Positions 1 to 64,000 of a stretch of DNA of 64,000 nt are shown here, piece after piece. The position numbers and the translations under genes were made by a program. How positions within the stretch are numbered: the stretch's first letter is position 1; the number at the start of each line of letters is the position of its first letter. Below the pieces are notes generated by a model. It made no database searches and was not told the DNA's origin. It saw only the letters and a program-made list of their open reading frames with translations. This stretch comes from Hermatobates lingyangjiaoensis (taxonomy: Eukaryota; Arthropoda; Insecta; Hemiptera; Hermatobatidae), in assembly GCA_026182355.1 (NCBI GenBank), contig JAPFBL010000234.1, forward strand, positions 124,001 to 188,000, read 5' to 3'.

Positions 1-1820
1 ATATTTATACAAAATTTTATTAATTTTACCTCATCTCCAATTACAGCTAGAAGTTTCCCTTTAATTCCAGAATGTAAAGTCATTTTAAATTACAATATAA
101 GGAAAAAAACTAAATTGAACTACAATAACAGGGTGTATGATAAAAGGCAGGTTAACCAACCATAAGCCAAAAAATTAACAATAAGAATTTTTTAAATCAT
201 ATAATATTAGCACTGAAACATTGAATTATGCCTCATGTCTCTAAATAAATCAGTATTATAAAATGTAATTTTTTCAAATGCCACATTAATAGATGAAATT
301 GTAAAAATGTAATGTTAATTATGTTAAAATTTGATGAGTTGCTATTTAAGTAATGTTTGTTTTAAAATCCCTTCTTAAAAACATTGTCACATTATAAATG
401 TGACTTAACTATGTCCATTAAAGGCATTGTAAACTTAACTTTAAAGTTTTATTTTGGAAAGATTAAAATTAATTTATGAAATTCTATTTTAGCTCACTCT
501 ATCTTCGTTGAGGATTATGAGAATATTATATATATTATATTACAACAAATATACTTGTTTATGATTCATTACAAGTATATCCTTGTAATATATACTTGTT
601 TTATGTAAGATAATTTCATACTGTGAGGTAAGTATTGTTCGGGTGTCTTTCTGCAAGAGTCAATAGTTTTAAATAGAAAGTGGCATGTTGGTTTTCTTTA
701 GCAGGTCAACATAATCCACCATAATGTATCTTATCATGTAGCCCTACCTAACCACTTTTGCGTTAAGTTATATAATCTTCTTCTCACATGAACTAGTTCT
801 TTATAAAACTGATGTCCTGCCGTAACACTTAGAACAATATATTTTGGAGACCACAAAGAATTCTAATTTGTTCAAACTTTCAAAACCAATGGCTTGTTTT
901 CTTAGAGCCTCCTTCAGATAACTTTAAGTCTCAGGATGTATAAGAAATCATGGAACATGTTTTATTATCATGTATAGTCAATATTCTTGTTGGAAACTTG
1001 GGCAATTGAGACTAGAAATTCTCAGCACAAACACTATAACCCCACTGTTTATTTATTTCCTCCGACCGAATTCCTTTTGTAATAATAGATCGAAATAAAA
1101 ACAATATTTTATTAACACTATATTAAATACCTCCTCTCTATTGCCGAAAATTTATAAAACAAATTTTATATGGATCAAAACTTAAATTATATAATTAGAT
1201 TTATTAACGAAATACGAATACGTTATTACTTATTTATTGATTACAATACTCAGATAAATTGTAAGAATTAAATTTTAAATTAATTGATGAGTAACAAGAA
1301 CATTGTATACAATGTAATCTTATCTGTTTTTTCCTCTTTTCTGAAACCTAATTGAACTAGTAAGTCCGAATTCCCATTTTACCTAAGCTGATTATTTACT
1401 TCTTCTTCAGGCGAAGATACAGAGCTTGTCTTCTTAATGACTCTTCATTATCATCTTCTTCATCATCACTATCTCATTCTTTTCGCTTCAGCTTATTAGT
1501 CTTTACTATTCACATACTGTCTCCTTTTCAAATCATTTTGATTATATGATGAAATAAAAGACGTTTGGTTATTAGGTTGGAAGGTCTTTTGGAGCTTCTA
1601 CTTGGCTCGAAATACATTCACCGATATGAGCTGAATGATTGATCAACAAACTGCTTTTTGAGACTTAAACTCTAAAGTTATCTCGTTCCTGCAACCTCCA
1701 TTTGTACTTTCTATTTTTTTTATTTTTTTTTTTTTTTTTGATCAAACATATTAGCTTTTGAATAAATAGGTTTTTCCTAAATAGCCTTATTCAGTACCAA
1801 GATATCTCTAATGAAGGAGT
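1..1820. other. AT-rich intergenic DNA, no gene recognised
   Basis: No intact gene is visible. Around 1395-1500 the minus strand reads an acidic then basic stretch ending in three lysines and a TAA, but a stop interrupts it and no partner exon was found, so it is at most a decayed coding remnant. A poly-T run lies near 1718-1739. Confidence 0.5.
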
Positions 1821-2145
1821 AATTACGCTCAGTTGTTAACGTACTCGTCTCTGAATTAATAGGACCGGGGTTCGATCCCCACCTGGCCCTCGATTTATTC
1901 ATGCGGAGGTGAATAAATTGAGCACGTCGTCCCTAAGAAAAGGGCGTTAAACTGTCGGCCCCGAGCCTGTATGATGTCAGATACTCGTTAAAGATCTCTA
2001 CTCTAAATACACTTTAGTTAGGCAAAATTTAGGCCTCCCACAGTAGAATCAATCTTCATTGTGTGGTATCCTCAAAGGGCCAATGGTCGGCCTACGTATG
2101 TTCCCTTGTGGAGCTGCCACTGCTACCTAACCTAACCTAACCTAA
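1821..2145 (+). mobile_element. tRNA-derived SINE with (CCTAA)n tail, full-length copy
   Basis: The head carries a tRNA-like A box (GCTCAGTTGTTAAC) and a B box (GGTTCGATCC) spaced as in RNA polymerase III promoters. The body follows with a sequence seen again in the other copies of this window. The last ~80 bp match the 3' end of the LINE fragment at 35214-35640, and the copy ends in CCTAA repeats. It is not a functional tRNA gene, because the rest of the cloverleaf is not maintained. Other copies or parts lie at 2252, 4777, 16125, 16914, 29928, 52221 and 58442. Confidence 0.8.
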
Positions 2146-2251
2146 TTACTCGTTTTATGAGTCCCATCCGTCAGTCCTAATTATGGTGACTTCTCTAAGC
2201 TAACAATCAGTAATTTAATCTCTACGAAGTTCTGTATATGTTCTCAGAATA

Positions 2252-2350
2252 GGGAGTCCTAAATTTTGCATAAGTTAAGTGTATTTAGAGTAGGGATCTT
2301 TAACGAGTATCTGACATCATACAGGCTCGGGACCGACAGTTTAACGTCCA
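2252..2350 (-). mobile_element. SINE body fragment
   Basis: About 100 bp match the middle of the SINE at 1821-2145 in the opposite orientation (the TTTAGAGTAGGGATCTTTAA region). The tRNA-like head and the tail are absent. Confidence 0.7.
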
Positions 2351-4573
2351 GTATATGTTCTCAGTGTATGTAACCACCCGACAATAGAGTACATTACATT
2401 TACTCCCTTTTTTCACAAATAGGACATTTGCAAAATTTACCTTGATATCCACTCCATCTTCAGGAAATTACCCACTTTGCCAAAGTTGGAATTGTTGTAA
2501 GAGGATAACGGTTTGGTTCTATTTACAGATAATTCAAGAACATCATAGAAATCTCACACAAAAGTCCTCTTTCAATATCAAGGTTTCGATGCAATAAGGA
2601 TTTTAGAGAACAGAATCTACTATTCTTATGAACCGCTTTTTTAAACAAAATGTAAAATGATCTGTGCACTTGAGTCACCTTTGAAAACAGGAATGAATCT
2701 AAGTCTAGCCTTGGCTCACTAGTGTTTTGAACAGCCGAATTGGTTTATTTATATTTGCTTCAGATAGGAGTAAACTTTTTTTAAATTGTTAAACAAATTT
2801 GGTTTACCAATTCATTAAAAGGACCATATTCTTGCTAACTACAACACTCCGTTCTCGCAACTCAGTCAAACTAATTCCTTCACCAATTGCAGATGAATAA
2901 ATCTTAATATCATAGAGCCCAAAAAAGTGACTTTTCGTGGATACAATATTACGTAAAAACATTACGGCACATCTACATTATATGGCCCTATTCTACATTT
3001 TCTATAAGAAATGAATTTGATACACCAAACTTCTTTTAATCGTACCCATAAACTTTCTAATATACTCCACAACCCCTCCCACAACCCCACACAACTCAGA
3101 CATCATCGAAAGAGCATCAAAATAGACTCTAGGGACCTGAAAACACAAATCCTTCAAGATCTCAAAATTCAATGTTTTCATAATCGATATACTTCACTGA
3201 TACTGAAGTAACAATATCACGATAAAATCGAGAAACTGACATAATTTAAATATTAATACACTAAATGTTCTACAACATATCGGCTTGTTGGTTAACAAAG
3301 AAGAATAGTAAAATGCAATATTCAAAAACAAATTCGTTTTTATTTTTATATGCAGGAAAGAATAATATAGCCTATTTAGACTATAGCCTATTTAGGCCCC
3401 ATAGTAAACAGATTAATTTGAAATCAAGTTCAGATTACATTGGTGGTTGTAACCTGATATGTTAACTCTGGTTTTATATTACAGATACGTACAATCATGA
3501 AACATTGTCTGACTTCTTATATTATTGGAAATTTTCTTTTTGAATTTAATGTTATTGAGATTCAATATTATTATTTTCGTGTTGATAATGAAATATTATA
3601 TTTAGTTTCGAAATGTCAGTTGTTTTTTTCCTGTATCCTCTATTCAATGGCATATATTTTTCACATACCCCGTTGGGCAGGCGTACAACAGGTCGAGAAA
3701 TAATTCTTCGTATTTCGGTATCTTTACCAGAGATTTTCTAGATATTGCAATGACAATATTTACCAATGTGAACAATATATCTCAGTATGCAACCAGTATA
3801 ATTTTTTGAGTTATGTGAAAGCAAAAATCGTTACTTCTATGGAATGGTATATATAATTCAAATAAATTTACTGAACCATTAACATTACAAATTTTTTCAA
3901 TGGTTTCTTTAACGGACGCGGTAAGATAATAAGGTCATTAATTTGTAAAACCGATTCAAGCATGTCGATTCGTCCCTACTGTCCCTCCAATCAAGGAGAA
4001 GCAGACACATTTTAGGCACATTGTTATCAGATCTGTCCTCAAACATGAACTCAATGAAAGTAACAATCAAAACTACATTAAAAAGATATGATCCTTACAA
4101 GGTTTAGGAACTGTGCTGATAAAGAAGGAGAAAACCTAATCACTAAGTACAGCAAAGACTTCTTTGGTTTTATAAACAACCTACCAATTGATGAATTATA
4201 ACTACATGTATGCAGTTCAATAACACTGAATGAGAAAACCTGTAATCAAATGGGAACAGGTTAACAAAAATAAACTCCCTCATGGTAGAGTTACTACCCG
4301 TGAGGAAAAAAAAATATTTACCACGATGTGCGTTTGTCTAAAATAACTTCAGGCTTATGTTATCCCATATAATTAATTTTTTTGACTATATTTAAATGTG
4401 AAAGTAAAAATTGTTTCTTCTTATGGTTTGGTTTTATACATCTTCCATCACATAATTTAAATTTAACAGTCTTACAATATTTTTTCTGTTTTACTTTTAA
4501 AGTAATTATAAAATAATAAGCTATTAATTATATATTAAAAACTGAATAAATATATAACTTTTTTTTGTATAGC
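2351..4573. other. intergenic DNA upstream of the Lifeguard gene
   Basis: No gene, RNA or named repeat could be supported here. Several ORFs of 60-70 codons occur, but they lack splice context and recognisable domains and look like chance in AT-rich DNA. The stretch 2400-2650 has some coding flavour on the minus strand but contains stops. Confidence 0.4.
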
Positions 4574-4682
4574 ATAAATGAAAGGAGGAAAAGGAGATAC
4601 TAACGAAGTTTGCAGGCACTGTTCAACGAGCATTCATTTCCTTCCTACAGTAGTAACCTACCGAAGTGAGGAACAGTTAACA

Positions 4683-7600
4683 ATGCCTCGAAAAGCTGTA
4701 CCAGTTAAAGCACACGGCAATGGTATCCTTTTCAAAGGACTTTTATTAACTTGTTATGATTTTTATATATGCTAATCGGGGGTTAAGTTAGGTTAGTGGC
4801 AATGTGTTCTGGACTGATAGATCCGGGGATTCAATACCTGCACTGGTCCTCGATTCATTCACGTTGGAGGCGAATGAACCTGAGCACGATGTCCCTCAGA
4901 GAAAGTCAAAACAAAGTGTGTTTTGACTTTAGGTGGGCCTCTGCCTCCCAAGCATACCACAAAAATCAAACCATGCTAATGAATTTCAACATGAAGTCCT
5001 TTAGCCACTCCGAGCTCACCTGAGCCCAGAGCGCCCGATGTGACCACGCGCGGGCGTCTGGACGAAACACCCCACATCAAGTCTTACTCTCATTTCAATA
5101 TCAAAGCAACGTTAAAAAATCTGCATTCACAACAGATCTGCCTGACACTTCATCTTACGACTATACTTATAACTTTATTGTATTTACGATCACTGAGCCC
5201 AGATCCCGAGTACCAACGCCGCGTCTACGAAACACCACAGTCAAGTCTTACATCTCATTTCAAGGTTTTATTGTAAGCAACGTTAAACAATCTCCAGTTT
5301 CACAACAGATCTGCCTGACACTTCATCTTGCGACTATAAAGGGCTTATAACGATTTTGTAGTTTACGATAGAAATACATGCAGTCAAATAGATTAGAACA
5401 AAAGTAATCAGCTAACATCTTTTATGGTTTTATTGTAAAATAATTTTAGTTTCCACAGTCTACATATCTTGCAATATGAAGGGTAATCGATTTGGCAGTT
5501 TGCGTACAACATGCTCAACTGATTTTACAGTAATCCCATAAGAAAAATTTAATAGTAGTTTAGCTTTCAAGTCTTCAAATGAACGTGAGATTTGATGATA
5601 CACATTATGTTTTGACATAATTCCCATAGAAAAATTAATGGTGTCATAATATATGAACATAATAGATCGAAACAGATGACCTCTTCCGATTCATCTGTCA
5701 GGAAATCGTCGTTTAGAGTTGTTTAAAAGAAGTTACCACGTGATGTAGGTTATGTGGATAAAATTTCAATAAAACTTTAAAAAATATAGATTTACTTCTT
5801 TCTAATCGTTTTTACAGGTTATTTCTATCCCAACTTCAAATAGAGGTATAATTTTTTTAAAACGCTCACGGACTTTATGGACACCCTATATGTGCACTTA
5901 TGTTTTTTCATATATACTTAATGGATGTATGTTCAAAATGAGATGTGACACTACTTCGCGGTTTTTCACTTATCGTGGCCGGTTCTTGCCCTATTAACCG
6001 CGATGACTGAGGGATGACTGTATTAATAGTTGAGATTATAACAAGGAAGCTTAATGCTAAGAAAAAAATTCAGAAAACTTCTTTTTTGTTTTAGCGCCCT
6101 CGAGAGCAGTAAACAGACAAGGTAGAGTGAACAATGTCTGGAATGATATAAACTATTCCCCAGGTGATAGGAACTATAACAATCAAGTAGGAAATCAAGG
6201 TTATTATATACCACAAGGAGGAGTGTATAACTATAACAGAGGCAACAGCATGATTCCACCCAGCCAGGAACTTCGTCCCGCCAGAGGCTCGCAGGTACAC
6301 CAGTCCAACCAAACAAGGCCAATTTAGTATGATTGCTATTGGTAATAATTTGGTCATATTATTAGTAATAATTGATATTATTGGTGGTATTATTACCAAT
6401 TTAGAGTATTTAAGGTGATTTAATTATGGCAATAGGAGTACTACGCTTATTTAACAACCTGGGGCAACATCATATCAATACTATTAACACTATTGTCCAG
6501 CATTATGTATAACACTAACATTGTGTGATTCCATACAGATTGCCTACTTCAGTCATCATGTTAATAGTACTCTGCAACTTTGATTATCTCATAACAAATT
6601 ACTATTTCAATCATCATGTCAATAGTACTCTGCAACTTTGATTATCTCATAATAAATTACTATTTCAGTCATAATGTTAATAGTACTCTGCAACTTTGAT
6701 TATCTCATAATAAATTACTATTTCAGTCATCATGTTAATAGTACTCTGCAACTTTGATTATCTCATAACAAATTACTATTTCAGTAATCATGTCAATAGT
6801 ACTCTGCAACTTTGATTATCTCATAATAAATTACTATTTCAGTCATCATGTTAATAGTACTCTGCAACTTTGATTATCTCATAACAAATTACTATTTCAG
6901 TAATCATGTCAATAGTACTCTGCAACTTTGATTATCTCATAACAAATTACTATTTCAGTCATCATGTTAATAGTACTCTGCAACTTTGATTATCTCATAA
7001 CAAATTACTATTTCAGTCATCATGTCAATAGTACTCTGCAACTTTGATTATCTCGTAACAAATTACTATTTCAGTCATCATGTCAATAGTACTCTGCAAC
7101 TTTGATTATCTCATAACAAATTGCTATTTCAGTCATCATGTTAATAGTACTCTGCAACTTTGATTATATGCTGACCAGCTTTTTAAGGGTTTATAAGACA
7201 TTAAGATCAGAAGGATAGGCACCCAGACAGACCTACTAATTTATAAGTAGATGTTTATTTGTTTACATTATTATGATTTATCACAGAAATTTCTAAAATG
7301 TCATCATTCACTGCATTCTTACGTTTTGTTAAAGGAAGCTGTTAACACTCGTTGGTTTGGAGCTTTTCGAAGAAGAGGAAATGAAAATGAAGATACCCCT
7401 TTTATTGACAAGAGGGTTCGGAAAAAGTTTGTGACGAAAGTGTACACAATTCTCAGTATACAGTGCCTTATGCTGTTCTCTAGTGCACTCATTGCGGCCT
7501 TTGTGTACGTACCATTCCGCTATAAATGTTGTCAAACCTATAGTTAATATAAGGTATGAGGGCTCAGGGAACAACAAACTGAACCAATACTGTTTTTGTA

Positions 7601-10600
7601 CTATTGAATAATCATAATGAAAAATACATACTGTTAATAACACATTAATTCAACGGAATTTTTATATGCATACGGTAATGAGACATTATTGACAGGTTAT
7701 AAGCACTGCCAACGTCCCCTATTCAATTAGGCGGGAAGCCTGAGTTATTCTGGTATCAGAGTGAAACAGATAGTATTTATGAGTCATTTGGCAGTCAAAA
7801 TTATTATTTAAGAGTGACTATAGCACTGCGTTTTAAAAACTACTGTACCATCCCCTTTCTGTACTAAAGTACCCCAGTTAGCTTAACTCCTCCAAGAAAC
7901 TCACACTTTTGCTGGGTCCTGCGGTAAAAGTTTTTCTATGGTTTTGTTGAGTGTCCCGAAGCACCTACCTCTGAGCGGCAAAGTTGCCTGACAGTCAACC
8001 AGCAGGTGAAACGGTGTTTCTTCCTCTTCTTTGTAGAATCTGCACAAACCATCATTGATAATGCCTATTCAGGCTCCCTATGTTTCGGGAGAAAGTAACT
8101 TCCTTTCTCCTTCTTCGAGACAGTCTCCTTCGGGTCCTTAGGTACACTTGTGGGAGGTTGACTCCCACTAGTTAGCGCTTTTGGACCCTCTGCGCTTTCG
8201 GAGGATCGTCTCCTGACTTCTTTCTCCTTAGTATAATATAGATGAAAATCCCTGAAGATCTGTTGGTGGTATTTTATCCGCTCCGACAAAGCACTGAATA
8301 CCGGAGTAATGCGATTTACTAAAGATGGTTGCTTGGTACCCTTGAGGCTCCGTTCGTAATACATTAACCCCTGTATGATCCATTCTTCGACACGCATGGC
8401 ATAACGCCTTGGATTGGGGCAGGGATAAGAGGAGAGGATTTAAGAAATTGGAAAGATGTGAAACTAAGGTGGTCAGGTTCAACCCCTGGTCATCTTCTCC
8501 TCCTCTTTCGTTTGTCCCTGGATATAGCAGGTTAACAGGGTAACCTCGCGAAGGCCGAAAGTCGGAGTTGAGTGCTAGAGGCTATAAGAGACGCATAATC
8601 AGTCTATTGCTACTCCTGGCAGTAAGTATAGGAGTGTCTGCAGTTCTGTAGTCCATATAGAAGGACTACACATTTTTATAAAATATATTCAACATTCAAT
8701 ATTTTGATATCAACTTTACCAAAATATGTTGAGATCTTTTACTGCTTATAAATTCTGCAGATTTATAACACTATAAACATTGCACCATATACAATCCGTC
8801 AAGTTGTTATTCATTTATCTGCTCAATTTATAACAACGTAGAGAAAAGGCGGCACAACCCAAAATGATAAAAAAAAGTCTTACGAATACCACTTCATATA
8901 GAGTCATACATTTTCAAATTAAATATGAACTATTTTTTTTGAAATTATCACCTCAAAACTTGACTAGAAAAAATTACAACAAAATAGGACCCTTCTTGGA
9001 CGTCCAGAGAGCCTCCAGACACGATGTTTGGTCCAGCGTCAAACACTTCTCAATAAAACACCTTTAAGCCAACGTTTCATCTATATCTTTAGACATATTC
9101 AGGGCTACATCAATATAGAATTAACTGCATTAATATGATAAAAATATAAATAATGTAACTTAAATTTTTTATGTTATTGTAACTAATTCTGTATCGATAT
9201 AGTCCTGAAAATGTTAACAAATATAGATGAAGCGTTAGATAATGGTATTTTATTGAGAAGTGTTTGATGCTTTACCAAACCTCGATAAAGAAAAATAGTC
9301 TATATACATATATAAATATAACAAAATAAAATTTATCAGGACTCGGTCAGTTCTTCAGGTTCAAATTAGACTCAATAAACTACTGTACCATCCCCATTCT
9401 GTACTAAAGTATCCCAGTTAGCTTCAACTCCTGCAAGAAGCTCAGCACTTTTGCTGGGTCCAGCGGTAAAAGTTTTTCTATGGTTTTGTTGAGTGTCCAG
9501 AAGCACCTACCTCTGAGCAGGGTTAAATAAAAAACGTTTCGGTTTTTATTCAAAACGTTTTTCATCGACAGTAGTATAAAATTTGAAAACAGAAAAACTT
9601 AAGTATGACATTAGAGACTTTTTTTAAAAAAAAAAAATAATTTGAGAATGTGACCAACTGTCTAATTTGCGAATAATTGTTGCGTGTTTATTCAAACTAG
9701 ACAGTCGTTGTGAAATTACGAACTAGTATCGAGTATGCAATGTATCATTAACTTTCCCAAAGAGATGATATTGAGCTTGTATGAGATGCTCAAGTGTCCT
9801 CTAATATTTTCCATCTTCTATGAAAGTGACCTACGTAGTCACAATGCCCACAGAGCCACCTCTTTTTCCAAGAAAAGGAGAAAAAGAAAAAAAATTAGCA
9901 TTATCTCCTAGGCTGAAGTAGTCACAGTACCAATAGCTAGTATTATACAAAAAGAAATTAAATGAAACCTCATATTATTTTACTTTTCTAAAAATACTAT
10001 GATTATTTTCAGAATACCTGTGAAAGTGTTTTTATACCAGAATTTCTTCATCATTTGGATATTTCTGTAAGTATTTCAGTTTTAAATGTTTTGATGCTAA
10101 AGATATTTATAGAATCATTCAAAGAAGGCTTTACAGCTTTGATCAGTTAGTGTCGATGTCATTTCTAAACCAATTCATGAGCTCACCTTATGCATATGCT
10201 TGTTTAATGCACTCTCTTTAGGCTATGGCTTATTTACGAGAATAGTTTGAAAATATTAAAAGACATATTTTTAAACGAATTTCATCAGAATAACATTTCA
10301 CTGCACGGAATATTTTGAATATAAAAGATATTTGTCAAAGGCCATTTGATAAAGTCATTTAGGAAAAACGGATTCCTGACAAAAGTTGTTTAGAAAAAAG
10401 TTTTTGAAAGCTATTAAGTTTTTGGCAGGTAAGACAACTATGGCGTCCACATCATAAATACCTCTACATTTCATATCGGTCGGAGAAGATTGAGTATTTC
10501 CATGGAAAATAAGTTGCCCAAATTCGACATGATTGAGGAGGAGGAGGAAAAGGAATTTTATTAATTTACGGAACATATGAGCTCTAGATGACACTATCCT

Positions 10601-13600
10601 CGGAGTGGAAGTTAAGCCGCGTGCCCCGGCCTGCACAATGGCAGGTATTCGTTAAAGATCTCTACTCTAAATTCACTTAAGCTACGCAAACTTTAAGACT
10701 CTCAAAGTAGCATCATTAAGGCAATCCTATCCTTGATGAATCAGTTAGAAGTGAGGTGTAACTTTCTATCACACTCATAATCCCACACTCCGAAAAAATC
10801 ACCTTAAATGATTAAACAATTTCTTTTCTCACAAGAACTTTATTATATTTTATTCAATAATAAACCAATCAACATTCATCAATTTGTTATACACATATGT
10901 TTTATTGACACATATTGTTACTTTTAACAATAATAATTTTGTTTCAGGGCAATACATATCATCTGTCTAATTCTTCTCTGTTACAAGTATTTTCGGAGAA
11001 ATTTTCCTATTAATTTAATTCTGCTGATGACATTGGTAAATTATAAATTTTTGCTATTGTTATGTATTATAAAAATTGCATTATAATTGTCACCTAAATG
11101 TTATTAATAGGGAATAATTCCATGAAATAGAGAGATATTTTATCAAGTGTGTAGAGATATGGAGAAAGTTTAAACCTAGTTGAAGTTACCCTCCTGTTGA
11201 TCTGCAATGGACTTCATGTTACCTCCGGATACATATTATCCCCTCACCGATATATCCCCGATATCAGTTGGGTTTTTGACTCTGACGAAGACCGCTTGTT
11301 ACGGTTGAAAGATCTTAGTCTTGTTTTCCCATTTCTTATTGTGGTTTGATCATTGATTGTTATTTTACGTGTTTTTGTGAAATCTTTTTATCCCCACACC
11401 ATGAAATGTCCCCTCTTTGATTTAGTCAACCGACAAATTCCTCTCATTGCTATTCAATTAGAATATACTATACAAAATAAATGAAATTTGTATTGAGAAC
11501 ATGTGACATCACTAGAAAGAAAAAATAGCATAAACTTGTTAATTACAGCTATAATGAGGCATGCCATGACGGTTATCTTCCAATGTGTGATGCACCAAAG
11601 GCTCTACGTTTCAGTGTCATCAACCATAAATTTGATTTATTTCTAATCTAAAGAAGTGAAAAGATTAGTCAATTAATTGCCAACTAAAAAAAACAGGTTA
11701 AAAATGATATATTATAAAATTAAAACTTTAAGATTTCATACACTTTTACTGATACAGTATCATTTTGTTTAAAATAATTTTGTAAGTTTGAAAATAAATT
11801 TCGCTATTCTTTTCTCATGAGTACGATATCAAAGTTTATATAAATTTGACTAGATTAATTACTGCAATTAATGAGATAATTAATTTAACTGTTAATGTTA
11901 ATATGATGGTAATCAGTTACGGAACTGATAGCAGTGTTGGCACGTTGGTGTTTATATAATATACCAACAAATCGATTTGGTTTTGCAAATAAAATTAATA
12001 TTTAAAAAAAATGGTAGACGGTAGTGAAAATATCATAATTAAGATCATAATGTTTTAATATACGATTGGAATATAACATATAAATATAAAATATATAAAC
12101 GTTTAATGAAATTTGAAATATTTGGAATAGCAAGTTATAATAATTCCTGCAGAGAGTATCGATTAAGGAAACAGAATTAATAATAATTGGAGGCTCAAAA
12201 TGGTGTAAAAAATTGGTGGGATTGAAGTACAGGTTGCCTGTTGTAGACAATTTGGAATGGTGTCATGTTAGTGGACGAATGTTGTGATGTTCTGAACGCG
12301 AAGAGAACTGGTGCTACGCAGTCAACCCAATTGGAACGGCCCTCGAGGCATTTAGCAATGGAGTCTTTGATGGAGCTGTTCTGAAGTTCCACAGCATTTG
12401 CTTCGGATTGAGCTCCTCTCATTACGTGTTGTTGTGTTCCTGTCAGAGTATACAACTCTGCTGATATTTTGTTTACAAATTCTCTTTCTTCATCATTAAT
12501 TTGTATTCTCATACAACCATGACGACAAATGATATCTTCAAAAAGAAATTTAGCAATAGTTTCAGCTGTTTGATCTTTCAAAGGACGAGCTTCAGGCCAT
12601 TTAGAAAAATAGTCGACAGCGATGACAACGCAACAGTATCCTTCTTCTGTTTTGGGCAAATTGATTATATCAACCCCAATTTGGGTCATAACTTCTCTTG
12701 TTGACGGAGCAGGATTAAGTTCACCTACACGACTCTTCAGAGTAGGATTGACTTTCTGACACCGCTCACAAGCCAAAATAAACTCCCTCACATCCCTTCC
12801 TACATTCTTCCAGTAAAATTTCTCTAAAATTTTCGACCTGGTTCTTTCAATTCCAATATGACTTCCAAAGCAACGACCAGTACTACTACTACTACCAACT
12901 CCAGAGCCCATATGTACACTTTTAATAATGCTTTTCTGCTCTTCTCTATCTCGAATCACCAACACCTCAATATACTCATTTCCAGAATTTCCAAATCTCT
13001 CTTGCCTATGCCGGTAATACAGGTTACCTGCTCGAGCAATATAGTTTTTAGAAAGCCTGCGTAGATTTGCTTTATCATTTTTTAACATTCCAGAAGCATA
13101 TTTTTTATTAACTACATAATCAAAGATCAGATCAATATTGTTGCCTTTTTGTTGTGAGATAGTACTAACACTGGGTTCTTCAGTCATTGTTATAATTATA
13201 TAATCAGCTCTTAAATACACTTTTTTTTACGATATACAATTATTTTACTAGTAAATAAATTTTTCATGCCAATACCTGATGAACGTTCTAAAGAATGAAT
13301 CTAACTCAGTAGGACACAAGTGTAATTTCTAAAGATGAAGAATGCTGAAATCCTATCCTCGTGGAGGTAAGGAACAGACTGAAGGTAGGGGCAGCAATTC
13401 CAAGCTACCCCGGGGGTAATTTGAAATCGATTTCTAGTCACTCCCCCCCGGTAATATGAAATCGATTGTGCCCTAGACCAGCAGCCCTCCAATGTGCATC
13501 CCCTTCACAGTCTTAACGACCTTTCTTTAGCTATTGCAATTTATTTCTATATCGCTTCTAGCTCTCAAAATATTATTAATTTCTTCATCTAGAAGTTTTA

Positions 13601-16600
13601 TTACATCCCTAAAAAATAACTAACTGTTACATACTAAGTCAATAAATCTTTGACATTAAAATTTCAACAGAATAAATATTTTTTGCTATTTCAGCGTAAT
13701 GTTTAAAAAGATCTCGAATATTCTACACTCAACTTTACTGTAAATAAACTCATTATCATGAATAATGAACAATCATAGAACATTTATTTTACACATTATA
13801 GAACAGATTATTAATACGTTTACTACTTTTGCCAATATGGTAAAATTATTTTGAAAATCGAATTGATGTGTCTGTTGAGAATAATTGGTAAACCCAAAGT
13901 GTGTTCTTTGGTTGTGATTAAATGCTGAATAGGAACAGGTAACATAGCATTGATTAATATCTTTTGATTTAACGATTCAATTGACAATTGAAAAATAAAT
14001 AACTAACAATAAATAGTAAAGATTAGTGACACTCATTGAAATATAGTTGTATTGTTATTAATAATAATAAATAAATTAAAATATTTTAAAATTTAAGCAT
14101 TACAGAAATGAATTATTGAATTATTAAATTAAAAAGGTTTAAAATATAATATTTATTTGTAACGATTATTGTACTAATAGATGCCTGACCCACGTAAAAC
14201 TAATCATATTTATTACACTACAAACGGTAGAATCAGTTTTTAGAGGACAAGGGCAGTCGTTTGGTACAGGTTGGTTTTGTTAAGGGTGGGGGATGTGAAC
14301 TAAGGAAGGGGGTTAATGATAAGGCACGTAAGACAAGCTTAACGTCCACAGAGTTTCATTCCATACAGGTAAACTGTTAACTGTCATGGAGGTTGTAAGC
14401 TTCTGCAGGAGAAGGAATTGAGATGGTTGAAAAGGAATTGAGATTGAGGGGGACATCTGTATACTAGGATAGTCGTGGAGTAGGTCTATAAAAGCTGGTA
14501 GAGGTTAAGAGGAAACATAATAGGTTCAGGAATAATTCTTTAATGAATACCCAATTTTTGGATACTTGTAAAATAAGTTATGATGAAATATGATCAGTAG
14601 AGGAGCTGAAAGTGTCAGATCTAGGAATGATAAAAACCGAGATAGGAACCAGTCTTCTAGACAGTAAGGTAACCTTTCTCTACCAATTTGCTTTTTGTTG
14701 ATTTTTATCATAGAATTAAGTAGTTCGTTTTTGTCATACAGTCTATTGTATATTCGGTGGACACGGATAGTGAATGACCTGGATAGGCTTGTTAACGCGT
14801 TGGAGTGGCAGCTATGAATTGATGTAGGAACAAATAAGGATTTGAGGGTTTAGAATGAAATGAAGTAATCAGGGTGACATTGAAGAGAACTTACATCTAA
14901 GAGGGTGACAGAACGCCTGGAGATATTGTGAGTAAACGAAGAACAAGAGGTTTTAAATCTTCCAATGAATACTTCCAGCTCAGAAATCCCCTAGGGCTAG
15001 ATGGAGACTATCTATGAAGCGGACGTACATTGTGGGGAGGACATTTTGCCCTCAAAAGAACATCTTAAAAGGGCAAATTCAATCACATTCAGTCCCAATA
15101 GTAAATTTAATGGTGTTAAACAAGTTAATTTAGTTATTGAAAAATGAAGCAACATTTTCTCTCTTCAAGTACAAATTACATGAACATATTGAAGCTACTT
15201 AACTCCTGGAGGCATATGGTTAGTACGGTACATAACTGCCTTAGTTCGCTCTATTTCCTATTCAAAATTTAAAAAAATACTGATCTTATTAATGTAATAA
15301 GATTGTTTTATATCATATCTTTTATACATATAAAAGAAATAAACATAACGAGAAAAAATAAAAACATACTTGTCATTGTTTGTAGAAGCCTGTATTTTTA
15401 TGACGTTTTTTGCTTATAATGGCAAATAATAAATTACTACCACTAAAAAAAAAGAATAATGTGAGAATTTCAGTTTCTTCAATACAATGAAATTGTATGT
15501 ATTTATATATGGTTTAAATGAGAAAAAAATATTTATTAAAATGTACTGGATTTGTGATCGATCTATGTATTATTGTTTTGAGTTTGAAGTTGTTTGCAAG
15601 GTTCAGTTTCCTGGTGCATACATATAAAAGAAATAAACATAACGAGAAAAAATAAAAACATACTTATCATTGTTTGTAGAAGCCTGTATTTTTATGACGT
15701 TTTTTGCTTATAATGGCAAATAATAAATTACTACCACTAAAAAAAAAAGAATAATGTGAGAATTTCAGTTTCTTCAATATAATGAAATTGTATGTATTTA
15801 TATATGGTTTAAATGAGATATTTATTAAAATGTACTGGATTTGTGATCGATCTATGTATTATTGTTTTGAGTTTGAAGTTGTTTGCAAGGTTCAGTTTCC
15901 TGGTGCATGGCCCCTGACAGGCTATGTTATGTTGCAGACCGTGGCCAGCATGGGCATGGTGTCCATGGCATGCGTCATGGTCAACCCTTACGCAGTGCTG
16001 CTCTCTGCGGGAGGCACCCTTGTCCTCACCACCCTCATCAGTCTCTATGCCAAGTTCACCCCCGTCAGTACATTTAGTTTTTAAATTCTACTTATTATTA
16101 CTTTAATATTGCCTTATTTCGACTAGGTTAGGTTAGGTTAGGTTAGGTTGCTGTGGTAGTCCCACAAGGGAACACACATAAGCCGAGCATTGGCTCTTTG
16201 AAGATTGATTCTATAGTGGGAATCCTAAATTTTGGCTAACTTAAGTGTATTTAGAGTAGGGATCTTTAACGAGTGCCTGACATCGTAAAGGCTCAGGATC
16301 GACAGTTTAACTCAGAATAAAGGGACGACGTGCTCAGATTTATTCACCTCCCGAGTGAATAAATCGAGGGCCAGGTGGGGATTGAATCCTGGTACTATCA
16401 GTTCAGAGAAGAGTACGTTAACCACTGAGCTAACCTGGCCCCTCTTGTTTCAACTTAGATGTGACTTATAACTATTTGAAGCCGTGTCTTTCTCTGGGTA
16501 ATCTAGTTCGTCGATCAGCTTACAAAAACTTTCATTCATACTCCTTTTAATCGAGAAACTTAAACAATACTAAGCGATTAGGGTTGAATTTTGTGGTAAG

Positions 16601-19600
16601 TACACAAGATCAAAACAGGTGTTAAATTGTCATATTTAATGTAAATGACCGTAGGGACTCGGGAAAAACTAACCTATCAATCTTTTCTAGCTATTTAAAG
16701 CTAAGTGAGAGGAAAGTTAGCTGTTAATTCTAATCACGACAAAAATAAATATATAAAAAAAAAAGGAAAAAGTTCTAAGCGCTTTTGAGTATACCATCTT
16801 CCCAGCAAATTAGACTCAGGGAGGGAAAAGGGGCGAAAAGGTGTAGAAATGAAAGAATATTTTTGAACGTTGCTACGTTTATGATTCTTTTACTCCATTC
16901 CGATTTAAAGATTAGGTTAGGTTAGTTTGCAATGGTAGTCCCACAAGGGAACATACGTAGGCTGAGGATTGACCCTTTGTGATACACACAATGAAGATTG
17001 ATTCTACAGTGGGAGTCCTGAATTTTGCCTAACTCCTGTGTATTTAGAGTAGGGATCTTTAACGAGTACTTAACATCGTACAGACTTAGGACCGACGGTT
17101 AAAAGTCCTTCTCCGAGGGACGACGTGCACAGATTTATTCACCTCCCGCATGAATAAATCGAGGGCCAAGTGGGGATCCAACCCCGGTCATATTAGTTTA
17201 GAGGCGAGTACGTCAACCACTGAGCTAACCTAGCCCCGATTTACAGAGTAAAAAAAAATTAATGTATACTTACTAGAGTTTTACAGAGTATACTTACTAG
17301 AGTTTTACAGAGTATACTTACTAGAGTTTTACAGAGTATACTTACTAGAGTTTTACAGAGTATACTTACTAGAGTTTTACAGAGTATACTTACTAGAGTT
17401 TTACAGAGTATACTTACTAGAGTTTTACAGAGTATACTTACTAGAGTTTTACAGAGTATACTTACTAGAGTTTTACAGAGTATACTTACTAGAGTTTTAC
17501 AGAGTATACTTACTAGAGTTTTACAGAGTATACTTACTAGAGTTTTACAGAGTATACTTACTAGAGTTTTGGATAGTTCACTAATGACTAGAGTCACTAG
17601 TTCTGACTCTAGAAGCTATGTTTCTTCTAGGCGATCCTATATAGATAGTAAACTGTTATTTATATATTGAATAAATAATTTATTTATTCAGAATATTTTA
17701 AAAACTTTTTTAATAATAATGTTTCCACTATTTACTTTTTTATAAGCAGCAAAAAAATTTTGGTTTTATAAAAAATTTCTCCCCCCATTTTGAGATCAGA
17801 AAGAGCTGTATTGGTAACCGTGGCCAAAAATTTCTTTGACACAGATGGGTTAAGTTATTTCACGTGTTAATGTAAAAGTTTTTAATTTTGATTATTCCAT
17901 AATTTCTTACTTCTGCTTTTGAAAAAGGTTTCAATAAAAAACCAAAACATTGGTTTTTAAGAAGTTAGATTTGAACCTATAAAAGTGACTGAGTTCCGAT
18001 TTATTTTAGCACTATACGTATTTGTATGTAATAAATAAAGAAAATAGCATGGACAGAAGAGCTTTTAAGATAGTTCACCTTTGAATATTTCTACCTTCTT
18101 AGTGGTCGTTCCATTAACTTTTGTTATCATTAAAAGAGTCGAGATCAAGTGTAGTGTACGCCTTTGTGTTTGTATAACCATTTGTCTCTCTTTGTTATGA
18201 AAGTGAATGAAAAACACAGTTTTAAGAGAAGCAAGGTGAATAAGTTTTGACTACTCAGCTGTGCTGTTTGTTTCAGTGGGACGTGACAGGGTGTGGGATG
18301 CTGTACTACATCCTGAGCATTGTAGCCACTCTCCTCGTCATTGTTGCCGTCATCATTGGCATGTTCATTGAAATCAAACTCGTCTACCTTATCGTTTCCT
18401 GCGTCATGGTCATTATCTTTTCAATGGTAAACAACACTTTTTAATAATTTAATAATTGATTCATCAACCTGTTTCTAAACAACCGCAATCACAAAAATCT
18501 GGAGTGGCCTACACTCAACTTTACTATACGTAAATATAATATCATCCTTTTTGGGTATATATTATATAATAACCCCGTGGTTTCCAACCTGTGGGGCGCG
18601 CCCCCCTAAGGGGGCGCGAAGGGTTCCCAGGGGGGGCGCAAGCACTTCATAAATAGAAAAATTACTTAGTTACTAAGTAATTTGTCTAAATACAATTATA
18701 AATTATTTCAAATGCTACTAAGTAACTAAGGAATTAAACAACTATAAAAGATAAAGAGAGAAACGTGCTGTAAATATAAATATTGTAATCATGCAATGAT
18801 TACCAGAAACTGCTTCGTTCGTATGGTTCCCGTTCGGTTCACGTCTCAGTACTCCAGCTTTGGGACTCGGCCGTGTGGCAGCGCCCTGCACTCCGCCCGC
18901 CGCCACATTAGTATGAGGGTGCGGTAGTAAGACGGTAGCTTTGTGACCGTTCTGGACGTACCAAATGCCTCGTAAATAACTGTTAATTGCAAAATTACAA
19001 AGACAAGGAACAGTTCTGAGCGGGTGCGTTTATTTCACTAAAAATTTGAAATATGGAAAGTATTTGATCACTAAAGGCAAAAGGAAAGAAACTGAAAGTG
19101 AGCCTCACTCCAGTAAATGTAATGAAAGTAGCAAACATATGAAAACCAGAAAGTATGACGACAGCTATCTTTCTCTTGGATTTACATCCACAGTTGTTAG
19201 TGGAACGGAGAGACCTCAGTGTGTGTGTTCATACATATGAGTACATAATTATGTATTGTATCATTTTTTATCTCTGACTTGTGCCGACTATGACAGTAAA
19301 TAGCAATATTTAAACCAGAGTGGAGGGGGGGGCGCAGGGAACTTATTATTTAATGAAGGGGGGCGAGAATTCGAAAAGGTTGGAAACCACTGTAATAACC
19401 CATTTAGGTATAATATAAATGTCTAAATGGTAGATGTTTATTATTTTTTCATTCTTGGAGGTAGTACAGATAATGATTGATCCACTTATCAATATACACA
19501 CAAGGGGTTCTTGAGGATTTTGGTCACAAACATACAACTCCTGATTATAAGCCGACGTTTCGCCAAAAGTTGTTTGGCATTTTCAAGGCTAAAAAAACAA

Positions 19601-20646
19601 TTTATTAACGACATAAGTAAAGCAAGCATACATCCACGGATACCAACCAACAGAAAACAAACCAAACAAAGGCATCCTTGGTTGGTAATTATCTTGCTTT
19701 ACTTATGTCGTTAATAAATTGTTTTTTTAGCCTTGAAAATGCCAAACAACTTTTGGCGAAACGTCAGCTTATAATCAGGAGTTGTATGTTTATGACCAAA
19801 ATCCTCAAGAACCCCTGGTGTGAATTTGAAATATCAGTGGTTGAGAAGATATATCAATACTTATCAATATATGTGTTCTTTTTTTTATATATATATTACA
19901 TCCCTGATGCATATAATATCATTAGTATAACCACTGCAGTAATAACATTTTTGAAAAGCAAAAGTGTAAATTTCGTTTATTCGCGGTGATTTTTTATATG
20001 AAAAAATATTATTCCTCTTATATCCCAAATAAGTCAAAAAGTATATACATTTTTCCATTATACTTGTAAAACATCAATTTTATTTCAGTGGATTCACTCA
20101 AAAAATTGCTAAGTCAATGTAATTTAATTAAAATCTTCTTCAATTGCCTAACAAATAGAAAAAATAAGAAATTATCAAAAAACTAAAAAAAAAAGGTACT
20201 GATAGGGTGGTCTGTTTAAAGAAGAAAAACATGACTAAATTTCAAACAAGTAAATAAATATATCATGATCATTACTGGGTGGTGACATAATTCACCCTAT
20301 AAATAAACCAACCTACAAATGTTGCTTCAACCCCCATTTTTTTTATTTGAACCCCATTATTACATGGGCCAGCTCATTATCGTATGGTACCGAAGGCAAT
20401 TAAGTGTCCCCAACAGTAATAACCTTTTCAGGTCACTATTTTCCGATGACAAAAGCTGAAATCTTTTAATATTAACTATGATTTGTATTTCAGTTTTTAG
20501 TGTTTGACACTCAGTTAATTCTGGGAGGTCGCAGAGTTGAAATCAACGAAGAAGAATATATCATGGCTGCCTTAATGCTTTACACTGATATTCTCAATAT
20601 CTTCTTCTACCTCACCATGATTTCAAACAGTTGTCTTCAAAGTTAA
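4683..20646 (+). CDS. Lifeguard/TMBIM family transmembrane protein (BI-1-like, GRINA type)
   Basis: Exons: 4683-4722, 6095-6294, 7335-7504, 10013-10066, 10948-11035, 15938-16063, 18277-18426, 20494-20646. All phases match and give 326 residues plus TAA. Residues 1-100 are polar and rich in Gly, Asn, Tyr and Pro, as in Lifeguard N-terminal tails. Seven hydrophobic segments follow at roughly 117-140, 147-165, 176-198, 202-221, 232-256, 261-279 and 297-319. Family landmarks include RRNFPINLILL after segment 2, VFDTQLILGG after segment 6 and EEYIMAALMLYTDILNIF in segment 7. Members act in ER, Golgi or plasma membranes, influencing calcium leak and apoptosis. An in-frame ATG at 4578 in the same exon would add 35 residues. 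I prefer 4683 because a likely 3' splice site at 4573 makes the preceding bases look like 5' UTR, but this is not decisive. AATAAA lies at 20811. Which Lifeguard paralogue it is cannot be settled here. Confidence 0.9.
4777..4912 (+). mobile_element. SINE head fragment
   Basis: The tRNA-like head and the start of the body of the SINE family are recognisable, ending near the conserved GAGCACGATGTCCCTC region. The copy is diverged and truncated. It lies in intron 1 of the Lifeguard gene. Confidence 0.6.
5022..5376. repeat. tandem duplication, two ~170-bp units
   Basis: Two imperfect head-to-tail copies begin with GAGCCCAGA and share blocks such as CAAGTCTTAC, CAACAGATCTGCCTGACACT and TTCATCTT. 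They lie in intron 1 of the Lifeguard gene. Confidence 0.65.
6550..7166 (+). repeat. 58-bp tandem repeat array, about 10.6 copies
   Basis: The unit contains TAATAGTACTCTGCAACTTT and ends in ACTATTTCAG. Copies differ by only a few bases. The array sits in intron 2 of the Lifeguard gene, shortly before exon 3, and each unit brings a pyrimidine-rich stretch ending in AG that resembles a 3' splice site. Confidence 0.9.
7837..8060 (-). mobile_element. LINE (non-LTR retrotransposon) 3'-end fragment
   Basis: On the minus strand it encodes CRFYKEEEETPFHLLVDC, which fits the C-terminal zinc-knuckle region of non-LTR retrotransposon ORF2 proteins (C...EEE..H..C). It then runs into a 3' end that is found again at 9377-9520. 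It is truncated at its 5' end, as is usual for LINEs. Confidence 0.65.
8065..8397 (-). pseudogene. uncharacterised 110-codon ORF, probably repeat-derived
   Basis: The protein is polar and highly charged, with Ser/Glu/Lys-rich stretches and no hydrophobic segment. No domain is recognised. It directly adjoins the LINE fragment at 7837-8060 on the same strand and lies in a Lifeguard intron without convincing splice sites. It may be part of a retroelement, but that is inference from position only. Confidence 0.25.
9377..9520 (-). mobile_element. second LINE 3'-end fragment of the 7837 family
   Basis: About 140 bp match 7837-7980 closely, starting from the same 3' terminus (ACTACTGTACCATCCCC on the plus strand) and truncated at CTCTGAGCAG. 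The shared terminus with different 5' truncation points is the signature of target-primed insertion. Confidence 0.7.
10600..10722 (+). mobile_element. SINE body fragment, diverged
   Basis: It matches the SINE body around TCGTTAAAGATCTCTACTCT in the same orientation as the copy at 1821, without a clear head or tail. Confidence 0.5.
11266..11389 (+). repeat. fold-back family E, single arm with hammerhead-like core
   Basis: One ~120-bp arm of the dispersed family runs from the GGGTTTTTGACT end through to the conserved terminus ACGTGTTTTTGTGAAATC. The core at 11282-11310 reads CTGACGA, spacer A, stem GACCG/CGGTT, then GAAA. Related copies lie at 24927, 31985, 32497, 45121, 56350, 59561 and 61699. 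Confidence 0.75.
12195..13187 (-). CDS. integrase-domain protein (GIN1/KRBA2-like, Ginger or Ty3-type origin)
   Basis: This is a single 330-codon ORF with an ATG at 13187. A polar N-terminal region is followed by an HHCC zinc-binding module (histidine, then HIGIERT, then CERCQ). An RNase-H-fold integrase core follows, with acidic residues in the expected places: Asp in IGVDIINLP, Asp in IND before REFVN, and Glu in NAVELQN. It ends after the VYNRQP region. No reverse transcriptase, protease or LTR is visible around it. That fits either a Ginger-type DNA transposon transposase or a domesticated integrase gene, rather than a whole retroelement. It is antisense inside the 4.9-kb intron 5 of the Lifeguard gene. 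A Ser/Gly-rich insert lies between the two zinc-ligand histidines. Terminal repeats were not found by eye, so mobility is unknown. Confidence 0.75.
   Translation of the reverse strand: MTEEPSVSTISQQKGNNIDLIFDYVVNKKYASGMLKNDKANLRRLSKNYIARAGNLYYRHRQERFGNSGNEYIEVLVIRDREEQKSIIKSVHMGSGVGSSSSTGRCFGSHIGIERTRSKILEKFYWKNVGRDVREFILACERCQKVNPTLKSRVGELNPAPSTREVMTQIGVDIINLPKTEEGYCCVVIAVDYFSKWPEARPLKDQTAETIAKFLFEDIICRHGCMRIQINDEEREFVNKISAELYTLTGTQQHVMRGAQSEANAVELQNSSIKDSIAKCLEGRSNWVDCVAPVLFAFRTSQHSSTNMTPFQIVYNRQPVLQSHQFFTPF
13188..15323. other. intronic DNA, nothing recognised
   Basis: This is part of Lifeguard intron 5. Apart from short C- and G-rich runs near 13410-13455 flanking two copies of GAAATCGATT, no gene or repeat could be supported. 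Confidence 0.4.
15324..15908. repeat. ~290-bp near-identical tandem duplication
   Basis: The first copy (15324-15617) and the second (15618-15908) differ only by a few bases and a short A-run indel. The second copy ends ~30 bp before the 3' splice site of Lifeguard exon 6, so the acceptor-proximal intron sequence is duplicated but the exon is not. Confidence 0.9.
16125..16442 (-). mobile_element. SINE, full-length, with telomere-type tail
   Basis: On the plus strand it starts with TTAGG-type repeats (the tail) and ends in TGAGCTAACCTGGCCC (the tRNA-like head read backwards). A- and B-box regions are present. It lies in a Lifeguard intron, just after exon 6. Confidence 0.8.
16914..17237 (-). 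mobile_element. SINE, full-length copy
   Basis: It has the same layout as 16125-16442: short TTAGG tail, body, and a tRNA-like head ending in GAGCTAACCTAGCCCC. It abuts the minisatellite at 17243. Confidence 0.8.
17243..17570. repeat. 24-bp minisatellite, about 13 copies
   Basis: The unit TTTTACAGAGTATACTTACT plus four bases repeats almost perfectly. Because 24 is divisible by three and a reading frame lacks stops, it forms a long spurious minus-strand ORF with an eight-residue repeat. Read on the minus strand each unit contains CTAGTAAGTAT, a good match to a 5' splice site. Confidence 0.92.
18575..19392 (+). mobile_element. hAT-superfamily derivative with remnant BED-type transposase start
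   Basis: The ends GTGGTTTCCAACCT and its inverted partner AGGTTGGAAACCACTG are terminal inverted repeats. An exact 8-bp duplication TAATAACC flanks it (18567-18574 and 19393-19400), as hAT elements make. Inside, the frame at 19046-19240 encodes a Lys-rich stretch followed by RKYDDSYLSLGFTS. This resembles the start of ZBED5-like hAT transposases, which precedes the BED zinc finger. The catalytic part is missing, so this is a deletion derivative. It lies in Lifeguard intron 7. Confidence 0.8.
19492..19821. repeat. fold-back family B: ~330-bp palindrome with hammerhead-like cores
   Basis: Two long arms are inverse copies. The cores lie at 19554-19587 (-) and 19732-19765 (+), each reading TTGAAAA, spacer T, stem GCCAAA/TTTGGC, then GAAACGTC. 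Bases just outside can pair as AGCC with GGCT (stem I position). A single-arm fragment of this family lies at 50040-50125. Confidence 0.8.
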
Positions 20647-23627
20647 AATCACTATTCGTTTTTAATTAATTTCAACTCAACATTGTTTTTGTAAATAATA
20701 TTATTATATAATTTTTCTAAGTAGTATTTTTTTTTATATTACTATATAACTAAGCAAATTACAGCGATATGAATCTGAATACAAAATGTTCATAGCAGTG
20801 AAAAATCATCAATAAATAAATTAATTGAATAAATTTGAATACATTTGGAAAAATTAACAGGTACATGAATATCTTAATAAAAAAAAACTGAAGTGGACTA
20901 CACTCAACTTTATAGAAATACATGCATATTGATTTCTACGACTCCACCAGCGATAGACGAGGTATGAAGGTTAATAATAATATCTTAATGTCTTTATAGA
21001 AATTATCATTGATATCAAAACCGGTTCTACCCCTACAGTCACATGAAAGAGTAGAATAGAAATAGCTATGTAAATGTTGACTTATAGATCATAAAATACA
21101 TACCTACTTAACAACTATAATGTAATATACACAGTATAACTAAAATAAGAATAATCATATCTGTTTATACACATAAAAACCGTTTCTACCCCAAAAACAT
21201 ATAATTTGCATGAAAGAGTTGAATATATTTAAATAGTTACGTAAATGTTAACTTATAAATCATAAAACACACCTATTTAACAACTTTAAATTCAATCTTA
21301 CCTCATAAAACGTAATTGAATATCAGAATACAATCATATCTCTTCATAATCCTCAAAAGGGTTTCCATTCCTTTATTATTTGAGTTAATTGCTTGAATAG
21401 AAGAGAAACAGCTATAAAATGGACATTTAGATATCATTGGAAAGATATTCTATTCAACTGTAATAAGTTAGCTTTTTTTTTTTTTTTTTGGATACTTGAC
21501 TACAATTTCATGTATTTAGAAGTAATTCTGTTTCAGAGTTAATCCTTTAGCTATTTTGATTTTGTAGCGGAAATCGGGTGGGCACTCATTGGTGGCACTC
21601 CGTGACTATATTTAATCTTTATGACGACAGAAATAAGTAAGTTAAGACGAAAGTTCTACTTACTATTTGAAATTATCATTGTATGAAATATCAAGTTGGG
21701 TGCATAAACTAAATTATTAGAACTTTATTTAAAGGTACTCCTGAAAGCGTAACACTTTATTGGAGAATAATCGCGACAGGTTTGTTTATTTATAACTTTC
21801 TTAAAGTAAAAATTACTTTAATAATTTTCAATAATTTTAGCAGTTGATTTGTTTAGTTATTCCTTTAAGATATATCTGTTTTGATTTATGCTAAACTGTA
21901 CTAAAACTAAATATATTGCCAAAATCATAAATAATCAATTTAACTAAATGTTTGTTTTCAAATATAATAGGTTTCATTTTACAATTATCTTTACTGTAAG
22001 AGGGTTACGTTAATAATATAATGATGATGATGATGATGATGATGACGTTACATTATTCAGATTATTATTCTTTTTCTGGCAAATATAAAACTTTATCTTT
22101 AATATGTAGTGGATGGGTAGTGGTATAACTAACCACAATTTGCTTGTATGAAAATTATACTTGTTTGTAATTGTCGCTCGAATAATTCATTTTTCTAGTT
22201 ATTATTATAATTCAAAATATTTGCACAGTAGTTAACCTAAGATTCCTGTTGATATGCACTTGTACTTGCTTCAACATTACAATACAACTGACTTAGAATA
22301 AACTAGTATTTACTACTCAGGAATCAGTAATCTCATGTATATGCAACATTTTAGTTACATATATTATTAATTTGTTATACCTCTCAAAATGATTTTAAGA
22401 TAACAATATTATTTTCAGTGACTTTTTCTTAAGTGACTACTAGACACTTAATTGTAACAGTTCGTATATAACAGGGCAGTAGCCAGCCAGAGAATGTGTA
22501 TCAATATTTCTTGCAACTCTGCATAAATTAAACAGATTTAACATCATGCTAAATCACTGATACATAATCATTCTTTTCTTCAAGTTTTCCAATGAAAAGT
22601 ACCATCTTTCGTTCCTTCATTGGTATTAAATGCTATAAAGCATTCTGGAAATTTTATTTGACCTGATTTCTATTTTTCTTCATTTAAACATTATTTCAAA
22701 TTGACTTCTATATATCTTCTATAGATTGTTGAATGAATATTGAAAGCTAATTATAGAAACAATTATTGACTAATAAATTTTTGGATTTATGTTAAAATTG
22801 AATAAGTTGAATAGGCTGATTTATCTTATTTAATTGAACGGCAAAGAAAACAGAAATGAGTATGAAACATTCTCAGAATAGTAAAAATAAGGATATGTTA
22901 ATTAGATTTAGGATCTCTCCTTGTTTGTAAAATATATTTATACATCCATCTATTAGTAGAAGTATAGTACTATGTGTGACTCGAAAACTATTTAATGTAT
23001 TCTCTATTTGATTAGCTCTTAAATTACTTTAAAATTTGTTGTTATTATGAAAATTTAACTATCTTATTATTATTTGTTATTATGTGTAATATAATTTATA
23101 TGAAAATTGTGTGATATTTTTATAAATGAACTATTTTATTAACCATTGTAACCAGTATCTTTCAGGAATAAAAATACATATATGTATATTGCCATTCTAA
23201 TATACATATAATCAATATATGTCATCCTTACAATATATAATCCATTGAATATAATGAATTATTGAAATATAATAATTTCTATTCAATAGAATAGAAGAAA
23301 CTTGTTTTTATAGCTTCGATTACACATAGTTTTCTAATGAAAAGTCAGCTTCTAAACGAAAATGTCGTCTTTAAAATGAGTGCTTTCACCAAAATATTAG
23401 GTGTAATTCCGAAATACCACTTTAATTTTCTACTACTAAAATTTCTTGACTGATCTATTACAGGTACTTTTTTTCTTAAGTTTAATATTTGTTTCCCATT
23501 GACATTGAATTCAGTTCAACCAAACTCAGCAACAGTTTCCAAGGGAAGGTTACATTAACAACCATTTCTGAACCTTATCGTTATCGTTCCTTAAGTTTTA
23601 CCTCCAATTTTTTTAACCTTTTCTGGA
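20647..23627. other. intergenic: Lifeguard 3' UTR, tandem duplication, simple repeat
   Basis: Overlapping AATAAA signals at 20811 and 20815 probably end the Lifeguard mRNA. Two imperfect ~160-bp tandem units lie at 21017-21176 and 21177-21358 (shared blocks AAACCG-TTCTACCCC and CATGAAAGAGT). A trinucleotide (ATG)n run lies at 22019-22046. No gene is supported in the remainder. Confidence 0.55.
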
Positions 23628-23840
23628 ATGCAGAACGGTGTTAGAAGAGAACCTCCTTTAAATCAGCCTGATAAAGAAGAAAATTTGGATCACAATTCCT
23701 CTATTTCTCATGAAAGAACTTTAACGGATCATATTAACAAAAAACTCTTGCTCTCTTTTTATGTTTACTTAGAGAAAAATTATCCTAAAAAAGTTTGTGA
23801 AAACCCTGAAGTGTCAGATTGCGATAATTTTGATTTCTGA
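23628..23840 (+). CDS. 70-codon ORF directly upstream of TIPIN (uORF or first cistron)
   Basis: An ATG-started ORF is uninterrupted for 70 codons in otherwise stop-rich DNA. It is polar and charged, with a short amphipathic centre (NKKLLLSFYVYLEKNY) and an acidic tail, and has no signal peptide or membrane segment. Its TGA ends one base before the TIPIN ATG, in a different frame, so both would be on one transcript. I do not recognise the protein. It may be a conserved small first cistron or a chance upstream ORF. Confidence 0.5.
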   Translation: MQNGVRREPPLNQPDKEENLDHNSSISHERTLTDHINKKLLLSFYVYLEKNYPKKVCENPEVSDCDNFDF

Positions 23841-23841
23841 A

Positions 23842-26233
23842 ATGAATGAAGAAGAGTTTAATGATCTTGATTATGAAATAGAACGTATTGTCGAAGAAGA
23901 AGAAAACAATGACATTGGTCCTGGTGAGTTAAAATTTATTCAACTAAATAATTTTGGGCTTTTTTTTTTAATATTGTTTTGTTTGATAATTGTTTTATGT
24001 AGATGAAGCTGTTGAAGTCCCTGATGTTGAAAAAGCTAGAGATGTAAAACCTAAGAAAGTTGTGTTAAATCCTCGTCTAAAATTAGATGATAAGAGGTAA
24101 GAATATCCCTAATATTTTGGTTGCTACAGTGCTGTTGTGTTATAATAGAAACAAAGAAAGATTGTAACGTATTAAACGATTACTTCTCTCAATGATTCAG
24201 TTTATATTAGTACCATAAATATTAGGTTATAGTCGTTTTCTAGCTTGTATTTAGGTAAACAAATGATGCTGCTTTAAAAAAGCCAAGTTATGCCCAGAAA
24301 AGCTCACGGCTTCTATTATTCAATATTCATAAAAAAGGAACATAATTTAATTTAATATTTGATTACTTTTGAATAAATGGTCAATTATTAAGGTTGTGGA
24401 ATACAAGAAAACAAATTTATAGATTGAAAGGACCTCGTGGACTTTCTCAATTAGAACCTCTATTCAAACAAGTGACCCTTAAAGGAAAAGGTTATGAAGT
24501 TCGAGATTTGAATACTGTGATGTCTGTTCTTGAACATTGGTGCCATAGGTTATTCCCAAAAATGACTTTTGATGATTGTTTGGAGAGGATTGAATTTCTT
24601 GGACACAAAAAATCAGTATCTGTAAGTTAATGTACATTTTACTGCTTTACACTTTTGTAATTTTAAAAAAAGCTGCTTTTGAAGTTCTACCATTTTTTTT
24701 AGTCGTACGTTACACTTTTGAGAATGGGTATGAATGATGATGACGTCGTAGCCCCACCCAGATCGCCCTCTCCTGTTAACATTGCTTGACGATGTTGACC
24801 CATTCGATCAGCTGTTGTCGTCTCAAAACAACCAACAGCACAATGTCAGTTTTTATTTAGTAGTGTAATTACAAGTATCTTTGATTTCTTAGTATAATCT
24901 CAATTAATATTTGGAATATATACTCAGTTAGGTTTTTGACTCTGACGAAAACCACTTGTTACGGTTGAAAGATCTGTCTTTTTTCCGTTTTCATTTTGTG
25001 GTTTGATCATTGATTGTTATTGCACGTGTTTGTGTGAAATCTTATTGTATTATATTGTTAAAAGTAGCAGCAGCTTCTGCTCTCACGATTATTGAGCTGC
25101 TGGCCTCGATCTTGCGGGCGATTCTTCTATCTTGCGGTTGGAGCTTCCACATCAATTGTCCAAGGGACATCAATTCATACGACGAGCTTTCGACCATAAT
25201 TACGTTGGTCATCGTCAGGTAAAATTTCCCTTCTGGAAGGATGCTTATATAAACTTCCTTAGTGGGTGTGATTTCTGATTGGTCCAATGAACTTAACTTA
25301 TTGGTCAATCAGAGTACAGGTTTAAGTTTTCGTTCTTATTCCATTTCATGTTAGTCTCTATGTTCCTGTTTATTGGAATGACGAACATTTCATCACCTAG
25401 AGATTAATTGAGAGGTTTCTTTCTTTAATATATAAAGCCTCTAAATATGCAGTTTATCAACATTTTCCTCTCGTTGGATAATACTAGTACCTTGCACAAG
25501 CATTTCTCTGGTTAACTGTACATAGTACTTTTCCTGGGCATGTGGCTTTGGAGCGCCAGCAGCCAAATGAAGGGTTAATCTCCTGGAGAGCTTTGTTGTA
25601 GTCAACCCGATGTACTTTCAGGGCAGGTTCTTACATTCACCTATAGTACAAGTATACTCGTACACCAATATATATAATAAAGTTCAAATATGCAGACAAG
25701 TTACAGAGAGTAAAGAAACACGCTTACTAAATCTAATTTTTGATTTGAACAGTTATCAGGAGAGAAAAGAGAGGGTACCAAGCACTCTGGAGGTTTCATC
25801 AAAGGTGAACCTTGGTGTTACTCTCGGTTTCACCTCTGGGATACTTGGTTTCCCTCTATTCAAAAGTTTGTGTAGACGCTAATCTTTAATAGATCAAATT
25901 AATATTTTAGGCCCCTGTGAATAAATCGAGGGCCTACTAGTCCAGAAGCTAACAAGTAAACAACTGAACTACTTTTTTTTTGCAGTCATTTCTCACAGTT
26001 TCACCAAACCTGTAACAGTCAATATAAACTTAAATTTTCTTCCATTAATTATTAATTTTTTTATTTATTAGAATTTAAGCAATGAACAAAAGGAAAGAAT
26101 GGAAAGGAATCGACTTTTGGCTCAAGAAAAAAGGCTTGCCAACATGAAAGCAAAATATGATAGACTCAACAAACCTGAAAACCTGGATACCAATGTGGAA
26201 TTGTCCTCTGAAGTGCCTGAAATGATTCAATGA
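23842..26233 (+). CDS. TIPIN: TIMELESS-interacting protein (Tipin/Csm3/Swi3 family)
   Basis: Exons: 23842-23923, 24003-24096, 24423-24621, 24703-24844, 26072-26233. About 225 residues are expected, close to the family's usual size. An acidic start is followed by KPKKVVLNPRLKLDD and then the Swi3 domain in exon 3: RLKGPRGL, KGKGYEVRDL, LEHWCHRLFPKMTFDD. Exon 5 is a basic helix (ERMERNRLLAQEKRLANM). TIPIN binds TIMELESS at replication forks and supports checkpoint signalling. Exon 4 is 142 nt although both neighbouring introns are phase 0. The first half reads on from exon 3, while the second half (DDVDPFDQLLSSQNN) is one frame off, with a TGA at 24787-24789 in between. This is either a real lesion or a one-base sequence error. 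An alternative exon 3 acceptor at 24393 would insert ten residues. AATAAA lies at 26386. Confidence 0.88.
24927..25043 (+). repeat. fold-back family E, single arm
   Basis: It is a diverged arm of the family with its core at 24942-24970: CTGACGA, spacer A, AACCA/CGGTT (one mismatch), GAAA. It adjoins the Penelope-like remnant in TIPIN intron 4. Confidence 0.7.
25181..25660 (-). mobile_element. Penelope-like element remnant: GIY-YIG endonuclease end, 3' UTR and hammerhead-like core
   Basis: Minus-strand translation from about 25655 down to 25400 gives KYIGLTTTKLSRRLTLHL, AAGAPK, LTREMLVQGTSIIQ and ENVDKLHI. This fits the C-terminal GIY-YIG endonuclease region of Penelope-like retroelements. 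In-frame stops (one before KYIG, one after LHI) show it is dead, and it is truncated at its 5' side near 25660. Downstream on the same strand, after ~180 bp of UTR-like sequence, lies the core at 25181-25218: CTGACGA, spacer T, stem GACCA/TGGTC, GAAA. It sits in intron 4 of TIPIN. Confidence 0.65.
25700..25990. repeat. repeat fragments in TIPIN intron 4
   Basis: 25700-25790 resembles the fold-back arm at 31860-31905 (family G) in degenerate form. 25858-25910 is repeated at 27229-27287. 25911-25990 resembles the head of the SINE read backwards (ATAAATCGAGGGCC). Confidence 0.5.
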
Positions 26234-28473
26234 CACTATTCATCTATATTTATTTCTCCACATAACAGATTTTTTTTATTACTTTTGTATAATTTGCTCT
26301 TTTAAATCACTCATGTTTATCATTTATAGAGTAAAATATGTTCTTGACATTTAATTTTGAGCATTTTAAATTGTATGGTTACTTAAATAAAGAAGTTAAA
26401 ATACCTGTACTTTATTTTTTTTTTAAATTGTTTAAGTTAGTTTATTATTTCTGTTTGTTTACTCTGATGTAAAAGCAAATATTTACTGTTATTTAATCTT
26501 ACTTTATACAATTTTAAGCAATTCTTGTGGCCTTGATTAAGTAATTAACAATTTAATGTATTCTTATTTTGGAATAAATACATTTCTATAAACTTTGTGA
26601 TTTCTGTATTGAATAATTCATTGATGTTATTTGTATTTTGAATAATTTCTGTTTCCTTTTCCTTTAAATATTTTAAAGGAATTTATGATTCTCAAGAGAA
26701 TATTGGGAATATCTCCGACTATACCGGAATATTGTCGTTATTATGGGTTTATGACACAAATGTGGAAGTTTGAAATTTTCAGGTTACTAAAAGAAAATAA
26801 TAGCAGAATAAATGAAACAGGGAAGGTTGATTAAATTTTTATTTTAAGTTTAAATACTTCTGTTTTAAGATCATACTTGTTTGTATTACAAGTTCGATAT
26901 ATTGAAGAAGAATAGAATATTATTTGATGGTGCAAGAATTATGTTACTTTTCATTTTTTTTTTATACCTTTAATTTTAGTGATGAATAGAAAGAGAGCGG
27001 TGAAATTATTAGTTAATAGGAAGAAGGAAATTTATTTTAAAAAAATATGTAATTCAATAATTTTTCGCGTATAATATTGATTTTTACCTATAAGTAATTT
27101 ACTGTACCTTAAGTAAAGTATAGTCGTCGTTAAAAAATATCCGATGTTAAGATTTTGACAGATTTACATGTTTTGAGGAGACCGAAGTCTGTTCTATGAG
27201 TTTTTTCAATGATGTGGGTGGTTGTTTATTCAAAAGTTTGTGTAGACGCTACAGTCCACAATCTTTAATAGATCAAATTAATATTTTACACAAAAATGGG
27301 CCTTATAGTGTAGATGTGCATCCCCTATTATGCATACAGTTTGGGATCAATTATGCATGATGGGAAAGTCACCTTTTTAGCTAAAATGTGTTTTTGGACA
27401 TTTTTTTCTCTTAAACTACTAAATCTAGAATATTGAATATTATTACAGCTTCATTATTATATTTAGTGTGTAGAATATAAATAATAATATTTTGATTTTT
27501 TGCAATTCATTTCTTTGCTTATTTAATGAAATTCTTCCTCATTGACATTTTTAAATAGTCATAGTAATCAATTAAAATGAGATTTAGAGAATAATATGCA
27601 ATGATTTCGAACACCACTATGTTGGATAACAGATAGCACTTTCAGACAGCGATATCAAGACGTATTCGTGATTCAATTAGAGAAGGGATAAATGAAAGAA
27701 ATTTTTAAAACAACAAAAAAGTTTTTTTTTTTCAACATGTAGAAATGTTGACTTATGAATGAATTTGATTGCTTTTGAGGAGACAAAATCATTATGCTGC
27801 GGACAAGTTGGATATTTTTTTACTTATAGTAAAGTAATGTAGGCAACTCCAGATTTTTTAAAATAAAATAATGCACCTTACATCTCTAGTTAATAACCTT
27901 TTTCCCTTTATGACTGTGACACAGAAATAAATTTTGTAATTGAAAAAGCTTAATTGAACTAACGTTTCTATGTAGCTAGTGCATTTTTGCATTAATTTAT
28001 TTTTTTGTGTATTTTATATTTCTTTTTCATATCTAATTATTTCTTATGATATAAAATAAGAATGAACCAATTATAAAAAACCTTTATTCTGTTTTAAACA
28101 TGAACAAGTCAATAATAAAAGTCATATAATGTTTACTTTTTTAGTTATATATTATTTTGACATTTTAATCAATAACTTATTATTTACGTAATTTTTTTAA
28201 TTATCTTTACTAATAACAAATATTAAATTATCGTTGATTAAAACGATTTATTAAAAAAAAGTTTTCAAAAGATTAAATTATTTAAAAAATTTTTATCACT
28301 TTTAATTTTTAAATACGTTCAAAAAAGTAAAGACTTATTAAAAAATTGTTTAATTTTATCGCAATTGAAATTCAAATTTGAGTTGGCAACTCTGTTTTGG
28401 CCTCCTCAGTACTGGTCCTACATTTAATACTTCGCGTTCTTTAAGAGCTCTAATATAACTTTTTAGCTCCATC
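26234..28473. other. TIPIN 3' UTR and intergenic DNA
   Basis: AATAAA at 26386-26391 is a likely TIPIN polyadenylation signal. 27229-27287 duplicates the intron segment 25858-25910. The rest is AT-rich and without recognisable genes. 28380-28473 is less AT-rich and may be promoter for the exon candidate at 28474. Confidence 0.45.
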
Positions 28474-28525
28474 ATGGAACCTAAACAAGGAAAAGTTCCA
28501 GTATCTGCTTTTAAATTTATATCAA
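28474..28525 (+). CDS. orphan first coding exon candidate
   Basis: ATG is followed by 17 codons beginning MEPKQGKVPVSAFKF and a strong donor, A|GTAAGT. The preceding 90 bp are unusually GC-rich for this window. The exon ends in phase 1 with an A. The PHF14 exon at 38778 begins TG, so joining them in frame would recreate the conserved PHF14 methionine. No other plus-strand exon fitting it was found between 28526 and 38777. It may belong to PHF14, to an unseen gene, or be chance. Confidence 0.35.
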
Positions 28526-29927
28526 GTAAGTAGTTTTAGTTTCTTTGATACATTGGAAATAGAAACTTAATTGTTTGGTTTTTTTAAACTTGGTATCTCA
28601 GTTTATACTACTGTTCATATAAATTTCCTATAATACTATTGGTTTTTATAAATTTTACATGTCTTTTTACTTAGACTTACTATATTGAAATATTAAAGGC
28701 CCAGAAAGTGGTAAAATCTATTTTTGGTTTTTAACGACTGCTTTAAATGGATTATACAATATATTTTGAATGTTATGGCGGCTTGTGTAATAGTCAGTAA
28801 ATTGATGTCCTAAAATATTTGTTATTCTATTTTCAGTGTTTTGTTAATTTTGATTTTTAGCCTATTGATTTTTATTATTAGCAATTGAAAACAATTATTT
28901 TGATAACTAAGTTTTATTTTACTATAATATGTCTCTTTTTAGAGTAATGCATATTAATTCATATAACAAAAAATTAATACACTATGCAATTAATACCTTT
29001 TATTGTAAATTAAAGTATTACTTAATAGTTCTACTAAGATCTTTTAAGAATTTACTTTTTTTGAAATATTAGTAAATGATTATATACATATTGGGAAATA
29101 ATTAAAGGATCAATTACAACAGATTGTATATTAAAGGGAACTTGACGCCTGCGATATTACGAGTGTAAGGTTACTAAGTGATGAAATACTACATGTTTTC
29201 TTTTTGTACTGAAATTAACATCAATTTTTTTAAATTATCTGTAAATGTTTCCTTAACATTTGAAACTTTCGGAAAAATAATGTAAGTTCTAATTTGATTA
29301 GAGTTATCGTAATTATTATTTCAACAAATCTTCAACTATTCTGTAGTTCTTTTGAGCCCCTGACTTATAAAAAGTAGAATACAGAACAATTTAATATTTT
29401 TAAGTTTTATTTTCTTAGACTTTGTTAGTAGTAACTTTTAGTATTTTACGAGTTTTAATTAACATGCTTTAAGAGAAATTTATTTTTAGGGAAATGAACT
29501 GTTGATATAGGTAATTAACACAAAGAATTATTTTGAATATCATTAATTCAAATATATTCAAACTCAATATCTTTGAGTGGCCCAGTCAGTACTTCTTAAA
29601 AAACGATGGTCGTTTCATCGAAACATTTGATATCACTTAGACATTTTTATGGTGGTTTATTCGTCTATCTTCATTTAGTGCAGTCATTATAAACTCTTCT
29701 ATTGGTGGATGTTATTCATAGTACGAAAGAGATTAATTGTATGATGAAATAAAAACGTTTATTAATTTTTGAACTTAGCTACTTAAGTTTATAACAACCA
29801 CCGCTTCCTTCTCAAGTGAAGTATTAAGTTCTTTCTTCACATAGTATTTAGTTATGGTTATAATATTGTACAAAATATTTGCGGTTCAGGTATACTTAAC
29901 ATCATTCGGTATCGATTAATTAAATAG
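28526..29927. other. AT-rich DNA, nothing recognised
   Basis: No exon, RNA gene or clear repeat is supported. Near 29603-29630 a short CGATG/CATCG hairpin followed by AAACA faintly recalls the hammerhead-like cores, but the YTGANRA part is absent. Confidence 0.35.
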
Positions 29928-30235
29928 GTTAGGTTAGGTTACATTTACCATCGCAAGGTAGGATACTCGTGGGCCAAAGATTGGCCTTTTATGATACTAC
30001 ATTGAGAGCCCTACATTTTGAATAACTAAAGTTATAGGGTACAGGTCTTTAACAAATACTTGACATCGAACAGGTTCCAGACTGACGGCTTAATGTCCTT
30101 TCTGAGTTACGAAAGAAATGCTCAGATTTTTTTACGTCCCGCTTGAAGAAATCGAGGGCCAGACTAAGCATCGAATCCTGGATCTACCATTTTAGTGACG
30201 AACCTTCAAGACACCCTTGCTTCTTATTATTAAAC
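29928..30235 (-). mobile_element. SINE, diverged full-length copy
   Basis: A TTAGG tail at the left, then the body and a remnant head are in the expected order, with more substitutions than in the copies at 16125 and 16914. Confidence 0.65.
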
Positions 30236-31734
30236 TAGTATTCATTATTTTGAATAAAAAATATTTGTAATAAAAGTAATTGAAATAAAAAGGACATGTG
30301 TCCTTTTTAGAATTGTGTATTCAAAGTTTTGTCATTACTGAAGAATTCACACCATTCGACGAATCTTAATGAAAATTTCATATTATAATAAAAATCCATA
30401 TTACTTCATGAACGGTGCTGCAGCCGCCCGAGATTAGACTAGATGATTACTTTCTCTACTGCATGAATCGTAAAGATAACTTGAAATAAGTCAGTTCTGA
30501 GCAATTACAGACAAAACGTTTCTTTTATTTATATAGATTGTTAAACACATTTTGTTTTAAAAACTTAACCAAGGTGTAATAATATATTACTTATTATGTT
30601 ATATAATAATAATACATGTGTAATGTAACTCACATATGTAAGTAATAATACACATATCATTATATATTATTAGCAAATTATATCCTAAAGATAAGATGTC
30701 TTTTATTCAATCATTTTTGTTTAGATGAAATTTACATTAGACAAATTGTGTTTACATGAATTCTTCCTTAGATGAATCATACATTATATAAACTTGTTTT
30801 AGATGAATTTACCGGAACTGATGGAACACATAGAATTCGTCGTATTTTTTCAATAGTGGCGGTTTGCCATACTTTTGTAAAGTGTTGAAAAGCCATATGT
30901 ACCATACTATAGGTATAGGTCTTCAGGTGTCATATAAAACCTCTTCGCTCACCACATACATCTTGGACACACTTCCTGCGTTCCCTGCTCAGGGGAACCG
31001 CACAACAGCGCGTCCTTCAGTGATCAGAGAGTGCGGATTTAATAATGCCAAGCATCTAACAAAAACATAATGGGCACCAAGTGATTACAATTCATTAACT
31101 ATGCTTTCGTACTCCCAAATAAAAACAAGTTGTTTCAGTAAACAAATACATATATTAATTTGACCGTTTATTTGAATTATATTCATCACACTATTGTAGA
31201 TTCTTACAATGTAGCCCTAATGGTGTACCGTTCCTCTAACCCACATGTGTATAAGGTTTTATCAGTAAAAATAGGGTCCATATACCTGCTCTTATAGGGA
31301 GTATACGTCTTTCGATGAACCAAGTAGGTAACGTGGCGTTATTTCGTTCGAATCCTCAACTTTTGTTTGTGTTTTCTCAGAAATTGTGTGTAAAATTGAA
31401 AACCCAATTGATTTGTCTTAAATCATTGATAAGGAACAAAAAACAACTATATATTAAATATAAGTATTTATATATTTACATACATATTTTTTTTCATTAT
31501 TACATTGTTTTCTTACATGTGGCTGATGGTCACATATATTTCATAAGCATTTATTTTTTAAATAAATGTTTAGAGGATTTACATCTCTTTTCTGTGTAAG
31601 TGACTTTAAGATTTAAATATATATCTATAAATATTATATCAGTCGCTTATTTAAGAAGTTAATTTAAAGGTATTTCGAGTTTTCTGTAACTTATTTTTAA
31701 ACTAGGAGGTAACATAAACATACCAACCAAAGAC
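30236..31734. other. intergenic DNA, nothing recognised
   Basis: Small ORFs at 30864 and 31315 have no domain or splice support. AT-rich simple sequence dominates. Confidence 0.35.
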
Positions 31735-32706
31735 AAATATAGTTCAATATAGACAAAGAAACATAGAGAAATCAAAAGAACAGACTTACAGACTCTAATT
31801 AAGAGACTGTAATTAACAGAGGGTCTCCAACCGTCTCTGAAGCAGTGCGCTTGGTTTCCCTCTCTTATCTCTCCTGAAGACGGTTCAAACCGAAAATTAG
31901 AGACTGTAAGTGTGTTCTTTTGATTTCTCTATGTTTCTTTGTATATATTGAACTATATATATATATATATATATAGATATATATATCAATGATCAAACCA
32001 CAATAAGAAAATGGGAAAACAAGACTAAGATCTTTCAAACATAACAAGCGGTCTTCGTCAGAGTCAAAAACCCAACTCAGTTGGGTTGAAAGATCTTAGT
32101 CTTGTTTTCCCATTTTCTTATTGTGGTTTGATCATTGATAGTTATTTCACGTGTTTATGTGAAATCTATTTATATATATATACAAAACCAACGAAGATGA
32201 ATCGGGATGTGGTCAGTTTCTTCAACTTTCAATCAAACTCTCATTGCTGACGTTTCGATTTTACTTAAAATCTTTATCAATGACCAGTGTTTGTGTAGTG
32301 TTGACAAGACAGATGAAAGACATCTTTACGCCAACACCGGCCTTTGATAAAGATTTTAAATAAAATCGAAACGTTGGCAATGAGAGTTTGATTGAAAGTT
32401 AAAGAAAATGACCGCATCCCAATTCATCTTTTGTATTTATTTATCCATCACATGGTCGATAATTTATTGCTGTTTATATATATATATATATAAAAAGATT
32501 TCACATAAACACGTGAAACAACAATCAATGATCAAACCACAATAAGAAATGGGAAAACAAGACTAAGATCTTTCAACCGTAACAAGCGGTCTTCGTCAGA
32601 GTCAAAAACCCAACAGTTGGGTTTTTGACTCTGACGAAGACCGCTTGTTACGGTTGAAAGATCTTAGTCTTGTTTTCCCATTTCTTATTGTGGTTTGATC
32701 ATTGAT
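31735..32706. repeat. cluster of four fold-back elements (families G, E, C, E)
   Basis: 31735-31960: family G arms with core at 31874-31895 (CTGAAGA, C, GGTT/AACC, GAAA). 31985-32167: family E with one arm partly deleted. 32182-32437: family C palindrome with cores at 32249-32280 (-) and 32344-32375 (+): TTGATAA, A, GATTTTA/TAAAATC, GAAACGT. 32497-32706: nearly complete family E palindrome with cores at 32571-32599 (-) and 32631-32659 (+). TA-dinucleotide runs separate them. Confidence 0.75.
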
Positions 32707-33143
32707 ATATATATATAATCAAAATTAAACGGTCTCTAAGGCGTTAAATCAAAAATAAGAAAAACAGATAAACAGCGACAAAGATTCACTGCGATTTCCA
32801 CATCTCCTCATGATACTTTTCTTAATTTAGTATTATTTTTTGATTATCCTGATTAGAGTGATTTTTCATAGCTGTATACATTGATTTCACGAACTTGTAG
32901 AATCTTTTCCATCCTAACTAATTATCAGTATTTCCACAGTTATCGTTGTGAGCTCCTTTAATTATTCTATTAAGGTTTTGTGAAAGTTGGTCTTTAGTAT
33001 CTTCAACAATATAAATCACTTTTGCATTCTTTAAATATCTTCACTTTGAATATATGAAACCTATTTCCAGGTTATCTTGAAGGTTAAGTTTCTCTAGTAC
33101 ACTCACTGGATGATAAGGAAAGTTTCAGATTCACATGTCTTCT

Positions 33144-36100
33144 CTATGCTACTGGCTGGAAACGTCTTTGAATCCGTCTAATATGCTGTGAAGAAGCATG
33201 CTCTAATGCTTCTTCAAGCTGCTGTGTCACTCGCACTAAGCTTGCTGGATCTGTCTCTAAAAGAACAGATTTATTTTCATCCTCTTTCATATTATCAATA
33301 CTTAGTTTTAATAGAACATTTGGTTTCATTTGTTCTGGTACTGCTCTCGATCCAAGCTGTAAAAACAATAAACAATTGTTAAAAGAGATTAAAATAAATT
33401 TTAACTTTTTGAAAACAATGTCATTTAACCTTTTTTTTTATATATATATATATATAAAGGAATATTTTTATTTCCAAGTAATAGTTTTTAAAGTATAATA
33501 ATTGGCCGGTCGAATGTCAGCGACAATAACGATTCACAAGGTATGACGGATACTACTAACTTTCGTATGTATTATTATGTAATTTTGTATGTGTATGTAT
33601 TATGTACATATACATAATTTGTACATAATACATTTGCGCTACTGTCATCAGCGAGCACGCAAGCGACTGGCTACCCTGGCTCCATGCCTTTACTTTATTA
33701 CCTTTGTTTATACTATTCAAATTTGAAATTCAAAATTTTTTTTTTTACATTTATTTTTAATATAATTGTGCTGCTGTCATTGGCGAACGCGCAAGCCAGT
33801 GGGCTACCCTGGCTCCATGCCTTTAGTTTATTACCAGTGTTTATATTACGCAAAGCATTTCGGGCAACGAGAAGGCGGACTTGTTAGCCAAAATCGGAGC
33901 CGAAATGCCGTTTATAGGACCGGAACCGGTTTTCCCGCTCTCTACTGCTGGAGTTAGACATCTTATAAATGCCTGGCTGCAGGAGAATTTGAAGAAAAGC
34001 TGGCCGACCTGTCCGGGCAACAGACAGGCCAAGCTGTATATTTTGGGTCCTAGTGTAAAGCGTAAGAAGTTTCTCCTCAGTCTGGGTCGAACAAGGTTGA
34101 GAAATCTCATTGGAATTCTCACCGGTCACTGTAGGCTGAGAAGACATTTACATATCTTGGGTATAGCAAACAGCGCGATCTGCCAAAAATGTGGGGAAGA
34201 AGATGAAACCTCCGTCCACTATGTGGCTGAATGCCCTGCATATAGTCTCCTTAGACTTCAAACATTAGGTTTTAGCACCATAAATATAGATAAGTTAAGG
34301 GAAATGGAATGGAGAAACCTTCTGATCTATATAGAAAGATCAGGAAGATTCTCCTAGGAGTAGGATCCGGGATGCATGGGGAAGGCAAAAAGGGCCCACT
34401 TGGCTGGCCTACTTGCCAGATCTTTGATCTCCCCGCCTTACTACTATATTACGCAAATGTTAAATTAAAAAAAAATTATTTGTTACATTTATATATAATA
34501 CATTTGCACTACTGTCATCGGCAAGCACGCACGACACTTGCTACCCTGGCTCCAATTTTGGGAATATAGTGATAATTTTCTTATATTTAACATTATTCAG
34601 GTAATCAATAATATATATTCAATTTCAGGTCTCTACCTCCACAGAAAATGGGTGAACAAACAAACAAACTCACGAACTTTATATACAATTATATTAGTTT
34701 GTTCAGGACTACAGTCTACTTGATTAACCCTAAAAACTGCAAAGGTTTTTTGTCACAACAGAAAGTCGATGCGGGGGGAGGAGGGAGCAAGGGAAACGAA
34801 AAAAACTATCATGAAATAAAAATCCTTATTTTTCTCTCAATCTGTTCTAAAAATTCAATTTCTTAGTTATAAAAAAACCTGTTGAATGCAAAATATAACA
34901 CTTTAAAGTAAAATTTCAATTTTTATGGAAGCATGAATACTTCAAAAAATAGTTTACTTGCCTCGCCCTCGAGTCGCCATTCTAAATTCTTAAACATTGG
35001 TAACTGAACTGAAGCGGCCAATAAAACATGATTGATATCATTCTGTTTTGCAGATGACAGCTTGCAAATTAAATCAGCTTGATTACTTCCAAATCCTAAA
35101 TCTTTTAGGAATTCTTTGAGCTTTTGCATTGAGACCTGAGGAAAAACAATTCAGTACTAAAACATCTGAAACTGTAAAAACTAGCAAACTTTATATGAAT
35201 ATAAATACTACTAGGTTAGGTTAGGTTATAGTGGCCGTCCCGAGAGAGAACACACATAGGCCTCAAGCTGGCTCCTTGTGATACCACAAAAGAGAATTGG
35301 GGCTATTCTCCCTCGTCCCTGGTCCATTCGAACCATCTCGAGAGAATAATAAATCTAGACAGATCCCTGATACCAGTGGATGATAAGTTCTGAAGATTGT
35401 CAAAGTAGTAGTCTTCTAATGTTTCTTTCCTTCTTTTAGCCAAACCAGGACATTAACAAAGGAAGTGAGAAATTGCCTCTTCCTCTTCCTAGTTCTGGCA
35501 TGCTCTGCAAACATCTCTCGCCTCCATTCATAACCTAGTGGCGTGTTTTCCTATTAGCCAGTGCTCCGTGGAAACAGCGATCACATTGACTACAATTCTT
35601 CTATTCATAGAGAGAAGATCCTTAGTCCTTCTGGAGTTACAAGAATAAATACTACACTATAACAATACCTTATCTGTACCTTAATATAATCACGGAATTA
35701 AAACTACATTTTACAATATCTAATCGCTGCTGTCGATAGATCCAGTACATTGATTTACTTTGCACTCAATTACTGTCTACCGGTCAAAAACATTAACAAT
35801 TGACTTTTTTTTTTTTTTACAAAAATATACCGTCATACGTCAACGATCAGAAATATTGTTATACAATAATACAAAATATCATCGAGTTTACTCTTCACAA
35901 TGGAGTAATACCTAAAACCGGTAGTAGCCTATATAGACAACATACGAAAAAAGACGGATATTGTTATAATATTACTAAATGTAGACCATCATGACTACCA
36001 TGATAGTCTACATGGCTATCATGTAGACGTTATGTCTGTACTATCAAACTCATATATAACCAATTTAATGTTACATTTAGTTTTTATCCATGATATCCAT

Positions 36101-37551
36101 CTTATCAATCATAACAAAGTTGGAATTATTCTTGTAGAACAATCTGACAGTTATTATTAATATTATTGTCTCCTTTATTAAGAATTTTATTCTTCTTACA
36201 TATAACATAAACTATTTACTGAATTCTTTTATTAAACCAATACATACTGGATTCTGTGGAAAATGTTCCAAGTCAATGTATACACAATCAACAAGTACAG
36301 CAGGTTATCTATTATTCCAAGATCAGTTTTTAGTTGTTATAGCATTATTATCTTTTGCCATGATCAAAATGAATTGAGTTTTTTTCCTATAGCCTTCTAA
36401 TTTCAGATCGATTCTTTCTGGCAAAATTCCATCGTCATTTAGTTAGTGTAACAAAAAACTTTCTGAAATCATAGATTGTACCATGAGGCTCCTTTCAGAG
36501 CATGTCATTACAACAAAATAGTATTCCCTCTCATCTACTCAAAAAGCGTTACTTTTGTGTACAATTTCATTGAAATCCATCAAACGGTATGATCCTTATC
36601 CCGTCCATAAGCTTTAGGAATCCATCGTAAGTAACAATTTTACATTTTATATCAAAACTGATCTTTCCGGTAATTTAAAAATTTTGAAACTTTTTCAGTT
36701 AATGCTGCAGTTTGATAAAGTAAATTTTTCATGATTCAGTATTGTCTAAGAGAAAAGTAGGACACATCACATTATAGAGTCCATTTTTGGGTAAAATATT
36801 AATTTGAACCATCACAAATGATGTGGCCGCTGGGTGCCTACAAACTTTTGGATACATAACCATACCGACATCATCGAAAAATCGTCAAAAAAAAACATCA
36901 AATGAGGACTTCAATACATGTTCAAGTCAAAATCTCGGAAACGAATTTTTTCATGATGGTAATACTTTATTTAATTGAAAGTAAAATATATTATGGGATA
37001 AAGGACGATATTATTTTTATTAAATCTTACTAAGCATATTTGCTTGACATCCTTAACGTCAAGCTACTTCCCCTATCTTTGTAAATCTATTTGCTAGCCA
37101 TATAAAATAGTTTGATTTTGGCCCTTCTACTGATTTCACAAAAATTATTGACTACAAATACAAGAGTTAGTCAAACCTTTTGTTTACAGGATTCAATTAT
37201 TAGATTTGCCAACGCCTCTACAATAGATTGAAAAGTCTGGACATCTATATTGAGTTTATCTGAAAAAAAAAACATGCCAATTGATAGGATAAACAAATAA
37301 CCTACAGATTACATATCTCACAGAACAATTCAAAGAACCTTACGGGATGCAGAAGTATACAATTTTAAATTGGGGCCTTTTAAAAAGTAATCTGAAGCCA
37401 TTTTACATAAATCACCTATAACTGGAATCACATTGTTTTAATTAAAATAAAAACAACAAAAAATATGAATAAATTCAAGCAATATACCATTTTCAGGAAA
37501 ATCACTTATCAATCTCAAATTGTTTTTATTCAGTTCCGTTATTAATAACAT
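33144..37551 (-). CDS. COMMD2: COMM domain-containing protein 2
   Basis: Exons in transcript order: 37551-37488, 37421-37344, 37259-37177, 35135-34962, 33356-33144. They give 203 residues, against about 199 usual for COMMD2. The start MLLITELNK matches the family start. An N-terminal helical domain follows (IGDLCKMASDYFLKGPN, KLNIDVQTFQSIVEAL). The COMM domain begins at about residue 124 with NLEWRL and continues through SRAVPEQMKPNVLLKLSI and LETDPASLVRVTQQLEEALE. COMMD proteins form heteromeric rings in the Commander complex for endosomal recycling and have also been linked to NF-kB control. Intron 4 starts GC rather than GT (GAG|GCAAGT at 34962/34961). Only this donor keeps the frame and restores the LGSR motif. 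Intron 4 carries a LINE insertion. The gene is divergent from PHF14. Confidence 0.9.
33634..34560. repeat. three-copy repeat unit split by a LINE insertion
   Basis: A unit with CATTTG-GCTACTGTCATC and GGCTACCCTGGCTCCA occurs at about 33634-33740, 33760-33855 and 34445-34560, in COMMD2 intron 4. The LINE at 33856-34444 inserted at the junction of the second and third copies. Confidence 0.65.
33856..34444 (+). mobile_element. 5'-truncated LINE with 13-bp target duplication
   Basis: Reading frame 33857-34357 begins within the RNase H motif (ISGNEKADLLAKIGAEMP) and continues to a C-terminal zinc knuckle (CQKCGEEDETSVHYVAECPA), as in ORF2 proteins of the R1/I group. It stops after ERSGRFS. The direct repeat TATATTACGCAAA flanks it at 33843-33855 and 34445-34457, which marks insertion by target-primed reverse transcription. 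It is antisense within COMMD2 intron 4. Confidence 0.82.
35214..35640 (-). mobile_element. LINE 3' end with (CCTAA) tail; likely partner of the SINE
   Basis: The minus strand encodes LSRRTKDLLSMNRRIV, a zinc knuckle (CRACQN, EEEEAISHFLC) and GIRDLSRFIILSRWF, fitting the C-terminus of a non-LTR ORF2, with at least one stop. The last ~80 bp (TTTGTGGTATCACA to GGCCACTATAACCTAACC) are similar to the end of the SINE copies. It lies in COMMD2 intron 3. Confidence 0.75.
35641..37176. other. rest of COMMD2 intron 3, nothing recognised
   Basis: AT-rich intron sequence. A short imperfect inverted repeat around ACCATCATGACTACCATGATAG (35986-36020) is visible in parts; no gene is supported. Confidence 0.4.
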
Positions 37552-38777
37552 CTTAAAAAGGTATATTATAGACAATTAAGTATACCTCACATAAACTTAC
37601 ATACCACGTATCTTTCAAATTAAACTGATAAAATCGTTTAGTTAATGACATCCAATGTTGATATAATTTAAAATAAATACTTTAACGTTTGATTTATAAA
37701 TTAATATTTTATTAATTACATACTAAATTGATAGTTAATATGGAACATAAAAAATATTGTCCCATTAAACATATTTTTTTTTTGTTTTTGACAACCTGAG
37801 CTTTATTTACCTTCTTATTTTGAATGTGTATACATGGTTGGTTGTACAAAGAGCAGTTTTTTATGTACATGTTTGTATTTACAAATAAAACTAATAAAAT
37901 TTCGTAGAAAAGTAAAATGATGTAAGCAAATGGGTGGTTGATACAACAGTTATTGTGCTCTGCATTATTGTTAGCTCGCCGGCTTCTGCAGCGTGGATTG
38001 ACGGATATTTAAAAGTTTGTTAACTGATTATATTCCTTTGTTTTACAGTACATAGTAATTGGAAATGTAGAGGAGTCCGTTTAGTTGGATTACTCAATTG
38101 CTTTTTGTGTTAGAGTTTAAAATTGCTTGCTTTTTCTTTTCAAACAACACTAGTTTGAAAAAAGCTAGTTTGAATATTTACATCATTATTTGCATGAAAT
38201 ATATATGTGTATAATGTGCTGTTAGAAAATTATGAGTTATATTGTAAATTAAATGAATGAACAATATAATTCAGTAAGCAATTTGTAGTAAGTAATATGA
38301 AAGGGTGTTGAAGGAAAATCTTTTTAAACTTCTTATTTTTTAATTGACAAATAGATTTAAATTAGAACATTTATGAATGGGGGAAGGGTTCTAGTTAATA
38401 CATTTAGGATTAATATTTGTTACTAAAAAAAATCCTTATGGAGACTATTAAAAATAAAAAAATCAGATCATTGATATGAAAAATAATTCATTTTTACATT
38501 ATATGTTATACATTATCACACATATGAAAAATATAATGAAGTGCTAACTATTTTACTCAACAGGCAATAAATACCATAATTTAGGTATTTCATAGAAGTG
38601 TTTTCTTCTTGAAATGAAGTTATTTGATTAGTGTTTTCTCGTTTTAACTGTTTCATTATTTAATTTACCGACTATTCTTATTTAGTAGAATTTTTGTAAT
38701 ATAATATGATTGTGATTTATCATATTTAAGCAATTCTATCTTTTTTGAAGGTTATTTGTATTTTTTATAATGTGTAG
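37552..38777. promoter_or_regulatory. shared upstream region of divergent COMMD2 and PHF14
   Basis: This 1.2-kb gap separates the COMMD2 ATG (minus strand) from the first recognised PHF14 coding exon (plus strand). Two donor-like sites preceded by A (CA|GTAAGC at 38273 and TA|GTAAGT at 38287) could end a 5' UTR exon supplying the first base of the split PHF14 start codon. No TATA or other promoter element was identified with confidence. Confidence 0.4.
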
Positions 38778-41700
38778 TGGAGAGGGATCCTACAAAGAGG
38801 AAGGTAAAACCTGCTCAAGCTCTGTTCGACTTTGAAGATTTAGGTGAAAGTTCAGACGACAGTGATTTTAGAATTGAAGATCATTGCGAAGAATCCGATG
38901 ATGACTCCATTGATTCGGGAAAAGGTATTTAGTTTCTTTTCAACTAGATAAACGAATGTTCTCTTTAGAGGCAGCTTATAGATAAAAAAAAAACTTCTGT
39001 TAGGGTCGTTAGTTTTAGCCAAGGGGCTATCTGGATACGTCTTAGAACTTTTTATTATTTTCAGTTGTCTATCATTCTATAAATTCGTAAAGGTTGGGAC
39101 CAGTCCTTCTTGAATGCATACATTTAAAAACTAAATATCTGATTTTATGTTATTTAATTGAGTAGAAAATTTGTCTAATTTTATAAAACATTTTTCCATT
39201 CTATATATGTATATCAAAGTTCAGAAAGAAACCTGAGATACGAATACGACCATCGATAGGAGGAAAAAAAATTTGCAAGCACTTCGTAACCCAACTTTTT
39301 GTTGATCTCGAGTTAGTTGGTCGATTCGGTTCGATTTTCCATCGTTCAAATTTTATTATATATTATAAACAGAATGACAACAAAACAGTGTAATCACTTT
39401 CCATATTTTGACCCTCTTGATAGTTGTTGTTGGAGAGGTAGTTTGAATTATATATGAATCATCTGATAGAAGAGAGCTAAAATAATGAAATGTTTGGTGG
39501 TCCCCCGGGTTCAAGTCAATGCATCATTTCTTCAATTTCGTTCTCTATAAAGGTTCATATATTTGAATATAAACTGACAAACATTTAATAAATTGTTCTA
39601 AAGTATAGTACCATATAAAAAGTTCTTAATTATTTATATTTTGAAGTTATAATTATTAATTTTAATTTAATAATAGAAATTGGTGATTCTGAAGATAGTG
39701 CTGAGTCATCTAGTGAAAGTGAAGAAGAAGAGGGTTCTACAACAGACAAAACTGTCAACGATGGAATCAATGTTACCGAAGTCCAAAGCATTAAATCTGA
39801 AGTAAGTCAGATGTACTTTGTTATCAATTGATTACTTGTTACTTAGTGTTTCATAAAATAAAATGTTATGGATATCTGCAGAAAAGGTATTCAGGGAGGT
39901 AAACAAATGTAATCCAGATATCCCAACCGGGTAGTTGGATTGCACTGGAAGTCAGAGACTGAAGGATGCTTCCCTTCTTTAAAAATATTTTACTCCAGGA
40001 AGTGGCTTGGATACAAACAGAATAAATATTTGATTTCTTTGATTAATACTATCTTTCAATGAATGATATTAGTCATATGATATTAATTTTGTTTTCTTAT
40101 TTACTTTTATAATTAGGAATTTCATTTGCGAAATCATTGATTTTAAATAAATCCTATGTTACCTGTTTTATGTTTAGGTTCATAATTAAATCATTGCAGT
40201 TAAATAAAATCGTAGTAATTAAATCGTCCAATACAAAAAACGTATCTTTCAATCGTTCATCAATTTTTCTAACAATCATGCCAATGAATTTTTATTAGGT
40301 ATATATTTAACTAAAAGTATTACCAGTAGTATAAAAAAAATTAGTTAACTAAATTCATTGTTCATTATTTCTGATAATGGGTGTACTTAATAGTAAAATT
40401 GAGTGTAAACCACACCTGTTTTTTTTTCTTTTTGTAATATTAAGACTATTTTATTTCAAGACAACCTTTAAATTTTAATTTTTCTTGTTTTTTATATTCC
40501 TGAAGGCTAGTGTTTATTTTTAATTTAATAAATCAGTTCCTTATAAATGAAAATAAAATACTGTTTTAATTGTTTAGGATCTTTATTTAATTTTTTTTTA
40601 ATGGTTTTGTCAGAGCTAGTGAATACTTGGAAAGCCTGCAAAATTACGTACCCCCCCCCCCCCCCACACATATATATATTAAGGTTAAAAAAATCAATCT
40701 GTCAACCTTGCAATACACTCCTTTTTTTTGTTTGAAATATATAGATTTCTAGAATACATTTATGACAATGTGCACAATTCAATTAATAATCGCATATCAG
40801 TTTAAAAAAGATATAAGTTAATTGGACCATACCTTACTGGTTGAAGTATATGAAGTGATTTTCATTGTTAATTCAGTTCATTGATTTTAAATTCTTATTT
40901 TTACTACTTGTTTATTGTTTTCATCTAGCACTGAAAGCGCATTGATCCAACTGTGTTCTCTTATCAAATTCATATTGATTTGAATCTTATAGTTTATTAA
41001 ATTCAGCTCAGTTAATTATTATTAAAAATATTTATGAAAGTTAGCTGTTCTTTTTATAAGTGAAAACTAATTTTGTTGTTTATGTACAGTGTGATTGACA
41101 AGTAACTCCCTATGTTAATAAATACTTACAACTAATTTATTAATTATCCTCAGTTGTGTGTGCCTGTGCTACTTAATGTTGTAGAATTACATTTGTGTTT
41201 TTATTTTGACACAAAATAACTTGATAAGAACAACATTAGAAAGGATTGAGGGCACCTCCATCGTATTGATATCATAATTGTGAAGTATATTACAACATAT
41301 CATGCTGTAGGGTAAAATGTAATGAGTTTTGACTACTACGGATGTAACATAATTTTTATAAATTCATGCATTTCGTCATTACCACAGAGGTTAGTTTTAT
41401 TAATATTAAACATATAATATACCGTCATAACCTTAGCCAGACTGGCTGTGTTAAATTCATGCATTTTGTCATTATCACAGAGGTTAGTTTTATTAATATT
41501 AAACATATACCGACTATATATAATACAGCAGCAGTGTACGAGGTAAGACGGTGTATTATATGTTTAATATTAATAATTTTTATAAGTTTACCATCCAGTG
41601 ATTATTTGACATCTTTCGTGTATTTATTTTGGAGGTTAGTAAACAACTAACCCTACTATTCTAAATCAATGGTTTTGGAAGGACAAACGCAATGATTAAG

Positions 41701-44700
41701 AGTTTCTGAGATAGTAAGTTGATGCATTCTCTGGATGATTATAGAGAGTTACTTTCCAATCCTTCTGTACTTTCCTTTTAGAGAAAATTAATATAACGTT
41801 CTTTTCAGTTTGATCCTAAAAATGTGCTCAACATAATGATTTGTTCCGTCTGTCTGGGAGACAGAAGTGATGTTCACAATGAGGTTATTGAATGCGACAG
41901 CTGTGGAGTAACCGTACATGAAGGTTGTTACGGTGTTCAAGATTCCGACAGTGTTTGCAGTTCTGATTCTCCAAATCCAACAACCCCTTGGTTTTGTGAC
42001 GCCTGCAAGGCCAACGTTACAAGCCCAGAGTGTGAACTGTGTCCTAATCCAGGTGCTATCAGTATCAGTCATTTAAAATTTATATATATATATAGAAAAA
42101 TTAATGTGTGTCTGTCTGTCTGTACTCGATAGATTCAAGAACATATATCCAATCGCCGTGAACATTTGAGAAATTATTAGGTAAATCCCCGGGAAGGTTT
42201 ATGTATTTTTTTTTTAAATCAGAGTTGTGGTTTTAGGTGCTCCCGAAAAAATTATAAAAACTGAAATTTTGTTTTGGAATAATGAATCCACCTGCCTTAC
42301 TGGTCAGATATGTTTGCATTTATTTACATTGTTTTATTGAGTTGGACAGTTTTTAAGTGAACTGCAATGTTATTTAGAAGTTTATTTAAAACAGTTTGAA
42401 ATGTTCTAATGAGCTAAGATGATGTTAGAACCAAAGTAGCTCTTTAGTGGTGCACTCATTTTTTCTAGCTGGTGATTTTCGACAAACTCTACCATTTATA
42501 CCATACATGCAGATCAATCGAATGTATGTCTCAAATCATCAGTGTTATGGCAGTATGCGGAGAAAATATCTTGAAACACCAATATGCATGTTCAATTACA
42601 AGATGAATCATCCGAACGATTTGCAGAACAACTGTTAAATATTGGGAATGGTAAAATAGAAATTGACGAATCCACACACTGCATTACATTACCAGAAAAC
42701 TTTCGTTACATTGTAAAATCCACTGATGAATTGATTGCCAAAGTTTTTTCAAATTTATCGCAGAATTATAAAAATAATCAATGGGTTAGTGAGCGTGCTA
42801 TATTAGCAGCCAAAAACAAAAAAGTTGTATATTTAGAAGCATGACAATAAAAAATATATTGGCAAAATATTTCATGAGAAGTAATAAACAGGTAAAATAA
42901 AGTTCTTCAATATTCTAATAGTTTGATATATCATGGAATCAATTATCTGATGTTTATGATTTATCTTTTGTAAATATTTTAGACAAGATATTACTTAAGT
43001 AAAATATACTTAGTAATTTGTACTAAGTATAAATGTACATGACATGTATGTTAAACATGCTAAAGGTAACACGACATTCACGAACAGTTGGTGTTACGAA
43101 GTTGCAGGGCAGCTAGTTATATTTATAAAATTTTTTTTACTCCAGTTCTATATTCTAACAACTTGAATTTAATTATTCTAAATTGTTTTAAAACTATATG
43201 GAATATCATTGTATTGTTTATAGTAGAATATAATAAGATCATTGTTACTTTATTGTTGCTTTTGCTACTTGTAACCTATTTGGTATAATCATGACGTATA
43301 TATATTACGGAATGCTACATCAAGATAATAACTACAATAGGAAAACACATGGTAACGGTAAAGTATCATTTTCAGAAGCACTCTACCAGTGTTGCTAACT
43401 TAACAGAGGGAAAGAAGAAAGCAAAAATAATAAATGATGACTAAAAAAAGTAGAGGAACCATAAAATAAAATATAAAATCCATGAAACCAAATAATTAAA
43501 AATAAAAAAAATATGCTTATAAAAGAAAAGAAGGCAGGAATAAATTAAAAGAAAAATAAAAATTAATATTGTCTACCTGAATATGACTAACTAGAAAAAG
43601 TGTGATGCATTTTCGTTGTAATTAGAAAAATGTAACAGTAACCAGATTATGAAAAATCAATTAATTATTATAACTATCAGTTAAATGGACTTTTAATGAG
43701 TTTGATAATACGTTTACATATAGTAATAACTGTTTTTTTTCGTCTAGTTGGTTATTGTTAGTGTTAATATTAACTAGGTAAAATGGTAGATTACTATTAC
43801 AACCGGTGGCGGGATTCAAATTTTTTAAAACTGGTTCGTGCGAACCGATGCTTAAAATATTATGAATTTGGAAACTAAATTGTTTAGTTATATGTAGGCT
43901 ATATACATGCGCAAATTACGTTGTCATACATGCACAAGTTACGTGAGTCACGCGACACTTGTGGAGTTTGATAGTGGGCTAATTAAAACCGGTCTGAAAA
44001 GGAGTTTACGTCATTTTAACAACCGGTTCGTCGAACTCGTAATATTTTAAGCACCGGTTCGCGTGAACCGGCTGAATCCCGGTAAATCCCATCACTCATT
44101 ACAACAGAAAATTTGATATATATGGCAGTTATTGCTGTTGAAACTTTGGAGTTTTAATTTATATGATTGTTTGTTTAGGTGGAATTTTCAAGGAAACAGA
44201 TGTAGGTCGTTGGACTCACTTAGTGTGCGCCCTTTATATTCCTGGAGTAGCCTTCGCAGAAGTTGACAAACTCTCAACGGTTACCCTCTTCGAAATGTCT
44301 TACACCAAATGGGGGGCCAAACCTTGCTCTCTGTGCAAGGACCAGAGGTATGCTTCGACTGGAGTGACTATCGCATGCGATGCAGGCATGTGTAAAACCT
44401 TCTTCCATGTTACATGGTTAGTTTGAAAATTTTGAAAAAAATCTTTTGTCAACTTAATTATAAGTTATTAATAATTGTTATTGTTTTAGTGGTCAACGAG
44501 AAGGATTGTTGACAGAAGCTCATTCTGAGGAGGTTGACCAGGCAGATCCTTTCTATGCTCATTGTAAACTTCACTCAGATAAAGCACTCATCAAGTAAGT
44601 TCCCATGACTTATCAATATCTTAAGTTAGAAGAATGAAAGTTATGACACAAGAACCATAATATCTACATACCATTAGGTAACTGGCGATTTTGGGTTAAT

Positions 44701-47700
44701 ACCCCTCTATCTCTGTAAATTAAAATAATTCTATAAAATTGCTACAAACAAAGTTTGTCTCCTATTTGTAACAATAATTCATCAGTCTTCGAATGTTGCC
44801 TTTTGAAGGATGGTTGACTGATTAATTGCTGTTTAAAAGAGCTTCTTGTATTGCTCCAGATCTAATCATAGGAAGCATTTCGATCATCCCAAAATTTTAT
44901 TTCTTTCCAGTCTCAAAAACATGTTTCCCGAGGATTCATGATCCCTAACTATAGCTTATTTGTAACTAAACAGTTATTTCATGTAGTATAAAATAAAAAT
45001 AAAAAAAAAACAAATAATAATTTTGTGATGTTAATGTAACGTATATTAAGTTTTAATATTAGCATTGTAGTCGATACTGAAAATGTATATAATTTTGAAA
45101 ATAAACAGTTTGTATGTATATATGATCAAACAATAATAAAAAATGGGAAAACAAGACTAAGATCTTTCAACCGTAACAAGCGGTTTTCGTCAGAGACAAA
45201 AACCCAACTGTAACGGTTGATACCCAACAGTTAATACCCAAAAGACCGCTTGTTACGGTTGAAAGATCTTAGTCTTGTTTTCCCATTTCTTATTGTGTTT
45301 TGATCATTGATTGTTATTTAACGTGTTTATGTGAATATATGTATATATTGTGTTGAACTGAATTGCCTTAATCAAACATACCTTTCTTTTGAGCAGTTTT
45401 TCATATTTTCAATACAAATATATTTATACAAATATATCATATTTTCAGTTCAACACAATTTGTATAAAAGAAGGTCTGCTCCCTATTTATGTTCAACACA
45501 ATTTGTATAAAAGGTCTGCTCCCTATTTATACTAATATATATATATCAGCCCAAAAACGAAGAAAAGCAACGCAGAGAAAGAGACACACTTACAAACTCA
45601 AATTTTCGAAAATTTGAGTTTTAAGTGTGTCTCTTTCTCTGTGTGTTGCTTTTCTTCGTTTTTGAGCTGATTTGCGTCAAGTTTGGATCGTTTTTTTCGA
45701 ATTTTGAGTGATATATATATATAATATTATCAACGTCTAAACCACAATAAGAAATGTGAAAGACGTAGATTTTTATTTCACATATTTATTGTGAAATTTG
45801 TTTTATATGTATAGCATGAGTATGATTATATTTTGTGATAGTGCATTCTGACCATGTGTTTCATGCTGTTAAAATTATGATTGAGAAAACAATTATTGTT
45901 CTTTTTTTGTCAAAGACCCAGGTAAAAATGCATGTATTTTTAATTTTTCCCTCGTAAAATCATTAAAATAGTGCTTAAAAAGATCTCCGAAGTTCAGTTT
46001 ACCACGGTGCCAGCAACTATATAACATTATTAGGGAATTTAAGCAGTTGTATGCATTGAAATTTTTAGAGATATAATGTTGACTACTTATTAAGTGAAGA
46101 CTGTAGTGTATTTTAAAGAAAAAGCATGATAACCTGAATGATATCACAAAAATAAAGACCTCTATAAAATTTTAAATACTTCAGACTTCTTTGAATTTGA
46201 ACAACAATTTTATTTTTCTTCCCAAAATCAACATATCAAATTTTTTAAGAATTTTGAGAAATATTTTAAGATTCCTCTAACTGTGAAGAGAGTGTTACAA
46301 AATTTGGTACATTTTCGAAAGTCAAAACTAGTGAATATATTGACAAAATGATTCAAGTTTTATTAGAGTCAGTCAGTGATTTTGATTATTCAGTCGCGTG
46401 AAAATTTCACTGCAGACCGCTCCAGATGTTTTTTTAAACTGTAATTATAAAGGTTTTTATTTTTGTAATTTTTTTTTTTTTAGAAAACGTAGACGAAATT
46501 GGTTGGCATTACAAATGAGATCTGAAGAAATGACAAAGCATAAAAAACCAGAAGAGGAATTAAATAGGGTAGAAAAAGTGCTTCAAAAATATAGAGCTAG
46601 GTACAGTAACTGTCCTCGACCTCTCCCTTGGGGTAAGTTTGGTTTGGTGTATTTATTATTTAGGAAGTTGTTTTGAAATTGCTTTTAAATAATAAAATTA
46701 CCTCAAAGCTTTATATAAAAATTATTTTAGTATTTTACACACATTTGTATTTTTTTAGATCAATTTCTATGTTATAATTTCTATTTCTATGTTAAAATTA
46801 GTCATAGTTGTAAATTCCATATTGATTAGTTTGTTGTTACCGGTTGCTTATTTATCATTTTTCGGTAGTTGTCATTATATAAAACTAAATTATTGCGACT
46901 GTAAGAGGTGGTTTTCTTTGTTAACCTTGTGAGGATATTTGAAGTATAGTGTTAAATTTTTTTTATTTTATTATTACAAATTTTGGAATATATTTATAAC
47001 ATATGGCGTAATGGAATGAATTTAAGCCCAACGAATGTACTTAACCTTGTGATCTTGAAGGAATAGGTTGTTTATGTTATGAGAAGGTCTTCTCGTTAAT
47101 ATAAGCCGTTTTCTTTTTTAATGTGTTTGATAGGATTATGATGAAGTATTTGGATTGGGAAAGTTGTTTTGAATTTCACCTACCTTAATTGAAACACCTA
47201 ATGTAATATATTAATATTAGATATAACAAAATTATCACTTAGTCACTTTAGTTGTAAGTTTTGACAGGGTTGTACTACTTTAATACTATTCTACCATTTA
47301 ATTAACGTTTGCAGTAAAAAAAAAGGTAATTCACGTAATTTGGGTTAACATTTTCAATTAAATTAATCAATTAATGTAATGTAACATTGAATTAATAAAA
47401 ATATATTAGGTATTTTAATTGGAGTGATAGTAACAATTACCTATCGGATGGTTTGGAAAACTTTGGTAAAGTCCAAAATTTCTAAACCATAGCCCCAAAG
47501 GGAGGTTTAAGCATAGTTTAATCTTTCGTGGTTTTTTTTATAGAGTTTTATTCATTCTATTCTGTTCTAGAAGTGAAAAGTGTGGATTATTACTTATTTG
47601 ATATCAATTTTAGTTATGAACAAGTCACATCACCGGATTGGTAAGGTGATGTTACTACTAGTAAGTAACTTACTACTTACTATTTACTAGTAAGTCACCT

Positions 47701-50700
47701 TAGTAGTAAGGTGACTTACTACTTCTAAATTATACATCAGGAGTAGTAAATTTTACGTTTCTAATTTTGAGGAAATCTTTAAACAATTTGTTATATAATA
47801 TTGGTTAATGGTCATCAGCTACCCGTTAATATAGTTACTGTAATAAACTTGATTATGCAAAATTTAGGACTGACTATAGGAATCTACTCGGTAATGGAGA
47901 TTCTTTTTATCTAAAATGATCAATTTTTCTTTATTTTGATTTTTCTTTTTTGTTTCATTTTTGTAATGGCCAATTATCAAATTAGGTACACTTTCAGCTC
48001 CTGGAACAGCACAGGAGTCGTCAGTATGTATTGTTATATATAACAATAATATTTGATATTATATTTTATAATATTATAGTATATAATATGGTTATATATA
48101 CATGCATAATGTTAGTACCACCAAGGTTATTATGATTTATATTATTAATATGGGAAACCGTCGTACCTCCAAGATCGTCTTACGAGGTACAACGGTTTCC
48201 CATATTAATAATGTAAATTGTTATATATATTTCTTGTCTCTTCTTTTCAATATTTTCTTTTATCTTGTTACTTTTTTACATAATCAAATTTCTTAAACAG
48301 TAAACTAAAGTTAGGTTGAACTGCTTTTCTTATATCCAACTTTTTTTTTTGTATTTTAGTGCTCTTTTGTAAAATACTGAAGTTTTTTTATTGTTTTCTT
48401 GTTGCTTTCCCAAGTCATTTTTTTTTTGTTGCATTGCAGTCCCCACGCAGAAGATGGCTCGCCTGCTGACGACGAGTGCCAGTGCTTGTCGTAAGCTGTG
48501 GCAGAAAGCCGAGCTCAGTGGAGTGGACGTGAGGAGCTTGGAGTTGAGACAGGCGCAGATTGAACTTCTGTCCGATGTCCACCGACGGTGGCATATCCAA
48601 CCTGCCTTCAGGTCCATTCTCAATACGATTATTATTAGAAAAATGCCATTAGAATCCTGTAATAACATTCAGTTTGAACTGAAGTTCCCCTTATCCTAAT
48701 TGATTTTATCTTATTTTATATAAATTAACAGTTAAGGAAGTCGACTAGGAAGACATCAATCAACTCAGAAATAAAAAGGCATAAAGAAATTCAGAATAAA
48801 TAAAATCTTTTTACATCAGTTCTTTTAAAATATCTTAAGACCTAATAATTTTTAAATTACATATATAAAACTCTATCGTCTAAAACACTTATAACAGTAT
48901 TTATGACTAGATATATTTAAAACTACTGTTACCTTTTTTGGTTACAGTTCTACCAAATTTGCATGTAGGACAGTTTTTGTTGGCATAGAATTCACTTGAA
49001 TAAAGCATTCAATTTTTTAATTGAAGGACTACATTTTAATACACTTCTATATTACTTGATAGATGAGTTTCTGTAATGTTTTCTTAAGAATAGTTACACG
49101 AAATATTTTATAAATTAACAGTTGTTTAAATTTCAGTGTGGAATTCATCGCCTATTATTTAGATAGGAATGGAAGGATGAACAATTTGAGGAAACAGTTA
49201 ACTGAATTGATAGAAGAAAATGACAAATTGTTGTCGGATCAAACAGAAATCCAGGAGAAGAGAGACTTGGTATGAAAATCAATGGTTTATTGTTCATTCC
49301 TGATTATTATAATAGAAAAAAAGGGAATTTATATCGTTATATGTTTTTGTCCTTGTCAGTTCATCTGTAGATAGAGAAAAGTCAGTATTTTCGACATTAA
49401 TTGTACAAATTAATAAAATAGGGGTCAGAGTAGTTGCCTAGTGGCTTGCGTGCTTGCCTCTGGAATTGTAGATCGGAGGTTCAATATCCATCCTGTGCCT
49501 AAATTTATTTACGAAGGAAGTAAAAAAAAAACATCAACCAACCGAGCAGAACTCTTCTTCTTGTTCTCCTAATGACGACGAGATCAAAATATTGAAATGA
49601 GTTGTGTTGTTTCTACTTCTTCTTTCCTTAAAATCATTTGATAACTTGTCTCCTAACGGACGCTTTCATGTTTTAAATTATAAAATTAAAAATGTACTGT
49701 TTTTGCTCGAATTTTTAGAAGAATTTTTTTTTTCTAGGCACTGAAAAATAACAATGATGAAATGGATGCAAAGAAGGATCTTTTGTCTAAAATTGAGCCT
49801 TATCATGGTGTAGTGAAAACGTTGTGCCCCAATTCAAAACTACCTGAACTGGGATTAATGGGACGTCCAATCCTCTATCCGCCTAGTCATCCTTTAGGTA
49901 GTAAAGTCAACAACTGTTACTGTTATGATGTTTGGAGAATTTATCAAAGTAGAGTATTCGTTTATTTGTCAAATATTCATTTATCAAAATATCAAATATA
50001 TTGATATAGCTTCTCGACCACTGATTTTTCAAATCAGTGGCATATAATCAAATCATACAAACGTCGGTATATAATCAGGAGTTGAATTTTTATTACCAAA
50101 ATCCTCAAGAACCCTTTCTGTGAACTATAAAATATATTTTATAAATAATTTTTGTTTTTCTTATAAATATATTTTTATAAAATATAAAAATATAAATATA
50201 TTCATTTATCAAAAAAAATAAAAAAAACAATTGAGCATTTATTTTTTTCAGGAAATTCGCCAGTTGTGACTGCATTGAAGACAGGGTATGCGCTTAAAAA
50301 GACAGAACCTTCGGAAAATGGTCCTGAAAAGACAGGTAATCCTTTTTCATATTATTAAAAACTATATTTTGTTTCAATCCAATAATTCCAGTAATAATTA
50401 AAGGATGGTTGGATTGGATACCCACTTTTTTGGGGGGTTATACAGATTTGGGATCCGTATGGCTGACCATAGAAATTCTGACTTAACTCTCTCTCTCTCT
50501 CTCGATCTGCGGGAGTTTAAAAGTAAAAGCCTTCTGTTTCAAACCAATAACTTTGGCATAACTTAGAGGGAAATAAGAGGGTTATGTTTTCTATCTCGCT
50601 AGAGTGCTTGTCACTCACATACTGTGTTGAGAACTTTGTGTCGAAAGATGGTGCCTATTATAGGATTTCCAATGAAAATCAATGGTTTTCATCTCATATT

Positions 50701-53700
50701 AATTTCCAAAAAAAATATTGTTCGGAAATTAATTACAAGTATTAAAAAATAGGGAGTTACTTTTCGGTCACCTCTACTTGTATGCAGTGAATACAATATT
50801 TTACCCCTAGCAATGCTGTCATTAAATAAATGCACATTGTTTGTACTAAGTCATTAGAGGTTAGTAAACAGCATATTATTATAATAATCCGTCATACCTC
50901 GTGAGTCAGTGATGTAGCCGCAAGACCGTTTCGCATGTTGTGCGTCTTCAAATGGGACTTCTTCTTTTTCTCACTGAAGATGCACAAAGTGCTAAACCGG
51001 TCAGGTGGCTACTACACCGATTCAAATGGTATAACGGATTTTTATAATAATATCGTGTTAGTATTGTTTAACCGTTGTTGGATTTCGCAGGACGGGTTAC
51101 TTAATTGATTTTTTTCAGGTCGAAAGTAAATTTTTTTAAGGATGCCATTAAGTGGCATCCTTAAATCGATATGATGAACCTTTGTATAACATATATACCT
51201 TTCAAACTTGTGCAAGTAGTTCTTGCTGAAAATTTTCAATAGGGAAATAAAATAATCTATATTTATTAATTACTTATTAAGTAATTACTTAATATGTAAT
51301 TATTTATTTTTACTTATTATATTAGTCTTATTTATTACTTGCAGAATTCAAGCATGTAAAACTATATGTTGGTAATTTACTGCTAACTGACAAAATTTAA
51401 AAAAATATATATTTCTCTTTAAATCTACAACTTGTCGAAATCACGTAAACATGGCAGAAAATTACAGCTTAAGCGAGATTAAAGTTTAGTGAAAATTTTT
51501 ATTAATTATGTAGAGTATTTTGGAGAGACGTTTTCCTGATCAGATCTATTCGATTTTGTGTTAGGAAGTCATATACTCGTATCAGGTGCTTGTTCTATAT
51601 ATTATTATTTACTTTTAATTTATGGTTTGTTTTATTCCTTCTTTCAGATGACAGTTCAGTGAATGTTAACAACTCGTGTGGTATTTGCCGAAGCAACACT
51701 GACCAACACCTTCTTGCCAAGTGTGACACATGTAAGAAACACTACCATCTTGGCTGTCTCAGTCCTCCCCTTCTTCGGATGCCCAAGAAAACTAAACAAA
51801 TGGGATGGTTTGTTTATTTCATCTTAATATTTTTATAATTTACAATAGTAAATCGTCGTCTTAGATTTTACTTTTTTAATCTATCCGGTTTTTAATTTTA
51901 TACATTTTTATGGATGCGGTTGTTTTACGGATGTTTTCTGATGTGTTAGAAAGCCAAATTAATAAAAAAAAAAATTTACAAATCAGGATCAAAGTAGATA
52001 AACAACTTTAGTGACTCAAAAACTTTAAGAAAAGCTATGGGGTCATCGTCAGATTGAAAACTTACATAAAATGCATTAAGCAATTCTCAACTCCACGTTA
52101 GTTACTTAATCAGCTTTATAACATCTACTTATAAAGTTGAGTATTGCTTTATGTAATTTTTGGCCTGAGGGTGGCCACATAGTTTACTGAAATATATAGT
52201 TTTTCTTAAAGTTTTTGAGGGGGTCAGGGAAACCAAATGGTTTGCATGCTGGTCTCTGGACTGGTTGATCCGGGGTTCGTTACTCACTCTGGTCTCCATT
52301 TATTCACGCGGGAAGGGAAAAAAGAGCACTTCGTTCTTTAGAGAGGGCATTAAGCCGTCCGTCCCAAGCCTGTATGATGTCAGGCACTCGTTAAATATAA
52401 CTACTCCAAATACGCTGTAGTTAGTCAAAATTTAGGACTCCCAGTGTAATATGTTCATTATGTTATATCACAAAGGAACGACCAATGTAACCTAACCTAA
52501 AGTTCTTGAGGAACAAAAGTAATTTATTCACCTTCCTTTCATTTGAACGAATTGGTGGGTTGGCTGCCTATATTTCTTATAATAAACCATTATAATATAT
52601 AACTCATAAACACACTAAATTAAGCAACGTATACCTACTGTTGACATAACACAGTAAGTTACTCTGTGTTTACTTTGAATAACAATAAGAATATTTACCT
52701 TTGTTTTTATCAAAACACAAGTGTCTAAAACCTAGAACATGGGTGCTCAATACGTCGATCGCAGTATCGCAGTAGTGGTAGATCGCATAAACTTTGAAAA
52801 AAAAAAGTTGCCTGTTCGACGTGCACATGATAGTAATGACGCCAGGGTAACAGTGAGCCTGTCATCACTCCATCACTTATTGATGTACAGGGTAGAGATG
52901 GGCATATCCAGTACTGACGCGTATCTAATACGTATTCGATACTCAGAGCCCGTATTCGATACTTCGAGTACGACTACATTCGAATACATACACTCAATCG
53001 GCTATCCAGTATCTTGCGTATCGAGTCCTTTTTCCTGATCACTCGACACTCTCATTATTTATCCCATCACATACATATATTAACTTACAGCTTTCTACAA
53101 TGTAAAATTATTGTAATCCAGAAATTTACTTTTAACATCGTTGGTAAAAAAATAATATATTACTACTTAGGTACTGGCATACTTATATTACATAACTTAA
53201 TATTAATAACATACGCATTTATGGGTCGGTAGATCCTTTTGACTCGGTCATTTTATAAGTAGCTCGCACACTGAAAAAGTGGTAGCACCCCTGACCTAGA
53301 ACAACAATTATGTGTCATATTTCTGTAAGATTTTTAACAAAAATGAATGATTATATTTAAAACCATGTAAAAAGAAGTAATCAAAATTAACTTAATAAAT
53401 TGATAATTGAGAAAGTTAGTGATAAGAGCTAGACTGCATTGTCTAATAATCGTTCAAAATTCGGTAAAATATTTTATTATGCTATTCTCAAGGAATTTTC
53501 TAAATTAAGTCATAGCTCTGTATATAATCCATGTTCTAGATCGTGTCTTATAATAGCTATTAATTTTAAAACCCAGTTACAAAATAATTGTAAAAAAAAG
53601 TAAAAAAAAATATATTTTTTTTAATAAATGTATGATTCTATTTATATAGCATTTTTCAGTCTCCAAAATTTGCGCTTTACTGTTTTATATTACTGTTAAT

Positions 53701-56700
53701 AAATTTATAAGGTTCCCAATGAAGAATCAACTTGATACAGTTGTACAAAGAACTGGCTGGGTGTGTTTTCCTCTTGGTAACAGGCCTATCTGCTCTGAAG
53801 CTAACTGTTCATGATGTCTAGATAATTATTAACTTTCCTTTTGTATAACATAGCCAAATATTTCATTTTTTGTTTTTGTTTATACTCTAGGCAATGTTCG
53901 GAATGTGACAATGACTCAGATAGTTCAGTTTGTGACAACGTTGATCCTGAAGCGCCTAGAAAGCTACGGCGAAGAGACAGCTTAGAGGATGGCGGACCAC
54001 TAACACCCACCAATATTAAGGTAATAATAATTTATAGTTATTTTGTGTTGTTTTTAGTTCATGTTTGAAAGAAAACATTGTAAACTGCTAGCCAACCAAT
54101 TAATTGAATGATCTTGGGAAATATTAGAGAAGGGATGGCGAACCACTGACCCACGTGGTTATATATCCATTTTGCATTGTTTCGTGCACAAATAAACTGT
54201 TATCTTTTTCTGCTTTATCAAGTGGTTTTTGTTAACCAGTGGCAACTTGTTCGCAAAATTGACAAAATTTAGCATTTATAGTGTTAGATTTAGAACATTA
54301 AAATGAAATCTAAACGCACTAGTATTTTTTTATTTGACTATGAAAATATTTTGTAACGCTGCTTGTCCGTTATTAGCTAAATTTTTTGACGTCAACCAGA
54401 AATTACAGAATTTTGAATCGAAATCATTATCTACTGAAGCCATTGCTGAAAACATTATTCTTGCAAAATGGAATTCTTTACTATCATCTTTTAAATGAAT
54501 GAAAAATTAGAACTAGCTCTCCTGATGTTTGGTTCTTCATATCTATATGAGTCCTTGTTTTCACATGTGTTTTTCATAAAATCAAGTACCAGAAATCGTC
54601 TGGGGGCCAATGTGAGTTCTGCATATATCACTGAAAACAATAATCTATAAACCTCGGATTCTAATGCTATCAGATAAGATGCAGTATCAAGTTTCTCATT
54701 GATAGGGGAACTTTCAAAGGTTGTGACCCAGTTTTCTTTATTTTTTTTATATAAGATATATAATTGACCCAGGAGGTAAAAAAGATCGTCATCCCTGTAC
54801 TAGAGTGAAAACATGATACGTCAATTGAACATTTAAGGAGTACAGAATTTGTTTCTCCAGGATAATGCCCTCACTCTGAGAGACCTTAATTATTATGTGA
54901 TCCTTTACAAATTTCAAGTATTTTCTTATAATTAGAATAGGGGAAGAAACACTAGTTTTCACACAATAGTATCTTGTGTGAACACACTAAGTCTTTTGTG
55001 TGGAGAGTTAGTGTTTCTTCCCCAGTTTTAATCATGAGTAAATACCACACAATAAATACTTGCATAGCTCAGAGTTTCAGTTATTCTATTACAATGTGTG
55101 TTATACCTGTAACATTGAAAATGATAAAAGATAAAATGATGAAAAATCAAAAGATTATTTAAAATTAGAATCCGTAGTTGATAATAACTCATATTTAGAA
55201 ATTATGGACGAAGTAGAAAGAAAAGGAATAGTTTGTGAACAAAACTGTTCATGTGGAGAGTATGATAATTTTAAGTTATGCCTCAGTTAATTTAAGTTTA
55301 TGTTGGTCTCATTCTTTTTTTTATTATTTTAGTGCCTTCCATGAGCGCTTTCCTTGTTAGCTTAGTATGATGGACTTACTCTCTGTGGTTTCTAGGTGCT
55401 CCAGATATCAAGTGCATAGTGAATCTCTGAGGCGTACTTTGTAGTGATGTCTCAGATTTTTGATTCTTTTTGATGATGTTCGAGACCATGTTTTATTTTT
55501 TACTTTTAGCCCCAATAGGTCGTTTGTAAAGGATATAATTGTAATTGTAAATTGAATGTGTATTGTTCCACATATTTATAATTTTTATATTTCATATATC
55601 ATAGATTATTTATATAATTTTCTATATGCTGTTGAATTCGTCATAGATTCATTAATGTGGTTTAAGCTTCATGGGAATGGAATATTTCCTTTGTTAAAGG
55701 TTTGGTGTCTACTTATGTTCCAAATATTCTCTAAAATTATTTGAAACCATCGAGCGGACAAAAAAAGCATGAAGCAAGACAGTTTAAATTGAATATACTT
55801 TTATTTGTACTAATTGTTGTGATATAAACAACCTTTATTCTCGTAGTGAATTTGATTATTTCTTGTTTTTGTTACTAGTGTGAAAAGAGTGATAATGATG
55901 CTTCATTACAAGAAAATCCTCTTCTTGCAAGTGGAGATGCTACAACAGTCTTAGGTAGTATACTATTGTAATCAAATTTAAAGCCATTTCGGCTAATAGA
56001 TGAAAAAATTATATCGACCAACGAATATATCCGCGCACTATAGTGCACGTCGTAACTAGCAGTTCCAGACCAGAGGCCTTCTACTGCTTGATTACTGTGC
56101 TACTTATAACTTGGAATATCAGTAATTCATGTCAGATATTAAGTTCGTCTGTACAGTAATGGTCTCGTATTCGCACATAATTTATGTAGATATTTTTTGT
56201 CTTTTTAATGGAACTACCCAATTAATAATTTATTTTTAATTTTTAACTTGTCCTGTGTTTTAGTAAATTTGCAAAACAATTTATCTTAAACATTTTAATT
56301 GCCAATATCTAAGATGTGCTTAGAATGTAGGTTACTATACTTAAGTATCTAGCCACAATATGAATGGGAAAACGAGACTAAGATCTCTTTCAACCGTAAC
56401 AAGCGGTCTTCGTCAGAGTCAAAAACCCAACTGAGTTACCCCTTGTTACGGTTGAAAGATCTTAGTCTCGTTTTCCCGTTATTGATTGTTATTTCACGTG
56501 TTTATGTGAAATCGTTTTATTAAGTATCTAGAAGAGTCGATAGCAGTGCTTCCCTTTCTCTTATTAAAAATGTATTTATGTTTGTATATGCTGCTACAGA
56601 TGATGTTAATTGTGAAATAATTTACCTTAACTATTGAATGAATGTTATGTAAATTGTGAAAAATATTAGACTGAAATATGGTGAAATAGTTTGCTGAAAT

Positions 56701-59700
56701 ATACAGCCAAGTAAAAATGATAAAATAAAGTGTGTCTTCAAATTGTTTTTTTCATATAATTGTATCTTTTTTTTACATACAAAAGATTTGTGAAAATGTA
56801 CAGAATGAAACGAATTTTGAATATTTGAATAAGTAACTTAAATATGTTCACTTAGCAGCATAATTCAAAATTACACAATTTTTAGTTGTTTTTGTTTAAT
56901 TTTTTAATCTAATTTGTGATTAAGTTCTTATTTTATTAGGAGTATTTGAGAGTTTTAGCAAATGTTTGATATATCCATCTGTGTGTGAAGGGTCGTAAAT
57001 TATTTAATTTTATTAATTTTATTCTTTCTTTTTGTAATTTATATTTATGTGATTTTAGTGAATTGTAAGGATAAATAAAATTAGAAAAATCTCAAGTTTC
57101 AAACTTTAGAACGGAATATAAATAGTAACAAATCTTAACAGAGAAAATTGTTTTTGTATGGACCAGAGGTTGGTTAGGTTTTTGAACTGAAGTACCACTA
57201 CACTCTTATATTTGATTTTTGATACAGGGAAATAGTTATTTATGCAAAATTCTTGTAGTTTATTTAAAAACTAATTTCGAATGGTTTCTTCCATTTGATA
57301 GTTCTTTGTAGTCATTGTTGCTGATCCTAGTTGTGTTTAGGTGCTCAAGTTGGTGTTGCTGGTCGAACAGGAAAGAAGCGAAGACGAGAGAAACATCACA
57401 GGTACTCTCCTGAACCAGGCAACATGAACAGGTCACACAAGCACAAACACAAGAGGCGCAAATCTGTCACTAAACCAGAAGAGCACAGACAGAGTCTTAA
57501 AATCTGTGTAAGTAAAAAATACTGCACAAATAAATGTCACTGTTTAGAAATTATTGTCTTATGATTATAAAAACGAGTATTGGCAAATTTCTTAAAAAAT
57601 TATATTATTGAATACAATTTTTTTTATTTAGCATCTTGGTTTGTTTAGATACAGGGTACAAAACTAAATATATTCGTACAGTAAATTATTATATTTATTA
57701 AGAAGTAGGGGAGATCATTTGTGGTGTCTGACCAATCAATGTCTGATCAATAGTAGCCTACTTGACATTGGATTTGAAAATTTTATGTTCGATTTTGGGT
57801 TATTACCCCAGATTTCGCCAGATGTGGTACGTCCATGGTACGGCTAAAGGACACCACATAAAAAAAACTTCAGTGTGATCTCCTTTCTTCCATGTCATGG
57901 TCGAAAGGCTGAAACTACGTGGCAAGAAATCAAAACAGGTAAACACAAAAGACGTAAAGCCCATAACTTTAGGCTTAAAAAGAACTGGTATAGATATTTT
58001 GAAATGTATGTCTGTATCAGTAGATGATATATGCCTTATTTGCAACGTGGCATTTATGTATTAAACTATCATAAAGATATGTCAGTGAATGTGAGGATAA
58101 AGCTATTTTAAAAAATTACTTTTAAATGATTGTAAATTTATTCAGGAAGTCCATTCTTCACTTTTTCATTATAGCAGAAAGGTTTCCTTTGGGTTATGTT
58201 GAAGGCAGGATATTGCTCCATTTTGTTAGTATTTATTTTTCAAAAAATAATAATGCAATTGACGAACTGTTTTGTTTTATCATAAGTGTATACATAACAT
58301 GTATACTTATGTAAGTGTACATAAGTGTATAACCATTAATCTTTTTAACCGGAAACAAACCTCTCAAAATGTTGGTCAAAATTATCACCAAAAGAATTGT
58401 TCTAAAGCATCAGTTTTATGGAGCCATTATTTCAATTAACCCGGTTAGGTTAGGTTGGTGTAACAGTCCATCGATAGAACACACATAGGTCCGATCATTG
58501 GTCCTTTGTGATACCACACAATGAGTATTTTACATTAGGAGTCCTAAATTTTGCCATACTGAAACATATTTAGAGTAGGGAACTTTAACCATTACCTGAC
58601 ATCGTATAGGCTCGGGGCCGACGGCTTAACGCCCTCTGCTAATGATAATGTGATTAGATTTTTTTCACCTTCCTCATAAATCAATGGAGAGCAAGGAGTG
58701 GGCATTGAACCCCGGATCTAACGTTGCCTCTAGACTATCCTGGCACCATTATGCTAGGTCTGAAATTATACTGGTTGAACATTGCGCGTTATTTTATTTT
58801 TCAACCATCATTAAAATAATGTATGTTTTTTTTCTTTTCCTTTCTGAATGTTGCGAGAAAAAAAAAGTCACTGAACAGCGTTCTTTTGCTGAAAGGTGTA
58901 GGAAACCTTTCTTGAAGTAAAGGCCATTTTAGGACCGTCCACTTCCCCAAAAAGCCACCACGGATAAACAAATTATTTTATAATAGTTATGTTTAAAATC
59001 CTTGAATCCATCATTATATTCCTCGATCAGTGCTTCTACAACTGTTACGCATCTTTCAAAAGATTCAGCAGTCTCCTCTTTGCATTCGTTTATTACCTCT
59101 GTTAACTTAGGAAAACATTTTCTAAAAGCTTAATCTTTTCAAGAAATGATTGAGAAATAGTCATCTACCTAAATGTCAGAATTTTTTTCTTTATTACCGG
59201 AATTGTAATTCTTTATATTGTGAAAAATTTTTCCCAACAAAACTGCGGAAGGCTACAGATTCCCGACGGCTGGCCTAACCTATACTTTCATTCTTCTTTA
59301 TCGACCGCAATGATTTGCAGTTCAAATCGATTCCTGGTCTTGGAGGAGGGAGTTCTTATGTGGCCACTCCAAGCAGTGATTTGTCTCCGGATATGGCCAA
59401 GTTAGCTGAGCAGCCAGTTCTTCCAGTGGCCGTCAAACAAGAGGATTCACAGCAAATCATCTGCATCCTCTGTAACTTACCTGGAACAAATTCAAACCTT
59501 GTCAGGTATAACGATTTTTACTTTTAAAACAAATTTATTTGTCTTTCGTCATATCTGTAAATGATCAAACCACAATAAGAAATGGGAAAACAAGACTAAG
59601 ATCTTTCAACCGTAACAAGCGGTCTTCGTCAGAGTCAATAACCCAACTGACTCTGACGAAGACCGCTTGTTACGGTTGAAAGATCTTAGTCTTGTTTTCC

Positions 59701-61817
59701 CATTTCTTATTGTGGTTTGATCATTGATTGTTATTTCACGTGTTTATGTGAAATCTTTTTATATCTGTAAATATTGAAATCATATTCCATAATTTATGAT
59801 TGTATAATTATTATATATAATAATTTACATAATTATACTTATGTTTTTATTTATTTCATCAGTTCGAAACATGTGTTGAAATAATATATTTATTTATAAT
59901 AAAGTATATTAAAGTATAAGTATAAAAGTTTAAATAAATATAATTTATAGTTTAATTAAAGTATAAAGTTTATTAAGTATAATAAAGTAAAGTAAAGTAT
60001 TATATTTATTTTATTAAAGTAAATGGCAGCTTCCGCATTCACGACCTTAATGCTTGTATAACTAGTTATATACCTACCCCTGGGTAGTTATACCTATCTA
60101 TTTTAGCGCAACAGTTTATAGTAAAGCTACAAAACCAGGACCGTGCCCCAATGGGAATAGTGAGTGTTCGGGTCAATACAGAAGGATCATAATAAATGCC
60201 TGCAGAAAGAGACTTTAGTCAATGCACTGAGTGGAGAGCACTCCATATTTATATATAAGATCGTCACAGCCTTTCTCCTGATCAGACCGTATGTAACTTC
60301 AGACCACCCGAGGTATGGCCCAGTTAGTAAGAGGTTTTAGCTTCATTGCGATTACCAGGAGTGCGATTTGCTTCAAGCACAGCAGTGATTGAACCATCAA
60401 TAATTGGTGCGAGGGGAAGTCAGTCGTTGGTAATGAAACCAATGGACAACCTACCTATGTTGACCGAATTAACATTCCATTTCCTGCTATCCAATTTAAG
60501 GCATGACACTACTCACACTAAGGCATTAAAAGAGAAGGAAATGGGAGATTGGGAAAAGTTAACAATAGCCAAGAAGAAAGCTCTCTACAGAGCTAGCTTT
60601 TTTCAGACTTTGGAGAAAGTTGATGATCCAACGGGCAAATGGAAACACAATGTAGGAATTGCCCTTATCATTTGCAGTTCTGCTATTTGGATATTCATGT
60701 TCATTAAGCACTTTATTTACCCTAAAGAACTTAACTGAAATATTCACAATTGAGAGACAGCAAGCCTAGTTGAAGAGAATGATTAATCTCGCTATTGGTC
60801 CGATCGAAGTAATTTCATCCAAATGGGACCACGAGAAGAATGACTGGAAGAAGTAAAAATTGTCCTCCTGTTGTAATCTATATCCTGTTGTATTGCTATG
60901 TTTTAAAATTTGTTCGGTATTATACTAATGCTTTTGGGTAATTTCTCAAAAGATAATTTATGTGAAAGAGAAACATAAAATAGAATCCACAAATAGTAAA
61001 TTGATAGACAAATAAAGTTACATATATAGAGCACTTAGAAATCCGAAAAAAGAACTAATCTTTGTAAATTGGTCGTTATTTAAATATATATATATATAAA
61101 CTAGAATTTAAAAAGAACATAGAAAGAAATCACTGAACTCACTACTATATTTCGATGTCCTCGATACCAATTATGTATATATATATATGATGTAATTTTT
61201 TTTGAGGTTTGAGGTCCAATGATTAAAACTATTCCTTTTGCCGACGTTTCGACATATATTTATGTCATCTTCAGGGCTACAACATGATTGTTTTACAATT
61301 AGCACTACTATTACTACTATTTGGTAAGTTATTACATTTTAATATGTTCGGTAACAAAGAGGAATTTATTGATAAATCAGTTATTACGACTATGGATTAT
61401 TTTGTTATACATAACAATTTTGTAAAACAAAATAATCCATAGTCGTAATAACTGATTTATCAATAAATTCCTCTTTGTTACCGAACATATTAAAATGTAA
61501 TAAATTACCAAATAGTAGTAATAGTAGTGCTAATTGTAAAACAATCATGTTGTAGCCCTGAAGATGACATAAATATATGTCGAAACGTCGGCAAAAGGAC
61601 TAGTTTTAATCATTGGACCTCAAACCTAAAAAAAAATTACATCATATAAATATTGGGTCAAGAAAACAAATCATGATGTATATATACGAGTATATATAAA
61701 AAGATTTCACATAAACACGTGAAACAACAATCAATGATCAAACCACAATAAGAAATGGGAAAACAAGACTAAGATCTTTCAACCGTAACAAGCGGTCTTC
61801 GTCAGAGTCAAAAACCC

Positions 61818-61887
<70 letters not shown>

Positions 61888-62066
61888 CATTATATATTAT
61901 TTTAAACTAACTATTATTCCATAGTGAGTGATGTGAAGTGTTTTGTTGTGTTTGCAGGTGTGATGAATGCCTCCACGGGTTTCATTTTGCTTGTCTCAAT
62001 CCACCCCTTAAGAAGTCACCCAAGGGCAAGGGCTATGCCTGGCATTGTGCTAATTGTGATCCGACT
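38778..62066 (+). CDS. PHF14: PHD finger protein 14 (incomplete at 3' end)
   Basis: Exons: 38778-38924, 39677-39801, 41809-42052, 44179-44416, 44490-44594, 46484-46632, 48440-48611, 49137-49269, 49738-49897, 50252-50335, 51648-51807, 53891-54020, 55879-55954, 57341-57507, 59321-59505, 61958-62066. They give 795 residues without a stop. Order: an acidic start (ERDPTKRKVKP, SSDDSDF), then PHD1 at about 103-165 (CSVC, CDSCG, HEGCYG, WFCDAC). An extended PHD follows at about 167-305 (CELC, HLVCALY, CSLC, CDAGMC, FHVTC). Next come LTTSASACRKL, a coiled coil at ~400-438, PHD3 at ~530-578 (CGIC, CDTCKKHYHLGC), a basic stretch, and PHD4 at ~742-795 (CILC, RCDEC, FHFACLNPPLKKSP). The family binds histone H3 tails and represses transcription. 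The start ATG is split: A on an unseen upstream exon, TG at 38778. The last exon is not certain. Confidence 0.92.
41353..41520 (+). repeat. ~93-bp tandem duplication in PHF14 intron 2
   Basis: Two copies share TTCATGCATTT and CACAGAGGTTAGTTTTATTA. A diverged fold-back fragment with CGAGGTAAGACGG follows at about 41539. Confidence 0.75.
42441..42844 (+). mobile_element. Helitron PIF1-like helicase fragment, frameshifted
   Basis: Two overlapping frames together cover part of a PIF1-type helicase of the kind encoded by Helitrons. The first contains FFLAGDFRQTLPFIP, the second MHVQLQDESSERFAEQLLNI, then ELIAKVFSNLSQNYKNN and SERAILAAKN. The frame change and the lack of the N-terminal Rep domain show a dead fragment. 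It lies in PHF14 intron 3. Confidence 0.8.
43804..44097. mobile_element. 294-bp hAT-type MITE
   Basis: The ends GGTGGCGGGATTCA and TGAATCCCGGTAAATCCCAT are inverted repeats with an ACCGGTTCG-type subterminal repeat. The exact 8-bp duplication ATTACAAC flanks it at 43796-43803 and 44098-44105. No coding capacity. It ends ~70 bp before the PHF14 exon at 44179. Confidence 0.85.
45121..45330. repeat. fold-back family E, palindrome with rearranged centre
   Basis: Left arm core TTTCAACCGTAACAAGCGG...CGTCAG and right arm ending in TTTAACGTGTTTATGTGA are present. The centre contains a small duplication around AACGGTTGATACCCAA. In PHF14 intron 5. Confidence 0.7.
45541..45715. repeat. inverted repeat, separate fold-back family
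   Basis: Arms such as AACGAAGAAAAGCAACGCAG and its inverse copy flank a short AATTTTCGAAAATT centre. Related in design to the family at 31735 but with different sequence. Confidence 0.65.
48142..48213. repeat. 72-bp palindrome (CGTACCTC family)
   Basis: ATTAATATGGGAAACCGTCG and its inverse copy flank a short centre. The CGTCGTACCTC end recurs in diverged form near 20960, 33530, 41539, 50890 and 62250, linking it to the family F fold-backs. Confidence 0.65.
49424..49530 (+). mobile_element. second tRNA-like SINE head with poly-A
   Basis: A-box-like TTGCCTAGTGG and B-box-like GGTTCAATATCC are followed shortly by an A-rich run. The head resembles the main SINE only in its tRNA part. In PHF14 intron 8. 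Confidence 0.5.
50040..50125 (+). repeat. fold-back family B, single-arm fragment
   Basis: TATAATCAGGAGTTG and CCAAAATCCTCAAGAACCC match the outer arm of the palindrome at 19492-19821; the core itself is missing. Confidence 0.65.
50880..51045. repeat. fold-back family F with degenerate hammerhead-like cores
   Basis: The cores at 50924-50951 (-) and 50974-51002 (+) read TTGAAGA and CTGAAGA, with stems CGCA/TGCG and GCAC/GTGC, then AAACGGTC and TAAACCGGTC. Outer ends carry the CCGTCATACCTCGTG motif. In PHF14 intron 10. Confidence 0.6.
52030..52220. repeat. fold-back repeat, diverged
   Basis: Arms related to AACTTTAAGAAAAGCTATGG flank a ~130-bp centre. The left arm holds CTGACGATGACC on the minus strand, like family D, but no GAAA follows the stem. 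Confidence 0.5.
52221..52499 (+). mobile_element. SINE, near full-length copy
   Basis: Head with B box GGGGTTCG, body, and a short AACCTAACCTAA tail. In PHF14 intron 11, just after the fold-back at 52030. Confidence 0.75.
54931..55032. repeat. ~100-bp inverted repeat, MITE-like
   Basis: GGGGAAGAAACACTA and its inverse copy TAGTGTTTCTTCCCC form the ends around a CACACAA-rich centre. No target duplication could be defined. In PHF14 intron 12. Confidence 0.6.
56350..56516. repeat. fold-back family E, palindrome with one arm shortened
   Basis: The left arm carries a complete minus-strand core. The right arm keeps TTGTTACGGTTGAAAGATC and the terminus ACGTGTTTATGTGAAATC but has lost CTGACGA. In PHF14 intron 13. 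Confidence 0.7.
58442..58755 (-). mobile_element. SINE, full-length, diverged
   Basis: A GGTTAGGTTAGGTT tail at the left, body, and a head with TTGAACCCCGG (inverse B box) near 58706. In PHF14 intron 14. Confidence 0.75.
59561..59760. repeat. fold-back family E, best-preserved palindrome with target duplication
   Basis: Two arms meet near 59644. Cores lie at 59604-59632 (-) and 59653-59681 (+): CTGACGA, A, GACCG/CGGTT, GAAA. The direct repeat ATATCTGTAA flanks it (59551-59560 and 59761-59770). The right arm is complete to ACGTGTTTATGTGAAATC, while the left arm lacks that terminal ~35 bp, which suggests insertion starting from the right end. In PHF14 intron 15. Confidence 0.8.
60315..60856 (+). 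pseudogene. COX4: COX4 (cytochrome c oxidase subunit 4) processed pseudogene
   Basis: An intronless copy of a whole COX4 coding region, about 180 codons. It has a presequence-like start (MAQLVRGFSF), then ALKEKEMGDWEKLTIAKKKA, DDPTGKWKHNVGIAL, one membrane helix (IALIICSSAIWIFMFIKHF), and a conserved end KWDHEKNDWKK. The frame breaks at least twice, once between the start and codon ~11 and once after YPKEL, and an in-frame TAG follows. AATAAA at 61011 suggests the 3' UTR was copied too. It sits sense-oriented in PHF14 intron 15. A working COX4 gene is expected elsewhere in the genome. Confidence 0.85.
61189..61648. repeat. fold-back family A: ~460-bp palindrome with hammerhead-like cores
   Basis: Arms of ~217 bp meet around 61410-61425. 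Cores at 61243-61274 (-) and 61558-61589 (+) read CTGAAGA, spacer T, stem GACATA/TATGTC (loop AATA), then GAAACGTC. Bases outside can pair as GCC with GGC. In PHF14 intron 15. Confidence 0.85.
61699..61885 (-). repeat. fold-back family E single arm, then (TC)n(TA)n
   Basis: One complete arm from AGATTTCACATAAACACG to CAAAAACCCAAC (61699-61820) is followed by TC repeats and TA repeats. In PHF14 intron 15, ~75 bp before the next exon. Confidence 0.75.
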
Positions 62067-62656
62067 GTAAGTTTTTACTTTCATTATATTCATTTTTTTT
62101 ACTAATACTTAAAGCTAAATCAGTGGTTCCCGACCTCCGTGAAGTGTTATGGTATTGTTTGGTGACCGCGTTACAGTTTCCAAGGTATACATGCAAATTG
62201 TCAGTACCACAGAGGTTATTGAACATCATATTATAAAAGTCCGTCTTACCTCGTGAATCGGTGTTGTGGCGTTCCAACCTGTTTGGAATATTGTACATTT
62301 TCAAGTGGGACTGGTCATTCTCGAATGATCCTGGATAAAAGGAGATTCTAAGACTAATAATTCGATAAAAAAAAAAAGGAAAAAAAGATGTATTATAAAA
62401 CTAATAAATATGATAAAAGTCGAGTGCATATACTACTTTAAACGATTACTCCGAACTTTGTCTTAACACCACCTCTAAACACCTTAAAAAAACTTTATAA
62501 TTTCCCTGAAGATCACTGGAAGCCACTCAAAATGACTGGATTCACCCTAATAAATATTCTCCAACGTTCGGATGAAGGAAAGGAGATAATTATTCAGAAA
62601 CCTCAAAAAACTGGTGAAAAAAATGACTTCAGCAAAATATGGTCAATTGTTCAACG

Positions 62657-62693
<37 letters not shown>

Positions 62694-62736
62694 CATTGAT
62701 TGTTATTTCACGTGTTTATGTGAAATCTTTATATAT

Positions 62737-62792
<56 letters not shown>

Positions 62793-63104
62793 GTGTGTGT
62801 GTGTGTGTGATAAACGAAATTTGATCCAAAAGGGCTTTTTGTAACTTAAATTTTTTATTATTTATTTTATATTATTTTATTATTTCTTAATTTTATGTTC
62901 TTTTGAATTTTATATTTATGAAGATTTCTTTTTATTATTAATGTTTTTATTATTATATTTTTTACTCGTTACTATTCATCTTCAGCATTCCTACTACTTT
63001 TTTCGTTTTCGTTGTGACCAAGCTGTACATATTCTGTGAAGCTGTCCAGATGGCTTTCGTCTTCTAGCTACTCGGTTTCCTTTCCTGAGGATGACCGTTA
63101 AAAT
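62067..63104. other. PHF14 intron or 3' region: hAT end, fold-back remnant, microsatellites
   Basis: 62112-62130 has a hAT-like end (AGTGGTTCCCGACCT). 62235-62330 is a diverged family F/B arm. TA and GT microsatellites fill 62658-62810, interrupted by a family E terminus at 62690-62731. No exon could be supported here. Confidence 0.5.
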
Positions 63105-63755
63105 CAGGAGTGTCAAAGTCAAAATGGACGGACGGCCACATAAAAAATGTAGCAACAAGCCGAGGGCCGGACTGATCAAATGTTTATTGAATTTTTTTAA
63201 AATGACCACATATAGTGTAGTGAACGAAATTGAACCTACTGAAAACCTAACAAATATATTGCAATATGATCGGATAAATGAAGCAATATTTTCTTATGGC
63301 TTTGTCAGTCATTTTTTAATTTTCAACAGCGCAAAAGACAAATTTCCTTTATATATAACATGAACATTAAATGTTTGAAGCGGTATTATTCAAGGCAGCA
63401 TCAGTATATTTTCTCATTTAGACATACAGGTTTTCCAGCTAGCTCCGTGAACATGTACTTCGACTCCCACCTTGTTTGAAACCACCGGTTCTCAGTGTCC
63501 GCCTTCCGTTTTACCATTTTTGAAGGGTATCTGAAAGTTAACTTTTCCTATTATGCTAATGACTGCTGATAAATTATGAAATGAAGCCACGCTCGCTGCG
63601 TCGCCTTCGCATTGTGGGGAATGTAGTATTGGTGTGTGTAAAACTTCTGCAGCCTGCGGGTCGGTTTTAATAATAAACTAATATCATCCTGCGGGCTATA
63701 GAAAACCCTCTCTCGGGCCTGATTTGGCCCGTGGGCCTTGACTCTGACATATGGG
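63105..63755. mobile_element. 651-bp non-autonomous hAT (Charlie-like) element
   Basis: The left end CAGGAGTGTCAAAGTCAA is inverse-similar to the right end TTGACTCTGACATATG. Next to the ends lie GAGGGCCGGACTGATCA and GGCCTGATTTGGCCCG, typical of Charlie-type hATs. The near-identical 8-bp flanks GTTAAAAT (63097-63104) and GTTAAAAG (63756-63763) suggest a target duplication. No transposase is visible. Confidence 0.7.
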
Positions 63756-63969
63756 GTTAAAAGGGTCTGACATATGGGGTTAAAAGGGTCGAAATTTGAG
63801 TGTAAGTTCTAGTTTCTGTTTCTCAAAGTTTTTAAAGTATATATTAATGAGATATTATGACAATTAGAGTTTTTATTTGTATGTGGTTTGGTATATTATA
63901 ATGTATGATTTATACATATCATATGAATGATGGCTTTCATATGATATGTATAAAGCTATTTTTTATTAG

Positions 63970-64000
63970 GAAATACTAAATGTTAAGACAGGATGTAGTA
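63970..64000 (+). CDS. possible next PHF14 exon, cut by the window edge
   Basis: A pyrimidine-rich stretch ending TTTTTATTAG precedes an open frame that would continue the phase-0 end of the exon at 61958-62066. Only ten codons are visible and nothing specific to PHF14 is recognisable. Confidence 0.2.

Follow-up and report, generated by a model that had tools for sequence, protein, structure and literature searches.

Several families of fold-back repeats in one stretch of the Hermatobates lingyangjiaoensis genome carry a short motif that resembles the core of hammerhead ribozymes. This stretch, hereafter called the window, comprises 64,000 bases of a 910-Mb genome. Its repeats raise the question of whether they form a single structural class, what kind of mobile element gave rise to them, and how two inverted arms came to be joined in one insertion. 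We assign a probability of roughly 0.8 to the reading that these repeats represent pseudo-LTR (pLTR) copies from several Penelope-like retroelement families, mostly non-autonomous and placed head to head, each with a minimal type I hammerhead motif.

The origin of inverted, one-tailed Penelope insertions is unsettled, and this genome holds very many short insertions that allow tail, junction, and ribozyme to be examined jointly. Minimal hammerheads of Penelope-like elements were reportedly treated by Cervera and de la Pena in 2014 and by Lunse et al. in 2017. Their role is termed a mystery in PMC7761336.

A shared motif in the window and in the genome

Both strands of the window were scanned with a relaxed pattern consisting of YTGANRA, 0 to 2 bases, a stem of 5 to 8 pairs, a loop, and GAAA. 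The scan returned 16 sites in which one base separates YUGANRA from stem II, and no site with a 0- or 2-base spacer was found on either strand. By comparison, 60 dinucleotide shuffles of the window gave a mean of 0.13 one-spacer matches and a maximum of 1. One of the 16 sites, at 3582 (covariance model E 0.046), is an isolated match attainable by chance and was not taken as a family member.

The original prediction held that families A to E share the order YTGANRA, spacer, stem, and GAAA. All of the sites on which it was based read as described and had been placed correctly to within one base; 61243, 19554, 32249, 25181, 32571, and 59604 are left ends of minus-strand copies. Likewise, GAAA is followed by CGTC, as had been noted, in all four copies of families A and B and in one copy of C; the other C copy has CGTT. 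The boxes CUGANGA and GAAA are exact in families A, D, and E and occur as a U3-A8 variant in families B and C, and the cores of families F and G are partly decayed.

A covariance model built from 11 window copies recovered 17 sites in the window at E < 1e-6 (the training copies and other E copies) and one more E arm at E 1.5e-5. Family F had been proposed as a member, and its left arm was indeed found by this model (E 2.5e-5), which was not trained on it. The weaker membership proposed for family G has a mixed outcome: the inverted arms and inspection speak for it, but the covariance model missed this family. The G fold-back has a flush 7-bp repeat and no tail, and it looks symmetric. A partial third G-like copy is present at 62229-62303 (minus). 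Additional model matches at 17913 (E 0.0067), 44114, and 9528 were not taken as members, and the scan found no hammerhead motif in the small fold-backs at 45545-45671 and 48128-48225.

The fold-back arms measure 236 nt in family A (97% complementary), 133 nt in family B (97%), 104 nt in family C (88%), and up to 91 nt in family E (100%). Family E, which had been listed among the fold-backs, consists of five head-to-head pairs and three solo copies in the window. Family D had been counted among the fold-backs as well; it is instead a single motif adjoining a Penelope-type endonuclease remnant (Table 1).

Table 1. Hammerhead-like repeat families and associated coding remnants in the 64,000-base window
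Feature	Position	Strand	Remarks
Family A head-to-head pair, target duplications ATGTATATATA	61173-61686		duplications 61173-61183 and 61676-61686
Family A tail, right arm only	61654-61675
Family A motif, left arm, C3-G8, stem III ACGU	61238-61280	-	scan and model
Family A motif, right arm	61552-61594	+	scan and model
Family B head-to-head pair, target duplications ACTTATCAATAT	19484-19870		duplications 19484-19495 and 19859-19870
Family B tail, right arm only	about 19826-19858
Family B motif, U3-A8	19549-19592	-	model
Family B motif, U3-A8	19727-19770	+	model
Second family B copy, partial	50059-50124	+	86% over 66 nt; counted as partial pair
Family C head-to-head pair	32194-32430		inverted arms
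Family C motif, U3-A8, CGTC	32244-32286	-	model
Family C motif, U3-A8, CGTT	32338-32380	+	model
Family D motif, C3-G8, stem III AGCU, 3' of endonuclease remnant	25179-25224	-	scan and model
Penelope-type GIY-YIG endonuclease remnant, 58 aa	25444-25617	-	65% identity over 57 residues to P0001
Likely continuation of endonuclease remnant, other frame	25400-25453	-	by eye
56-codon open frame from ATG inside D motif to E insertion	25045-25212	-
Family E pair, short left, tailed right	31985-32173
Family E pair, tailed left, short right	32490-32706
Family E pair, target duplications TATGTATATAT	45113-45348
Family E pair, target duplications TTAAGTATCTAG	56341-56531
Family E pair, target duplications ATATCTGTAAAT	59551-59772
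Family E solo copy, tailed	11266-11391	+
Family E solo copy, tailed, inside family D element	24924-25046	+
Family E solo copy, tailed, adjoining family A element	61696-61821	-
Family F fold-back	9022-9284		left-arm motif 9066-9108 (minus), right arm decayed
Family G fold-back	50867-51059		right arm with ACCGGU at the stem III place and TAAA for GAAA

Beyond the window, we sampled 227 kb of the same genome, made up of 200 kb taken in regular steps along contig C1 (loci L387 to L406) and of loci chosen around GAAACGTC sites (L367 to L386, with L367 to L377 chosen for closely spaced sites). The sequence GAAACGTC occurs 38,280 times genome-wide, compared to 21,495 times for the reversed pattern. 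The 200-kb regular sample contains 38 motifs, compared to 1.8 in shuffles (five shuffles).

A search with hammerhead models had been suggested as a check on the original prediction. The Rfam hammerhead families gave no match over the window at E up to 1 and no match to the family A right-arm motif at E up to 10, an absence to be expected if the motifs lack stem III. The E core was also sought in viral contigs, without a match. Pattern scans of viral and prokaryote contigs gave a stem II of at least 5 bp in 9 of 120, 1 of 120, and 2 of 118 among the matches listed, and these listed matches are mostly chance.

Compensatory changes in stem II

As in hammerhead ribozymes, stem II lies between the two boxes and changes in a compensatory manner, which had been claimed from a handful of copies and is now confirmed by alignment. 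In families A to E, 98.1% of the stem II and 3-8 cells are paired, whereas shuffles gave 65%, with none of 500 as high, and slid-partner controls gave 15 to 47%. All six pairs are changed on both sides, which 23 of 500 shuffles also reach, and the observed number of pair types is reached by 326 of 500. All 25 stem II pairs of these families hold. Among 120 ways of re-pairing the arms between families, only the true one scores 25, and the runner-up scores 24.

The genome matches, which extend to E 0.1 and were fitted to the model and are therefore biased toward it, have 94.2% of cells paired in the 200-kb regular sample (27 distinct matches) and 92.0% in the chosen loci (35 distinct matches). 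For both alignments, none of 500 shuffles was as high in either paired cells or covariation score. In one of the two genome-match alignments, neither the pairs changed on both sides (391 of 500 as high) nor the further pair types (155 of 500 as high) were above shuffles.

The 3-8 pair and a constant extra base

Positions 3 and 8 are C-G in families A, D, and E and U-A in families B and C. When any letters were allowed at both positions, the window and the 227 kb of genome together yielded 76 one-spacer matches, of which shuffles indicate that about two to three are expected by chance. These divide into CG (48), UA (14), AA (11), GA (1), UU (1), and CU (1), and neither CA nor UG is present among the 76. 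Families B and C carry a U3-A8 exchange rather than plain decayed cores. The exchange itself is already known, because PMC3088659 reports that U3-A8 replaces C3-G8 in nature and is active in vitro. The compensatory exchange found here is alike, but it occurs in Penelope-type motifs of one genome, alongside C-G families. Ten of the 11 A3-A8 cores belong to C-like genomic copies, and this subfamily amplified although its core is apparently inactive.

The spacer after A9 is one base in 76 of 78 relaxed matches, two bases in the other 2, and zero in none. A constant extra base had been predicted, and the count supports this (16 of 16 sites in the window scan). The base had also been called unlike the textbook core, but it is already known: both the viroid CChMVd and PAc, a Poseidon element of Anolis, provide precedents. 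The plus-strand CChMVd hammerhead has an unpaired A after A9 (PMC3705267), similar to the unpaired base in our motifs. However, the viroid has a single A, whereas the base in nearly all motifs of this genome is A, U, or rarely C.

Palindromes in place of stem III

Beginning with the last A of GAAA (A15.1), 34 of 42 distinct motifs read as a palindrome, where 42 is a number of distinct motif sequences and not of independent families. Seven palindromes occur: ACGU, AGCU, AUAU, AGAUCU, ACCGGU, ACGCGU, and ACAUGU. At other offsets the count is 0 to 8 of 42, except for 14 at one offset on, where the 6-mers nest. In 33 of the palindromic motifs, the cleavage position is also occupied by A, C, or U. 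Neither these palindromes nor the joint exchange at positions 3 and 8 had been part of the original prediction.

Because such a palindrome has no loop, a single RNA is unable to close stem III, whereas two RNAs are able to do so. An A15.1-U16.1 stem III would form in the same 34 distinct motifs solely as a palindrome between two RNAs. These sequences look as expected of dimer-cleaving ribozymes, and the occurrence of seven different self-complementary sequences within a single genome lends strong covariation support to the dimer principle. They also amount to ready-made compensatory mutants for the dimer model. The principle is already known, since PMC6466107 and PMC7761336 describe palindromes and dimer cleavage for Penelope hammerheads in tandem arrangement. 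According to PMC6466107, dimer cleavage in eukaryotes also demands tandem motifs. Our pairs are head to head and not tandem, so dimer cleavage would take two transcripts. By eye, stem I has 3 to 4 bp in family A, the B left arm, and family E, and it is mismatched or weak in the B right arm, C, and D.

A coding link to Penelope elements

The comparison of the endonuclease remnant beside family D with P0001 gives E 4e-23 (a single comparison). P0001 has weak matches to RVT_1 (1.4e-5) and GIY-YIG (0.0025), both below the curated cut-offs, and the remnant itself matches Pfam GIY-YIG at E 0.034, also below the cut-off. A database search with the 58-aa remnant returned no match; its full-length relatives fall outside the lengths covered by that search. 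The D motif follows on the same strand, about 220 bases after the remnant and about 180 after its likely continuation. An E copy (24924-25046) inserted into the D remnant, and D is therefore older than this copy.

We also considered the 56-codon frame in the D motif as the start of a host gene, with a splice-like GTGAGA after codon 42, and this candidate was overturned by the endonuclease remnant and by a relative at L397. The frame matches no Pfam family and one PDB chain unconvincingly (E 0.063).

A similar arrangement exists at L390, where a reverse transcriptase (RT)-type frame and a C-like motif (model E 0.026) lie on one strand, with the motif about 290 nt downstream. This frame is 57% identical to P0001 and itself matches no Pfam family. 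L400 has a further frame with a GIY-YIG match of 0.001, below the curated cut-off. Listings of open frames contain no RT or GIY-YIG coding frame beside A, B, or E. The RT and GIY-YIG domains of Penelope elements are represented through the D endonuclease remnant and the C-like L390 frame. The link to Penelope follows from the remnant beside D and from the pseudo-LTR anatomy described below. Together with stem II covariation, these findings support the earlier proposal of one hammerhead-type, Penelope-derived class.

Head-to-head insertions with a single tail

Among 21 pairs of neighboring motifs less than 700 bp apart in the window and the regular sample, 14 are head to head, 5 have the same direction (3 and 2), and 2 are tail to tail. 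Metazoan retrozymes, in which direct repeats bearing a canonical type I hammerhead stand in tandem, do not match this predominance of head-to-head pairs.

A tail of 20 to 40 nt is present on one end only in 26 of 27 pairs (3 of 3 for A, 4 of 4 for B, with the fourth B pair partial, and 19 of 20 for E). This one-tailed rule is near-strict in the A, B, and E pairs. No E pair of 20 has two tails, and one (L381, 145-232) is without any. Halves interrupted by insertions (A in L371, B in L377, and E in L392) fit the same pattern and were left out of the count. The E tail can form a small hairpin, the B tail a weak hairpin, and the A tail none.

Family E provides 20 pairs in about 291 kb (of which 27 kb are chosen loci). 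Its unit is 126 nt long and has a fixed 5' end, at which 25 of 67 pieces start within the first three bases. Two 3' ends are used, a short one near position 85 to 98 and a long one with the tail. The short end of one pair (L391, 5628) lies far inside, at unit position 52, and the long end of another pair stops at 116. The three solo copies of the window are tailed, and solo pieces elsewhere end at either site. In the pair at 31985-32173, the right-arm motif is missing between GGTT repeats and both ends are kept, as if reverse transcription had skipped the hairpin.

The flanks of window pairs share at least 11 nt in 7 of 10 cases, compared to 1.2% of 3000 random places; without two E pairs that lie in TA runs, the count is 5 of 8. 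The A pair, the B pair, and three E pairs have AT-rich target duplications of 11 to 12 bp. A short duplication in an AT-rich target and often inverted pLTRs, one of which may bear a tail of 30 to 40 nt, are features of Penelope insertions, and families A, B, and E have the published Penelope pseudo-LTR anatomy.

Inverted repeats, flanking duplications, and high copy number are also what a MITE or foldback DNA transposon would produce, and the terminal repeats might then resemble a hammerhead by chance. We consider this very improbable. The symmetric terminal inverted repeats of such transposons are not seen in A, B, or E, where a tail sets the two ends apart in 26 of 27 pairs. The centre junctions vary between pairs, solo copies exist, and a Penelope-type endonuclease remnant adjoins D.

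Evidence bearing on cleavage

The coordinated occurrence of core, spacer, and palindrome speaks for the predicted cleavage, insofar as this can be judged on sequence grounds. Stem II formed in all six single motifs that were folded (z-scores of -2.0 to +0.6). The minimum-energy fold has an open core and stem I as drawn for family A only, and in a fold-back transcript of family A the motif is enclosed within a long hairpin (-360 kcal/mol). The 5' ends of E pieces coincide with the predicted cut in 1 of 67 cases and lie within two bases of it in 4 of 67. About 3 ends near the cut would be expected under even truncation, and this agreement means that there is no cleavage footprint at the insertion ends. 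Conservation of the E motif is only slightly above that of the remainder of the unit (8/384 vs 29/671, p 0.08).

Perhaps the motif has lost its cleavage activity, or it has no part in transposition at all, and it persists as the opening of the Penelope frame or as a protein-binding hairpin whose resemblance to a ribozyme is inherited. Several observations agree with this: A3-A8 copies amplify, the whole motif is kept in insertions (the E pieces that begin at the fixed 5' end), and ribozyme mutants of PAc leave insertion unaffected (PMC11167929). In the same source, the PAc ribozyme requires the PAc protein in vitro and is dispensable for insertion. However, the C-G/U-A exchange without the two single mismatches, the one-base spacer, and the seven palindromes are features that a dimer able to cleave requires and a hairpin does not, and family E has no ATG at the frame-start place. 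We therefore regard a non-cleaving motif as a real possibility that is on balance doubtful, and we favor a motif that would cleave as a dimer.

Formation of the fold-backs

In the mechanism that we propose, each pLTR carries a Y3-R8 core, one base past A9, stem II, the GAAA box, and, as stem III, no more than a palindrome of 4 or 6 nt. Two RNAs would pair through the palindrome and cleave as a dimer after UH. The reverse transcriptase and endonuclease of an element would cut AT-rich DNA, with each end receiving cDNA of one source RNA. If one cDNA started on the far side of the 3' tail and the other short of it, the two 5' ends would meet centrally, and this meeting would yield a fold-back, a single tail, and an 11-12-bp duplication.

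The centre junctions vary between pairs, and the pairs were therefore not copied as whole units. Divergence between arms averages 5.9% within pairs and 6.9% between pairs, a small difference that 14 of 2000 re-pairings also attain. In 4 of 19 pairs, both arms have a variant that is absent from every other arm. Because of these shared variants and the greater closeness of arms within pairs, it seems that either a single source RNA gave rise to both arms or one arm was made from the other. We give an even chance to the first version, in which two starts on one source RNA made the fold-backs. It fits PAc, which cuts and extends both strands and whose tail lies between two RT start sites (PMC11167929).

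The second version is a snap-back, in which one target-primed cDNA folds its 3' end, primes the second arm, and stops before the tail. PMC3846280 proposes a snap-back on an antisense template, with the fold-back as one copied molecule, and reports palindromes at inverted junctions. The private variants shared by the arms of a pair would be explained, and 11 of 19 E pairs, among them truncated ones such as 57/60 and 48/54, have arm starts that lie within 13 bases. However, 8 of 19 E pairs have starts separated by more than 20 bases (31985 by internal deletion), and in the 31985 pair only one arm has lost the motif. A copied arm would also be expected to continue through the tail into the target, unless it was always stopped. 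We judge the snap-back plausible, if somewhat short of an even chance.

With two starts on one source RNA as the preferred version, we tentatively extend the model. Each fold-back would be made fresh, with its ends primed beyond and before the tail, even though the tails of the families are unrelated. The two active sites of a Penelope dimer would use two different RNA start sites in obligate alternation, and the palindromes would have been selected for two-RNA action. We lean somewhat against this extension in its full form. If it is true, the "optional" tail and the inverted pLTRs have a common explanation in this alternation.

Relation to known systems

The closest relatives are the minimal hammerheads of Penelope-like elements, which lie in pLTRs and have a type I core that lacks a proper helix III, as here (PMC7761336, PMC6155905, and PMC6466107). 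Compared to these motifs as described in citing papers, ours are head to head and solo instead of tandem, have 6-nt palindromes in several families, and include U3-A8 cores in B, C, and further families.

According to PMC11167929, the PAc frame starts with an ATG at stem II, with C3 and G8 before it and a cut 26 bp downstream. Family A matches this arrangement, as a direct count gives 26 nt from its ATG to the predicted cut. PAc also has an AT-rich target in common with our families, in addition to a tail between two start sites and the cutting and extension of both strands. PAc in vitro has no strand difference in start site, whereas nearly all insertions here are one-tailed.

Penelope families of Adineta vaga have an inverted pLTR that is 37 bp shorter, a 31-bp tail on one inverted pLTR, 8-10-bp target duplications, and head-to-head order (PMC3846280), akin to our pairs. 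In contrast, the pairs described here have no visible coding part, and family E alone reaches the density given above.

Minimal Penelope hammerheads, dimer cleavage, U3-A8 cores, the extra base, and one-tailed inverted pseudo-LTRs have thus already been published. Within the literature searched, the fresh parts are the list of copies for this genome, the set of seven palindromes, and the near-strict one-tailed rule.

Additional observations

In seven viral contigs (L076 at 4410-4482, L086, L092, L102, L103, L108, and L113), a three-stem hammerhead with an extra U after A9 can be drawn by eye. Stems I and II covary among these contigs, and the minimum-energy fold of L076 differs from the drawn one. 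With Rfam, L102 and L108 have no match, and the one type II match of L076 is sub-threshold and lies at a different place. Related phage records (Faecalibacterium and Flavonifractor; 78-79% over part) annotate a hypothetical protein at this motif.

The window also contains tandem arrays at 17264-17570 (a perfect 24-nt unit, 12.8 copies) and 6544-7167 (a 58-nt unit, 10.8 copies). A 98-nt inverted repeat at 1942-2349 has a few CCTAA units at its centre, similar to the insect telomere repeat. These units are a weak sign of an arthropod host, and a protein search with COX4 for the placement of the host gave no match. The frame at 12195-13226 (minus) encodes an LTR-type retroelement integrase, with Integrase_H2C2 above the cut-off and rve just below it. 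Elsewhere in the host genome, a long frame at L406 (1415-2764) is possibly a Helitron remnant, and its start resembles a PIF1-type helicase.
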